Shown: one piece after another, positions 1 through 64,000 of the stretch
Numbering within the stretch: position 1 is the stretch's first letter
Layout: the number at the start of each line of letters is the position of its first letter
Assembly: GCA_029964075.1 (NCBI GenBank)
Contig: CM057129.1
Coordinates: forward strand, 28,821,430-28,885,429
Reading direction: 5' to 3'
DNA: 64,000 nucleotides
From: Patiria pectinifera
Taxonomy: Eukaryota; Echinodermata; Asteroidea; Valvatida; Asterinidae
Notes under the pieces: model-generated
What the model saw: only the letters and a program-made list of their open reading frames with translations
What the model was told of the DNA's origin: nothing
The model's database searches: none
Made by a program: the position numbers and the translations under genes

Positions 1-170
1 CACCAAAAATAACGGGAGTACTTGTGCATGAGTTTACAGCAGCCACTTTTTTTGCCAATAGTGCTAGACCTTGGCAAGGCTCATTGGGAAAAACGGGCTG
101 GTGACTACAGTTAAAATGAGTTTGGCTACAATGACTCAACTTAATATCAATATAGATTCATAAAGCGCAA

Positions 171-1680
171 TTATCTGGAAACCCGATCAAGACGCCTACA
201 CACAAGTGTCATCTGCCGAGTGTCATCAGCAAAGAAGAGGAACTGGACACTGTGATGTCTGGCAATGTCACCTAATGGTAGTGTGTATGTTGAGAAGAAA
301 ACAGGACCCAGAAATGAGCCCTGTGGGACTCCGCAATCAGATTTAGTATCAGACTTAGTATCACCAAAAGACACTATTTGAGCTCTCTCTTCAAGGTACA
401 TGTACCGGCTTGATTCGTTGTTGAGCCAGGTGAGTGACGCCAAGCCTGTCGGAAAGACACTGCAGTAGAAGCTGGTGATCTACCATATCGAAGGCGGAAG
501 ATAAGTCAAGAAGAACCAGAAGAACCATCTGACAATTGTCGATGGCTTGAAGGATATTATTCCGACAAGAGCTGTCTCCACACAGTGCCCTTGTCTGTAT
601 GCTAACTGCCTATCCTCCAGGAGATTGTCGTCCTCTAAGTAACTTGTGAGTTGGCATAAGACAACTCTCCAGAACTTTGGAGACAAACGGCAGAGTTGAA
701 ACTGGTCTGTAACTGTACAACTATTGGGGATGAGGTTCTCTTTCTTCAAAAAAAGTGTCACATATGCCAAATTGTACTCTGTGGGCACCTCAGCAGTTTC
801 CAGCGAGGAATTAATGATGGAACTGATGCAGAGAGCAAAAGACATCGCCAAATGCTTCATCATCCATGTTGGAACTGGATCAAGTTGACAAGTCGTGTTA
901 GGAGATATGGCAATGATACCAACAATGTCGCCTATGGAGACAGGCTCAAATGTTGCTAAACTGGCAGAAACATTGGAATCTGGCTCAAATGTGGCTGCAA
1001 GCCCACTAGTTGAATCACAAACTATCTGGATCTTTACTACAAAGAGGACGCTAAATCTATTTGCCAGATCCAAGTTACTGGTGCTAGATGGTAAAGCAGC
1101 AGTCTTTGAGATGCTCAGGAGGTTCTGGAACATCTTGAATAATTGGTTTGGATCAATGGAACATTTCAATATTTTGGAATTCATGTATTCAATCTCAGCA
1201 TCATTGGTCATTAACCCCTTAAGGACGGGTGTAATGGGGGCATTCCTCCACACATAGAGCAAGTGGCCTGCATGACTGCACAGCCTTTGTGTGGTAGCGG
1301 GACTGCACAAAAGCAGCAGCTGTGGAACTACCCACTAGCCGTGAGCCACAGCGTACCACAGCTGGCAACTGCATTCCAATGAGGATTAGCGGCCGCGGCC
1401 ATGACAGCTTCCCGTGCGCATGGGGTTAATTTCAAATGTTGCGTTTTGCAACAAAGATGGTGCGATCTTCATGGGAATGTGACGCACGCCAATGCCTCTC
1501 AGCACACCTTACAACACGCTTGTAAGATCTAATGCGCTCCGAGTACCAAGGAATGTGCTGGCGGAGAGGAATGGATTTCACTGGTGGATGAGCATCCAAG
1601 ATTTCTCGAGACTTAGTGTTGTAGAGGTGGACTTTTTGAGATACGCCATCTATCGTATCTAATGAGAGAGAGGTGCGTAT
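171..1680 (-). mobile_element. Non-LTR retrotransposon (LINE, L2/CR1/jockey-like) relic, interrupted
   Basis: Minus-strand reading in order: YNTKSREILDAHPPVKS and PWYSERIRSYKRVVRCAERH (about 1640-1450; typical of the linker between endonuclease and RT), then RT fingers (1210-480), LLDLSSAFDMVDHQLLLQ (about 535-450, another frame), then GVPQGSFLGPVFFSTYTLPL and the catalytic FFADDT (about 340-240). Several frameshifts and a nested insertion break it. Endonuclease proper and both ends are missing, so it is a dead copy. Confidence 0.85.
1211..1429. mobile_element. Short TTAA-flanked insertion inside the LINE relic
   Basis: Sequence bounded by TTAACCCC and GGGGTTAA interrupts the LINE-derived reading. 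It is GC-richer than its surroundings and noncoding. The TTAA ends with short inverted CCCC/GGGG fit a piggyBac-type nonautonomous insertion. Confidence 0.55.
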
Positions 1681-1873
1681 ATCCTAAAAATACTGGATCA
1701 CTTAAAAAACTTTGTGAGAAAACTGCTTTCCTTCGCAGCAAACAATACAGTCTGTTATGAAAGGAAGCAGCGGGTTCTGTACCGGTATGTAGATACCTGT
1801 ACAGGTCGCAGGAGGGAAAACGGTTAAGTACATGTACATCGAGCAGTCCAATATACAGTAAATAATTATTCAG

Positions 1874-2404
1874 TTAAAGGGAATGTACAACAATTGCTTT
1901 TGCTGCTATTTTCAGAAATAAATGGATTTGGAGAATTAGCATGTTATAGCAAATATTGTTAAACTGACTTGTTTTACATTTTGGGCTTGTTTATGCTGGA
2001 AAAAAAAACCAAGAAAACCAGTCATTTTCTTGTAGGCTGGTTCCCCGACCCCACTTAAGATGAAACGGAGAAACGTAAAGACTTTGGGGAATTGTAAGGT
2101 CAAAGAATCACTCTAGCAGGTTTGTACCTCTTCACAGGTGTGTAATCTATTGCCAAGAAAATGCGGAATAACTAAATATGAAAAAAAATAGCATCAGGTT
2201 TTGAACAAAGCCAGTTTTTTCCAATGCTGGTCGGCCGACCAGCGTTGGAAAAATACAGTTTTTCTTGAAAATGCCAGCACACCAGGAGCCATGATTTTAC
2301 AGGATGCTTTAGACTGTCATTCCCTAACAATTCAGTAAGGTATTACGTGATAATTTGATCATTTCGTTTTTTTGATGTTTGCAAATGTTGTATCTTCCCT
2401 TTAA
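1874..2404. mobile_element. MITE family A copy 1 (TTAA-flanked, central 28-bp palindrome)
   Basis: Ends TTAAAGGGAATGTACAAC and AATGTTGTATCTTCCCTTTAA form inverted repeats. Core palindrome at 2221-2248 (CCAATGCTGGTCGG / CCGACCAGCGTTGG). Further copies at 9834, 20044 (half), 58615 and 59949. Confidence 0.8.
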
Positions 2405-2579
2405 TAGTTGGCAACAACCGCTACCAATTAGTGGAATTATTGCTTATTGATAAAGCTGCAGAGGCACCCAGCTTTGCAGAGTCGTACCGATGCGTTGAAA
2501 TGACACAAGTCCACCAATGATTTTACATTTGACAATCAAGCGTACTGGTGCTCAAGTTATGCCCAGTTACCATGGTTAC

Positions 2580-2712
2580 CTTCATAAGGTATGCAACCAT
2601 CAATACGGCCAAAGTGGCCCACAGGAATCCCATGATGATCATCATACCACCGACTGCCCGCCAGCCAGAGCTTGATGCGTTTGCTATTAGAACAATCCCA
2701 TTGTAAAATCCA
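2580..2712 (-). CDS. SCAMP: SCAMP alternative exon 8b (luminal loop and TM4)
   Basis: 133 bp, phase 2 in, phase 0 out, acceptor TTATGGTTAG after a poly-T tract, donor GTAACC. Encodes [40 protein letters not shown] and YLMK. It shares GGMMI.MG.LW and the helix end with 8a, and also carries a luminal-side sequon (N-A-S). Matches vertebrate CGWI...GIMMIIIAALFTASAV. Confidence 0.87.
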
Positions 2713-5700
2713 CTAACCATAAAAAAAAAACAGAAAAAAAAGAGAGCATGTACATGTCAAGTACTCAAGTCAGCAATTAAGACAGAATGCCAGTTGAGAA
2801 TGCCTGCTTTCAAGACTTCTCACAGGATTGGGGCTGTCCTAAATTTACTGTATTATACAAATAATGAATGTTTGTGAGTGCAATGGTAAGAATAATTTCA
2901 TGAGGTGACAGATGAAATGTTCCATTCCGCGAAGCCGAGTGGAATGGAACATTTCATCTGTCACCGAATGAAATTATTCTTTCCATTGCACGAACGTGAA
3001 ACTTTCATTATTTGTTTTATATAACGCCTGAATAAATCCTTGTCATCTGATTGGTTGACTTTTAATAGCCAATTTATTCAGATTAAAAACTGTTTGAAAG
3101 TTTGACAGGGAGGTTTTTCATATTTAATTTATGCAAACTGTTCAACAGGTTGAGAACCATTATATTTAAGCAATCTCGATTTAAAACAGCGCCACCGCCA
3201 GCAGCGATGACACCGTGCAATGGAAGTTCTATTCACCGTGCAATGAAACTTTCATTGTACTGTGCGTTGCACGCCGCGCGCGCGCGCTGTGCGTTGGGAC
3301 GAATAATTCAATAACATGTGATCCATGATCCACCAATCAGATGATGGGGATTTATTCAGGTGTTGTATAAACTCCAATATTCAACATCAACTGAAAATTC
3401 GAATTTTTCTGGCCGATCTGAATATTTGAGAACTAAAAAGAAATTCGCACATATATGTATACACACACGACTGTGATGTTATTTAATCGAAAAGTTGCAG
3501 TTTCTTATTGGCAGGTGCCACTTTTTTTGTTGACGGTAACTTTTGTCGACGGCGGTTTATTGTTCACATACTTTTTGTAGGTTGAAAACCCCTTTTACAG
3601 TTATAAAATAGTTACTGCAAAACACTCCAGCGCCCCATATCGTTCGCAGCACGCAAATTTCAACTGGTACACTTCTTCAAGCAAACTTTTTACCGGTGCA
3701 GTATGCTGCAGACGCAGTTCCAGCAGGCAGTTTCAAATATCCGATTATTTGGTCAAACACACTTCCAAGTAATCGAATCTTAAATTATTTGAAAATTGAC
3801 AGCCCTACCCAGGATCTCGTAGTTGTCTAAATTTGGTTTTTTTTTTGGTTGCTGCTTGCTTCCAAGTACGGTACGTACATCTAAACCAGATGTCTGCTCG
3901 ATGCCTGATGCTGTCATCTTAATGTTGTTCCTCTTGTGCACTAGGCTAATGTTGTGCATCGGGTCGGGTTGACCAGGCTCAACCGACCCCAAACATTATA
4001 GATAAAACAAATCCGAACCCAAATCTATTTGAACTCCCCAAATCAAACCAAACAGACTCAAACAGAAATTCAAGCAAAAACCGACCCAAACAACTGCATA
4101 TCTGCCTTGGGCAACTGTGTCCGTTTCTTGTGCCTCAACCTACCAGTGTCACATGAAAATTGTCGTCTCTCAGTAAAGAATCCTAACGTATGGTTACGGT
4201 GAAACACTGTAACTAACATGACCTACCGGTGTGCCCACACGGTATAGACAGTGCGTGATAGACTGCAAACCACATGCACGTTGGCGAGGTGGGTCGATGT
4301 TGGCTGCACTACTACATTTTGTAGGCACAGTAACTCTGTAGTAATGTTGTACCGTGTTGTTTTCGGTTTATTTCAGTTTATTTCGGGTATTTTACAAGGA
4401 GGCTTAACCGAACAGATCTGAGGTTGGGTCAGTTTCTGTTTCGGGTTTGCACAACATCATTGTGCACATCTGTTTTAAGTTGGTACATTTGCAGGGTTCT
4501 CCCCAAGATTTTTGCAAACCTGTGGGGGAAGTTTTGTTGTGATTCACCAACCTGCAAAGCCACGGCGTGGGGTTCGGGGCCCGCTTATCGGCATCAAGGG
4601 CTGAAAAATGTGATCGGCATTTTTGTCGGCGTATCGGGCCGCAATTCCAGCGTATCAGGCCGATACGCACGTTTGTACGTGGGGAGAACCCTGATATGTG
4701 AAATATGAACGCCGTACCAGCTTGTATGTGGTAAAACAAACGCAGACAAAAATGAGTGGAAAAAAAAGAAAATAAGAATAACCTGAAAAAAAATGACAGG
4801 TGTTTTGGCATGAGCCGAAACACCTTTTAAGCACATATTGGGAAATGATTAGCAGGAATTGCATGAAGTGGGGTGACTAATGTCTCTGTGATATAAAATG
4901 TCGCGAAGTGTCTGCTCGTGTAGCGCTCAGGGTGTCAAGAATGAAACTGACGCGTTGAAATGATGTACTGAAGACGGCATCTGTCCATCCCTTATGTGAT
5001 GAAGTATTGCAGCAGATCATTACCATTTTAAGGTACACAAGGATTATAAGGGCCAAGGCGCTCCATAGGCATCCCATGACAATCATCATCCCACCAACCG
5101 TCTTCATTGAGTAATTAGTTTTTGTTTTATCGGTCGCGTCCCCTGCCGATATCAGCCATATGCCGTTTACAATGCCGCTATCCATGAAAAAAGAAGACAA
5201 AGTCATATTTACATGTTCCTTAAGAATTTCATGTACACGCCAGTTAAGTGTTTCAACATTTTTAGAAGAAACAAATTTGCAACTTCCCCAGAATATCCTT
5301 TTGTTTGGCATGTTGGGGAGGAGGGAAACAGGGGGAGGTTTTATGACACAAAAAGGGAATGCATTTGCAATAATTTTCTGGGACTTAAACTTGCTCAAAT
5401 TTAAGTGTTCTAAAATATGCAAAGAGCACTGGAAGAATTAAACGTGGCTTCAACTCCAATCAGGGTATCAATGGTGCTCTGTTCTTAAGCAGGATACTTT
5501 GCAGTAACTACTTCCCTCTAATGGTGACTCGTGAGGGAGTTGGTCAGCGCAATTGATTAACTAATGGCAGGTCCAATATAAAGGGGACATAGGAGCCTCA
5601 TATTTTAAAGGGGGAACTTCATGGGTGACAAAGCTCTTTTTGTCTAGTCCAAAGTCTAATAGTACTGCAGATAGGTAATGGGATTGTACCTTTGATGATA

Positions 5701-8700
5701 CAAGCATGGCATTTGGCACACAGTCAGAGTGTGTCTTAAGCATCATCTGCGATGGCCCTATAGCCAAACATCTTTCTCATGACATACTCTGCGTGCCAAA
5801 TGTCAAGCTTGTATCATCAAAGGCACAATTTCCCCAAATATTTCCCCTATCTGCACAACTATAGGGGGGGGGGGCACAAGGGGGCACAAGGAGAGGGGTG
5901 GGGCACTAACTTTCTAACCCCTGTCTCCCATGCGTCAAGTGCCAAAGGTTGAACAACAGATTCTTTTGTAACAAACACACCAAGGACAATAAAGACAGAC
6001 AAATGTCCCGACGGACAAACAAACATCCTACCTGGAGCCCCATTGGTCTACTCCTATCGCTTGCACAACTGTGCAGAGGAACTGCGCAGCGAAGATGAAA
6101 AAGAACATGAAGAAATTGAAGGAACTATCACTCCTGCAAAAAGAGAGAGAAAAATTAAGAAATTTGAAGGAATTTGAGTATGATGGAACCCCTAATATAA
6201 TGCTCAAAGTTTCTTGTGCGGGGGCTTGTGCCTTGTTGAAATATAATTGAACAATCTGTATTTATATAAAGTCATAGGATTTGAATAACTTTTTTTGTTG
6301 AAAACTCACTTCCCTTTTGTCTTTCTTTCTTTGAAGAAACTGGTTTTAAACACGTGGCTGTGAATTTCCTCCAAGGGAGGACAATTTGTGCCCTCAAATT
6401 ACAGCAATAAATTGAGATTTCCTGGCGTGTTCGCACAAATATAGCAGCAGCAATGAACAGGAAATCAAGAGAATCATTTGGCACAAAGAGGTTTCCTTAT
6501 CTGATTTTTGTACTGACATTAGGTAATCATGATGTGGTCTTCTTGTGTGACATAGTATACAAATATTGAGTGGCTCAGAGTGAAACGGGAGGAAAATTAT
6601 CACAAGGTATAATCTGGACTTTTCCATTTCACGAGGCAAAGCCGACTGAACTGGAAAAGTTTTACCAAGCGATAATATTCCTCATATTTCACAATTTAAA
6701 GCCACTCAATATTTGTTTTATATAACTGACATATAGATCCTTGTCATTTGATATATTGGAACTTTTATTTCAATACAAATTTGGTGGAAAATTTATTTCT
6801 TTCTTCCAAACCACCCCTTCACAAAAATGAACCCAACTCTGTAACGCTGGCTCTTTGGAACAAACGCTGAACGCGCACACCAGCATGCATTTGCACACAA
6901 ATACCGCGTCACGGAACAAGCTTCAATCCTAACTGTTCAATAGTATTTCCCATTCCCCATGGACGAATGGGACTTTTTGAGCCCCAGCATGAATGGGAGC
7001 AATAACGAATGTCACGTGATGTTAGTTCCACCAATCAAATGACAAGGATCTGTATGTCAGTTATATAATACCAAAGTAATGACAGCAAAGTACCGATCCT
7101 TATAATAATGTGTGGTTGAGCATCACTCCTATGCTACACTGTGAATGTTGATGTAGGCATGTGTGCATTGTGCTGTGAATATGGAGAGCACTGATATGAT
7201 AACAGTTTTCCGAGGATGATTTGCACTGAATACGTTCCGGCTAAAGTGTCAACAAAGGACGGTGTGACAAAGTTCTACATAAATGGGATTGTTTGATTGG
7301 ATCAGATCTTTTTTTTTAACAATTCAAAAATTTTCAAGCAGTTTGACATTTCAAAAGAGGACTGAAACTGAAACTTAAAATCTGGCCCAATGTATCATTT
7401 TATCTAAAGAACTTTGCATGGTGTCCACTTTTGCTCGCACTATGCCAGACCTACATGTATGAATACATTACCTAAAGGCCTTGTACATCGGCCGATACCA
7501 GCAGATGAATGAACACGGCGTCCACAGGACAAAGAAGAGAATGGACAAGCCGAATGTAATGCCGCTATTTCCGCCGCTGCCAACGGCCAAGTACGACAGT
7601 GAGACGATCAAGTTGAGGAACAGGAAGAGGACGTACACTGCAGATGAGGATGGGATGACACAGACAAAAAAGAAACGGATAGAGCATGATCAATGGCCAT
7701 GTGTGGGATGATGTGTTGTGGGAATGTTGGTCCTAAATAGGCACTGATCCTAAGATGGCGACTATCCTCAGATGGGTGTGATTCTCAGATGAGCATGATT
7801 CACCTGAAGGCTCTGTACATGGGTCGGTACCAGCAGACGAATGAGCAAGGTGGCAGACAAGCCATGAAGAGAGCTGAGAGGCCGAGACACAGAGCGGCCC
7901 CCGAAACCACACCAATGGCTAGATAGCTCAGGCTGATGATGAAGTTAAGCAAAAGCAAGGCCGTGTAGACTTCAGTTTGGGAAAAGAAAAATATCAAGAC
8001 AGAAATAAGCAATAATAGGATGTTGGTTGCATGAGGTTTGGCAGTCTGGGCTCTGTTGACAGCATCCTCTTTGAAAATGACGACCCTGTTACATTCGCCC
8101 TTACAAAGGCGCTGGTGAGCCCTTATTTGAACCCTACATGTAACCTGAGCTCTCCTTAGTCACATGTGTTACCAATGACCAAGTGGCAACACTTCTACTG
8201 TACGTGTCATGTGTGCACAAGGAATGCTATGCATTGTCAAATATTTTTATCACTCGATTATTCTAACTTGGACTTGATTGAATGTTCAAATATTGGAACT
8301 GTGCTGATCAAGTTTACATGTAACATGATGCGCAAACCTAAACTGGCCGTTGATCAGGATTTGCACACGGAAATTGACAAAGAGCCTATTAATGTAATAT
8401 AAAGAACGGGCAGCAGAATGGCTGATATTGGACACTTGAAAAAAAGACAGTTTTCAAGTGAAGAAAAGTGGAGACACCTGCATCTCCACTATTACCCTGC
8501 TCAAAGTTCTTCAAACAAGAAATAAGGGAATTAATTGTAAGGATCTCTGCTCTGGCAGGGACAGGCTATGGGGACTGGAACATGGGTCTGAGATGTAAGC
8601 TAATGGCTGGATAATGAAGAAAGCAAAATGTTTAGAAGCAAAGCCTCGTACTTATGATACTCCGATATAAGCCTCGTCCCTGTCCGATATGGTCTTGCGG

Positions 8701-11700
8701 TTTGAATTTTATTCATCCACGTGGTTTGCTTTCTTGTATCGAAATATTACATCAAAAGGCAACATATTTTATAAAAATTTTGGACATGATGTACACCATG
8801 TACTCTAGGAACTCTCAATTTATTCAAATTTCCTTCAACTCTGCTCCCACATGACCCGAACCGGGAATCAAACTCAGGCCACAGCAGTGCGAGACAAGCA
8901 CTTGACACACTGCACCACCCGTGTCACCTTTCGCAATGTGTGACAGACTTGCGATGATATAATCGCAGCAAATGGTAAGAAATAAAAGGAACCGTGAGGT
9001 CAAGCTGGTGCATGGTTGCACATGATGACGATGTTTGCTCTTGGTGACCGCAATCGGGCATCAATGAGTTGTACCCTACCTGATAGCTTTGTAAAGGGGC
9101 CTGTACCAACAGACGAAGCCCATGCAGGTAAAGGCAGGGGCGAAAGCGATTGACAGGCCAAAGCACAGCGCATGGTTAAAGGTCCACCATACGCACAACC
9201 GAGCCATGCAACAAATAGCATTTAAGAGCATGCACACCATATAAACTGGATGGGGAAATAACAAGACCCAAGTTAGAATGGTGCCCAAGTTAAAATGTCT
9301 TCTTGCAACACTGTAGAAGCAACATGGCTTTGTCCCTCTTTAGTAAGCTGCTGAAAGGCAGAAATCATTCTTTATTCAAAATATCCATAAATTACAATGT
9401 AACAACTGTGATTCTTGAAAACAGATTTCACAATAAAAAACCGCTTCATTGAGCCCTGCTAAGTCACATTCTTGCAAGTCACATGTTGTTGCCAGAGTAC
9501 GCAGTAGCTGGGGCTTGTATCATCACTGGAACTGATTCACAAAAAAAAAAAAGTTCTACTTGCGTGTCCCTGCAAAATAAGAACTAAAGTAAAAAGAGCT
9601 TCTGAAAAGAACCGAGAAAACTCGACGTTTGGGACAGTATACTCTGTCAGTTGTCGGGAGACTGAGTGATTCTAACAATGAAGGGGTTGTTTTGTAGTAG
9701 AACTGAAAGTGTTGAAATCCCTCAGTCTTCTGACGACGGGCTGGGTATACTGTCTGTTACATGGTGCAATTGTTAACTTCAAATATTATCAGGAAGAAAA
9801 AGTACTTAAGTGAAAACAGCAAAGATGAACACTTTAAAGGTAATACAACATTTGCGAACATCAAAAAACAAAACTACATTTTGTACCAAATTATGATGAA
9901 ATACCTAACATTTGTACTTGGCTGTGAGTATATAATAGTCTCAAGCATCCTGTGAAATCATGGCACCCGGTGTGCTGTCATTTTCAAGAAAAATTGAATT
10001 TTGTATCAATTTCCAACGATGGTCAGCCAACCATCGTTGGAAAAAACTTGACTTTTTTTCAATTACATTGTACGTCCCCCAATTTACCAGATTTAGTTAG
10101 AGTCAACATTTTGTTTGCAATCAGTTACACACCATGTACGGGTGGAAGCCAACTAGTCTGGTTCTCCAACGTCTAAAAATTGGTTCATTTCGTCTAAAGT
10201 AGGTCAGGGGACTAGACTAGAAGAATAGCATTTTTTTCCTTGGTTTTTCCAGCATCTATGAACGCAAACTTTAAACAGGTCAGTGCAACAATATCATGTT
10301 AAATACTAACCCTCAAATCCATCCATCTCCGAAAATAATAGCAAAAGCAAATGTTGTATACTACCTTAACAGTTTATAGAATATACACAGAAACCTTCAA
10401 TTTATGGAATCATATCTGCCAAAGAGATTTCCTCTGCACTAACCCCATCTCCGCAATCATTCCAGTCGTGCCCGTTTAATCTGACTTAACAATTTAAAAA
10501 AAAGGACACGTCCTATCTAAAAGAAACAAAAAAACTGAGTGCTTGTTTTGAAACGCTGGCACTGGTTTCTAAACTGGCTATGCCACAACACTGGGCGGGT
10601 CACACAAAAATGGACTCAACACTAAGAAATTGCATCAATAGGCTTAAGACGTAATGACTTCACGCTTTGTTTACATGTACATGTGGGGTTTCCTATGAGA
10701 GCCAGGTGGGTTGGGTGTCTTCAGATCGATTAAAACTGTTACAAAATTGTTTACTCTTTGCAGTTGCAGAGTCCCAAGTTATAGAACACCAAATTCTTTT
10801 TTAAAACATAAAGTCTCACTAATATATATACCAAATGATTGTAAGGTGACAGTCCAACATGAAAAAGTAATAACATTTGGCACAAAATTATGTTGCTTAT
10901 TTGCTTCTTTTTCATTTGAATAATGAAAACTTCATTTGAAATCCAGAAACAATACTCACGGATCCAGATGAAATAGCCCATTTTGACGGTGCGCTGGAAC
11001 TCCAACGGAATGTCCACCGAGAAGTCTTGGTAGAAGCACGGCTTGACTGGGCAAAAACTAGGCAGCGGTGGCCAGTTGTTGACCCGAGCTGAAACACAAA
11101 ACAAACAAGTCATGCCATTATTGTAGTCATTTAGTAACCACATTTCTTATTATTGTATTTACTTTTTACTGTACAGGGTGAGTAAAAAAAAACCGAAACC
11201 CAAATGTTGGGACCATTGTTTTAGTGAAGTTCTGCATGTAGCACTTTCAAAATCTAGGATATGTAAGCCCAATTCATAAGCTTTCTTTTAGTACAAGAAT
11301 CATTCAAATCACTCATGCACTTATTAAGTTACGGATTTTTAAACACAACCGCCGTTTTAAGATTCTGTCCACAATCACAAAAAGTTCAGTGTTCTTTCAG
11401 CAAAACGAAAACAAATCACATAAGGATGAGTGTGAATTGTTTTTGTTTTGCTGAAAGAACGCAAACCTTTTTTGTGATCCGTGGACAGAACTTTAAACGG
11501 TGGTTGTGTTTACAATTCCGTAACTTATGTAAGATTTGAGGCTTTGCATGGTGGGGTATCGGTATCGTTTCGGTTTGCGGTAACACCATGTGGTAATAAC
11601 TACTGCTTAGAAGATATTAGTTCTGAAAAGAACTTGTCCTGCTTATTATCAACTTTGCTAAGTAGTTTTTTGTCTGACGATGACTAGAGCAGGCTAGTCG

Positions 11701-14700
11701 AAACATTGAGACCAAAGACAAGTTCGTAGAACTTACAGCAGGACTGTTCTTATCAGAACAAAAAACTACTTAGCAAAGTTGATAATAAGCAGGACAAGTT
11801 CTTTTCAGAACTAATATCTTCTAAGCAGTAGTTATTACCACATGGTGTTACCGCAAACCGAATTCCGTAACTTGAAAAGCACATGAGTGATTTGAATGAT
11901 TCTTGTACTACAACAAAGTTTATGAATTGGGCTTTTATATCCTAGATTTTCAAAGTGCTACATGCAGAACTTCACTAAAACAATAGTCCCGACATTTGGG
12001 TTTCGTTTTCTGACCCCTCCCTGTATTGTGTGACAGTACATGTAATTGAGGTAGTAGGCACTGATCTCTGCACTGAGTGGATAGTAGGTAGCAAAGTATG
12101 TCGGATACCATTTTGAGATGCTAAAAATGTATGCATCCACAAACAGCCATTTAATGTAGAAATTAGTTTGAATAATGTCCATACATAAATATGTCCTTGT
12201 CTAATAAGGCTTCCCATACATGTGTAAGGCTCGCGCTTAAACTTCCCTTTTCGTGCATGGACTGTTTAACCCTAACTCTCTAGCATGATTTACTAGGAAA
12301 AATACCATCCTGGCAAATTCCAACACTATATGGGAAACTGCACACACATATTTCTGACTTAGATTCTGGAGGTGTGCCAACCCAATGTAAAAGACTGACA
12401 GTTTAGGGGTACTGTACCCATCCTGACAGATTCCAACGAAATATGCCGTTGGGGTTTGATGGGTTGCGTTCTGTTAGGGTTAACGGTTACCACTAGGCTA
12501 TAACTGTGCTACAAGTACAAGCTAGCAGTTGGTACTTACTATTGTACTGTGTGGCTTGCATCTGCTGTTCCCGCCTCTGGAGTTCAGCTGCTTTCCTCTC
12601 GAGCTCCTCCTGTCGTCTCAAGATGTCTTCCTGGCCTGGAGGCGGGGCCTGTTGAAGGACATGACAATCAGAGGAAGTCACAATCAAGGAAAACACAACA
12701 ACTGGAATTAAGATGTGCAATTTATGTCGAATCATTCATGAGACAAACATGTGAATTCTGATGTACGATTTACATCGAATTGTTTATGAGACAAACATGT
12801 GAATTAAGATGTACCGGGGGGTACAATCTGAATCAAATCGTTCATGAGACCAATGCTGGCCCCTAATCACAATACACTCTTTGAATAACAGCTCATGGGG
12901 CTTTGAAAACTAACTTTGTGTGCAACTTCTCCTCAGGCTTCCAAATCATTTGATCGTTTAACCTTAATAACCACCCCAACCCTTCAAAATCCAACAGCAT
13001 GTTTTGTAGGAATCTGTTGGAGTGAGGACTGCCCTTATAAACTGATTATGCTTTACATGGGGTCATGCATGCCACCATAATTAGAGTCCAACAGTTTCAG
13101 TTGCCATATGATGTTGGACAATGTTGGACTTTGCAAGAGTGAGGAAGGATCCTAATGTAGTTAATCACTCAAAGACGCAAATATCCAAATGACATAACAT
13201 TTTCTAAACTTTGACCTTGTATCACCTGTTGGATGTTTCTGTTAAAATTTGAACCCATATTGAGCGGTCGCTCCAAAGTCAGGGACCTTAAACCTCTATA
13301 ATCTCAAACATGGTACAAAGCCCAAATTTAAAAAGTATTGCACAAAAAATAGCACCGGCCTACCCAAAACCAAACAGAGAATTGTTGTCCTTGGACATTT
13401 GAGCAAAGAAGCTATTTTATACAGGAACTTTTACTCACCGGTTGCGCTGCAGATACGGTGTATGGGGGTGGTGGCGGCTGGTCCATTGTGGGCTTCATGA
13501 CGGCTGGCTCTGTGGGTAGGGATACGACGGGGGTTGTCTTGGAATTGGTCTACGAGGGAAACAGAGAGAACATTGAATTATACACAGAAGAATGCACTGG
13601 CTTTTAGGCATCGCACATGATTCATAAGAATGATAGAGTTCACAAATACTTCAGTTTGTCTCAGTTTTAGAGCCTTATTTTAGTACTGTTCAATACATTT
13701 TCTTTTACTGTACATGTACATGTAGACAGTACCTGGTATTCAGTATGGATAACTTCTCAGTTTGTATGCTGTACATTACATCAAGAGGCTGTGGCCACCT
13801 TCATGTACGGTAGCCACACCACATTTACATGCTGAAATCTTGTGGCCTTCTTACACATTCCATTTTCATGGAAATCATACATGTACATGTATGCTGTGTA
13901 ATAGTACCCATCTAGTATCTCAACACGAGCTCTCCGTGTCATCAAATCAGTGCATTGCTGTATCATGTTACCCATACATGTATTAAAACACTTTGAACGT
14001 CTTGCAGTATATTACAATTTTTTTAATTACCAGTAACAGAATGAAAATGCAATATTTCAATTCCTGTTACTTGTTTATTGAAATTATTCAAATTCGCTTT
14101 TCACTCCACTCACTGAATTGTTTCCTTCTTAAAAGATATGCTCCATGGAGAGAACCACATACAATGTACGTAAACAATTTCTCACACTAATGGCTTAGAC
14201 TAGAAAATATTAAATAAACATGAACATATTGTACGACACTCCATGCATGTTAACATGTACGCATGTTGCAGACTGCAGCACTAATGTGATTAATATTACT
14301 GAATAGTACATGTACTGGACAGTAGGGGGTTTTCTCGACTAAGCTTACTAAGTAGCAACAATGGAGTTTTCCCATAGGCAAAGGGTATACGTGCGCCCCA
14401 TGCTACACTGGGAAATTTAATTTATCCTGTTTAATCTCCTTTACGCCTTTCCTGATTAAAATGATCCAGGGTTCAAATCCTGGACACGATCCTTTGGGAA
14501 ACAGGCTGTGTTTTTTTGTACTTAGAAAAGGGTTGGTCAGTGTAATGCCATCAGAATCAGGTTGGTTTTTCTGAGAGATTCATGAACATTTCATTGCACA
14601 TTAAACACATTCTTCTAAGGGCGCAGCACTATACTGCCATGACCTAAAAATCATGGGAAATTGTACTTGATCATTAGATAAATTATTGTTTGGAAATAAT

Positions 14701-17700
14701 AAAAACAAATTAAACAAAATTCGTCTGTTAAAACGCAATATAATTTTTTGGATTGATTATTGCAGTTTTGAAACACGTTCTCACAGTCAAATATCTTTGT
14801 TGTATCTTTGCTTTGTTACACACGCATCATGTTAGTATTTTTTTAACTTAAATTTGAGTCTATAAAAAAAAACGATCAATGAGATGTACCAGTATAATAA
14901 TATTTTTTAGGGGGAAAAACATGAATTTTTACATGTACAGGGTACAGTGAAATCTCAATAAGTCACACCTCAGGGGAAAGGGTTCCAAAGTCAAATTTTG
15001 AGTTAAGCAGAGTTTTGAGTTTAATGGATTTTCTTTTCAGCAACAATTGACGGGAATAAGTTCTTACTTTGAGTTACATGTACAAGGGTTTTCCAGTTTT
15101 GACTTATCGAGAATTTACTGTAATTCTCAATGATTTGGTCATTGATGTGCGCATCTGCACTGACACACACACACACTAGTATGTTTGTTTATGGTGTACA
15201 GCGAGGATTTTCTTTTGTTCCTCTCCCTTTTCCTTTGTTTGTCCTTTTTTTTGCAACAGCTCTCATTGGTTTTGTACACGTTTTCTAATCGAGGTCGTCC
15301 TCGATTTGGTTCCTGTCCTCGATTCACCGATAATGTTGCACATGTGTGTCCTCGATTTACACCATAAACAAACGCACACCTTACTGTCATACACATGTAA
15401 TGTACATGACTAATGAAGTATTGTACGAAGGAAAAATATCCTTGGAGAAGTCTTGGAGAACTACATATGTACAGCAGAGATGAAACTGGCATATGGCAAA
15501 AAAATCGGAAAACAGGCCGAACAAAAATATGTGTCCGAAATCTGGGCCGCGCTGCAGTACATGTACATATACATGTATGCATACATGTACATGTACAATT
15601 TACACTTCATGCCCAATTTCCGGACACCAACTCCTGTCTTATTTTACGATGAAAAAATTGTTATATAATCAAATTTTGTGGGACACATTGTAAGAAAATC
15701 TGAAATTTCGTTGGAAAATTCAAAAAGTCGGATTTCCGATTAAAATCAGAAAAGTTTCATCTCTGGTACAGTATCAGAGAACAAAGGTAATGTGCTTCAC
15801 AATCGGTAGTCATATATGCACATGAACTTGTCAAACATGCAATGTTATTGTTAACCATGCCTGACTGATGAAATATCAAAATGTAAATTGTACGGTCCAT
15901 GAATGTCATAGGATTACATGCATGCCCTCCTACATTGTGTATAATCTGGCACTAACGCTCAACTACACACCATATGAAAGGAGGCGGGGGGAAATTGGAG
16001 GGTGACCATTTAATTTTGCTACACCAAACAACAAACTATGCTCCTGTGATCACCAAATCTAGCACAAGCGTTCACCACTACAAGAATCATGCTAAACAAA
16101 GAAATTGAATTGCATTTTTTTTTTAAGAAATGAAAAGAAATGAAAGGGAATGCTCCACCACCTGTGTATTGCGTTCCTCAAAGGGGTTGAACTCCTCCAG
16201 TCCCCTGGAGGAATTACTGGTTGCTTGCTGCACCGAGGGATCCTACAAGGAAAAACGGTACGGTAAAAAGAAATCAAGCAACATAAAACACAACGTCAAA
16301 TCACAAGGTATAACCAAAAAACGAATTTTGGAAGGGGGAGGGTAGAGGGTAAAAATAGACACAACAAATTTTGAACAAAACTGAACTGGCACAATTAATT
16401 TGCGCTGTTACATGCTATTAAGAATGCTCTTTCAATACAAAAGTTGACTTTGCAAATTAGGTAAAATGGGCAGTTAATGGATTGGATGGTAAATATCCTA
16501 TGTCTGACCATTATTGGTACATCCTCATGGGGTGGGGCTGGAGGGGAGGGGTGGAGGGGAGGGGCTGAAGGGGAAGGAGTGAAAGGGGTGGGGTTTGGGA
16601 ACCCACTTTTTTCAGAGCCCAACTCTGCTAACTGCAAAGCCGAAATGAGCAACCAAAGCAAAAAACAATGTCTGTAAGCAACACACAAATAATACCATAC
16701 CAGCGACACACGTCATTTACAAATGTACACATTGGATTAAAGTGAAATGTTCTTGTGCAAATCAACATACGTAGTTTTTGTTCCCAGTTTCATGTGAACA
16801 CCAGCATGGTCTCATAAATGAACCCTGGTGCAGAGGGTGAAATTACAACATCTTCCGACTATTTACCATATTTATCTGGAAAAGGATTTTTTTTCCCCAA
16901 GTCAAATTTAGCACTGCAAGTGTACCGTGTCAGCTCAGGGGTGTACATGTAATTTCAACCTCTGCCGATGCTTGCCATGTGCATGCACATGCATGATGTG
17001 ATGAGCCATGTCTGAAATCACAGACAAGCTGAATGCAATCACCCCAACCCTAGCCTGCTGAATCCCATATGAGACTCCCATACCCACAGCAGGCAGATAA
17101 TTTTTTCAGAGTTTGCTGAATGTTCAGTGAGCTCTGGTTATGTTGGCTAGCTGTTGGGTAAATTTGCACTCTGCAGGCCTTGTATTTCATATCTTTAATA
17201 GGCCTATTCTACATTCCTATTGTGCTGGATTATGCATGCTACTTGTAAATAGAGAGATGTACTGGAACTGTATGCAAAGGAGAGCTCTGTACAAATTTTT
17301 ATCTGCATTTGTATCAACATACATGTACACGTACACACTGTATTGACAAGAACCTTCTACAAGTACAAATGTACATGTACCAATAAATTATGACATTTAG
17401 GACATGCAATCACTGGCCCTACTGCATTATAAAAACAATGATCTCTCATATGATACATGGTACATGTACATGTACAGGTACGTGTACCAATACTACCATG
17501 GAAGAATCCCCACATTCCAAAATTTGTATCCTTGTGGAGACATTTCTTTGTTCCCGTGTAGTAAAGTGTTCAATTTTGAAAGTGAATTTTCAAAATGCTC
17601 TTATTTTAACCAGAATAAGTTTCCTGGGCTGAAATTTGGAATTAATATCCCTTTTCTAAAACTCTTCCATTTGCGACAAATAAACACACCTTGGAAATTC

Positions 17701-20700
17701 CTAGTTTTTGAGTAAAACCCATATATCTATTTCGTGAAAACCTTGTGGAGACCTATTCATCTATAGAAATTGCCCTGTGGAGACCTTTACAATGTTTTGT
17801 TCACTATTGTGTGTGAGTCTCCACAAGGCAGCGAATTTGTGGTCCTCCATGCCTGTACTAGCACATACAAAGAATACACAAGTGTGTGTGATTTAGCCAT
17901 GCCTGTACTAGCACATACAAAGAATACACAAGTGTGTGTGATTTAGCTATCGGTATATACATGTATACAGTTTCCACTGCACAAGTGCTACATTAATGAG
18001 CAATATCCTGACATGCAGTGTATTATAGTGTAACTGTAACTAGTATAATCCTTCATCACAGACATGTTCGTACATAAATGTACTGCACATTACGTTCATG
18101 TACTGGTACATGTACATCATGTTCAGGTATAGGATGTACCGGTACACGGTACATGCCCACTTACAGACATGTACAATGTACATGTACAGTACATTATGTA
18201 CATGTACACATGTGTACAAATATGTGTACGTACATTTGTGTACATGTACATGTACGTACACGATGTACATGTACGTACACGATGGGGTGCAGACACACTG
18301 CTAAAGCTAGAGCTAAGCCACCCCTCTATGAGCAATTCATTAAAATGCAAGAAAAATCAATAGACTGGCTGTACTTGTTCATGATAATTATGGAAAGCAA
18401 GCGAGAAACAACAGGCCAACTGCCATGCTTGGGATCAATAAACAAACAGCTCCGACAATTCTGAACATTATATCCCAAGCCTGTCTCCTTTTAATTTAGA
18501 AATGCAAAATGGTGTTTTTGATAAATAACACTAAGGCCAAAAAAAAAAGTCTCCGGTTTCTGGTATGGAGCTTGTTCAAAAAGTGGTGCGGCGACGCGGC
18601 TTTTTGGTTTTTTTTACCTGACTTTTTTGCTTCAAATGTCGGCTGATGACTGCAAATGGTGCCCGACTAAACTTAGTGAAAATATATGGGAGTCCAGAGA
18701 GGCCACATACAGCTTATTCTCGATCATAACCCCATCTAAAAACACGTTAAAATTGTGCAGTCAGCAGGATTCCAGTCAAACCAGTGAGTTTGGCGGTTTT
18801 GAGACATCATCTTTCATTGAAAAAAAAACGTTTTCATTTTGCGACGCGCATGGCTACGGCGACGCGCGCGCATCACACCGGAGATTTTTTTTTTTGGCCT
18901 AATATTGCAGTAGTTTTTATGTTCATGTAGGCCTACTTGAACAGTCACGATCTGGGTGTGCATGTACCTTTTGTACATTGTACATGTACATATGTACATG
19001 TACATCTTCTGGAATTCTTCGGGAATTCTGCTTCATTTTGTATGATACATATATGTCAACACATGTACATATTTGTTAAAATAAATTTGTTAAAATAAAT
19101 AGGTGTACCGGTAAATGTACATGAAATTGAAAGTGCAGTCTAATTACTGGTACAAATGTAGTTAGTGAAAGAATTTGTGTTGAGCTACATGTCATGCCTG
19201 TGCATCTTACATGTACATGCACGTCTCAGCACATTCAGTATTGTGCATGTTTAGTTTGAATTGTAAGTACATTGTACCAACATATGGACATTAAAAGTTA
19301 TGCACATTATGACATCATCAATAAAACATCCAAACCTGTTTATTAACTACAGTAGGCCTATAGTGGAGTTCCCCAATGTGGCACACTTTGATGTTTTCCT
19401 CGACTTTCCTCAGAATGCAGCGTTGCCAAACCTCTTTGTTGACAAACTTCAAATTCATTCAGTTAAAAAGTGGTACTTTTTACCCATAATGCGTGCTGTT
19501 GAACCTTTGTGAACAATTTTTGTGTCATGAAATTTAGTCCGAAATTCAAAAATGGTGGCGTATGGAAATCGGGCAAAAAATCAGAAGAGTGTTCCCTAAA
19601 GTGGCACACTTGAACGAATCTTAGAAAAGTGCATGTTAACAGAATTTCTTTAAAATTGTTAATTCTGATAAACCATTGTTACTCTACTCACAAACATGTA
19701 CCCAACTTGGGTAGCGCATTTTAAAAGGGCTCATTGTGCACTTCAAAATAAACATAAAAAATCATGCCAAAATAAAAGCTCTCTGTTAACTTTGAAATGG
19801 CTACGTAAACTTTATAAACAGGAATGTTCAGAGCTTGATGAAATTTCACTTTTTATTGTGAAATTTGAGGTAAAGTTTTTGCTCTGGCAAGGCACTACAT
19901 GTTCAGGCAAACAAAATCAAAGTGCGCCATGCTAGGGACAGCACTACGGTAGGGGACATCAACAATACCGGTAAATGTATATACCACAAGTATAACATAC
20001 TAACATCATGCACACGTACAGTGTGTACATACATGTACACACTGTCGGCCGACCAGCGTTGGAAAAATACTGTTTTTCTTGAAATGTCGGCACACCAGGT
20101 GCCACGATTTTACAGGATGCTTTAGACTGTCATTCCCTAACATACAATCCAGTAAGGTATTTTGTGATAATTTCGTTTTTTGATGTTTGCAAATGTTGTA
20201 TCTTCCCTTTAACCAGTTTTCCAGAAATGCAAACAGGTGGTTGGTGTTATTTAAAATTTATTTAGATTCTAAATTTTGTGTGTATTACATGACTCTATCA
20301 TACACAGCGGGCATGGGTCTATGTGTGAAATTGGGTCACACTTAGCCTGATATTCAGCACCAGGAGAAACTACAGTATGTAAGCTTATTCAGCTGTTAAC
20401 TTCACTTCGTTATTTATGCATGCTGTGGCGTTATCAACATCTGGTGAAATATTAAGTAGTTGAAATGCAAATAAACATTGTCTGGTTTACATGCACACGT
20501 GTACAGTGCCTGACAATTTTTACGACAAGCGATGCCATGTTGTTATTTATAAATTATAATACTGATACAGGATGCATGTATGCACAGAATACTGCATGCG
20601 AAATTACTCTTAGGAGTTACACACATTTATAATTAGGTCCTTCTTGTATGTACATGTACGTAAAGAAGCATATTAATTTTTTGAGATGAAAGGATTGAGT

Positions 20701-23700
20701 GCTAAGTTTGGAACAATGTCACTGCCAACAGCTGTGTTGAAGCTAGGACTGCAGGAGAAGATGATGGGGATATTGGACAACGTTGCCAGATATTTGGTAA
20801 GTGGCGCAGAGTACCAGCTACAGCACACCACCAACACGTATTGTATGTATACCGGTAGAGTCCAGGCACATATCATGCTGAATTAAGTGTCTGGTTTCTT
20901 TTGTTAATGATTGTCAAGTGTGTGTTAAACATTATGTACACAGCCTACACTTACCAGTATACAGTTGTGCAATTGTACCTGTATACATGTACATGCCAAC
21001 TTACAAATGACTTACATGAAGCAAACGGAGTACATCTACACTTAACTTTCCATATTCATTTTTCAGAATGATTTTTTTTTCTCTCAATCACACTTACTGG
21101 GCATGCCCATCAAGCAACAACACTCCCACTAAGTGCATTTAAAAAGGATACCTAACAGAAGCTTGAAAATAATGGCATTAATCAGTGACTCAGTTGGTAA
21201 CAACAATTACTTGATTTGCATGTTTCTACGGTATTCTGTGTGGATTACTTATTAATTATATGATACTCTTTTACATTTTGTTTTGTTTTGATACCGGTAG
21301 GGTTTCAAAATAAAAGTACTGGATTCAGTTTGTTCCTGACCATGCAGAATGGTCTTCTACATGCACATGTATGGAAATTGTCAAAGGAAATTTGTTTCCA
21401 AAGATGAAAATACGAATGCAGAAACCAGCCAAACACTGATCCAGTAGGAATACAATATACATGCACATGGGTGCTCACTGATTTAAATACTTTTCCAAGA
21501 AAAAAAAAGCCCCAAAGTTCAGAGGTTCTGCCTCTTGTGTGACTCACAGAATGGTGTGACTAACACAGCAATCCTACATTGCATTCATGACAATACTACA
21601 GGTATCATGTGAGTCTGACTGCATTGTTGACACTCCATAGACTTCAACAGGACCACCAGACACTATTAATACTGGCATAACCACAAGTACCCGCAGCAAG
21701 CATCAAAGTCAAATACAAAATGTACAAAGGTCATAATGCATGCATCACTACTGTTGTGCTAAGTCAACATTTCCTTAACCCAAGGAACTGAAATATTGGA
21801 AACAGAACTTCCACATACATTATGTGAGCAATTCAAATGAAAACTGTGCATTTGTTCAGCAATTGGCACAAGTTGACGTGGTGAAACTTTCTTGATGAGA
21901 TCATTTTTTGTCCAATTCACAAGTTTTTTTGCATAAATGATGAATAGGCCTATATATAACTAACTTCAAACCTGGAGGTAGATTTGTGAGGTTACTTGTG
22001 GATTTTGAGGGATGTGGGAACTCATGTGTGCCTCGTCCCTGTTTCTATAGCAACACAAACCACTATCTACACTAGAGAACTTCACATATTTCAGCATCTT
22101 AAAGTTTCCGTGTTCTTTGCAAGGTATTTGAGCATAGCGAGCAGTTACATTCATACACATGTACATCATTTAATACATGTGCGTTTTTGAAAAAGTTATT
22201 TCGTCATTTGTGTCTTTACACCAAATTGGGGGTTATTATGCCCAAATTTGGACTATCACTGATAACTGACAACAACTAGTGTCTTTAGTTTTATGGAATA
22301 CATGGCCAATGATGAACAAAACTGAATAGGGCCTACCGGAACATCGTAAAATTCCAATTAAATGTCATGATATATTCCAATTAATTTCTTTGTGAGCTGA
22401 AAGTCTCTGCGACTCCGCGACTCTGCGACTCCAGTGCCTCGTCGCCCTCCTCCCTTTACGAGGAAATTCAAAATGGATATGGATGCTTTGTTCTCAAAAA
22501 AATACCGCCGAGAATTGCGCCCTCTATCGGCGTGCGACTCCGCGACTCCAGTGCCCTGCGACTCCGTGCCCCCGACACATTTACAAGCGCGCCCTCCCTT
22601 CCGATCATTGATGAGAAGACAAGTGCATTCGCTGTACTTAACACTTTTTGCAGGTTTGCATATTATTATATTGTAGCCTATTACTCCTATCCTCACATCG
22701 CCGGCCTCGATCCACGCCTCCAAGCAGAACAAAAAACCCTTGCTCGCGCAGCCTTGCGGTGGCCCTGCATTCTAAAGTTGCTCCCAACATTGCCCAAATG
22801 TCAATTGCGTGAAAATATTTCAGAGTTATGGATCAACAAGCTCAACTTTTTGGGTGGATTTGTGTTTCAAAAAGTGGAATTTCAGACAAAGGTATTTCGT
22901 CTATCAAAGGGCATTTCCAAAAGCCATAGAGTGCTGACCCCCGAATTTGAAGGCTCTCAGAAGGCTGATGGAGAGAAGCCTTCTGATTTCAGAAGTAGCC
23001 TAGGCCTATCCCCCTTTCAGACTTTTATATTTTGTGTAATTTCCAGGTTCATTTTGCACACATTTAGTGTATCTAAATTCCATTTCCAAACACGAAATTA
23101 CACAAAAACTAGAAGTCTGAAAAAGGGGGGAATAATTTTGTATCGCTTTAATAAATTAGTTTAACCCTAACCACCCCAAATCCTCCAAAATCCTTTTTGC
23201 AAATTAGAGGAATTTGCAGGATTGAGGTTACATGGCATAAGTGCATTGCTGATTTCGGAGGATGTACTATGTCAAGGTCTTGGGCTGGACCTTGCGTTGA
23301 CCTATACTCAGCCTAGTATAAATTTAGTCCTTGATTACACTTGACATCCTCCGCACTGCTCCAGGATGTCACTGCCTCTGCCTCAGCCTATTGACAGACA
23401 TAGCCCAGTCCTTCATTTTTAAGGAGCGCGATCGCGCAGGCGCTCCTACTGCGCTCCTCGACTGTCTCGAAGGAGCGCCAAAAATAGCGCTCCTCAGAAA
23501 TCCAAAAGAGGGCTCGTCAAACACGGGAAGTTTAAAAATAAGAAGTGATAAAACGCAAAGGATTTCAAGTCTGAAGCTACACGTATTTTTCGTTGGTATA
23601 ATGCCCAAACTCACGTTAATATGCCGCTGGACATCGCTAAAAAATGAACGAACATCGAGCTCGTACGTACTGTAAAGATTGTGTGTGTACGTACAGCGGT

Positions 23701-25870
23701 TGTATACTGTGCGTGCACAATCTGCATATCGCATAGAGCTGCATGAAAACACGTGGGCCCGTACGTGCGAGTGCAGCAATGACTGGTTCCCGCTGCGCCG
23801 CGTACTAAGTCCCAATGAAGGCATGATGAAAATGCGGTAACCAGTCAATGTAATAGTCGCGCGCGGTGCAATGCACTGCCGTACAGTGTTTTGCGTGCAG
23901 GCCGGACGGAATAGACATCGTAAAAATGCCAAGAAAACAACGATTGAGAAGGACGATCTTTGCAAGCTTATTCACAGAACTTGATCTCTCTTGTCTGTGT
24001 ATGTATTTCCCGTGTTCATGAATTTATTTTGAAGAAGTTTTGCTGGTATGTGAAGTGAAACGATGCAGCGTGTTTCACCGAAATCCTATACCGTAAAACG
24101 TGTCTCATTGCCGGCCCACCACACACAGTTCATCACAAACGCTCGTACTAGTGCGAAGTTCAGACGTTGTTAGCCAGTTTCTCGTCGTGACTAGCATTGT
24201 GTATATGGATACTTGACCTGCATTTTCCATTATTTTTAAGATTATTGACGGCAGATATTTTCGATGAAACTTAAGGCAAGTTTGTGTCATTTTGAGGCCA
24301 TTTTTGTATAGATTTCGTAGAGCAATTGAAATAGTTCAGGCTGAAACTTTCATATAATTTTAACGAATCTGAAAGCAAATATTCAGTTGCTTTATGTGCC
24401 GTTTATTAACTCTCCATTTTCCAAGTATAATCAAGTGATGAACCAACTGACAACTGTATTAAAAAATGAAAGCCTAAGCAGTAGTCAAACCTTTTATTAA
24501 TCTCCATTTAGTTAGTTTTTTAAAATAAATTTTACCTTGTCTTACAGTTACAAAAACAAAAAAAGTAATGCAACTTGAGCATATGTTATTATGCAAAAAC
24601 TAATAATAACGCAGCCCCTTGAATAAATCCTTATGTCAAAATAAAACAAGAACAATGGTAACCCGTCGTTTTATAATAATAATAATAATAATAACGGAGT
24701 CTTATATAGCGCACGTATCTACCAACAATTAGGTACTCAAGGCGCTGGAAATTATGTCAATTATTAAAGAAAGGTAAATAAAGTTGATGAGAAATATGAG
24801 ACCCATTATGTAGCACCTTATAATGGTTTACAAGGTGCTGCGGCGCACACTGCAGCCACTGCCAGAAACACCGGGGCAACCCCTTCTCTTAGCGATAAGT
24901 GTTACTGGGTTCTTTAACGTGCATTACACAACACACGGGACCTACGGCTTTACGTCCCATCCGAAGGACGAAGCAATAATGGTAAAGTGCCTTGCTCAAG
25001 AGCACAAGCACCATGTTCCCACGATCAGGATTCGAACCCATGCACCACGGCACACGAGTCGAACACCGTAACCATTGGACCACAGCGCATCCACTGTTTA
25101 TCCGTAGATTTTAAGGAGAGCGATTTGCTCTCCTCAAATATTTGAGGAGAGCGATTTATAGCTCTCCTGGATTTTCTTTAAATGAAGGACTGATAGCCGG
25201 AGGATTTTGCAGGATTCAGGCAGTGGTCACCTCTCCAAGGACCATATTCAAGAAATAATGGAGGAATTTGCAGGATTGAGGCTATATGCTATTTTTCCAT
25301 GAGGCCAATTGGAGGATTTTGCAGGATTGAGGCTACACCCTAGCAAAAAGGCCAAGGGAGTTAGGGTTAAAGAGAGTAGCCTAAGCGTGCTTCTATAAAC
25401 ATGATAATAAATAAACTACAAATTACAAGTGACAAATTGTACGTACAAACTAGTACAAGTTAGCCTACAATCACAAAAGTCTAAATAATACTGGCCTAGG
25501 CATATTGCATGCTAGGCATATTTGCTAGGCCTAGTGAAAATAAAAACTTGACATTTTATTATGACAAAGTTCTAGTCCGAACAAAGTTCTACATAATCGG
25601 GTGCATGTTCCAAGTCTGGCATTTATTTACGTAGGTAGACCAGTAAATTGGCCACATTTATGGGGCTATGCAGTCAGCAACTCAGCATGCACAATTCATT
25701 TTTCAATGCAATGGCCAAACCACACGCCTACTGCCTGACGTACCACGTACGGCACCGCGCGCGGCGTACGCCGGTAAGACACGGCGGCGAACAACGGCAG
25801 CGGCAACACTCACCTGAAAAGGATTGGCGGCCTCGGGATCAGCAAATGGGTTGCTGTCGAAATCTGTCAT
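2580..25870 (-). CDS. SCAMP: SCAMP gene (secretory carrier membrane protein, SCAMP1/2/3 type), 3'-incomplete, with two duplicated-exon clusters
   Basis: Four-TM tetraspan protein of recycling and post-Golgi vesicles that acts in endocytic recycling and exocytosis. Exons in transcript order: 25870-25814, 16242-16162, 13549-13439, 12648-12540, 11088-10960, one of three (9245-9080, 7969-7804, 7637-7472), 6133-6032, then one of two (5177-5024 or 2712-2580). All junctions are GT-AG and all phases match. NPF motifs at residues 7-9, 16-18 and 38-40 (EH-domain ligands) are followed by a Pro-rich PPPPPY, a Glu/Arg/Gln coiled coil (about 90-115), the WPPLP and [12 protein letters not shown] signatures, then TM1-TM4 with the E peptide CWYRPxYKAFR between TM2 and TM3. 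The assembled part is 303 or 296 residues. The usual C-terminal tail (HxLYRxTGASF in vertebrates) is not found down to base 1 and must lie left of the window. The N-terminal features place it with the long SCAMPs 1-3, not SCAMP4/5. Confidence 0.93.
2853..3370. mobile_element. Hairpin MITE family B copy 1
   Basis: A large palindrome (2855-3015, arms starting ACAAATAATGAATG, loop around CGCGAAGCCGAGTGG) joins a second inverted pair (3019-3058 and 3330-3370, TATAACGCCTGAATAAATCC and its near complement). Related copies lie at 6555-7069 and 57851-58177. It sits between SCAMP exons 8a and 8b. Confidence 0.75.
4492..4693. mobile_element. Short TIR element (CAGGGTTCTCCCC)
   Basis: About 200 bp with inverted ends CAGGGTTCTCCCCA and GGGGAGAACCCTG. 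GC-richer interior with no transposase. No convincing target-site duplication. Confidence 0.6.
5024..5177 (-). CDS. SCAMP: SCAMP alternative exon 8a (luminal loop and TM4)
   Basis: 154 bp, phase 2 in, phase 0 out, acceptor CATGGATAG, donor GTAATG. Encodes [40 protein letters not shown] and [11 protein letters not shown]. It is homologous to 8b but seven codons longer in the loop. An N-Y-S sequon lies in the predicted luminal loop. Reading through the donor would continue open for about 50 codons, so an unspliced C-terminus cannot be excluded. Confidence 0.85.
5660..5866. repeat. Hairpin element in SCAMP intron 7
   Basis: Arms around CCTTTGATGATACAAGC (5690-5732) and its complement (5779-5827) pair over about 40 bp, with weaker outer pairing (CTGCAGATAGG / CCTATCTGCA). 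Probably a MITE. A G-rich run follows at 5868. Confidence 0.6.
6032..6133 (-). CDS. SCAMP: SCAMP exon 7 (TM3)
   Basis: 102 bp, phase 2 in and 2 out, acceptor CTCCTGCAG reversed reading as GCAG, donor GTAGGA. Encodes [20 protein letters not shown] and [14 protein letters not shown], matching vertebrate [13 protein letters not shown]...Q...GxxxWG. Constitutive exon between the two duplicated sets. Confidence 0.95.
6555..7069. mobile_element. Hairpin MITE family B copy 2
   Basis: Same architecture as the copy at 2853: outer palindrome ACAAATATTGAGTGGCT / AGCCACTCAATATTTGT (6559-6717) and a second inverted pair TATAACTGACATATAGATCC / GGATCTGTATGTCAGTTATA. Arms match within the copy but differ in sequence from copy 1. 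Lies in the intron between exon 6c and exon 7. Confidence 0.72.
7472..7637 (-). CDS. SCAMP: SCAMP alternative exon 6c (TM1-TM2 and E peptide), most canonical copy
   Basis: 166 bp, same phases as 6a and 6b, acceptor CATCTGCAG, donor GTAATG. Encodes [20 protein letters not shown], a Gly/Ser-rich luminal loop, [20 protein letters not shown] and RPMYKAFR. This copy is nearest to vertebrate SCAMPs (FGLSILW...[11 protein letters not shown]). The intron separating it from 6b is only 166 bp. Confidence 0.92.
7804..7969 (-). CDS. SCAMP: SCAMP alternative exon 6b (TM1-TM2 and E peptide)
   Basis: 166 bp, same phases as 6a and 6c, acceptor CAAACTGAAG, donor GTGAAT. Encodes [20 protein letters not shown], then a short luminal loop, [20 protein letters not shown] and RPMYRAFR. 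Similar to 6c over most of the helices, with Arg for Lys in the E peptide ([11 protein letters not shown]). Confidence 0.9.
7970..9079. other. SCAMP intron between alternative exons 6a and 6b
   Basis: 1.1 kb without recognisable repeat or coding signature. In a mutually exclusive cluster this is where competing splice or docking elements would be sought. Confidence 0.5.
9080..9245 (-). CDS. SCAMP: SCAMP alternative exon 6a (TM1-TM2 and E peptide), Cys-rich divergent copy
   Basis: 166 bp, phase 1 in (completes Leu), phase 2 out (AG of Arg), acceptor CCCATCCAG, donor GTAGGG. Encodes [20 protein letters not shown], a loop, then [20 protein letters not shown] and RPLYKAIR. It aligns without gaps in length to 6b and 6c. 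It keeps FGLS and CWYRPxYKA but is rich in Cys and Trp and has Ile for the conserved Phe at the end of the E peptide. Open through its length with intact splice sites, so it is probably functional and not a decayed copy. Confidence 0.87.
9834..10369. mobile_element. MITE family A copy 2
   Basis: Ends TTAAAGGTAATACAACATTTG and CAAATGTTGTATACTACCTTAA; core palindrome 10013-10040 (CCAACGATGGTCAG / CCAACCATCGTTGG). In SCAMP intron 5. Confidence 0.78.
10960..11088 (-). CDS. SCAMP: SCAMP exon 5 (WPPLP / CFYQDF block)
   Basis: 129 bp, phase 1 in, phase 1 out, acceptor GTTTCAG, donor GTGAGT. Encodes [20 protein letters not shown], then [20 protein letters not shown]: the most conserved cytosolic SCAMP segment and the start of TM1. 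It is the constitutive upstream partner of the triplicated exon 6 set. Confidence 0.96.
11174..12023. mobile_element. Nonautonomous element with about 165-bp terminal inverted repeats and nested palindromes
   Basis: Outer arms (about 11174-11340 and 11868-12023) both contain TTTTAGTGAAGTTCTGCATG and TTGAATGATTCTTGTACTA-type sequence in opposite orientation; ends CAGGG/CCCTG are flanked by TA. Inside are two more inverted pairs: 11347-11505 (TTCTGTCCAC / GTGGACAGAA) and 11559-11671 with 11759-11868 (GGTTTGCGGTAACACCATGTG). No transposase ORF. Confidence 0.75.
12540..12648 (-). CDS. SCAMP: SCAMP exon 4 (coiled coil)
   Basis: 109 bp, phase 0 in, phase 1 out, acceptor TTCAACAG, donor GTAAGT. Encodes [18 protein letters not shown] and a following QRREQQMQ run, the cytosolic amphipathic helix of SCAMPs (compare LLRQQEELDRKAAELERKE in SCAMP2). 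Confidence 0.93.
13439..13549 (-). CDS. SCAMP: SCAMP exon 3 (proline-rich linker)
   Basis: 37 codons, phase 0 at both ends, acceptor CTCGTAG, donor GTGAGT. Low-complexity Thr/Pro linker ending in [22 protein letters not shown] contains a PPxY-type sequence that could bind WW domains, as suggested for SCAMP3. Confidence 0.88.
13550..16161. other. SCAMP intron 2
   Basis: AT-rich intron with scattered ACATGTAC microsatellite patches (about 13710, 13880, 15560). No supported coding or RNA feature. Confidence 0.5.
16162..16242 (-). CDS. SCAMP: SCAMP exon 2 (NPF motif 3)
   Basis: 27 codons, phase 0 at both ends, acceptor TTGTAG, donor GTGGTG. Starts DPSVQQ and carries [10 protein letters not shown], matching the SCAMP2 block DPSVTQ...LAEFNPF. 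It lies 9.6 kb downstream of exon 1. Confidence 0.93.
17847..17946. repeat. 50-bp perfect tandem duplication
   Basis: The unit starting CCATGCCTGTACTAGCACAT occurs twice back to back (17847-17896 and 17897-17946) with no visible difference, implying a recent duplication. Confidence 0.9.
18060..18290. repeat. Degenerate GTACAT/ACATGT satellite
   Basis: Irregular runs of the self-complementary hexamer TGTACA and ACATGT with interspersed GTACGTACA. Both strands give spurious Tyr/Cys/Thr-rich reading frames. Confidence 0.85.
18535..18899. mobile_element. Harbinger-like MITE (TAA target duplication)
   Basis: Inverted ends GGCCAAAAAAAAAAGTCTCC and GGAGATTTTTTTTTTTGGCC, flanked on both sides by TAA. 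CpG-rich inner parts (GCGACGCG) in both arms. The 3-bp TAA duplication and GGCC ends fit PIF/Harbinger elements. Confidence 0.7.
20044..20212. mobile_element. MITE family A half-copy
   Basis: Begins inside the core palindrome (GTCGGCCGACCAGCGTTGG) and runs to the terminal CTTCCCTTTAA. The left half is absent, so it is a truncated copy. Confidence 0.75.
23010..23128. repeat. Short hairpin repeat
   Basis: Arms CCCCTTTCAGACTT and AAGTCTGAAAAAGGGG, extended by TTTTGTGTAATTTC / GAAATTACACAAAA. Confidence 0.65.
24674..25095 (-). mobile_element. tRNA-derived SINE with (TTA)n tail
   Basis: Minus strand: A-box-like TGGTCCAATGG and B-box GGTTCGAATCC (25075-25020) form the tRNA head. The body contains GAGCAAGGCACTTTACC and GGACGTAAAGCCGTAGGTCC. 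It ends GCGCTATATAAGACTCCG followed by (TTA)n at 24674-24695. Lies about 0.8 kb inside the SCAMP gene. Confidence 0.85.
25814..25870 (-). CDS. SCAMP: SCAMP exon 1 (start codon, NPF motifs 1 and 2)
   Basis: Encodes [19 protein letters not shown], very close to the SCAMP1 and SCAMP2 N-termini. The ATG is at 25870-25868. The exon ends in CAG followed by GTGAGT, phase 0. It holds two NPF motifs for EH-domain proteins. Confidence 0.95.
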
Positions 25871-27192
25871 AGTATATTTCGTCGATATCGTCCGAAATTC
25901 TGGCTTCAGAGCCTAGTGATACAATTACAGCTACTACGATAAATCGGGAAAATCTTGAGATGTGTTTTCATCTGGCGTCCGAAAATAGCTCGATTACCAC
26001 TTGTCACGGGAAAATGGCGGATCGTTATGAACCATTACTGAGCATGCGCGTTAGTATAACTCGTGACGTCCAATTTGTAAATTTAAAGGCGGATCGTGGG
26101 TCAATCATGTGCAAAATAAACGTGCCTTTTTGCACATGTGCATGAAAAGGCATAATGATATGCATGTATATGTTTAATAGGTTGCAACGTCACTTCTGTT
26201 TAAATGTTTTTTCCCCAAAAATTAATTAATCAAACAACCAAACAACCCGGCTACAAACTGCAAAATCATATCACAAAATCAAAGGGAAAATAATTTCTCA
26301 ATTATTGCTGCCGTAACCAAATCCATTATGATTAGGTATAATTAACTTCATTTAGCCTCTGATGTAATAGTTTTAATTAATTTATCCATGGAGGAATTAC
26401 AAATCAAAACAATTTTTTTCATGTTAAAATTTATCTTTAAATTTGCCTTTTTTTGCTTAAGTTTTTTTTTATAACTGTATAACATGTTTCTGTACATTTT
26501 TAATAGAAATCAAATTTGGATTGTATTATTTAATTAATTATTATTATTAATTTTATTAATTTTATTATTATTATTATTAGTCGTAGTATCCAAGCGGAAT
26601 ACATTTTTCGAGACTATGATATTATTAGACCAAAGAAAAGCAGTTTAGCCACTTTGTCTGTTGTAGGTTTTTCCATCACAGTTGATGATGCACCAGGAGC
26701 TATCAGTGGTACTTGGTTAGTTTCCTCCTGAAACATCCTCTACTGACCTCTAGGGATCTTGACCAGGAGGTCGCGGGGAGGTTTCAGCATCTAGGTCTCG
26801 GTGGACCTAGATGGTTTGGTTTTAGGAAGCGACGGATGATGTTGCATGTTTGGAGGATGACTGTCCGTGGAGCCTAGGGTGTGACTGTACCCCAAGGAAA
26901 GAAAGAAATGTCCCAATAATCGATAGTCCCTTTAAGGTCCCCTTGATGTTAAACGATTAAAATTAATCAATCCAGTTGATGACGTAAAAACTAAATCGTT
27001 CCCAAAATGTACGGTGCACGTCTACTTTGTGCATCTTTGAATGTTGTTATTGCACGAACGGTACGAATGGATACGAGGTTGACAATATTTAGTTGCAGCT
27101 TCGGTACCCGGTGCGGCGGTGGTGTTGTGGGCAGCTGTTTTTTACGTGATTTTGTTGCTTTTTCTGCACAGGATTACGAGAATCTGAGCACC
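25871..27192. promoter_or_regulatory. Divergent promoter interval between SCAMP and AP3B
   Basis: Start codons of the two opposed genes are 1.3 kb apart. The SCAMP-proximal 250 bp is less AT-rich and has candidate NRF1, YY1, CRE-like and CCAAT sequences. 26150-26600 is strongly AT-rich. 26788-26813 is a perfect 10-bp-arm hairpin (CATCTAGGTC, loop TCGGTG, GACCTAGATG). Transcription starts cannot be placed from sequence. Confidence 0.5.
26011..26074. promoter_or_regulatory. Candidate YY1, NRF1, CRE-like and CCAAT sites upstream of SCAMP
   Basis: AAAATGGCGG at 26011-26020 (YY1 core), GCATGCGC at 26042-26049 (NRF1 core), TGACGTC at 26064-26070 and CCAAT at 26070-26074, all within 64 bp and 141-204 bp upstream of the SCAMP ATG. 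These are common in housekeeping promoters. Motif matches only. Confidence 0.5.
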
Positions 27193-27320
27193 ATGGCACA
27201 TCACAGCCAGGCCGAGCAGCGGTCTTATGCCAACGAGAAGACCCCGTCAACTGGCCCCATGGAGCCAGATGTCGCCAGCGACCCTGCAAGTGGCGGATTT
27301 TTTGCTGCTGACTACAAAAA
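27193..27320 (+). CDS. AP3B1: AP3B exon 1 (start codon)
   Basis: Encodes [12 protein letters not shown] through [11 protein letters not shown], phase 2 out, donor GTACGC. An acceptor-like TTTTTCTGCACAG ends at 27171, so a 5' UTR intron may precede it. The frame is open upstream to an ATG at 27007, but that extension has no adaptin similarity. Confidence 0.87.
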
Positions 27321-30300
27321 GTACGCATGAAAAAATGTCTACGTGGGCGTGTTAAACGTGGTGTTATGAATGGTTTGGCTTGTGTTTACGACACTTTCGA
27401 AGGTGTCGCAGCGCTGCGTTTCTGCACTCACGCAGGCAGTTGGCAGGCCGGCCTCCAAAAGGTATCAGGTCAACTCGGACCCAAACCAAGTCGGACCCAT
27501 GCCAAGTCGGACCCATGCCAACTCGGACCCACGCCAACTCGGACCCACTACCAACTCGGACCCACTACCAACTCGGACCCACGACCAACTCGGACCCACG
27601 ACCAACTCGGACCCACGACCAACTCGGACCCACTACCAACTCGGACCCAAGCACGACCAACTCGGACCCAACAATGACTCAATCATTAGTTTCAGAGATT
27701 ATATTTATAGGTGATCGTAATGTTAGTGCTTATATAGTGAAGATATTCTGTAATTACATTGGGCAAAATGGGGCTTTTAGTTTTGTTGTTTTCTTGTATT
27801 GCCGCTGTGTGGAGCGCTATTTTATGATGCTAAACACTTATCGTTTTGAACGCCATGAAACTAAACGTGCTTAGCTGTTTGAAACCGTGACCTGTGAAGC
27901 TAAACCAAGAGGGTATTAATAGCGTATAGTATAGGTTAGGCATATCGTATCATTTCGTATGTCATTTGTACAACTTGATATATACGTGCTTTTTTCAAAA
28001 TCTCGATTTTTTTTTTCCAAACGAAATTCAAAGGATTATAATTTTCAGTAAAAAATAAATTACTTGTTTGTTTTTGCAGGCCTTTGTGTCGTGTAACAAG
28101 TGGTTTTAAGTGGCACATTTTGTTTTAGTGAGGAAGTTATTAATTTGAAATAACTATTTAGGCCTTTCATTTTATGTAATTGTTTTTTTTTAATTCACAT
28201 GCTGGCTTTGAATTTTGTGGAATTTTTTATGAATCTTTTTTATTTTTTAATAATTTTTTTGATTTAACTTTTTTGTTTAATATGAAACCTTCGTTTTTCT
28301 TGCAGTGTATGCAATGGTGTTTATGTGGGTTTTTTTAAAATAGAGATTAGAATAGACTTCGTTTTTATATCTTATTTATTTTATTTAGTGACTTATGTTT
28401 ACTTATATTTATTGAGTAAATAATGATATGTTTAAAAGTGTTTATGTTTTAATGCCATACTTTCCAATTTTATTTTTCTATGAAAATTTGTATACTCGTT
28501 ACGTGGAAGTTTGGATTAAAAACGAAATAAATTGCTGTTAAATTTAGCAAGATGGTGTGAACGATGTCAATTAATATGTTTTAATGAAAATAAACAATTG
28601 GTTAAACTTTTAAAGCGCAATATGTTTTAATGGAAAACAAATAAAAATAATAAATAATTAATTACACTTTTAAAGTGCATTTCAAAATAGCATTTTAATG
28701 CGCTTTACAACGACAAAAATGTCATACTGCTGCAATACAGATATGAGATAATTTACCTTACAATTACAATGAAAATCTATACTAAACAGCATCACTGTAA
28801 TAACAGATGAGAAGTGGACAAACTTTTTTAAATGATTGAAAACGATGTCGAATGATTGAAAACGATGGGTCCGAGTTGGTCATGCATGGGTCCGAGTTGG
28901 TAGTGAGTCCGAGTTGGTTGTGGGTCCGAGTTGGTAGTGGGTCCGAGTTGGTCGTGGGTCCGAGTTGGTAGTGGGTCCGAGTTGGCATGGGTCCGAGTTG
29001 GTAGTGGGTCCGAGTTGGCATGGGTCCGACTTGGCATGGGTCCGAGTTGGTTTGGGTCCGAGTTGGATCGAAACCCTCCAAAACATGCATGCATACTAGT
29101 GATTGTCAATAACAATGTCAGCTTATGGCTGAATATTTAGAAAGGTGTAGACCAGTGCTTCCTTCTCAGTGTGAAAATGCTTCACGTGTATCTTTACCTG
29201 ACTTTTCCATTTGCAGGATATTTTGCATTTTTTGGGGGAAAAATGAAATTTGGAAATTTATTTTATTATAATTTTTTATAAGAAGGAATTTTTTGCGTCG
29301 GGGTGATAAATCAAGTTAGGTTTTGCCCTTCACCGACCTTTAAACACTGTCATGACTGTATACTCAGTGTGTTACTGTTACCTCCCGAGTGAAAGTTGGA
29401 AAAAATCACTTGGCCGGGACTCGAACCTAGTGCAGATGTCTTACCACTTGACCACCGAGCTAACGGGATCGGTTGGCTGGTTCGAATCTGATGTACATAG
29501 CAGCGGGTGCCGCATAAACTATTATAAATAAGAATATTAAGATGGAATTTTCGCGTCGGGGTGATATAAACTTATTTTAATTTAAGCATGTTAAGATGTT
29601 TTCCGTGCCATAAAATTTCGAGTTTCACATCGAAAAATAGACTTGCTTTCTCAATTGCTGTTTTCCTAGCTGCCTGTGTAAAAGGTGTGAAGTTTTAAAT
29701 GTGACATTGAAGTTTGAACGAAAAAATACACCGACATTTAGTTGTTGAATTTAATATTTCTAAATTCTATACAACATTCGGGAAAGAATTCCATATACGT
29801 ACGCCCCTACTTTTTCCCTGCAATGACTCATCAACCATCAGAGAGGGATAACATGTTCTAAAAAGTGACATTGGAAAGAATGTTGCAACCTGACGCTGCT
29901 TTTTTCTTCATATATACTGTATCATCTCAATGAAGGTCAGCCATTGCAAAAATGATGATAAGACATGAATCTTGGACTGAGAAACGTTTTCCAATTTTGT
30001 TAGGAAATAGGCCTCTACTTAGAAAATGTTCTTCATTTTCCATAGATTGTGTACACAACTGCTGAATTGGCGTCAGGTTGCAACATTCTTTCCGTGACAT
30101 TTAGCATGGGAAATATTGAAGCATTTAGTTGGAAAACACTTCAGACCAGTCTCATAGGGTTTTATACACAGGGTGTCAAGTGGCATACGTATATGGAATT
30201 CTTTCCAAAATGGGAATAAAAATGGGAATTATTGGCTGCCCAGTGCCAGGCAATAAATTTGGCTCACGTACTCATAAGGACGGGGTTTTTGTGCACAAAA

Positions 30301-33300
30301 TGAAAAATTTTGAAAGTTGAAAGCCGTTTTTCCCCAGGGTTGCAGTCGTCAACAATCGGAATAAAGTAGGTTTTTCCCGTTACAAAAAAACCCTGTAAAT
30401 ATAACGAGGAAACAAAAATCTATTGCAAAACAATTCAAGGGCATGTCGATTTCAATATCCATTTCAATATTTTTTCAATTACAAAAAATAGCATGTTTTT
30501 TTATCTGGATTTTCTGATCTCAAAATATTACCTTTGATTGTGTTCATTAAATTTTTGTTTGAAAAGAAATCCAGTGACTCCAGCATATTTTTCAAGAAAA
30601 GAAGAAAACTCAAGCAAGCTTACAAGCACAATTACGTATCATACACAACTATGCTAACATCTCTCATGATTTCTGTACAGTACGTTACTACTTGTCAAGT
30701 AAGACTAGGAGCAGTAAGGCCAAATAAATAAAAACATGTTTGGCATCCCCCCACCCGCTTCTTTTTTGGAGGCCGCCTCCTTTTTTCTTTTTTTTTAACC
30801 GAAAAAATGATAAATTTTAAACAATGACATCATTTTGGCCTCTTTGCCTGTTGCGTCTAGCCCATATAAAGCTGGTACTGGTATGTCATTTCCTGAGCCC
30901 AATGGCAGCCATTTAAAAAAGAACTGGCAGCCATCTTGAAAAATAGCCCAGTCGGGCGGCCATTTCGGAGGAAAAAATTTAAAAAGGGCCTCCCGCTTCC
31001 TTCTTTTCAAAAAGGCAGGATGCTAAACATGTTTTTTTTTATTTGGCCTAACCATTGATGTATGAAAACTTCAAATGAAGATGTGTTTTTGTATTGCAGA
31101 CATGAAGACTTAAAATCCATGCTTGATGGGAGCAAGGACAACCTGAAACTGGAGGCCATGAAGAGAATTATTGGGGTCAGTATTTCCCCTTTTTTTTGGG
31201 GGGGGGGTTATACATGTAGATCTTCAGTCACATAAACCCAACACAACTATTGAAACTGATACAATTTTATATTGTAGCAAAAGTACTATTTTCCACATGA
31301 AAAAGGAAAGAAATACACCTTATGAAATGGAAATGAACCTAGTGGTAAAGTTTGTGATTTCCGTTCATCATTGAATGTACTGTTTTATCATTTTTCAGAT
31401 GATTGCAAAGGGAAAGGATGCATCGGACCTCTTCGCTGCTGTTGTCAAGAACGTTGTCTCCAAGAATATAGAGGTAGTTATATTGATTTATGTACACACC
31501 CTTTCAATTCAGCAGCTTTGTTTGAGGTGTTTTGGGTTATTTTTTTATTCAGCCATAGTAAATGCACAAGAGGTTTACTCATGCGTATCCATGTGGAACC
31601 AAACACACAAACAAGAAATGACTCTATGGCTGCAGTGTAAGTTATTGACAGATTGGATGACCACAAACATTAATAACCCCTATGCCCTTTTTGCTTAGAA
31701 CCATCCTAAATCCTCCAAAATTTTGCTACTCCGCCTAAATTTTTCAAAATTGTCAGACAGTCCTGCCTCAAAATGCATTCATCGTCAATCCTCCAAAATC
31801 CTCCTCATTCCAAAATTTTGCACTCGTGTTTAAATGAAGGATAACCAACGCCAAATCCTTCAAAATCATCAGACAGTCCTGCCTCAAAATGCATTCATCC
31901 TCAATCCTCCAAAATCCTCTTGTGCTTCAATCACCATTCATCCTCAATCCTCCAAAATCCTCTTGTGCTTCAATCACCATTCATCCTCAATCCTCCAAAA
32001 TCCTCATGTGCTTCAATCACCATTCATCCTCAATCCTCCAGAATCCTCATTTGATTCAATCGCCATTCATCCTCAAACCTCTAGAATCCTCCAAAACCGC
32101 CAGGAGGATTTTGGAGGAGTGAGGTGGGTTAGGGTTAATAGCTGTATGACTCTCCCTCTCTAGCTGGCAATTTCAACAAGGCCAGTCCAGCAGTCCAAAT
32201 AAACCAAGTGACTGTTTGTAACAGTTGAGTGCTCCCTGCCTTCATAAAGCAGGATTGACTGGTTGTGATTGTTATGAAGCCTGATGTAGCTATGCTTTGA
32301 CTGTAGGAGATTGAGAAGCCAGCTGTGCCTACCAGTCAGCTGCTTTTGTCTGTTGATGGAATTTGACTGTCACAGTGCCTACAGAAAATATGATCTGACT
32401 GTTGGTGACTAGCCGGCATGGCAGGAGAACAGGATTGAATTTTTGACTGTCTGTGACTGATCAAACAAAAGGAGGGTTGGGTAGAATACCAGTACGTTAC
32501 CCTAGAGAATACCAGTAGAATACCAGTACGTTACCCAATTGAATTGATTGAATTGAATTGAAGAGGTTGTATGTTCAAATCCCAGTTCATCTCTTGTTTT
32601 TGTTTGTGTTATTATTATTGTATACAGGTCAAGAAGTTGGTGTATGTGTACCTGGTGCGCTATGCCGAGGAGCAGCAAGACTTGGCCCTGCTGTCCATCA
32701 GTACATTCCAAAAAGGACTGAAGGTAACATTGTCTATAAATTCCTTTCACACATTGCCCCTCAATGGTTACATAGAGGGAGTTATAAGATGGTACTCTTG
32801 GAAGTCACAGCCACCATATTCCTGGAGCTCACCCTGACTTTCAAGTGGCCCACAACCCATTTACACTTGAACAGGCAGGGCAGTTTTGGGCTGTACAGGG
32901 ACTAAAGAGTTTAATTGACAAATCCACTGTGCGATTACTGTGTTTGTGCATGGATAAAAAAGCATCTGGATTCAGCACACAGTTATCTTACAAATTTTGA
33001 CCATTTGACTGTTATTGGAGCATTTGTCAGTAGCACGGCCCCTTCCTGAGTGTCCCTCCTTACAGTCTATCAACATTTTTATTATGTGATAAAACAGAAT
33101 GATTCAAGAAATTAGAACAAACGTCCCCTATTTTTTTTAATTTTCAATTTTATTTCTGTTGACTTGCAATAACCAGATTTGTCTATATTACCTTTTATAT
33201 CATCATCATCATCATCATCTAGCGGTCGCAACCGAGATCTCGTTCACAACGCCACACCAGGTGTCTTTATCCCTCATTATGTACCTTTTATTACCATTTC

Positions 33301-36300
33301 TTATTACCATTTCTTGATGTCAGGATCCTAACCAGCTGATCCGAGCCTCAGCCCTACGGGTTCTGTCCAGCATCCGTGTGCCAATGATTGTACCCATCAT
33401 GATGCTGGCCATCAAGGAAAGTGTGAACGACATGTCACCATACGTGAGGAAGACTGCAGCCCATGCCATCCCTAAACTATACAGGTACAAATGAACAGAC
33501 TCAAACCGCTATTTAGATTATGAATGCATCCTGCAAGTTGGATGCTTTTGACATTATCTTTGGCATGAGGCATTACTGAGGACACTGTTATTTTATATTT
33601 ATTTTTTGTCACTTGCTGTATGCCATGGTAGTTGTCTGGTTTAATGCAATGAGTATTAGTACACATTAATGAACCTTGAAAGCTGTACTTATTCGCATGG
33701 TAAACAAAGGTGTTGAGAATTTGATATTGAATGCTACCAATGTGTTGAGGATTTGATATTGAATGCTACCCGACACTTTTCTGTTTTCAAGTCTGGATCC
33801 AGAACAGAAGGATCAACTGATTGAAGTGATTGAGAAGCTACTGGCTGACAAGACCACGGTGAGTCTTGCCTAGGGTGTCCTTTAAATCTAAGACTTACAA
33901 GAATAAATGTCTAGCAAATTGAATTGAAATTGAATGAGGATGGCACCATGTGACTTTCAATTAGCGATGCATGGTGAAAAGTTGGTAATCGTCACATAAA
34001 AGCATGTGTTGTGTTGTAGAGGTCGTCTTTGCAACAGTGCACTCTGTGCATGGATATTAAGAGAAGATACCTTGTCACCTTGTACAACTATTCTGCATGA
34101 AGGACACCGCACTTAAGATTTAAAGGTTTGCATGGTGGAGATAGCTGTCAGATAAAGGTTTACGGTAGCACCATGTGACAAATCTCTTCCGTGAGTTTGT
34201 GCAGTTTTGAAAAGAACCGAGGGAAACTCAACGTTTGTGTGTCGATGGGCAGAGTCTCTTGACGACAGGAAGAGTATACTGCCCGAAACGTTGAATTTCC
34301 CCCCCCCCCCCCCCGGTTATTTTCATAACCTCTCAAACTCATAAAACAGATTTGTCACATGGTACTAGCTTAAACCTTTTGCATCTCACTTGTTCGTTGA
34401 AACACGCTTGTTTACTGTTTTGTATAAGGAGTGGCTGGTAGACTAGTTCCTCTGTATTTGTTCTAATTTCAAATAATTATAAAACAAAAGGGAGGGATTA
34501 TCGCAGAATTTTGTCAACTATTGATCATCCTGCTAAAAATACGTGAGGCATTTTGGTAAAATGAGACAGAACTGGGCAGAGGTTGAAATGAGGGTTTGCG
34601 GGTATTAGGAAAGAGAATAAAATTCTCCTTACCTAACTGTTTGTTGCACTTCAATCGGACATTCCGTTGACAAGTTATGGCTGTTGAAAGCTTGCATTTA
34701 TCGACTTTTTGTGTGTGACTGTTTTGTAGTGGTGAAAATGAAAAACACTTTCATTCCATTATTTTTGTACTATTTCTTGAAAATATGTGTAATACACATA
34801 TGAATGATTACAAATATCAGTAAATCTGAAAATCTAAGAAAAAAAAATCCCCATTCAGTTTTTTTCATTTTTCTCCACCACGGCCTGTGCCCTGTTCATC
34901 TCCTTTTGCCAGCATGCCTAACGTATGATATATATATTAATATATCTCATGTTTTAAAAACATTTACAGCATGGTTTATTTAGGGCAAGGAGTGGTCTTT
35001 CGTTGGTGGATGATTTGGACTTTTGCCCTCTGCTTCGTGTCAGGAGGTAGTCCAATCAGCCAACAATTGGCGTGTGACGTCATGTACGTGAAACCCAAGT
35101 TTTCAATGTCAAAAGGTCGTATCTGGCTTAAAATAGCCCGGATGTACACGCAAAGTCAATGGACGTCGCGATACGTCAGATGCGACCTTGTTGCACGGAA
35201 CGTATTCACACGAGATAGGACTTTGTTGCAGAATCGAGTTACAACCTTGTTGCACTGACGCAATGACCTGAGGTCCAGTACATGGGCACCATTTCCCTTC
35301 AAACCATGTAGTCACATATAATAACTATTACTTGCTTCCCACAGCTTGTTGCTGGCAGCGTTGTGAATGCCTTTGAGGAGGTCTGTCCAGACCGCATTGA
35401 TCTGATCCATAAGAACTTCCGCAAGCTGTGCAATCTCTTGATTGACGTGGAGGAATGGGGCCAGATTGTCATTATCAACATGCTGACCAGATACTCAAGG
35501 ACACAGTTCCTGGATCCTAACAAGGCTGTAAGTTTCAAATACCTTCTGTGCATCTCATTGCAAGCCAGGCTAGGCTTCTCTTTGTGCATCATTGTTTAAT
35601 CTTAAAGCGAGGCTGCTGAAGCAACTCTCCACAACAAAGTGCATGCTGAGTGACAAGATATAATTGTTATAAGATGGAATTTTGCGTCGGGGTGATATAA
35701 ATCAAATTAGGTTTAAGATATAATTGTCTAACTTGTACTGAAGACTTGCATGCTTCAGTGAATAAGCGCTCAGTTGTGGGCATAAAATTATTCCAATCCA
35801 TGGCCTACAAGATAATGAAATGAATAATGGTTTAAAAGATTGATATTTGAACTTCGTCCAGTGGGACTTCATATGGAGGATTTGATGTTGAAGCGCATCT
35901 GGTCCAATGGTTACAGCGTTTGACTCATGTGTGATAGTAGGGGTTTGCAACTGAGGATCATGGTGTTTGTGCTCTTGGGCAAGACACTTTACTACAATTG
36001 CCTGTGTCCACCCAGGAATGTGTAAATGGGGACCTGAGCGGTGTCTCAAACTGTTGCAGAAATCTGATCTTGTGGCCACATCAAATGAGAAAAATGTGTG
36101 TTGTAATGTGCTATAAAACACCACTGTCTAATTCTCTGTAGAAAGCATGGGACTGATGTCAAATCACCTCGATCTTTCCAGTGGCTATCTCAAATCCTTG
36201 AAGTGTATAGCCTCCATTTAAAATGTGTACTGTTCTAACAAAATGACTTTCACTACATTTGCAGGATATGATTCAGGAGGAACAGGAGAAATCATTCTAC

Positions 36301-39300
36301 GGATCGGAGAGCGATAAGGATGATGATGAAGACGATGAGGAGAAAGAGAAAGAACCCGTCAAGAAACCCTATGTGATGGATGCGGATCACCGCCTCCTAC
36401 TCAGGAGTGTCAAGCCCCTCCTACAGAGTAGGAATTCAGCTGTGAGTCAAAATCTTATCGGGAAATGTTAATATTTGGGAAAGAAATAAGGATTTATAAA
36501 TGTATCGATAGTCGCGACATGGGACTGCCATTGAACTAAAGCTTGATGGTTGAGTGATCAAGAGGTCTAGAACAACTTATCTTGGTTCTTGGTTCTTGGT
36601 TGGTTTATTTCCTAAATACTCCTATCTCCTAAATAAACCAGAAACACCGGGGCAAACACCTTCTCTTAGCGACAAGTGTCACTGGGTTCTTTTACGTGCA
36701 TTACACAACACACGGGACCTACGGCTTTACGTCCCATCCGAAGGATGAAGCAATAATGGTTAAGTGCCTTGCTCAAGGGCACAAGTGTCCACCCGGCGGG
36801 CTCAAACCCACGCCAATGTTGCCTCTGAAACACCAGAGCATGAGTCTGGTGTTCTTAACAGCTAGGCCATGACACTCCACAATCTAAATCTAAAATCCAT
36901 TGTAGGCCTATTGGGGGATGAGGATAATATTCTTCAACCAAGACAATTTGTCAACCTTGCCAGTGACCGTAGTTGTTAGGAGAAATGTTCAGTCGCCTGC
37001 AGAGCAGCTGAATGATGATGATGAGAATATTAAGCAAGAGATTGTGGGTTTCCCAACCTAGTTTGTGAATGTTCCCTAGCAAGTACTGAGTATATTAGTG
37101 CCTTTGCAAATTAAGTCAGTTAAGGGGAAAACCTACTAGTGATAAAAAGGAAAGCAGAAATAAATGACTCAAATATTTAGATCAGGATATTAAAGTTTAA
37201 TTTATTTACAAAAAAGCATGGTTTCTATTTTTTACAGGTGGTGATGGCCGTGGCTCAGATGTATCATCATCTGGCCCCGAAAAATGAAGTGGGAATGATT
37301 GCAAAGCCACTGGTTAGACTGCTGAGAAGTCACAGGTACAGAAATTAAATAATAATAGCCAAAATATATTTAATATTGTCTCTTCAGTGCTCAGAATACT
37401 AAGAATGTTTACAACATTTGGTTAACTTGAAACTTTCATGGCATTTAGCCTGAAAAGTTGCTGGGCTTTGTCTTCTAAAACACATAAACTCCTGGATTTC
37501 CAAGGATCTTGGAGGGTTGAGATTGATAGAAGAATCCACATTCGTGTATATACATGCCCATTAGTGATGCTGTACCGCCCTAAACAACCAAGCCTGTTAC
37601 TCCCCATACTGCCCCAATCCACTGCAGCACTGTTTGATAGGTTCCTTGGAGACTAAATACCATGTAATACAATGAAACAGAAGTGCTTATGGTGAAACAG
37701 CAAACCATGTTTAGCAGCAGGCACTTTTCTGACTTGTTCACCGGTTGACTTTGTCCCACTGTTTTACTCCCCTTTGCCAGGGAGGTACAGTCGGTTGTTC
37801 TCAGCAACGTTGCTACCATGAGTGCCAAGCGTCGTGGCATGTTTGAGCCTTTCCTCAAGAGTTTCTTTGTCCGGTCTAGCGACCCGACCCACATTCGTCT
37901 CCTCAAGCTGGAGATTCTGACCAACATCGCCGGGGAGACGAGCATTGCCACCATCCTAAGGGAGTTGCAGGTACTGATTTATGGTTTCTATCATTTTTTT
38001 ACCAATACCTACGTTTTTCTCTTTTTGTTTCTTTAAATATTTCAAATTTCATAAAGTTCCCCATGTGCGGCTTTGATATTCCTATATGGACTGACTCCCT
38101 GAGTCTTTTTGTTCTCTATTGTTCTTTGTTCCCTGCGCCCAATAATCCCTTATATGTAAGTATAGTTTTCTCTAATGACCAATAAATGAAAAAGTTGATT
38201 TTTAATTGATACAAATTTTATCATCCATAAGATGAAATTTTATCATGGCTTATTACTATAGTAATAACTGCTTTAATGATCATTGGGATTAATGTTATCA
38301 GTGTGAAATTATGCTTTTCTTCTGAAAAACAACTGTGTTGTCACACCTTCATTTCCTTATAATTGGTACTAAGTTTCCTTGCAATAATAAAGTAGTTCAA
38401 TGGATGTATTTGCATATTGCAAGCCAGACATTTGCTTAGTTGGTGAATTTGTTCCATTCAAAGTCAAGACCATATCATAAGTGAAAAAATATGACACAAG
38501 GCGTCTGAAATCAACAATTCCTGAGAGAATTGTTACAAAAATTCAATGTTCACTGATGGCCAAAGTGCTACTGTATTTTCAGACAGGGAATTTGAGGTTG
38601 AAAACCACATTTCATGTTACCAGACCCATATTCATGATATTTACAACGTTCATGTATTTTCTTCCCACTCCCTTCCCCCTATTTTTCTCCCAGACCTATG
38701 TGACCAGTTCTGACAAGGACTTTGTAGCAGCTACTATCCAGGCCATAGGCAGGTGTGCCAGTAACATCTCAGAAGTGACTGATTCCTGTATGAATGGGCT
38801 CATGGGGTTGATGTCCAATAGAGACGGTAGGTCATTACAAGCATACTGACAAAGAATCTGTGCTCGGTCTGTTGAGGTGGCATTTTTATTGAACTCATTC
38901 ATAGCTCAAGACAGATGACAGGATTTACAAGCTTTGATTAATTCCATATAGCATATTGACATCCTTCATGCTATTCCTGAAAACATCAAATTTTAGTGAG
39001 AAAAGCTCAGCCCACATCCCTGTCAAGGAATCTGTAGAAGTCTGAGAGCTTTTTAGGTTAATTATAACATGAACACCGCAGGTAATGTTTTCTGGGAATT
39101 TACCTTAATCTGATAAAATCCACTGGTGTTTTTCAGGAAACCCATTGAACAAGCTTGTAATGGTATCCAAGCTTCAAGCCCATAAGTAATTGACCTATCG
39201 CTGCAGAATCGCGTTAGAATTGCATCAACTCAGCTCGTGAAATATTGTCCAATTACATGATATACAAATGGACGCGGCACACGCAAAATCTGAGACAAAC

Positions 39301-42300
39301 AAAACTTAGTGTACAAAAATTGCATTGGGTTGTCTAAGGGGCGTGGCTAACTCGGAAATGGCGATAGGTCAGTTGTGGTTAGGGTCTACCTTCCTCAATC
39401 CTGCAAAAACATTAAAAACCTGATCATGAAAGCTCTGGAAGGATTATGGTAAATCAATCAAATATTTATTGATAGACATACCCCTGCGCAGATTATGAGA
39501 TATTTTGAAGTTTGTAAGTAACTCTGTACTTGTTTTGCAGAGGCTGTTGTGGCAGAGAGTGTGGTCGTGATCAAGAAGCTACTGCAGATGAACCCCACGG
39601 AGCATAAGGAGATCATCCGTCATATGGCCAAACTAGCTGATGCCATCACGGTCAGTGCTGGTAGCATGGGAGTTAATTACACCTCATGAGTATTTATGAG
39701 CCAAATGCACAGTAATTTTCAACTATAGAGGTGCATAAATAAATGTCTCTGTCAAAAAACAGGTTCCCATGGCGAGAGCCAGCATCCTGTGGCTGATTGG
39801 GGAGTATTCAGACAGGGTGCCCAAGATTGCTCCTGATGTGCTGCGTAAGATGGCCAAGGATTTCACCAATGAGGAAGATATTGTCAAGCTTCAGATCCTG
39901 AACCTAGGAGCCAAGCTCTACTTGACCAACTCTAAACAGGTTAGCTATCCTGCCAGAAGATTTATCGAGGAATGTCCATAGAGCTGTATTATTTCTGTTT
40001 TGAATTTGTTGTCACATAAAGGTTTCTTAAAACACAAATTGAACACTTCTTAGTAAGGTTGCTCTCCCTGTTTTCTTCATCAAATTCTACAACACTCGAA
40101 AATCCAAAATAATGAAACTAAATTATTGTTTCAATATTGGGTTTTTGCTCTTCACCGAAGTATTATTTATTGTAATATGTAAACATTTTCAATTTCAAGC
40201 ATAATGTATGGCTTTTGGGCAGTTTTTTTAAAATTAATTGTTTTATTCTTTAGCAAAAGTTTTTGACAAAAATACTTTGTTCAGGCGGTGGGAGTAAGGA
40301 AACGGATTTTCCTGCACACTTCATGGTTGAAACAGAATTTTAATTTCCTGAAATGGGAAACAGGTCTAATCATGTCTTTTTCCTGCGACAAAAAAACCAA
40401 CTCATTGCCCCTCAATGTCAAATCTGTCACCCCCTAGACCAAGCTGTTGTTCCAGTACGTGCTGAACCTGGCCAAGTACGACCAGAACTACGACATCCGG
40501 GACAGGGCTCGCTTCCTGCGACAGCTCATCTTCCCCGGAGAGAAAGGTGGCGCCCTCAGCAAACACGCCAAGAAGATCTTCCTGGCCCCGAAGCCCGCGC
40601 CGGTCCTGGAGTCTGTCTTTAAGGGTGAGTCACGTCGTCATCGAGGTCATGCTGACCTGTTAAATAACAGCTTCCACTGGCAAAACTAGGTTCGGTAACA
40701 GGCAGTGCAACTGACTTAGTTGAAAATAACGAACGCTTGGACTTTATTGTGACATTCATCGTGTTGCGAAGACAAATCCCATACACGTTCTCATGGCGTG
40801 GTGTCAGGGTGAGTTTCCCAGTTGATAGATAGGCCCAAAATATAATGTGTGTTTCCAGTAACATTGTCGAAATAGGAAGGGCATATAGGTTATTAAGGAT
40901 AATTTTTTTTTAGGTAGGCAGTATACTAACAGTACAATAATTGTATGTGTACATAAGTGTTTGCTTATGTACTTGAAGTATTTTGATTTTACCATGCGTG
41001 TATGAAGGTACTTTGGTACTTCATACTTATTACAGCTTTTGTTTTGGGGCTTTTTTTTTATTAAAAAACTATGAAATCATAAAAATTGCTGACTCCACGA
41101 ATGACCAAACTTGTATGGTTGGCCAGTTTATCAGAAACACAGCTTTGGTTTTTCTCTTCACCTCATGCTGACTGCTTATTACGGCTTCCAATGTGTAGGT
41201 TATACTCAATGACCAATGAAGCCAGTGCAAACAACCGATTTTTCCCAAATAAAAATCTCTCATTTTTTCCTTGTAAAGTTTTTTTTTAAATTGTCTTTGA
41301 TTTAGACCGTGACCAGTTCCAGTTGGGTTCCCTGTCCCACATCATCAATGCCAGAGCATCAGGCTACATTGAGCTACCAGACTTCCCTGAGGCCATGCCA
41401 GACCCTACGGTTCGCAATGTGGAGGTAGGGAACTAGACTTCATACAGTTGTTGCCTGATGTGGTGTGGTTCATTGCATTTTGTACACCTGGATGGGTAAC
41501 TCACACGTGGGCGAAACCGAGAGTGATGTTAGTTATTTTGAAGGTGCTCATTCCCTTATTAACCTTAGGCCTTTTTGGCTAGGAACCATCCTCAATCCAT
41601 CAAACTCCTCCAATTGACATTATTTAAAAATTGGATTGAGCCTCAATGCTCCAAAATCATCCGTTATATCTTGAATTATCTTCAGTGGAGGGGTGACCAC
41701 TGCATCAGTCTTTCAAAAATACTCCAACAATCTCTGTAATATTTTGAGGAATTGCCGATGAAATCCAAAAGCAGCTTGGATGATATCTAGGTGTAATATT
41801 CCTAGCTAAGCATTAACAACATAAGGTGCAGCTTAAGACCTTGACACACTGCATCTTCCAAAATCAAGTGGCACAACAATGGAATACAAAGCCTCAATCC
41901 TCCAAAATCCTCTGAAACTGCCTGATTGATTTGGGAGGATTGAGGAGGGTTATTGGATCAGCTTGGCGTTCTTTGGAGGTGCGGCTGCTCAACCTTGTAG
42001 TTATTTCCAAGCAGTAAACGTAGGGCATTCTCTTTCAGTGAATATTGAAGTGTTTTTAAGGGTGTAGTGGAGCAAGTGTAAGAGAAGTAATTGACTAAAC
42101 TATATTTTGGCGACTCCAAATTTTTGGAGTTAATTTTGTTTCCTTCCTGTAGGCATGGTTCCATTCAGGATTTGTTTCCAAATTACCTAGATCCAAGAAT
42201 TGGGACAGACTTCCATAATATCACTATAATGCGTTTGAGCAACTCGTGAACACACATACACACATACACCCTTTCCTCTTTAAAGTAAAGCGGTGATGAA

Positions 42301-45300
42301 CTTAATACAAGGTCATTAAAAGATGTCATCTCCATCTTGATCATTTACTGCCTAACATTTGTTTTGAAGTTTCTAGAATCTATCGTTTGGGGAAGTAGAA
42401 TTGGCCCCCACAGGGAATCAATTCCTCCAAATAAGTGGAGTCATGATTCCAATTCTAAGTTGGAATATATTCTAATTGATTCTGATCGTGAGTATCCCAG
42501 TCTAGGCGTAACACAGACGCATAATACTTTGGCTCTTTGACTCCACACTTTGGTGATATCTATGATTTTTTTGTCCAATTTTCCAGGAGATTCACGCCTG
42601 GGCCAGCAACGATAAGTTGTCCTCCAAGAAGAAGCCAGTTCGTAAGTCCAAGTCCTTCTACTCCAGCAGCAGCTCAGAAGCTGAGGAACTCTCTGGCTCT
42701 GGTAAGTCAGTCACAAATACAAAAAGACGAAAATTCAGGTCATTTACATGTGATACATATTCATAAGCCAAGACTCTTCTCATTGGTCAATGTCCCAACA
42801 TGTCATGGGAAGTGAATGCAGCTTTCTCCTGAACGGTGCGACATGTGTGCTATTTAACCTCCATCCATTCTGCGGTAAGCACCTGGACTCCCGACTGTAC
42901 AATATTAGTGATGACAGATCAGGTTATCAGTGGAACCATACTAAAACCTGCAGAGTTCATTATATGTCATTATACACATTTCTATGAAATCTGACCAAAG
43001 ATTGTATCGAAACGTTTGTCAATTTTTTAGTCATGTGGAAATGAACCTCAGTACATGAGTAGTAAAACAAATACCAAAGTTTATATCGGAGAAGTAGCTT
43101 TATGTCAGGAGGTAGTCAGAATCAGCCGACACAGGGAGCAGTCATTTTTTTCACTACAGGAGTTGGTCCAAAGCTTCGGCTTTATCTCTGTCTCAAAAAT
43201 CAATTTTTTGAAGTGTCAAAAATATGGAAATATCGGATCTAATGTTTTTGAAGGTAGAACACAGACCCATACTAAGTCTGCAGTCGGACCTAAAAATGTC
43301 ATGAAGCTGAATTTGGAGACCGATGCAAGCCAACATTTGACTTGAACACTGTTTCTCACTGCAATTCGTACACGTTACCCGACAGATGCAAGCAGCGATG
43401 AGTCTGGTTCCGGCGATGGGTCTGGCAGCAGTACATCAGAGAGTGACAGTGACGGTACCTCCAGCTCCTCAGAGGAAGAGTCATCAAGCAGCAGTGAGTC
43501 ATCGAGTAGCGAGAGTGACTCATCGTCGGATGACTCCAGTGACAAGGAGAGCGACTCGGATAGCGATGTCCCAGCTAAACCAGTCAAGAAGGTACAACTG
43601 CCGACAAATATGTTTGATTCTTGTATTGTGTTATTTGGATTAACGTCATACCTTTTGACATGAAAACCAAATAACTTTTCATAATAAAGAAATATAGCAT
43701 GGTTTGAGGGTAAGTAGTTGATAATAACTCAAAATGAAATTGGAAGTTGACAAAATAGTTGATAGCATGGAAGAGCTATAGGAGTGAGTCGACAGCTTCC
43801 TGGCATTCACCATGCGATAGTTTGCGCATGCATTGTTGCCCCATGTGTGAACTGTATATGTACCGGAAAGCACTTGTCAGTTTTAAATTATTTATTCCTC
43901 CAGGCCACGCCCAGAGCCACACCCACCAAGACCAAAGGAAGCAAAAAAGATGCAGGAAAAGATGGCCAGTCTAATATGCAGCTTCTTAATTTCGATGACA
44001 GTAAGTATATTTCTAGTTTGCGGAGGTTTTTTTCAACCATCCATCAAATCAATCTCTTGGTGTTCGGAGCAGCAAATATTTCTTGAACATTTTAAAGAAC
44101 CCCCAAGTTAGTGTCTTGCCAGCAACTAGTACAACCAACCTTCTTTCTGTCTTGAGAGAGGGAAGCAATTGCAGTTGAGTGTCTTGTCCATGGACACACT
44201 CGGTGTTATTTCCAAACTGACTTTGAATTCTTAAACTAGAGACCCCAAAATGCGTAATTCTTTATCTTTGTGGCCATCAATGCCTAAGCTTTTGTGGGAG
44301 ATGAACAGACAAGTTTTTTTTCTGAAGAAAAATTGTCAGAAATTGTTTTGAGTGGCCATTTTGAAGGCACCCTAAACTTTCTTGATAAAATGTTAAGTTT
44401 TGGTAAGTTTTGAGAAGTGGAATTTGAATACATATCATTCAGTGTCCATTAATATTCTGATCACTTCAAAATTCTACTTGCTGTTATTTAGTGATTATTG
44501 TTTACATGTCATGGACCTATGTTATTTGTTTAGTTTGTCAAATTACTTTGATTTGCTACGTAGTTAGCGATGTTTAGTGCTGTAGATGTTAGAAATGCCA
44601 AGTGGTGATGGAAAAGATATGCCCAGTAATGCTGTTGAACTTTTGTTTCTCTTTTTTTTTCATGAAAAATCCTAGCTCATACCTTTAGTTCATGAAAGTT
44701 TTGGTACAAGTGTGCATTGCATTGGAATTGGGTTTCAATGTACATTCATGAATACCTGAGACAGTTTGCTGATTCCTATTGGTCGAGAGACCGTCATGTG
44801 GGTGGTTTTAAACTGCCGGTAAAACAGCGCTGCATTCTGCGCCACATCGCACAGTATGTGCCGCGCACGCACAATTTCCGTAAAAGGAGATTCTTGGCAC
44901 TACGTGCGCAAGGCAAAAACCATAGACATGGCCAGGGGGGTTTTACAAAACATGAAGTAAAGTTGTTGAAGAAAATCATTCAAAATTTGTGAATTTTTAC
45001 TTGTTGACCGAAAAAGTATTCATGAATTTTGGAAATAAATTTATAAAAATAAATAAATATAACCGTGTAGGGGCCTGGACATAGATAATGACTCTCGTCT
45101 TCGGCTCGGGCCATTATCCACGTCCAGGCCTCTAACCGGTTTGAAACACTTGTTTAAAACCGGTTTTAAATGTACTTGTTTAAAATCGGCCAAGCACATA
45201 TTTATTCCCTTGGCATATATGAACCAGGTAGAGACAAACCAGGGAGGCCATTACTTCTCCTTCTATCTACACATTGTATTGAAAATCAATCAAACAGAAG

Positions 45301-48300
45301 TTACAAAGTCACTTAAACTACAGAAAGTCCCTCATTTCATATGAAATTCAAACTTTAGTCTCTTGCTAGTCGGGTGCTGTGACATTGTTGTAGGACTAGA
45401 ATGTGTGGTTTCTTACAGTTACCAGTCCTAATCAATTCATTTCATTCAGAGAATTTGATTGGTCGATACAGGCTCATGAATATGGAAGACATTGAATGTT
45501 ATAGCAGTGTAGTTGTGGTGTAGCTACATTTGGGGATTTAGCCCATCCTAGGCTGTGTCTGAATCAGGTATTTAATAGCTATGGCTTCAATTGTAGCCAT
45601 TGATACACTCAACACATAGCCGTAGCCATAGAGAGTGCCTGTTTTGGACATAGTCGTATCACCAGCCTGACATGTAGCCCTGGTTTCACCCGGTGTTTTC
45701 TTTTTACCCCCTCGCTCCTCCATTGCAACCCACCATGCAACCTCCACCCTCTTCCCTGTGCATGCTTTGTATTCGTTGTGGCGGTGTGCGTATGAATGTG
45801 TATGATGCCTGACCCATGCCAGTTGGTCCTCCAGTGCAGGCATCCGGAGCCGGACTAGGTGGCGGAATCCTGACGCCGGCCTTAGCCACCGATCTGCAAG
45901 GGCTGTCAATCAGCGACAAATCCCCAGGAACGACGGTATGTTAAGAAGAAATCCTAACCTTGTGCGCCTTCATAAACACAGAATATAAACGCACTGTAAT
46001 TAACATCTCCTCGGTTCTTGATTTTACGTACAGTTACATGTATACCAAAAGTTGGTGGCCAAAAGTCGCAAATAACCGCTTTACTGGACAATCTTCTGCA
46101 GACCCCAGCGTGGACACTAAAGCGATGCTCCACTGTGATAAAAACATTATAAGCACCAACTTTCCAGAAGGAATTTTAATTATTGCCATCTACAAAAACC
46201 TCTAGATTCCCTTAATAAGCATTAACTATTTAATATCAATTAATTCTGGATCCAACTACCACACACCAGTTCACTGTGTCCTCACAGGTAGTCATCTGCT
46301 GCTGGCTAAAGAGAAGCAATTGGAGCAAAGTATCTTGCTTAGGGACACGAGGACCATGATCTTTGGGCGTGGTTCACACCCTTATATGATATTATTTTGA
46401 ACTCAAGTATTGTGGGAAAATCATAAACTTGACATAATAACTGAGCCTTTCTGCCACATCTTGTCATATTTTCCCATTGTAGGTTAGCAGTGCCATGTTT
46501 ACTCCAACTCAAACCTACGAGTTGTTGAACCGTATGAATAGCCAGGGCCTGGCAGCGACGTACCGCTTCACTCGCAATGTCTGCATCTACTCAGCCACCA
46601 TGGTGTCTGTGGAGCTCAATTTCACCAACAGCAGTGACGCTGTGATTCAAACCATTAAATTAGGTCAGTCAGAATTGTTCTCAGGCACACCTGATTGTGC
46701 TTATTGTTTGTATTTTGGGCATATGAGCTTTCCCTAGGAAAATGGGGAGCCACTTCTGTACCTGAGTAATTTGGGACATTAATAAACATTTGCGACACTG
46801 TACATGTATGCCAGCATAAATGAAACATGGACTTAAGAGTAAAAAACTACCCTTCAGATTTGACGTTTGCATCTTTATTTTTTGTGTTGCCTTATTCATT
46901 TCTCTGTTGCATTCACTTCATATCAATGCCACTGCATCATGAATTTGTGACATACGTGACAAATTTTCATTCTGTGAAATGTGAAAAGTCAAACATACTT
47001 AGAGTGCGATAAAAAATGTTTTAGAATCCAAAGTCACTTTCACATTTGCTCTAAGGTTATATTAAGGAGAAAACTTTGGATACAAATGAACAAAATGTTC
47101 TTTTTCTTTAACAGTGTATTTGATATCAGGAGAGTTGACAACAAGCAAAGCATTATCCAATGGATTGTAGGTGAAGATATCAAATAATTGGAATGTATAC
47201 AAGTATTCTGACCTGTTTCTTATGGTCTTATGGTTCTGCAATGGTACAAAGCATTCTTTGCAAGTGGGTGAAAAATTCCAACGTGACAAAAGAGATGAAA
47301 TGTTTGCATCATTTTCTGTCCTTCTGTCCCATCTTTTGCTCAGGGGAAAGCAAGCTGTCGTCTGGTATGAAGCTTCATGAGTTCCCTGAAGTCACCAATC
47401 TAGGTGTAGGTAAATCCGTCTCAGTCACGTTAGGCATCGACTATGGAGACACCACGCAACCTGCCAACTTTGAAATCTGGTATGTTTAACTTTGTTCTAT
47501 TAGACTCTACATATATTCTAGTATTTGGCTGAAGCAATAAAAACAAGAGTTAGCAACCACACACCTTAGCCGACTGTGAAAATTGCCCTCAAAGTATAAT
47601 GGTTTATGTTGGGCAAATATGGTGGATGTGACTGATCAAAACCTTGTGGGGCAGGACTTAATGGATCAGTGTATGGTCAAAATTATTTAGCTGATATTTT
47701 AATTTTGTTTTTGCAGTACTGAGAGTCGTAAGTTCAGCGTTAGCATCAAGGCACCGGTTGGGGAGCTGTTACAACCAATCAGCATCAGCGAGAGAGAATT
47801 CCAATCTGAACAGAGTGAGTCTGCCACTCCTTGGTCCTATATTGCTGGAAAGATTGCTGTCAACAGACAAATGTGACTTAGAGCCTGTCACGAACAATAC
47901 AGATGACTCGCAGGTAGAACATGTATATGGCATGTGCAGACCACATGTTACTGCCCATGTGCAAAGTGGGTTGGGCTTATGGAATAGTCTGTTGAAGTTT
48001 GACAGTAGACGATGTACATACAGACTTTAAACCAGCGCTTCAAGGAATATGTCAGTGGTTATACAAATAGAAATGTGGAATTATGTAGGGAACCCAACTT
48101 ACTATCAATTTTGTTCCCATTTGTTTGCAATCAGGTAAGCTCATTGGAATGAATGAGAACTCAGACAAGGTCAGCATTCCAGACGCCATCAATAATGAGA
48201 AGGCCATCATTTCAAGGGTCGCGGAGGTTGCCAACGTGCAAATAGTTCCGGCTAGTGACCCGGAGCATCTGACCTACCGATTTGCTGCCAAAACCCTGTC

Positions 48301-48418
48301 CACTGGCTCTCTCGTGCTTCTGACGGTCGGCAAGGGTAAGATCACGACAAATTGCGAGAAGATGGTCATTGGAAGTATGCTGGTTAAAGATATCAAGAAG
48401 TCCCTGCTCAAGGTATGA
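27193..48418 (+). CDS. AP3B1: AP-3 adaptor complex subunit beta (AP3B1/AP3B2 type), complete, 23 coding exons
   Basis: Large beta-3 subunit of the AP-3 heterotetramer, which sorts cargo from endosomes and TGN to lysosomes, lysosome-related organelles and synaptic vesicles. The 23 exons join in one frame of about 1068 codons; human AP3B1 and AP3B2 are near 1090. Order: short variable N-terminus, adaptin trunk (about 43-620, with [20 protein letters not shown] and [20 protein letters not shown]), Ser/Asp/Glu hinge (about 660-770), clathrin-box-like LLNFD at 793-797, then AP3B C-terminal and ear regions ending in KKSLLKV. Start chosen at 27193 (context GCACCATGG), whose product has the same N-terminal length as vertebrate proteins. 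Invertebrates usually have a single beta-3 gene, so AP3B1 versus AP3B2 is not decided. Exon coordinates are given separately. Confidence 0.96.
27471..27671 (+). repeat. Left arm: 12 x about 17-bp tandem repeat
   Basis: Core TCGGACCCA is invariant in all 12 units; units 2 and 3 have AAG for AAC before it. All three plus-strand frames read as spurious [19 protein letters not shown] peptides. Confidence 0.92.
28866..29066 (-). repeat. Right arm: 12 x about 17-bp tandem repeat, inverted
   Basis: TGGGTCCGAGTTGG units with spacers TAG, TCG, CA, TT. One unit has TGAGTCC and one CGACTTGG; the latter corresponds to an AAGTCGG unit of the left arm. Length is 201 bp, equal to the left arm. Confidence 0.92.
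29285..29580 (-). mobile_element. tRNA-like SINE fragment between two copies of a TGCGTCGGGGTGAT block
   Basis: Minus strand 29475-29410 has TAGCTCGGTGGTCAAGTGG (A-box-like) and GGTTCGAGTCC (B box), a tRNA-type promoter, but a full cloverleaf is not evident. On each side (29285-29322 and 29541-29575) lies the same plus-strand block, TTTTGCGTCGGGGTGATA with small differences; a third copy is at 35676-35712. Confidence 0.55.
29781..30206. mobile_element. Nested inverted-repeat element
   Basis: Outer arms GGAAAGAATTCCATATACGT (29781-29800) and its complement ending 30206. Inner arms 29865-29896 (GAATGTTGCAACCTGACGC) and 30069-30100. A related one-sided fragment occurs at 61108-61196. Confidence 0.7.
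30718..31048. mobile_element. Harbinger-like MITE (TAA target duplication), second copy
   Basis: Ends GGCCAAATAAATAAAAACAT and ATGTTTTTTTTTATTTGGCC, flanked by TAA on each side. Same GGCC ends and TAA duplication as the element at 18535 but a different interior. It lies 51 bp upstream of AP3B exon 2. Confidence 0.72.
31100..31175 (+). CDS. AP3B1: AP3B exon 2
   Basis: Phase 2 in, 0 out; acceptor TATTGCAG, donor GTCAGT. Encodes [20 protein letters not shown] then KRIIG, the first trunk helices. Confidence 0.95.
31399..31473 (+). CDS. AP3B1: AP3B exon 3
   Basis: 25 codons, phase 0/0, acceptor TTTTTCAG, donor GTAGTT. Encodes [20 protein letters not shown] then SKNIE. Confidence 0.95.
31474..32627. 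other. AP3B intron 3
   Basis: Contains the CCTCAATCC element (31670-32138). 32140-32627 shows nothing beyond a short duplicated AATACCAGTA(GA) patch near 32485-32535. Confidence 0.55.
31670..32138. repeat. TTAA-ended element with 43-bp tandem repeats of CCTCAATCCTCCAAAATCC
   Basis: Four copies of a 43-bp unit (CATCCTCAATCCTCCAAAAT plus TCCTCTTGTGCTTCAATCAC) at about 31885-32085, bounded by TTAATAACCC and GGGTTAGGGTTAA. The same CTCAATCCTCCAAAATCC sequence recurs inverted or degenerate at about 23165, 25200-25370 and 41565-41955. Confidence 0.7.
32628..32723 (+). CDS. AP3B1: AP3B exon 4
   Basis: 32 codons, phase 0/0, acceptor TATACAG, donor GTAACA. Encodes [20 protein letters not shown] then [12 protein letters not shown], among the most conserved beta-adaptin residues. 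Confidence 0.97.
33200..33219 (+). repeat. (ATC)n microsatellite
   Basis: Six ATC units in AP3B intron 4, about 105 bp before exon 5. Confidence 0.85.
33324..33484 (+). CDS. AP3B1: AP3B exon 5
   Basis: Phase 0 in, 2 out, acceptor ATGTCAG, donor GTACAA. Encodes [32 protein letters not shown] and [16 protein letters not shown] of the adaptin trunk. Confidence 0.97.
33792..33858 (+). CDS. AP3B1: AP3B exon 6
   Basis: Phase 2 in, 0 out, acceptor TTTTCAAG, donor GTGAGT. Encodes [20 protein letters not shown] then KTT. Confidence 0.95.
33859..35344. other. AP3B intron 6
   Basis: Contains a hairpin-type repeat at about 34115-34385 (GGTTTACGGTAGCACCATGTG and its near complement) with a 16-C run at 34299-34314 inside. 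The remainder shows nothing supported. Confidence 0.5.
35345..35527 (+). CDS. AP3B1: AP3B exon 7
   Basis: 61 codons, phase 0/0, acceptor CCCACAG, donor GTAAGT. Encodes [20 protein letters not shown], then [20 protein letters not shown] and the end [11 protein letters not shown]. Confidence 0.97.
35893..36123 (+). mobile_element. tRNA-derived SINE, plus strand
   Basis: CGCATCTGGTCCAATGGTTA (A-box region), a decayed B box, GGGCAAGACACTTTACTAC body and a GTGCTATAAAACACC end; same superfamily as the SINE at 24674-25095 but with a different middle. Confidence 0.72.
36265..36441 (+). CDS. AP3B1: AP3B exon 8 (acidic insert)
   Basis: 59 codons, phase 0/0, acceptor TTTGCAG, donor GTGAGT. Holds an Asp/Glu/Lys tract ([20 protein letters not shown]) then [20 protein letters not shown]. 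The acidic loop at this trunk position is typical of AP-3 beta. Confidence 0.96.
36637..36882 (-). mobile_element. tRNA-derived SINE, minus strand
   Basis: Minus strand: head with GTGTCATGGCCTAGCTGTTA and GGGTTTGAGCC (B-box-like), then GAGCAAGGCACTTAACC and GGACGTAAAGCCGTAGGTCC shared with the 24674 SINE; truncated at GTGTTTCTGG. Confidence 0.75.
37238..37335 (+). CDS. AP3B1: AP3B exon 9
   Basis: Phase 0 in, 2 out, acceptor TTTTTACAG, donor GTACAG. Encodes [20 protein letters not shown] and [12 protein letters not shown]. Confidence 0.95.
37781..37970 (+). CDS. AP3B1: AP3B exon 10
   Basis: Phase 2 in, 0 out, acceptor TTTGCCAG, donor GTACTG. Encodes [40 protein letters not shown] and [20 protein letters not shown]. 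Confidence 0.97.
38694..38826 (+). CDS. AP3B1: AP3B exon 11
   Basis: Phase 0 in, 1 out, acceptor TTCTCCCAG, donor GTAGGT. Encodes [40 protein letters not shown] and SNRD. Confidence 0.96.
39191..39371. mobile_element. Short TIR element in AP3B intron 11
   Basis: TGACCTATCGC at the left end and GCGATAGGTCA at the right end, 181 bp, noncoding interior. Confidence 0.5.
39541..39650 (+). CDS. AP3B1: AP3B exon 12
   Basis: Phase 1 in, 0 out, acceptor GTTTTGCAG, donor GTCAGT. Encodes [20 protein letters not shown] and [17 protein letters not shown]. Confidence 0.96.
39763..39939 (+). CDS. AP3B1: AP3B exon 13
   Basis: 59 codons, phase 0/0, acceptor AAAAACAG, donor GTTAGC. Encodes [40 protein letters not shown] and [19 protein letters not shown]. 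Only 112 bp separate it from exon 12. Confidence 0.97.
40438..40624 (+). CDS. AP3B1: AP3B exon 14
   Basis: Phase 0 in, 1 out, acceptor CCCCCTAG, donor GTGAGT. Encodes [20 protein letters not shown], then [20 protein letters not shown] and [11 protein letters not shown]; end of the trunk. Confidence 0.97.
41306..41424 (+). CDS. AP3B1: AP3B exon 15
   Basis: Phase 1 in, 0 out, acceptor TGATTTAG, donor GTAGGG. Encodes [20 protein letters not shown], then [20 protein letters not shown], matching human DRDHFQLGTLSH...VRNVE. Confidence 0.97.
41565..41955. repeat. Second CCTCAATCC-family element
   Basis: Starts near ATTAACCTTAGGCC...CATCCTCAATCC and ends GGGAGGATTGAGGAGGGTTA, so the ends are inverted. 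Related to the element at 31670 but without its tandem array. Confidence 0.5.
42587..42701 (+). CDS. AP3B1: AP3B exon 16 (trunk-hinge junction)
   Basis: Phase 0 in, 1 out, acceptor TTTTCCAG, donor GTAAGT. Encodes [20 protein letters not shown] then [17 protein letters not shown]; basic run followed by the Ser/Glu hinge, as in human (KKFYSESEEEE). Confidence 0.92.
43386..43591 (+). CDS. AP3B1: AP3B exon 17 (Ser/Asp/Glu hinge)
   Basis: Phase 1 in, 0 out, acceptor CCCGACAG, donor GTACAA. 69 codons, mostly Ser, Asp and Glu (e.g. [20 protein letters not shown]), ending in DVPAKPVKK. Many SxxE/SxxD casein-kinase-2-like sites; a phosphorylated hinge is a known trait of beta-3 subunits. Confidence 0.93.
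43904..44000 (+). CDS. AP3B1: AP3B exon 18 (clathrin-box-like LLNFD)
   Basis: Phase 0 in, 1 out, acceptor CCTCCAG, donor GTAAGT. Lys/Thr-rich linker then [13 protein letters not shown] fits the clathrin-box pattern and sits where human AP3B1 has LLDLD. Confidence 0.9.
44001..45822. other. AP3B intron 18
   Basis: 1.8 kb with a hairpin (45069-45133: GGCCTGGACATAGATAATG / CATTATCCACGTCCAGGCC, loop TCTTCGGCTCGGG) and a SINE-like scrap near 44160-44220. No coding signal. Confidence 0.5.
45823..45935 (+). CDS. AP3B1: AP3B exon 19
   Basis: Phase 1 in, 0 out, acceptor CATGCCAG, donor GTATGT. Encodes [20 protein letters not shown] then [17 protein letters not shown]; matches the human SLMADLEGLHLS region. 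The N-terminal boundary is the least conserved of all exons but the phase fits. Confidence 0.82.
46483..46663 (+). CDS. AP3B1: AP3B exon 20
   Basis: Phase 0 in, 1 out, acceptor CATTGTAG, donor GTCAGT. Encodes [20 protein letters not shown] (first residues YELLN) and [20 protein letters not shown], matching the AP3B C-terminal domain (LLHRMSGKGLAAHYFFPRQP). Confidence 0.94.
47344..47479 (+). CDS. AP3B1: AP3B exon 21
   Basis: Phase 1 in, 2 out, acceptor TTGCTCAG, donor GTATGT. Encodes [20 protein letters not shown] and [18 protein letters not shown], like human MGIDFCDSTQTASFQL. Confidence 0.94.
47717..47814 (+). CDS. AP3B1: AP3B exon 22
   Basis: Phase 2 in, 1 out, acceptor TTTTTGCAG, donor GTGAGT. 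Encodes [20 protein letters not shown] then [13 protein letters not shown], matching PPVGELLLPVAMSEKDFKKEQ. Confidence 0.95.
48135..48418 (+). CDS. AP3B1: AP3B exon 23 (ear, stop codon)
   Basis: Phase 1 in, ends with TGA at 48416-48418. Encodes [47 protein letters not shown] and [18 protein letters not shown]. The acceptor CAATCAG is followed at once by GTAAGC, and the last codons AAG GTA TGA form a donor-like AAG/GTATGA, so an extra terminal exon is possible though the end already matches the vertebrate C-terminus. Confidence 0.93.
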
Positions 48419-48684
48419 CACCCCTAATGTCAGAGTGGATCCGTCCACTTGTCAATGAAAAGAGTCACTCCATTTTGTTTTGTGGGGTTGGTTTCGGTTC
48501 AGCATTATGACTTAGTAAAATCTGTGGCTATGTTAGAATTGATATGCAAAAATGATTGCTGTCTTTCCCCTCAAGTAATAGATCTCGTAATTATGTGTTC
48601 CTTTATTACGTTCCTTTATTGGACAGGTTAATAGTGATTTCTGATCACCCAAGTAACTGTTAAAATAACTTCTCAATCTGTTTC

Positions 48685-49232
48685 TTAAAGCCAGAGTCCA
48701 TCATTTGCAGCTATCCAAAAAGTAACTGCCGTAATTATTGTTGAAAAACATACTTGGTTGAAAGATAGTAAGGGAACTAAACTCCCTGTGAAATTATTCT
48801 TATAGCATGCTGTCATTTTGAAGAAATAAACGAAAGAAGGCCTTTCCAATGGTGCTTCTTAAGAAGCAACGTAGGAAATTCAAATTAGTAGTTCGTTTTG
48901 TTATTCGGCGATGCGTGTGCAAGCATTGGCATGACGCACACGCACGGGGTTGCTATAATTCGTCGGATCAGTGCGCGACATCACATAGCTGCAATCGGCT
49001 CAGTGAGAACGCGTCTCGGACGCTGAATTCAGGCCCAATTCAAAACATGATTCAGCAACTTTTGATTTGAATTCGAGATCCTAGAATGTTGTTTTTTCTC
49101 GAAATATACAGCTAAAGCTGGGCTAAATTTTCATCAGGTTAGTTGTTCAGTACCCTTCTTTAGATCTTAAGCACATTTGTTGCTTCAAACGAACAAAATG
49201 CACAAATTACAAATGATGGACTGTAGCTTTAA
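48685..49232. mobile_element. MITE family C (TTAA-flanked, AGTCCATCATTTG ends)
   Basis: Ends TTAAAGCCAGAGTCCATCAT and ATGATGGACTGTAGCTTTAA are inverted over about 23 bp; GC-richer interior; 548 bp; no ORF of a transposase. Same TTAA design as family A. Confidence 0.75.
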
Positions 49233-49329
49233 CAGATAACAGCAGACTGGATATCAGAACATAATGACTCCTTTGTGTACTTTGAAATGGATCAGGTGTT
49301 TTGTGCTTAGCTGATGTTATATATTCAGT

Positions 49330-49829
49330 NNNNNNNNNNNNNNNNNNNNNNNNNNNNNNNNNNNNNNNNNNNNNNNNNNNNNNNNNNNNNNNNNNNNNNN
49401 NNNNNNNNNNNNNNNNNNNNNNNNNNNNNNNNNNNNNNNNNNNNNNNNNNNNNNNNNNNNNNNNNNNNNNNNNNNNNNNNNNNNNNNNNNNNNNNNNNNN
49501 NNNNNNNNNNNNNNNNNNNNNNNNNNNNNNNNNNNNNNNNNNNNNNNNNNNNNNNNNNNNNNNNNNNNNNNNNNNNNNNNNNNNNNNNNNNNNNNNNNNN
49601 NNNNNNNNNNNNNNNNNNNNNNNNNNNNNNNNNNNNNNNNNNNNNNNNNNNNNNNNNNNNNNNNNNNNNNNNNNNNNNNNNNNNNNNNNNNNNNNNNNNN
49701 NNNNNNNNNNNNNNNNNNNNNNNNNNNNNNNNNNNNNNNNNNNNNNNNNNNNNNNNNNNNNNNNNNNNNNNNNNNNNNNNNNNNNNNNNNNNNNNNNNNN
49801 NNNNNNNNNNNNNNNNNNNNNNNNNNNNN
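49330..49829. other. Assembly gap, exactly 500 N
   Basis: A round-number N run, probably a placeholder of unknown true size; any reading across it is meaningless. Confidence 0.98.
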
Positions 49830-51809
49830 TTCTTCAGCCGACAGAAGCAGTCTTTTATAAAGATCATTTATTATGTGCCTTTTTAATCATAAATTTGAAT
49901 AAAAATTTACCGTGTAAAAATTGACAATTTAATTTGAACTCAAATGTCAAATTCACCGAGTAAGCTTGATGGACACAAAAAAAATCTCATTCCAACACAT
50001 AAATCATCTGTAGATGACTTACCATTAAAATGTTGTAGCTTATTAATGATCAGTATTCAGATGCTGAGTGGAAAAAAAAATGAAAATCGTGGAGGACATC
50101 TTTATTGAAATTCAAAACAAATATCAAAATGTTAGTTTTGAAGGTTGTGTTATCTTTGGTCTCATTTGATAGAGTTCCATTTTGTGATGGTTCAGGGTTT
50201 ACATCATTCTAACAGAAACATGTAGGCCTAATTGTAGGGCTCTAATTTTATAAGCCGCATTACTAGTTTCTTGTTTTTGCATACATTCCCTTGTTTTCAA
50301 ACAATGATTGAATGCCTCATTTCACAACCTTCTCAAACTTTTACAGAAAAGTGCAGACACATGCATCATTGTAATTCATTTTTAAATATATTAATTTGTA
50401 AATCAAACAGAACTTCTCCTGGGCAAAAAATATCGGACCCCTATAAGGATCACAGCCAAGACAAACCAAAAAGGCTTGGCTGTCGCCGTCACAGTTCTAC
50501 TCATTGACTTTCATTCATTAGATACCTGATATACCTTTCACGTGGCTGATTGATTCATGTATCAAATGACCATTGCAAAGTCTACACCCGTACTTAAACT
50601 CAGCCGATTAAAATTCATCACATTGGCTTCCTGGTTGGCACAGTTTTGAGAGTGGGCTGCCCCTGGAGCAAACACAATGTATCGGTTAATACGCCAGGGT
50701 TACATTTGTCAAAATGAAACAAAAGAAAAAATGTTATTTAAAAAAATAAAACTTGGTTTTTTCCAGTTGGTAAGGGACAAATTAAGTTACCACCAGTTTA
50801 TATATTTTAAAGGGACGATGTTATGCACAATCATTGCTGTGCAGTACCCTTTTGGGGTTTTTGGTTGATTTAGTACATAAAGTATACATGTACAGCAAGG
50901 TCTGCAGTATCAATTAACACTTTTGTTAACTTGTACTCAAAATCCCTAAACTGTGGAGTGAAATCATCTAACTTTAAGTGACATCACAGCAACAGCGCCC
51001 TCACTTGTCAGGAAATGGCATGAACATTGTGAATAATGAAGAAAAAAGTGTTTTTGACAAAAATGTAACAGAAATTTATGTCTTCTTATTTTTCATACAT
51101 TGCGGGGGAAAAAGTACGGTATTTGCTCATATTTTTGATTTGAAACATTCATTCCCTTTAGTCGAATACATCACTGTATTCAATGGCTTGGTATTCATGA
51201 TAGTCAAAGCTGAAACGAAGATGTTTGTTTTTTAATCAAAGTATCCGGGTTCAGCTTGGCTGGGAGAAATATCCAGTTCGTGAAGGGGGCTCAGGTGCAA
51301 CAACGAGTGGAGAAGTGAAAAAACAAACCTCTGGAGATGAGGTATCGCGGTAAGGTGTCGCAAGTAAGCGAGACCCGTATGCATTTATGCAGGCTTCCCC
51401 TGTCATCACTTGGATGCAGATATATTCGTTTTGGTATTGTTGTTTGTTGTTGAGCTGAAGATGTAGCCACCTCGCTCTAGCACTCCTCAGACGTATTGGC
51501 CTTTTGGCGTGCTAAGGCCCCAGGAAGCAAAAGCCCCAGGGGCGGTTCCTCTCAGGAGGGAAATGGGAGGGGCGGAGAGAAGGCTGTTCGTCTACTCGTC
51601 CACTGCCATGGTGTTGAAATGGATATTTAACTGGATTGTGGAGGCTCAGGCCAAAAAATAAAATGAGTTGCTCAAGAAGAGTAACCAGAGGCGTTAAAAT
51701 AAGAGGAGCCAAGTTGAAACTGTGTGGTGTCATTGTGAAAATGAATAAAACTGCTGCAAACTGCTTTCTGACTGGATTGACCTGAAATATACAAATCTAA
51801 AAATAAGTT

Positions 51810-51907
51810 AAGCGGCCTGACGTTTGGATCTTGACAAGATCTTCTTCAGAGGCAAAACAAAACGGTCTGGAAGAAAATCTTGTTAAGATCCAAACGTCGG
51901 TCCGCTT
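51810..51907. repeat. Hairpin repeat (ACGTTTGGATCTTGACAAGAT)
   Basis: Arms 51810-51840 and 51878-51907 (AAGCGGCCTGACGTTTGGAT and its near complement) around a 37-bp loop. Confidence 0.65.
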
Positions 51908-54900
51908 AAATGTATTTGTCATTGTGTCAAAACAGTTATTTGTACAAAAGTTAACCTTTCGGCACCATCTAAAAGAGCAAGCTTAAGGCCCAACACCTCA
52001 ATTCACATATCTGAATAACAATACAAAAGACCCTCGTTCGGGTCAAAATGGGTCTATAGATGCTTTGCATTTCAGACTTTGCCGCCATTTTTGAGGTGCA
52101 TGTTCTATGATGCGCATGAGTAGTCCTCTCGAGCATTCATTGTTATTAAATCAAAATGACAAATACATTTTCAAAGATGGCTGCTGAATGTGAATGAGCG
52201 GATCTTTTTCACCATCCTGCGACATAAGCCCCAAGCTGATTTTGAATATCTTCTCAGGAAGTCGTTTCTTATCAACTACTGTATAACGCAACAATGAACA
52301 CCATTTTATCTGCCTGCACAGTTGGGTCAACAGAGAGACTCCACTGCTGTGTCAAGTTCTGGTTGATGCATTCTTCTAAAAATTAACAACTAACAAAATG
52401 TACGCCAACAACGAGAAAGAGTCTTAATGTTAAGTGCGGCATCACTAAACCTCTGTGGGGATTATATTCAATCATAATTGGTTGGTCTCACAGACCGAAA
52501 CTAAATGTATTTTTCGAACTGTTGACTGACATTCTTTTTTTGTTTCACCTTTTCCAGCTTGATTTTGCAAACTATCCAAAACAAATATAAAGTTTCTAAT
52601 GACATATTTACCTGTATGATAACGAATTGAGACTGAAAATATATTTTTTTACTGTCATTATTCTATCCAGGAACAATTTTTAAAACAAAAACTTTAGATT
52701 TTAAGAAAGTCCCCAATGATAGTAAAAGCTTCATAAATTCATAGTTAATATCTAGTAAGGTTTGAATCACCTTTCCGTACTATATTTACATTATGTGCCC
52801 TTCACATATTTATTAATTTTGGTCTGCGCTACAAAACAGTTCGCCTTAATCTCAATTTTTTTTTAATATTCTTTTATCACTGCGACCTAAACAAAACCAC
52901 CAACCTCACTTGTTCTGTATGAAACTCCTGATGTCGAAATTGCATGTTTAATCAACACTCGTCAATTTACATTTTGTTATCTCCCGCCAAAATTGACCTT
53001 GAATGGCTCAATCCAACCATGGAGCTATAAAACGGAGAGCAGCTGCCTGTCGCCAGGTGCTTCAATTGTATTGCCTCAATGGTTGTACATTCATATTCGG
53101 ATAAACAACTTCTATTTGCACACATCAGTGCACTGTTGTCTGGTTTGAACAGGCAGCCCTTAATCGCAGAACTAATATTTGTCGCTTTGTTCCGATTTGT
53201 TGAGTTTTAATTGTTGGTCATCCGTCGGTGATATCAATGTGAGCTAAAGACAGATGAAAAACTCCTTTTTTTGGTCCAAATGTTTGGTCAAGAATAATAC
53301 CAACTGACCTTCAAGGGGATTTGGTTTTCGGGGAGGTCATTTACACTGTATACTGTAAAGTCAACAAACATATTCAAGGGTGGTAAACAGACTTGAACTC
53401 TGAGGGACAAGGGCTACTACTGGTCAGAACTTCTGGACATCAAAACAGAGTGTAAGTTTAGCACTATATGTAAGAAATTCCTAAGTTATAAACTTCACTG
53501 GTCATCATAACGAAGTAAAAGTAGGTTGATCATTTTGACACAGGCAACGCACATGTTCTTCTTTAGACTGTAATTGCATTATTTTGGATGACTAGAGATA
53601 ATAATAATTTAAAAAAAATTGAATCACACTATAACATCCAAAACAATGTATTTTTATATAATTTTTTTTTATTCAGACTTTCCAATATATTTTTTTCAAC
53701 TTTCCTTTGAAAACCTCTTAACTCACATATTTCCCGGTGGTTTCGTTCAATTCAATTAATCACTCAACTCAAATTTGTTTCTAAACTTTAACTGACGATT
53801 TTCAAAATGAAAAAAAAAATACTGCCAATAATTATTTAGTACAAGGAGGAAATTTGAAGGCTGTCTATTCCCATATTCCTAAAAAGGGGCTTTGATAATT
53901 TTATGACCCACTTTAATACCAGACTCGACAACCATAAAAAGAAAAGGAACTAACAGACATAATATTCAAAATCTGGCCAAGTCATGGCTTAGGAAATCCA
54001 CATAACATTTGCTCTACATCCTTCCGGTATGGTTTTCTTACAGAGAAGATTACTGTTTGCCAAAATCCTCTGGTTTTTACTGTTGGGTCTTAATTCAAAT
54101 TCAATCTTACCACTACCCAGAAACCTGCGGGTGAAAAAAAGAAAACCTTTTTCAGGTTCACTCAAATGAACAACTTATACTAAGGGAACAAAGGCCACCA
54201 CTCCTTGTGAAATACCAACGCTACAGACATTATTATCCAACCTTTTGTGTGGCTTTTCAGTTCTCTGGATTTCGGTTATTTTTTTCCATTTCAAAAGAGA
54301 CTAGAGCCAGTCTGTATAGAGTGGAGAGTATTATTTTATAAGTTGAAGGTCGGGGAAACGGTTGGGTTTGGCAAGGATATTTTTTGTGGTGTGAATGCCT
54401 GTTGATTGGCATGCTGATAGGTCTTGTGGCGCGTGAACTTCACAGTGACCTAGCTGTGGTGGGAGACTGTGCGTGGGTTGCTTAACTTGCTTTCCTCTCT
54501 TGTTTTTTTTTCCAGTTGACGGGCCCCTCACTTTTTGATAGAATTCTTGCTTTGTTGTAAGTCTAGAACATTCCAGGTGTTAGCCTTGGTACGTGAACTT
54601 GGACTACTTTGTCTTGGTGTTTATTGAGTGACAGCAGAGATAGGTGGGCCCGTTGCCATCTCCCTCCCACTTACTTTCAAGTTTGTTTCTTCCTGATGAC
54701 AAACCAAGACAGTTAAAGTTCACTTCACATTATCTTTCATCGGTGAGTCATAATCTAAAGACTCTTCTGACTCAATCCTACGAGAATAAAAAAAGACACT
54801 TAAATTTCCCGTTTACTTTGAAATGTGTACCCTCTAAAGCAAAATGTATAACAAAATTGGCCTCTTAAAAATCCACAACAGGAAACTGTTTAAAATGAAA

Positions 54901-57850
54901 AATGATCTATTATCCTCGGGGCACATATTTATTATTGTCAGCCACGGATTCTTCTCATTTTAGATATCCAGTCAGAACACCAAACAAAAACTTGGGGAAA
55001 AAATACGGCGGTGCTCATTATGGTTGTGCGCATTCAGCCGAACAAAAGACACGGCTGTCAACAAGCTCTGGCTTTGGACTACTGCCAAAAATTTCCAGCA
55101 ACCAAAGATATATAATGACCCGGGCTATGCGCCCACACTCCTTGCCCATAATGCCCCGAAGCGCCCGAACAAAGGAGAACTGTAGGTTTCCCCCCTGAAC
55201 ACTGGAACTTCTAATCCAAAAGAACCTAATAAGTGATCTTACTCCAAAACGACAGGTCATGAACATGTCCCCCCCCCCCACCCCCCAATGGTAGTGTTCA
55301 GCTTTTCAAAATGGGCAGACAAAAGGCAAATCAGTTTCAGGCCATATGATAAGATATCCTTGTTTTTCACCCATCCACTAGTGACTATTTTTCTAATACA
55401 GTGGGGGTTTTTTTCAATTAAATCCATATTTTCAAGGAGAGGTGTTATTGTTGGAAGATGCGCTTCTCCTGCAATGATACTCTTTCATGAACAGTCCAAC
55501 GGCAAAATATTTTTGGAACCAGTTATGATTGTGAACAGTCACCCACAGTTGTTCTGTTTGACCCGTTACCCATGGTCACTCACAGGACTAAGACATTTCC
55601 AGTGGGGGCGGGGGGGGGGAACTGGGGGATGACTGTGGAGTGAGGGGAACTGGGGGCACACCTATTTTTATTTATGGGGTCCCCTACGCCCCCCCCCCCC
55701 CCCAACGGGCTACACCGCTGATTTGCACCAACGCAACCAACCTCATTGGTCCGGGTACATCGAATAAAATAGTATAGCGCATACTAATTTATGCAACATA
55801 TATTATAATGTTTACATTTCATTAAAAATGCACCAAATATGACACATGATATCACTAAATATTACAAATATTTCATACGCTGTTGCATACATTACAGCTT
55901 TCCCTTCCCACTAAAAACCCACATAAACAATTTGAGAGGGATGAGGGTCTGGGCGGGTCCCATATTAGGCCTCAATAACTGAACCCATTTGGGCGTCTGG
56001 GTTCCAAACCAGTGCTCATCATGTTTGGTAACTTCTCTGTATTTTCCCATCCATCCGTGCCAGACATTGTTGTCAACACCTCCAGAATTGAATCCTTACT
56101 ATTCATCCTCTCAAACCACAAACAGTTTGGGACGATGAAATTTCACAATTGCGGTTTACATTAACGAAGATTTCAATGAGCACACTGCTTCAAATATTGA
56201 TGACAGGCCTTCCTTTGTTATGCTTCCAAATGAGTTTCCACGGTCTTATTGTAGTCTGTCACAATGCACCCAGGCTGTCTAGTTTCAGCAAATTCATTCC
56301 CCACGCCCTCGCACAAGACTTAAGTCAATGAAGTGCTCGATACTATTACAAAGTTTCATTTTATTAGTTACATGCCTGCCCTTTTGTTCATATTTTATTC
56401 TTATTACTATATTATTACAATGAAAGCAATAATTTTGTTCTCTTCAAACAAATTTGAAAGAATCTTATTTCTGATGATTTTTCATACAGTGGATTGACTT
56501 GAAACAAGTTTAACCCCGGCCAGGATTTGACAAGAATGAGTGATGACATTTTCTGGGAGACAGCAAGTGAATACCTGGTCAACTCTTACATAACCGGGGC
56601 CATTCATTGACAGAAGAACACTTTATCGGAGCTAAGGTTATTATAGGGTTGAGTGTAGTCTGCTTGGGTTCAGGATGGATTACACATGCACGTATCTCAG
56701 TAACATGTCGGTGTTTAAATTTTATGACATACAGAAAGTGGAAATCTTTATTCATCCATTCATTTATTGTTTGGGTTTAATTTTGGCTTCTTTTTTTCAC
56801 TTCTCCCTTCTTTGGGGTTCGGAAACCTATCTTTTAAGGTCTTGGTTTCATTTTTAAATAAAATTCTAGAAATAAAGCCAGGGATTTCTCAAAAGTTGAA
56901 GTGGCATATCTTGAAGAAAATTGTGTAGAACAAATGATGAAAAAACAAGATGGTAGAAAACCCAAATATATCAAAGGAAAGCCCCTGTTAAGCCAACTAC
57001 TAGTACAGGAGTATGTATCGGGTGAGATTCTCACAGAGCATGGTAGGCAATGAACACTGTCACTGTGCCGACCTTAAAACTCAATTAAGTTGCCGCAGTG
57101 CTAGAAAAGAACCCTATGCCCAATTTAGCGAGATATCATGTAATTAAAACTGAATCTTGAATATCCAATTTCAAAGAGTGCGCTTAAATTTCCAAATAAA
57201 CCTTCTATGATAATGAAAATAGTTATTGTTGTTGCTTTGCCAAAGCCACCTGGTTCTTCTGTTCAAAGTCATTCATAAAAGTCTGACTATTACTATAACC
57301 AGAAAGATATAGACCTATTTGGACGGATAATATTTATGACATGATTCTATAAAAATACTTGTGAAATGATGACTCAGTTGCAATCATATTTCGTGCACGT
57401 GGCGATCTTGCACGTTGCAGCATGATGAGGCAGGGTGCAACTCTTTGTTCCACACAACAAAAGCCCGTGCCCAGCTTTCCGTTTTCTCGTTATTTCTAGG
57501 CATGCCTCTCTCTCCCAATGTATTGATCCATACAGGCTTGTAGCACACTGCCACACATCTAGCATGGACATAGTGTTGTTTGTCAATTGGCCACACTGAT
57601 CAAAAACCTTGTTACTTGTACCATCACAGCTACAGTTCGATACCTCGTTAACAACATCTGTTAAATTACCGAGTGGTCATTACAAATTAAATTCTTTTTG
57701 TGCCAGTTTGTTCAAAGACAATCAAGAGGCTTTAATTTGTTTCTCTGAATATTAATGTTCGTGGAAAAAAAAGGGGGGTTAATGTTATGCAATGATGAAC
57801 AAAGCAATTAACATGTGCTGGTAGCATTGTTCAAACGCATGCATTAGTAT

Positions 57851-58177
57851 ACAAATAATGAATGTTTATGAGTGCAATGGTAAGAATAATTTCATGAGGA
57901 GACAGATGGGTGTTCCATGCCACGAGGCGAGGCTGAGTTGAATGGAACATTCCATCTGTCAACGAATAAATGTATTATTTTCATTGCACGAATGCGAATG
58001 CGAAACATTCATCATTTGTTTTATACACCACCTGAATAAATCCTCGTCATCTGATTGGTCAGAGCCACCAATCATGTGACCGTGCAATGGAACTTCTATT
58101 CATCGTGGAATAGAACTTGACATGTGATCAATGACCCACCAATCAGATGACAGGGATTTATTCAGGTGTTGTATAAA
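57851..58177. mobile_element. Hairpin MITE family B copy 3
   Basis: Starts ACAAATAATGAATGTTTATG, has the GGAACATTCCATCTGTC hairpin around CGAGGCGAGGCTGAG, and the inverted pair ending GATTTATTCAGGTGTTGTAT. Shorter inner part than copy 1. Confidence 0.75.
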
Positions 58178-58614
58178 ATTAATAATACCTACTGACTTGC
58201 TAATATTATAATTACCATGCCATATTGCCATATTTTATTGGCACCCCTAGTAATTATGGTAATGAGTAGCCTATGATCCATGTAAATTGCAGACAGGGCA
58301 ACTGCTCTTAAAATGTTGTCCTTGAACAGTTTAAAATGCCAGGCAACCATTTAGAACTTATCCCAGCCTTTATAAATATGATTGTTGCGGCATCCAAAGC
58401 ATTACCATCCAGTATGCACGCTATAGTGTCATAAAATTGCCTGCATGCATATAAAAAGATTTTTTTGTTCAACAGAAAAATAAAATGCAAAATTTTCTAC
58501 TCCAAAGAGGAAATACTTCTATCGACATTATTATATTCCAGTTTTTCCTATCAATACCTCCATTCCGAATCAAGGTGCCAATGACACACAGTTCAAAATT
58601 TAACAAACTCCATC

Positions 58615-59140
58615 TTAAAGGGAAGATACAACATTTGCAAACATCAAAAAACGAAATGATCAAATTATCACGCAATATCTCACTGGATTGTTAGGGAATG
58701 ACAGCCTAAAGCATCCTTAAAAGTTGCGGCTCCTGGTGTGCTGACATTTTTAAGAAAAAGTGTATTTTTTCCAACGCTGGGCGGCCGACCAGCATTGGAG
58801 AAAACTGGCTTTTTTTCAAAAAGTGCTCCAAATTTTTAAAATTTAGTTCGTCTACATTTTCTTTGCAATTGATTACACACCTGTGAAGACTACAAGCCTG
58901 CTAGACTGATCCTCATGATCTTACAATTCCCCAAAGTCTATAAATTGCTCCGGTTCATCCTAAGTGGCATCAGGGAACCAGACTACAAGAATATGATTGG
59001 TTTTCTTGGTTTTTCCAGCATCTACGAACCCAAAACGTGAAACAAGTCAGCGTAACAATATTTGCTATAACATACTAATCCTCCAAATCTATTTATTTCT
59101 GAAAATTGCAGCAAAACCAAATGTTGTACATTCCCTTTAA
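58615..59140. mobile_element. MITE family A copy 4
   Basis: TTAAAGGGAAGATACAACAT ... ATGTTGTACATTCCCTTTAA; core palindrome 58771-58798 (CCAACGCTGGGCGG / CCGACCAGCATTGG). Confidence 0.82.
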
Positions 59141-59948
59141 AAATTAAAAAGTCTATATCATATTTATTTCCTGCTTACGTTGTTCAACAATGGCACTATA
59201 TCAGTGGTTCAACACGACAAGAAAACTATTTTCCTGCTCTATTGTACTTTTATAATTTCAAAAGTTGGAAATTATTCTTCATGAATTATTTGCTAAAAGA
59301 GATTTAACTGTACTCCTCCAACGTTTCCGGAAATTTCAAAATTTTTACCCTAATCTTGTTATTACGCACACAATGCAAATAGCTCATGTGTGGGTGTAAT
59401 TCAGAAATTTACCTGTGTGGGTTTTTTTAACCATTTTTATTTTCTTGTTCCCTGAACACCCCTGGATTGTATAATGGGGGTGGCTGACTTATCCTCTATT
59501 CATGCTATTCATGTTCATGAATGGGATTTGTGGGGGTGTAGCACAATCAAGTTCCAATGGATTGACCTCCAGTGTCACCAACAGGCGAATCCTGACAAAG
59601 GGCCCGGTGTACACATACAATAAGTATTGAAAAAGTTTGCAGTCGTTAGTCACTGGTGATCACTAGTTGCCTGTACAAAAACTGGTTGGCAACTGTACAG
59701 CATGTAGAGTTTCTTTTCTCAATTAAAACCCCTTTATGCAAGGTTTGCACATGGGCTTATGGCCAGGCAATGCTTTACTTAGCTGGCTAGATAAGTGTTA
59801 GAATGACCAGCATTATAAACATGCCAGTATACATGTACATGTAATGGAAAGTATAACTAAAACATGTTTGTTGACAAGAAAGCAATACTCTCTGTACATA
59901 TTTACCCATTGCAGAATTTGAGTAACTTTTCACTTTGAAGGGAAGAAG

Positions 59949-60480
59949 TTAAAGGGAATTAACAACATTTGCAAACATCGAAAAATAAAACTACAAAGTT
60001 TTTACGAAATACCTTACTAGGATGTTGGTAAATGACAGTCTAAAGCATCCTGTAAAATTATGGCACCTGGTGTCGAGTCATTTTCAAGAAAATGGTATTT
60101 TTGTATTCATTTCCAACGGTGGTCGGCCGACCACCGTTGGAAAAGCCTAACTATTTTTCAACTACTGCTCCAAATGTGCAATTTTTTCAGTCCAAATTTT
60201 GTTTGCTATTGGTTACATGTTCATGAACGGGTGCAGGCCAGCTAGACTGGTTCCCTTAGCTTACAATTTTCCGACATCTATAAATTGATCCATTTTATCT
60301 TTAGTGGAGTCAGGGAACCAGTCTACTTGAACATTTTTGTTTTTCTTGGTTTTTCCAACCTTTTCGAACACAAAACTTCAAAAATGTCAGTGTAAACAAT
60401 ATTTGATCTATTATACTAACCCCTCAAATAGTTCATTTCTGAAAATTACAGCAAAAGCCAATGATGTACATTCCCTTTAA
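59949..60480. mobile_element. MITE family A copy 5
   Basis: TTAAAGGGAATTAACAACAT ... ATGATGTACATTCCCTTTAA; core palindrome 60113-60140 (CCAACGGTGGTCGG / CCGACCACCGTTGG) is perfect. Lies 0.8 kb from copy 4. Confidence 0.82.
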
Positions 60481-61107
60481 GATTCAAGATCATTACTTAC
60501 CCTAAACTTACCATGTCTTCTCTTTCTTGTAGAGTATTCACTGGGAGTGGATTTCAGCTGCTTCCCTTCCAAAATGGGGGTGTGGTGTGGATTCAATACC
60601 TCAGCTTCATCTTCAGGTTTCGCTTCAGGAAATTTTATATCACAAATGAGACGACCAAGGCTCTATATTATTTTGCTGAGCATCACGATGCTATGATATG
60701 AGGTTGGGACATGCATGATAGGCCTCAAAAGGATTATGTTGATGCTGAAGCCCAACTGGAAACAAAACCAAGGTTTCAAACACGCCTTTGACATGGGTGG
60801 TGTTTGGATGGGGAGAGGGGGGGCGTAGATGAGCAACTATCTGGCCTCAGCATGGTCCTCATCGCAGGGGTCAACTGCAGTCATCACTCGCAGTCTCTGC
60901 TTCTCAAATGTCTTTGGAATCAAGACTTTTTCCTAATTTTGCCATTTGTTTATTTTTTGGTGATCATCACGAAAACAGCATTCCAAGTGATGGCAAGATT
61001 ACCATATGCGAAGTTCACTAATTTTCCTCTGTATTGACTAACACGCCCCCAGATAGCAATTTCATGTCATCAAGGTCAATTTGAGCAGAGAGAAAATACA
61101 AGCATTT

Positions 61108-61196
61108 TCTTAGAAAACACTTAGAATTTTTCAGTCCACTCTCATAGGGTTTGTACACAGAGTGTTGAGTGAACTTCGTATATGGAAATCTTTCCC
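61108..61196 (+). repeat. Fragment related to the nested element at 29781-30206
   Basis: Shares GAAAACACTT, CTCATAGGGTTT and CGTATATGGAA(A/T)TCTTTCC in the same order as 30130-30206. Confidence 0.6.
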
Positions 61197-62880
61197 AAGT
61201 GATAAACTGGATGCTAAGTTTCTTCAATTAACTGTGGATAAACCCAACAATAGTTTTAGTGTTGATTAATATTGTAATAGTTTCAAATTTTCATTCCAAC
61301 TTCCTCCATTTATTTTTGTGGAGCAAAACCAACAGAAACCTAAACACGATCAATTCCTCTTATTCCTGAAAGTTTATCCCGATGTTTGACTTTAGATTTT
61401 AGTCCAAAGATCATTCCAGGTTTTCATTGTAATGCATGCCTTAATTTTATATTTGCATTTTTAATTGAAACTAAAAATACAATTTGTAGAACAAGGAAGC
61501 ACTTGGCTAAAAAAACCCACTAAAATTTTGCGCATCTGTTGTAACCGGTGATCATATTCCTTGCCCGACCTTCATAAATTTCATCTCCTGGGCAACAAAC
61601 TTTTAGTTGCTTTCATGTATCACTTTCACTTGGTTGTGATCATGAGATTTTTGCAGTGCCTCCAGTCATGTGACTGTCATTCTGGACTTTCATCAATGAT
61701 AACCAAAAATTTAATTAAATACGCAATATGATGTAACACGGTCACAATCCCTAGTCACGACGCAATCAACTGCCAATATTCGTTACCAATTCTTTCTTTT
61801 TTCCATTCACGAGGTAAAAAGCTTGGAAGACCAAAGTTCGAGTGAACTATTTTTTAGCCCTTAAATTTTAACTTTTTCAAAGTCTGTAATGCTCCACTGG
61901 CAGATAATAATTACACGCAGATATGAGCTCCGATATGGTTGACAATTTATAGCACGCAAGATAACTTCTCCGGGGTTAGAGTGTCAAACCACTTTATCAC
62001 TTACACGTCGACACTTGGTCAAAAGTCCGCTAATTATCTATCTGGTTCATCACATATTCATTGCATATACCTGTACTATACAAGAGTTACCCAAAGCATG
62101 CATGTACATGTACCTAAACATGCAACTCCATTTTAAAACTTTTTTTGTGAAATCCAAAGTGTCAAGTATTTTTAAGCAGAATTTCCTCAACCAGGCGAGT
62201 CAAGATTCCCACCGACATGGCAAGTGGAGGATGAGGCGTTTTTAGAACGTCCCTGTGCCCCATAATTGCGAAGGAACATGTTCACGCAAAACTATTTGAT
62301 TATCACTCAACTACTACAATCGTCTTTTTAGTTGACTGCGTTTTATGTACGTTATTTGATCAGCTGCAATTAAGTGATCAACGATTACATCATTTGTTGT
62401 TTCGTACTTTGGAATATATTTTTTTTGCAACTTCAATTTGTGAAGTTAGCTATGGAATTTTGTATCTGTTCAATTTAAAAACGAAACAAAAGCACACAAT
62501 TTTCAAATCAACACAAAACATATACACAAAACCAAACGGACAATTTTGACAAGCACCATCACAACAAAAAGGGACCAATGACAAAACGCTGGGTCCAATT
62601 GTGAGCCTGAAGATCTATATAGTTTTATCACCTTCTGAAGCACAATTCAGATTACACGTCATTCAAATTACTAGTGTCCACATGTAAATTCTGCACATGT
62701 ATTTCTAATTATTTCCCAAGGTTATGTGTGCCCACTATGTTTGCAAACATAAATCCGTAAATTCAACAAAATTGCTATTTATACACGTGTGTGGAATTAT
62801 CCTGTTATTGTTAATATTAATACGTTATTTTTTATAGACGGCGAGCTTCATAATTTTAATGCGCTATTATTATATCCGTG

Positions 62881-63048
62881 GGCTGGCCAAAGATGCGCTG
62901 GGTGGACAACATCCGAGAATGGTCTGGGTGTGACACCAACGAACTGAAAGCAGCAGCACTGGAAAGACAGGCTGTGGTGGGAGCGGCGCCAGTTATCCCA
63001 ACTGTGTATAATTTGAGGAGGAGACCACGGGCAAATGCCTATATCTAA
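62881..63048 (+). pseudogene. LINE C-terminal relic
   Basis: One open frame reads WPKMRWVDNIREWSGCDTNE then LKAAALERQ, resembling the RW.DNI.EWTG..xEL..AA.DR motif common at the C-terminus of non-LTR polyproteins; ends at TAA (63046-63048). No RT domain upstream. Confidence 0.5.
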
Positions 63049-64000
63049 CGAATGATGAATGATTATTGAAGCAATACGGCCACTCTTTTCCCTATTAGAA
63101 ATTAGAAAGTGGGATCTCCAGGCTCACGAACAGAACCGATTGAACACAACAAAAGAAAAAGATGAGGAAGCATGCTTTCAAATAACAGTTAAATAAGAAA
63201 TAAGTAACATTTAATCATTTAAATTGTACAGAAACAAAAATACATGTACATGAATATAAATGGTTTCTGAATAAAATTGCATACATTATAAGAATACTGA
63301 TTTCAATTTATTAATAGTTAAAAACACTACAAGATGCCGTTTAGCACGCAAAACCCACCCTTCGCAGTGAGCCGCGTGAAAAATATTCTCGTCGGACATT
63401 GGACACTTTCAGCTGGGTCAGTAAGACTGCAGGTATGCACTTGGTTGCGAGGCAGTGAATGCTAGACGGCATCGGCTAATTTGTAATCAAATGAAACTTG
63501 AGCAAGGGCTGCGCTCTGCCCATGTCAAAAAGCTTGGCAAATCACAGATTGACGTATTCCACTTTTGTAAAGACACAAGTTGATTTTTTAGAAACAATGG
63601 AGCGTAACCTATCCAGACAGCAGTTCTACAACCAGCTAAAAATAAAACACCAAGATTCGCAAAACACGTTAACAGTCTACCTTGCAAAAAAACATAAACT
63701 GATGTTGATTTTCTCGTTGCTAAAAGCAAGCAAAGAGGTTTACATGAACTACACTGTACATGTTTAAGTTAGTTGTTTATCAAGTTGGCTTTTGACCACA
63801 CTGTCAGAATAAGCTACTTCCAAGGACCATTTCAATATAAAATAGAAAAACTGCACTACCAGCAACTCAATACCTTGCTTTATTGCTCCATTAACATAAC
63901 TTTTTATTTAATTTTTTTTTTTTGGAATATAATAATTTAGGCAATTCAAAAACACTTTTCTTTAAAAACTTTCAAAAATTTAATTAATACCAAAAATACA

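Follow-up and report, generated by a model that had tools for sequence, protein, structure and literature searches.

Two candidate clusters of mutually exclusive exons in the membrane core of a starfish SCAMP gene

The starfish Patiria pectinifera very probably possesses a SCAMP (secretory carrier-associated membrane protein) gene in which exons 6a/6b/6c and exons 8a/8b/8c form two tandem, mutually exclusive clusters, as judged from the genomic sequence (Table 1). The window analysed here is a 64,000-nucleotide stretch of assembly GCA_029964075.1 (contig CM057129.1, positions 28,821,430 to 28,885,429). In the proposed model, splicing would pick one exon per cluster, with exons 1-5, 7, and 9 always included, for a maximum of nine four-helix proteins. 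Swapping exon 6 would replace the bulk of TM1 together with loop 1 on the lumenal side, TM2, and the E peptide on the cytoplasmic side, and swapping exon 8 would replace lumenal loop 2 and TM4. Both lumen-facing loops and three of the four helices would thus be exchanged, with the cytoplasmic tails unchanged. Such choices may be regulated by cell type and may alter which cargo or partners are recognized in vesicle membranes.

Table 1. Exons of the Patiria SCAMP gene, in window positions except for exon 8c
Feature	Position	Strand	Length	Remarks
SCAMP exon 1 coding part	25814..25870	-		19 residues, NPF motifs; identical in Patiria miniata isoform X2
SCAMP exon 2	16162..16242	-	81 bp	
SCAMP exon 3	13439..13549	-	111 bp	
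SCAMP exon 4	12540..12648	-	109 bp	
SCAMP exon 5	10960..11088	-	129 bp	TM1 start; donor (base 10960) precedes exon 6 cluster
SCAMP exon 6a	9080..9245	-	166 bp	TM1, loop 1, TM2, E peptide; most divergent copy
SCAMP exon 6b	7804..7969	-	166 bp	
SCAMP exon 6c	7472..7637	-	166 bp	Copy found in Patiria miniata isoform X2
SCAMP exon 7	6032..6133	-	102 bp	TM3; one copy in Patiria gene
SCAMP exon 8a	5024..5177	-	154 bp	Long I-type; loop 2 and TM4
SCAMP exon 8b	2580..2712	-	133 bp	Loop 2 and TM4; strong difference between two gene copies
SCAMP exon 8c	C1:28820786-28820654		133 bp	>640 bases past window base 1, on the gene's downstream side

The identity of the gene is established by the product joining 6c and 8c, which matches 357 of the 359 residues of the P. 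miniata RefSeq SCAMP1-like isoform X2, the only annotated Patiria isoform among the best 120 of 1770 protein hits, which were the relatives examined. The match also bears out the initial annotation's assumption of an echinoderm source. The predicted protein displays the SCAMP hallmarks, namely an NPF N-terminus, a CWYRPxYKA E peptide, and a C-terminal VHSLYR...GASFEKAQ region.

The initial annotation had described three 166-bp copies of exon 6 on the minus strand, and its coordinates proved exact to the base. Each copy has intact AG/GT sites and a single open frame, completes the Leu codon left by the exon 5 donor (as C/TT, C/TC, and C/TG in 6a, 6b, and 6c, the slash marking the junction), supplies Tyr as the next residue, and closes with CWYRP(L/M)Y(K/R)A(I/F) plus AG, in line with the description there. 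The SCAMP signature that it reported is likewise kept, 6a-6c each retaining the five positions of this exon at which an alignment of 36 SCAMP sequences is invariant. Against the Pfam SCAMP model PF04144, for which the cut-off is 27 bits, the copies score 35.9 (6a), 45.8 (6b), and 54.2 bits (6c), with E values of 1.1e-8, 1.1e-11, and 2.8e-14, and exons 5 and 7 also exceed 27 bits. An open frame by itself is weak evidence, since 13.5, 23.6, and 17.0% of shuffled 6a, 6b, and 6c sequences (20000 shuffles each) remain open. The copies share 22, 23, and 30 of 54 residues in pairwise comparison, and their synonymous sites are saturated or nearly so (pS 0.65 to 0.96), with pN of 0.35 to 0.44 and a ratio of about 0.3. 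Taken as sequence features, equal length, equal phase, inter-copy identity, and the five retained invariant residues are together beyond chance.

A second cluster comprises exon 8 in three phase-matched copies, 8a, 8b, and 8c, with AG/GT sites. All lengths in the two clusters (166/166/166 and 154/133/133) leave a remainder of 1 on division by 3. The nine exon 6 by exon 8 combinations are all open with a single terminal stop, and a hydropathy scan of the nine predicted isoforms finds four hydrophobic segments in each, with the E peptide between the second and third; the cytoplasmic ends and the position of the E peptide have been described for SCAMP2 (PMC8721997). As single open frames, 8a and 8b gave no Pfam SCAMP match. 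By identity, the nearest match of exon 8a is exon 8 of Acanthaster X1, and a region search with 8a returned one hit, P. miniata X2 only, a result made uninformative by the word filter and 90% clustering. The mutually exclusive reading, offered as probable by the initial annotation, is well supported for exon 6, with phase, frame logic, signature residues, haplotype constraint, and the amphioxus and sea cucumber swaps described below in its favour, but was incomplete in that the exon 8 cluster was missed.

Frame logic bears differently on the two clusters. The frameshift foreseen for double exon 6 inclusion is confirmed, as all four multi-copy combinations (modelled with 8c) run into early stops that lie 331 to 545 nt upstream of the last junction, while exon 6 skipping places a stop 158 nt upstream of it. 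A faulty mRNA carrying a pair of exon 6 copies, or lacking the exon, would be out of frame with a premature stop and would probably be degraded. For exon 8, early stops arise in three of four multiple inclusions; joining 8a to 8b, or skipping exon 8, also shifts the frame, yet the stop then lies in the last exon, so decay is not expected to clear these transcripts.

The gene recurs in full about 235 kb away (the two loci span roughly C1:28.80-28.87 and 29.04-29.105 Mb), colinear and identical in layout, with the same six alternative exons, and elsewhere in the genome the exon 6 copies were found only there. Between these two haplotype-like gene copies, 6a-6c differ at 0 of 498 positions, versus 12 of 766 in the unique 150-bp flanks (p = 0.0024) and 145 of 4245 in all introns around the cluster (p = 7.9e-8). 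No constraint is seen in 8a and 8b between the gene copies, 13 of 287 positions differing versus 26 of 598 in their flanks. Exon 8a has four differences within two codons, both amino-acid changing, and 8b has nine differing codons, seven of them amino-acid changing, plus a 9-bp indel.

The presence of this second locus could suggest that the extra exons are parts of other, broken SCAMP genes left by whole or partial gene duplication. This explanation is most improbable, because the locus repeats the gene colinearly and in full, all six alternative exons included, a layout that contradicts it, no second exon 5, 7, or 9 is detected at E <0.001 within each gene copy, and the isoforms of relatives swap the same exons; weak partial matches at the second locus reach only E 0.008 for exon 5 and E 0.05 for exon 9. 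A more specific doubt concerns 6a, which might be a decaying or rarely used relic beside a working two-exon cluster of 6b and 6c. Among the exon 6 copies, 6a scores lowest against Pfam; its end branch in the exon 6 tree is the longest (2.9), and P203 and F217 are changed. No transcript was found for it, nor any relative by region search (one candidate, no hits), the latter a weak observation given the word filter and 90% clustering. Of ten positions that hardly vary, 6a shares the 6c residue at six, or agrees at seven by family residue, since 6a keeps A177 and 6c does not. We nonetheless consider a relic unlikely, as exact length, phase, splice sites, CWYRPLYKA, and all five invariant residues are kept, and 41-43% identity to the other copies persists despite saturated synonymous sites. 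The gene copies also show 0 of 166 differences in 6a, although this is not telling alone because the flanks of 6a have only 4 of 300.

Gene models of relatives provide examples of exchange at the same exons. From the best 120 of 1770 hits, 16 same-species groups were chosen by name to give 24 pairs, the Pelodytes hits (SCAMP1 and SCAMP2) being left out; the members were mostly labelled as isoforms, the exceptions being Mytilus edulis, one member in C. virginica, and the Arion entries. Exon 6 is swapped in five of the 24 pairs, from the amphioxus B. belcheri and B. floridae and the sea cucumber Apostichopus. Swaps of exon 8 occur in 12 pairs from eight species, spanning amphioxus, urchin, sea cucumber, oysters, and Octopus, and swaps of exon 7 in nine pairs, from bivalves. 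An alignment shift was considered for the oyster exon 7 differences and rejected, the pair comparison showing them to be real. In all swap pairs the sequence past exon 8 is identical, and so is that ahead of exon 6, apart from inserts at the N-terminus in certain oyster pairs. B. floridae shows three of the four combinations, X1 and X4 having the same exon 6 but different exon 8, and X4 and X5 the same exon 8 but different exon 6. The two Arion sequences, different throughout, are probably products of two genes. Pairs from S. purpuratus, Magallana, and Pristiophorus differ only at the N-terminus.

Whether these variants share one origin was addressed by exon trees, each built from 50 of the best 120 hits plus the window exons. 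The initial annotation had proposed dating the duplications by orthologue comparison; the trees gave no date. That starfish, amphioxus, and mollusc copies reflect convergent, independent duplications of the same exons, instead of one ancient cluster, is a serious possibility, if a little under an even chance. Seven AU tests gave no decisive result (p 0.112 to 0.397), three of the four amphioxus exon 6 sequences group together (96/78), mollusc exon 8 variants group with lophotrochozoans, and tandem exon swaps have been reported to arise convergently in vertebrates and invertebrates (PMC9741552). Against this, deuterostome I-type exon 8 sequences cluster with one long nemertean sequence (95/84), separately from the W-type sequences of those species; holding the nine deuterostome I-type sequences together without the nemertean one was not rejected (p 0.263). 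On a wider view, we see even odds that mutually exclusive splicing has had an old bilaterian hot spot in exons 6, 7, and 8, which make up the SCAMP membrane core, a notion that draws on variation of exons 6 and 8 in starfish, sea cucumber, and amphioxus, of exons 7 and 8 in bivalves, and of exon 8 in Octopus. If true, invertebrates with a single SCAMP gene would gain by splicing what vertebrates gain from several SCAMP genes, and the lumen-facing loops would be the varied part.

As for how exclusivity might be enforced, four scans for docking/selector RNA pairing in the exon 6 cluster of this one species gave nothing clearly above shuffles, with 1, 9, 11, and 15 of 16 shuffles scoring equal or better. 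U12-type splicing is not suggested by the donors, which by eye are GT with U2-like context, nor is a steric block, distant branch point aside, by the introns between the exon 6 copies (1110 and 166 nt).

The initial annotation knew of no comparable report, which agrees with our search of the open-access literature: within the text accessible there, SCAMP papers included, no report of duplicated or mutually exclusive SCAMP exons was found. Public gene models from other species do, however, already contain such swap isoforms. SCAMP is absent from the main text of two human surveys (PMC5740500 and PMC9741552), and one study that tested whether a splicing factor acts on human SCAMP3 exon 6 saw no effect (PMC2715136). 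With cytoplasmic parts fixed and helices and loops exchanged in up to nine ways, the model points to the latter as the specific parts. We know of no partners assigned to SCAMP loops and helices, and the predicted isoforms would be natural variants for testing their specificity. The gene also offers an invertebrate splicing case to set against vertebrate gene duplication.

Compared with the SCAMP family (PF04144), the Patiria gene shares the hallmarks but has exons 6 and 8 in three versions each. A duplicated, mutually exclusive exon 5 is known in SNAP-25 (PMC2581893). As proposed for Patiria SCAMP, this vesicle-traffic gene has a mutually exclusive duplicated exon, but it has one cluster of two. 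To our knowledge, its exon 5 choice does not swap membrane helices. Several mutually exclusive exon clusters within one gene have been described in human genes (PMC5740500) and in muscle myosin heavy chain (PMC3912159). Patiria SCAMP resembles these genes in its tandem homologous exons of equal phase, the exclusive use expected of them, and the presence of more than one cluster, whereas it differs from them in what would be exchanged, namely the loops and membrane-spanning helices that belong to a small vesicle protein.

At the positions where the initial annotation had placed three tandem copies of SCAMP exon 6 (6a, 6b and 6c), each copy was found to be 166 bp long, preceded by AG, followed by GT and open in a single frame; the described phase also holds with the exon 5 boundaries tabulated below. 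Each copy exceeds the Pfam SCAMP cut-off. The copies are separated by introns of 1110 and 166 nt, and the 6a-6b intron contains pieces of dispersed repeats with many relatives in the genome (window 8226-8433 and 8836-8929, places derived from query positions). Large nested inverted repeats lie in the exon 4-exon 5 intron (window 11190-12009), with arms of 149 nt (91%) and 105 nt (100% complementary).

Downstream of exon 7, translation revealed two more exons of equal phase, 8a and 8b, neither of which is present in Patiria miniata isoform X2, which uses a third version, 8c. Each of the nine possible pairings of an exon 6 copy with an exon 8 copy reads through to one terminal stop, giving a product of 359 or 366 residues with four hydrophobic segments. 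The P. miniata protein, SCAMP1-like isoform X2, was the first match in the homologue search with the joined exons; the 6c+8c product (359 residues) differs from it only at residues 68 and 77, which are encoded by exon 3. The gene is accordingly assigned to Patiria, either P. miniata itself or a species very near to it. The 8b-8c intron carries, on the minus strand at window 171-1683, open frames that by eye, in translation, resemble pieces of a LINE-type reverse transcriptase.

Coordinates of the SCAMP exons and the scaffold gap (window positions, or positions on contig CM057129.1 where prefixed C1; the window spans C1:28821430-28885429)
Feature	Position	Strand	Details
Exon 5	11088-10960	minus	
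Exon 6a	9245-9080	minus	166 bp
Exon 6b	7969-7804	minus	166 bp
Exon 6c	7637-7472	minus	166 bp
Exon 8a	5177-5024	minus	154 bp
Exon 8b	2712-2580	minus	133 bp
Exon 8b, second gene copy	C1:29058493-29058634		
Exon 8c	C1:28820786-28820654	minus	133 bp; just beyond the window; version found in the listed isoform
Exon 9	C1:28819413-28819222	minus	
Scaffold gap	49330-49829		500 N

Every exon of both clusters leaves a remainder of 1 on division by 3; a transcript with two copies from either cluster is thus frameshifted, as had been argued for two exon 6 copies in one transcript. With 8c, all four multiple inclusions of exon 6 stop early, 331 to 545 nt upstream of the last junction, and skipping of exon 6 places the stop 158 nt upstream of it. 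Among multiple inclusions of exon 8, three of four stop 116 to 124 nt upstream of the last junction; when 8a and 8b are joined, or exon 8 is wholly skipped, the stop falls within the last exon, and degradation of such transcripts is therefore not expected. The donors of the exon 6 cluster are U2-type in appearance, and four tests for docking/selector pairing, each set against 16 shuffles, showed no clear signal. Exclusivity of exon 6 would most likely be enforced by regulated splice-site choice together with decay of faulty double inclusions.

The SCAMP profile yielded 10 matches in the genome (16/16 candidates scored), all within two colinear copies of one gene, ~235 kb apart. Between these copies, 457 of 13863 aligned non-exon sites differ (window 7000-26000). 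The window's left part is homologous to C1:29.039-29.105 Mb. Since homology, with unaligned stretches, ends just before the scaffold gap (at window base 49327), a 3-kb piece past it (60500-63500) matches other places only through short repeats, and divergence is patchy (0.1 to 11% per kb), the evidence suggests that this left part comes from an unpurged haplotype contig of C1:29.04-29.105 Mb and does not represent a genuine second gene.

Between the exon 6 copies, pN is 0.35 to 0.44 and pS 0.65 to 0.96, with synonymous sites saturated or nearly so, and the dN/dS ratio is 0.31 for 6b-6c and ~0.3 for pairs with 6a when dS is set to 2. Between the two gene copies, exons 1 to 6c show 0/985 differences versus 53/2258 in unique flanks (p 3.9e-9), and 6a-6c alone 0/498 versus 12/766 (p 0.0024). 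Exons 8a and 8b together resemble their flanks (13/287 versus 26/598). The four base differences in 8a fall in two codons, both amino-acid changing; of the nine codons that differ in 8b, seven alter the residue, and this exon also has a 9-bp indel within the predicted loop. Because their difference rate equals that of the flanks and codon changes mostly alter the amino acid, 8a and 8b are either relaxed or diversifying. In 8c, exon 7 and exon 9, only synonymous differences occur (1, 1 and 4).

Isoform swaps in relatives were surveyed in 24 same-species protein pairs from 16 groups chosen by name, drawn from the best 120 of 1770 matches. Among these listed matches, exon 6 is swapped in five pairs (Branchiostoma belcheri, B. 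floridae and Apostichopus japonicus) and exon 8 in 12, from deuterostomes (Diadema antillarum, B. floridae, Apostichopus) and molluscs (Crassostrea gigas, C. angulata, Saccostrea echinata, Ostrea edulis, Octopus bimaculoides). Exon 7 is swapped in nine, all bivalve; in three pairs the differences are limited to the N-terminal part, and the Arion pair differs along its whole length. In the bivalve SCAMP protein pairs P0032/P0059, P0044/P0045 and P0031/P0052, the difference is confined to exon 7, so alternative versions of that exon exist there. B. floridae X1 and X4 share exon 6 (57/57) and differ in exon 8 (12/48 identical), whereas X4 and X5 share exon 8 (40/40) and differ in exon 6 (29/58); the other residues in these comparisons (171, 34 and 57) are identical. 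Three of the four combinations of the two clusters are thus present among annotated B. floridae models, and such models are usually built on RNA-seq.

In starfish, exon 6 of Acanthaster X1 is 6c-like (71%), a Capitella exon being equally close to 6c, and its exon 8 is nearest to 8a and 8b. Among the matches listed, Asterias X2 provides the row nearest to 6b by identity (58%), and its exon 8 is nearest to 8c (60%). By similarity, starfish gene models appear to include 6b-, 6c-, 8a/8b- and 8c-like exons; 6a found no support in relatives' gene models among the matches listed. The exon trees, built on 47 or 55 columns, are weak, and the best exon 6 tree joins 6b to a long amphioxus row (95/82) and not to Asterias. 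In the exon 8 tree, the I-type, of which 8a is a long form, stands apart from the W-type; its group (95/84) takes in amphioxus, urchins, sea cucumber, brittle star and starfish along with a single long nemertean row. None of the seven AU tests gave a decisive result, whether exon 8 forms were united for all starfish (p 0.261), deuterostome I-type (p 0.263) or amphioxus (p 0.112), or exon 6 forms as 6a+6b+6c (p 0.152), 6b+6c (p 0.344), 6b+Asterias (p 0.334) or all starfish (p 0.397). The exon copies may stem either from one old pair or from repeated duplication.

No report of duplicated or mutually exclusive SCAMP exons was found in open-access PMC full text among the matches listed, screened by title and start of abstract, nor in the SCAMP passages of SCAMP-related papers. 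SCAMP is absent from the main text of two human tandem exon surveys (PMC5740500, PMC9741552) and unmentioned in that of a deuterostome Esrp splicing study. For SCAMP2, PMC8721997 places both ends in the cytoplasm and the E peptide between the second and third helices. Applied here, this layout would assign the bulk of TM1, together with loop 1, TM2 and the E peptide, to exon 6, and loop 2 and TM4 to exon 8; by analogy, it follows that loops 1 and 2 would face the lumen.
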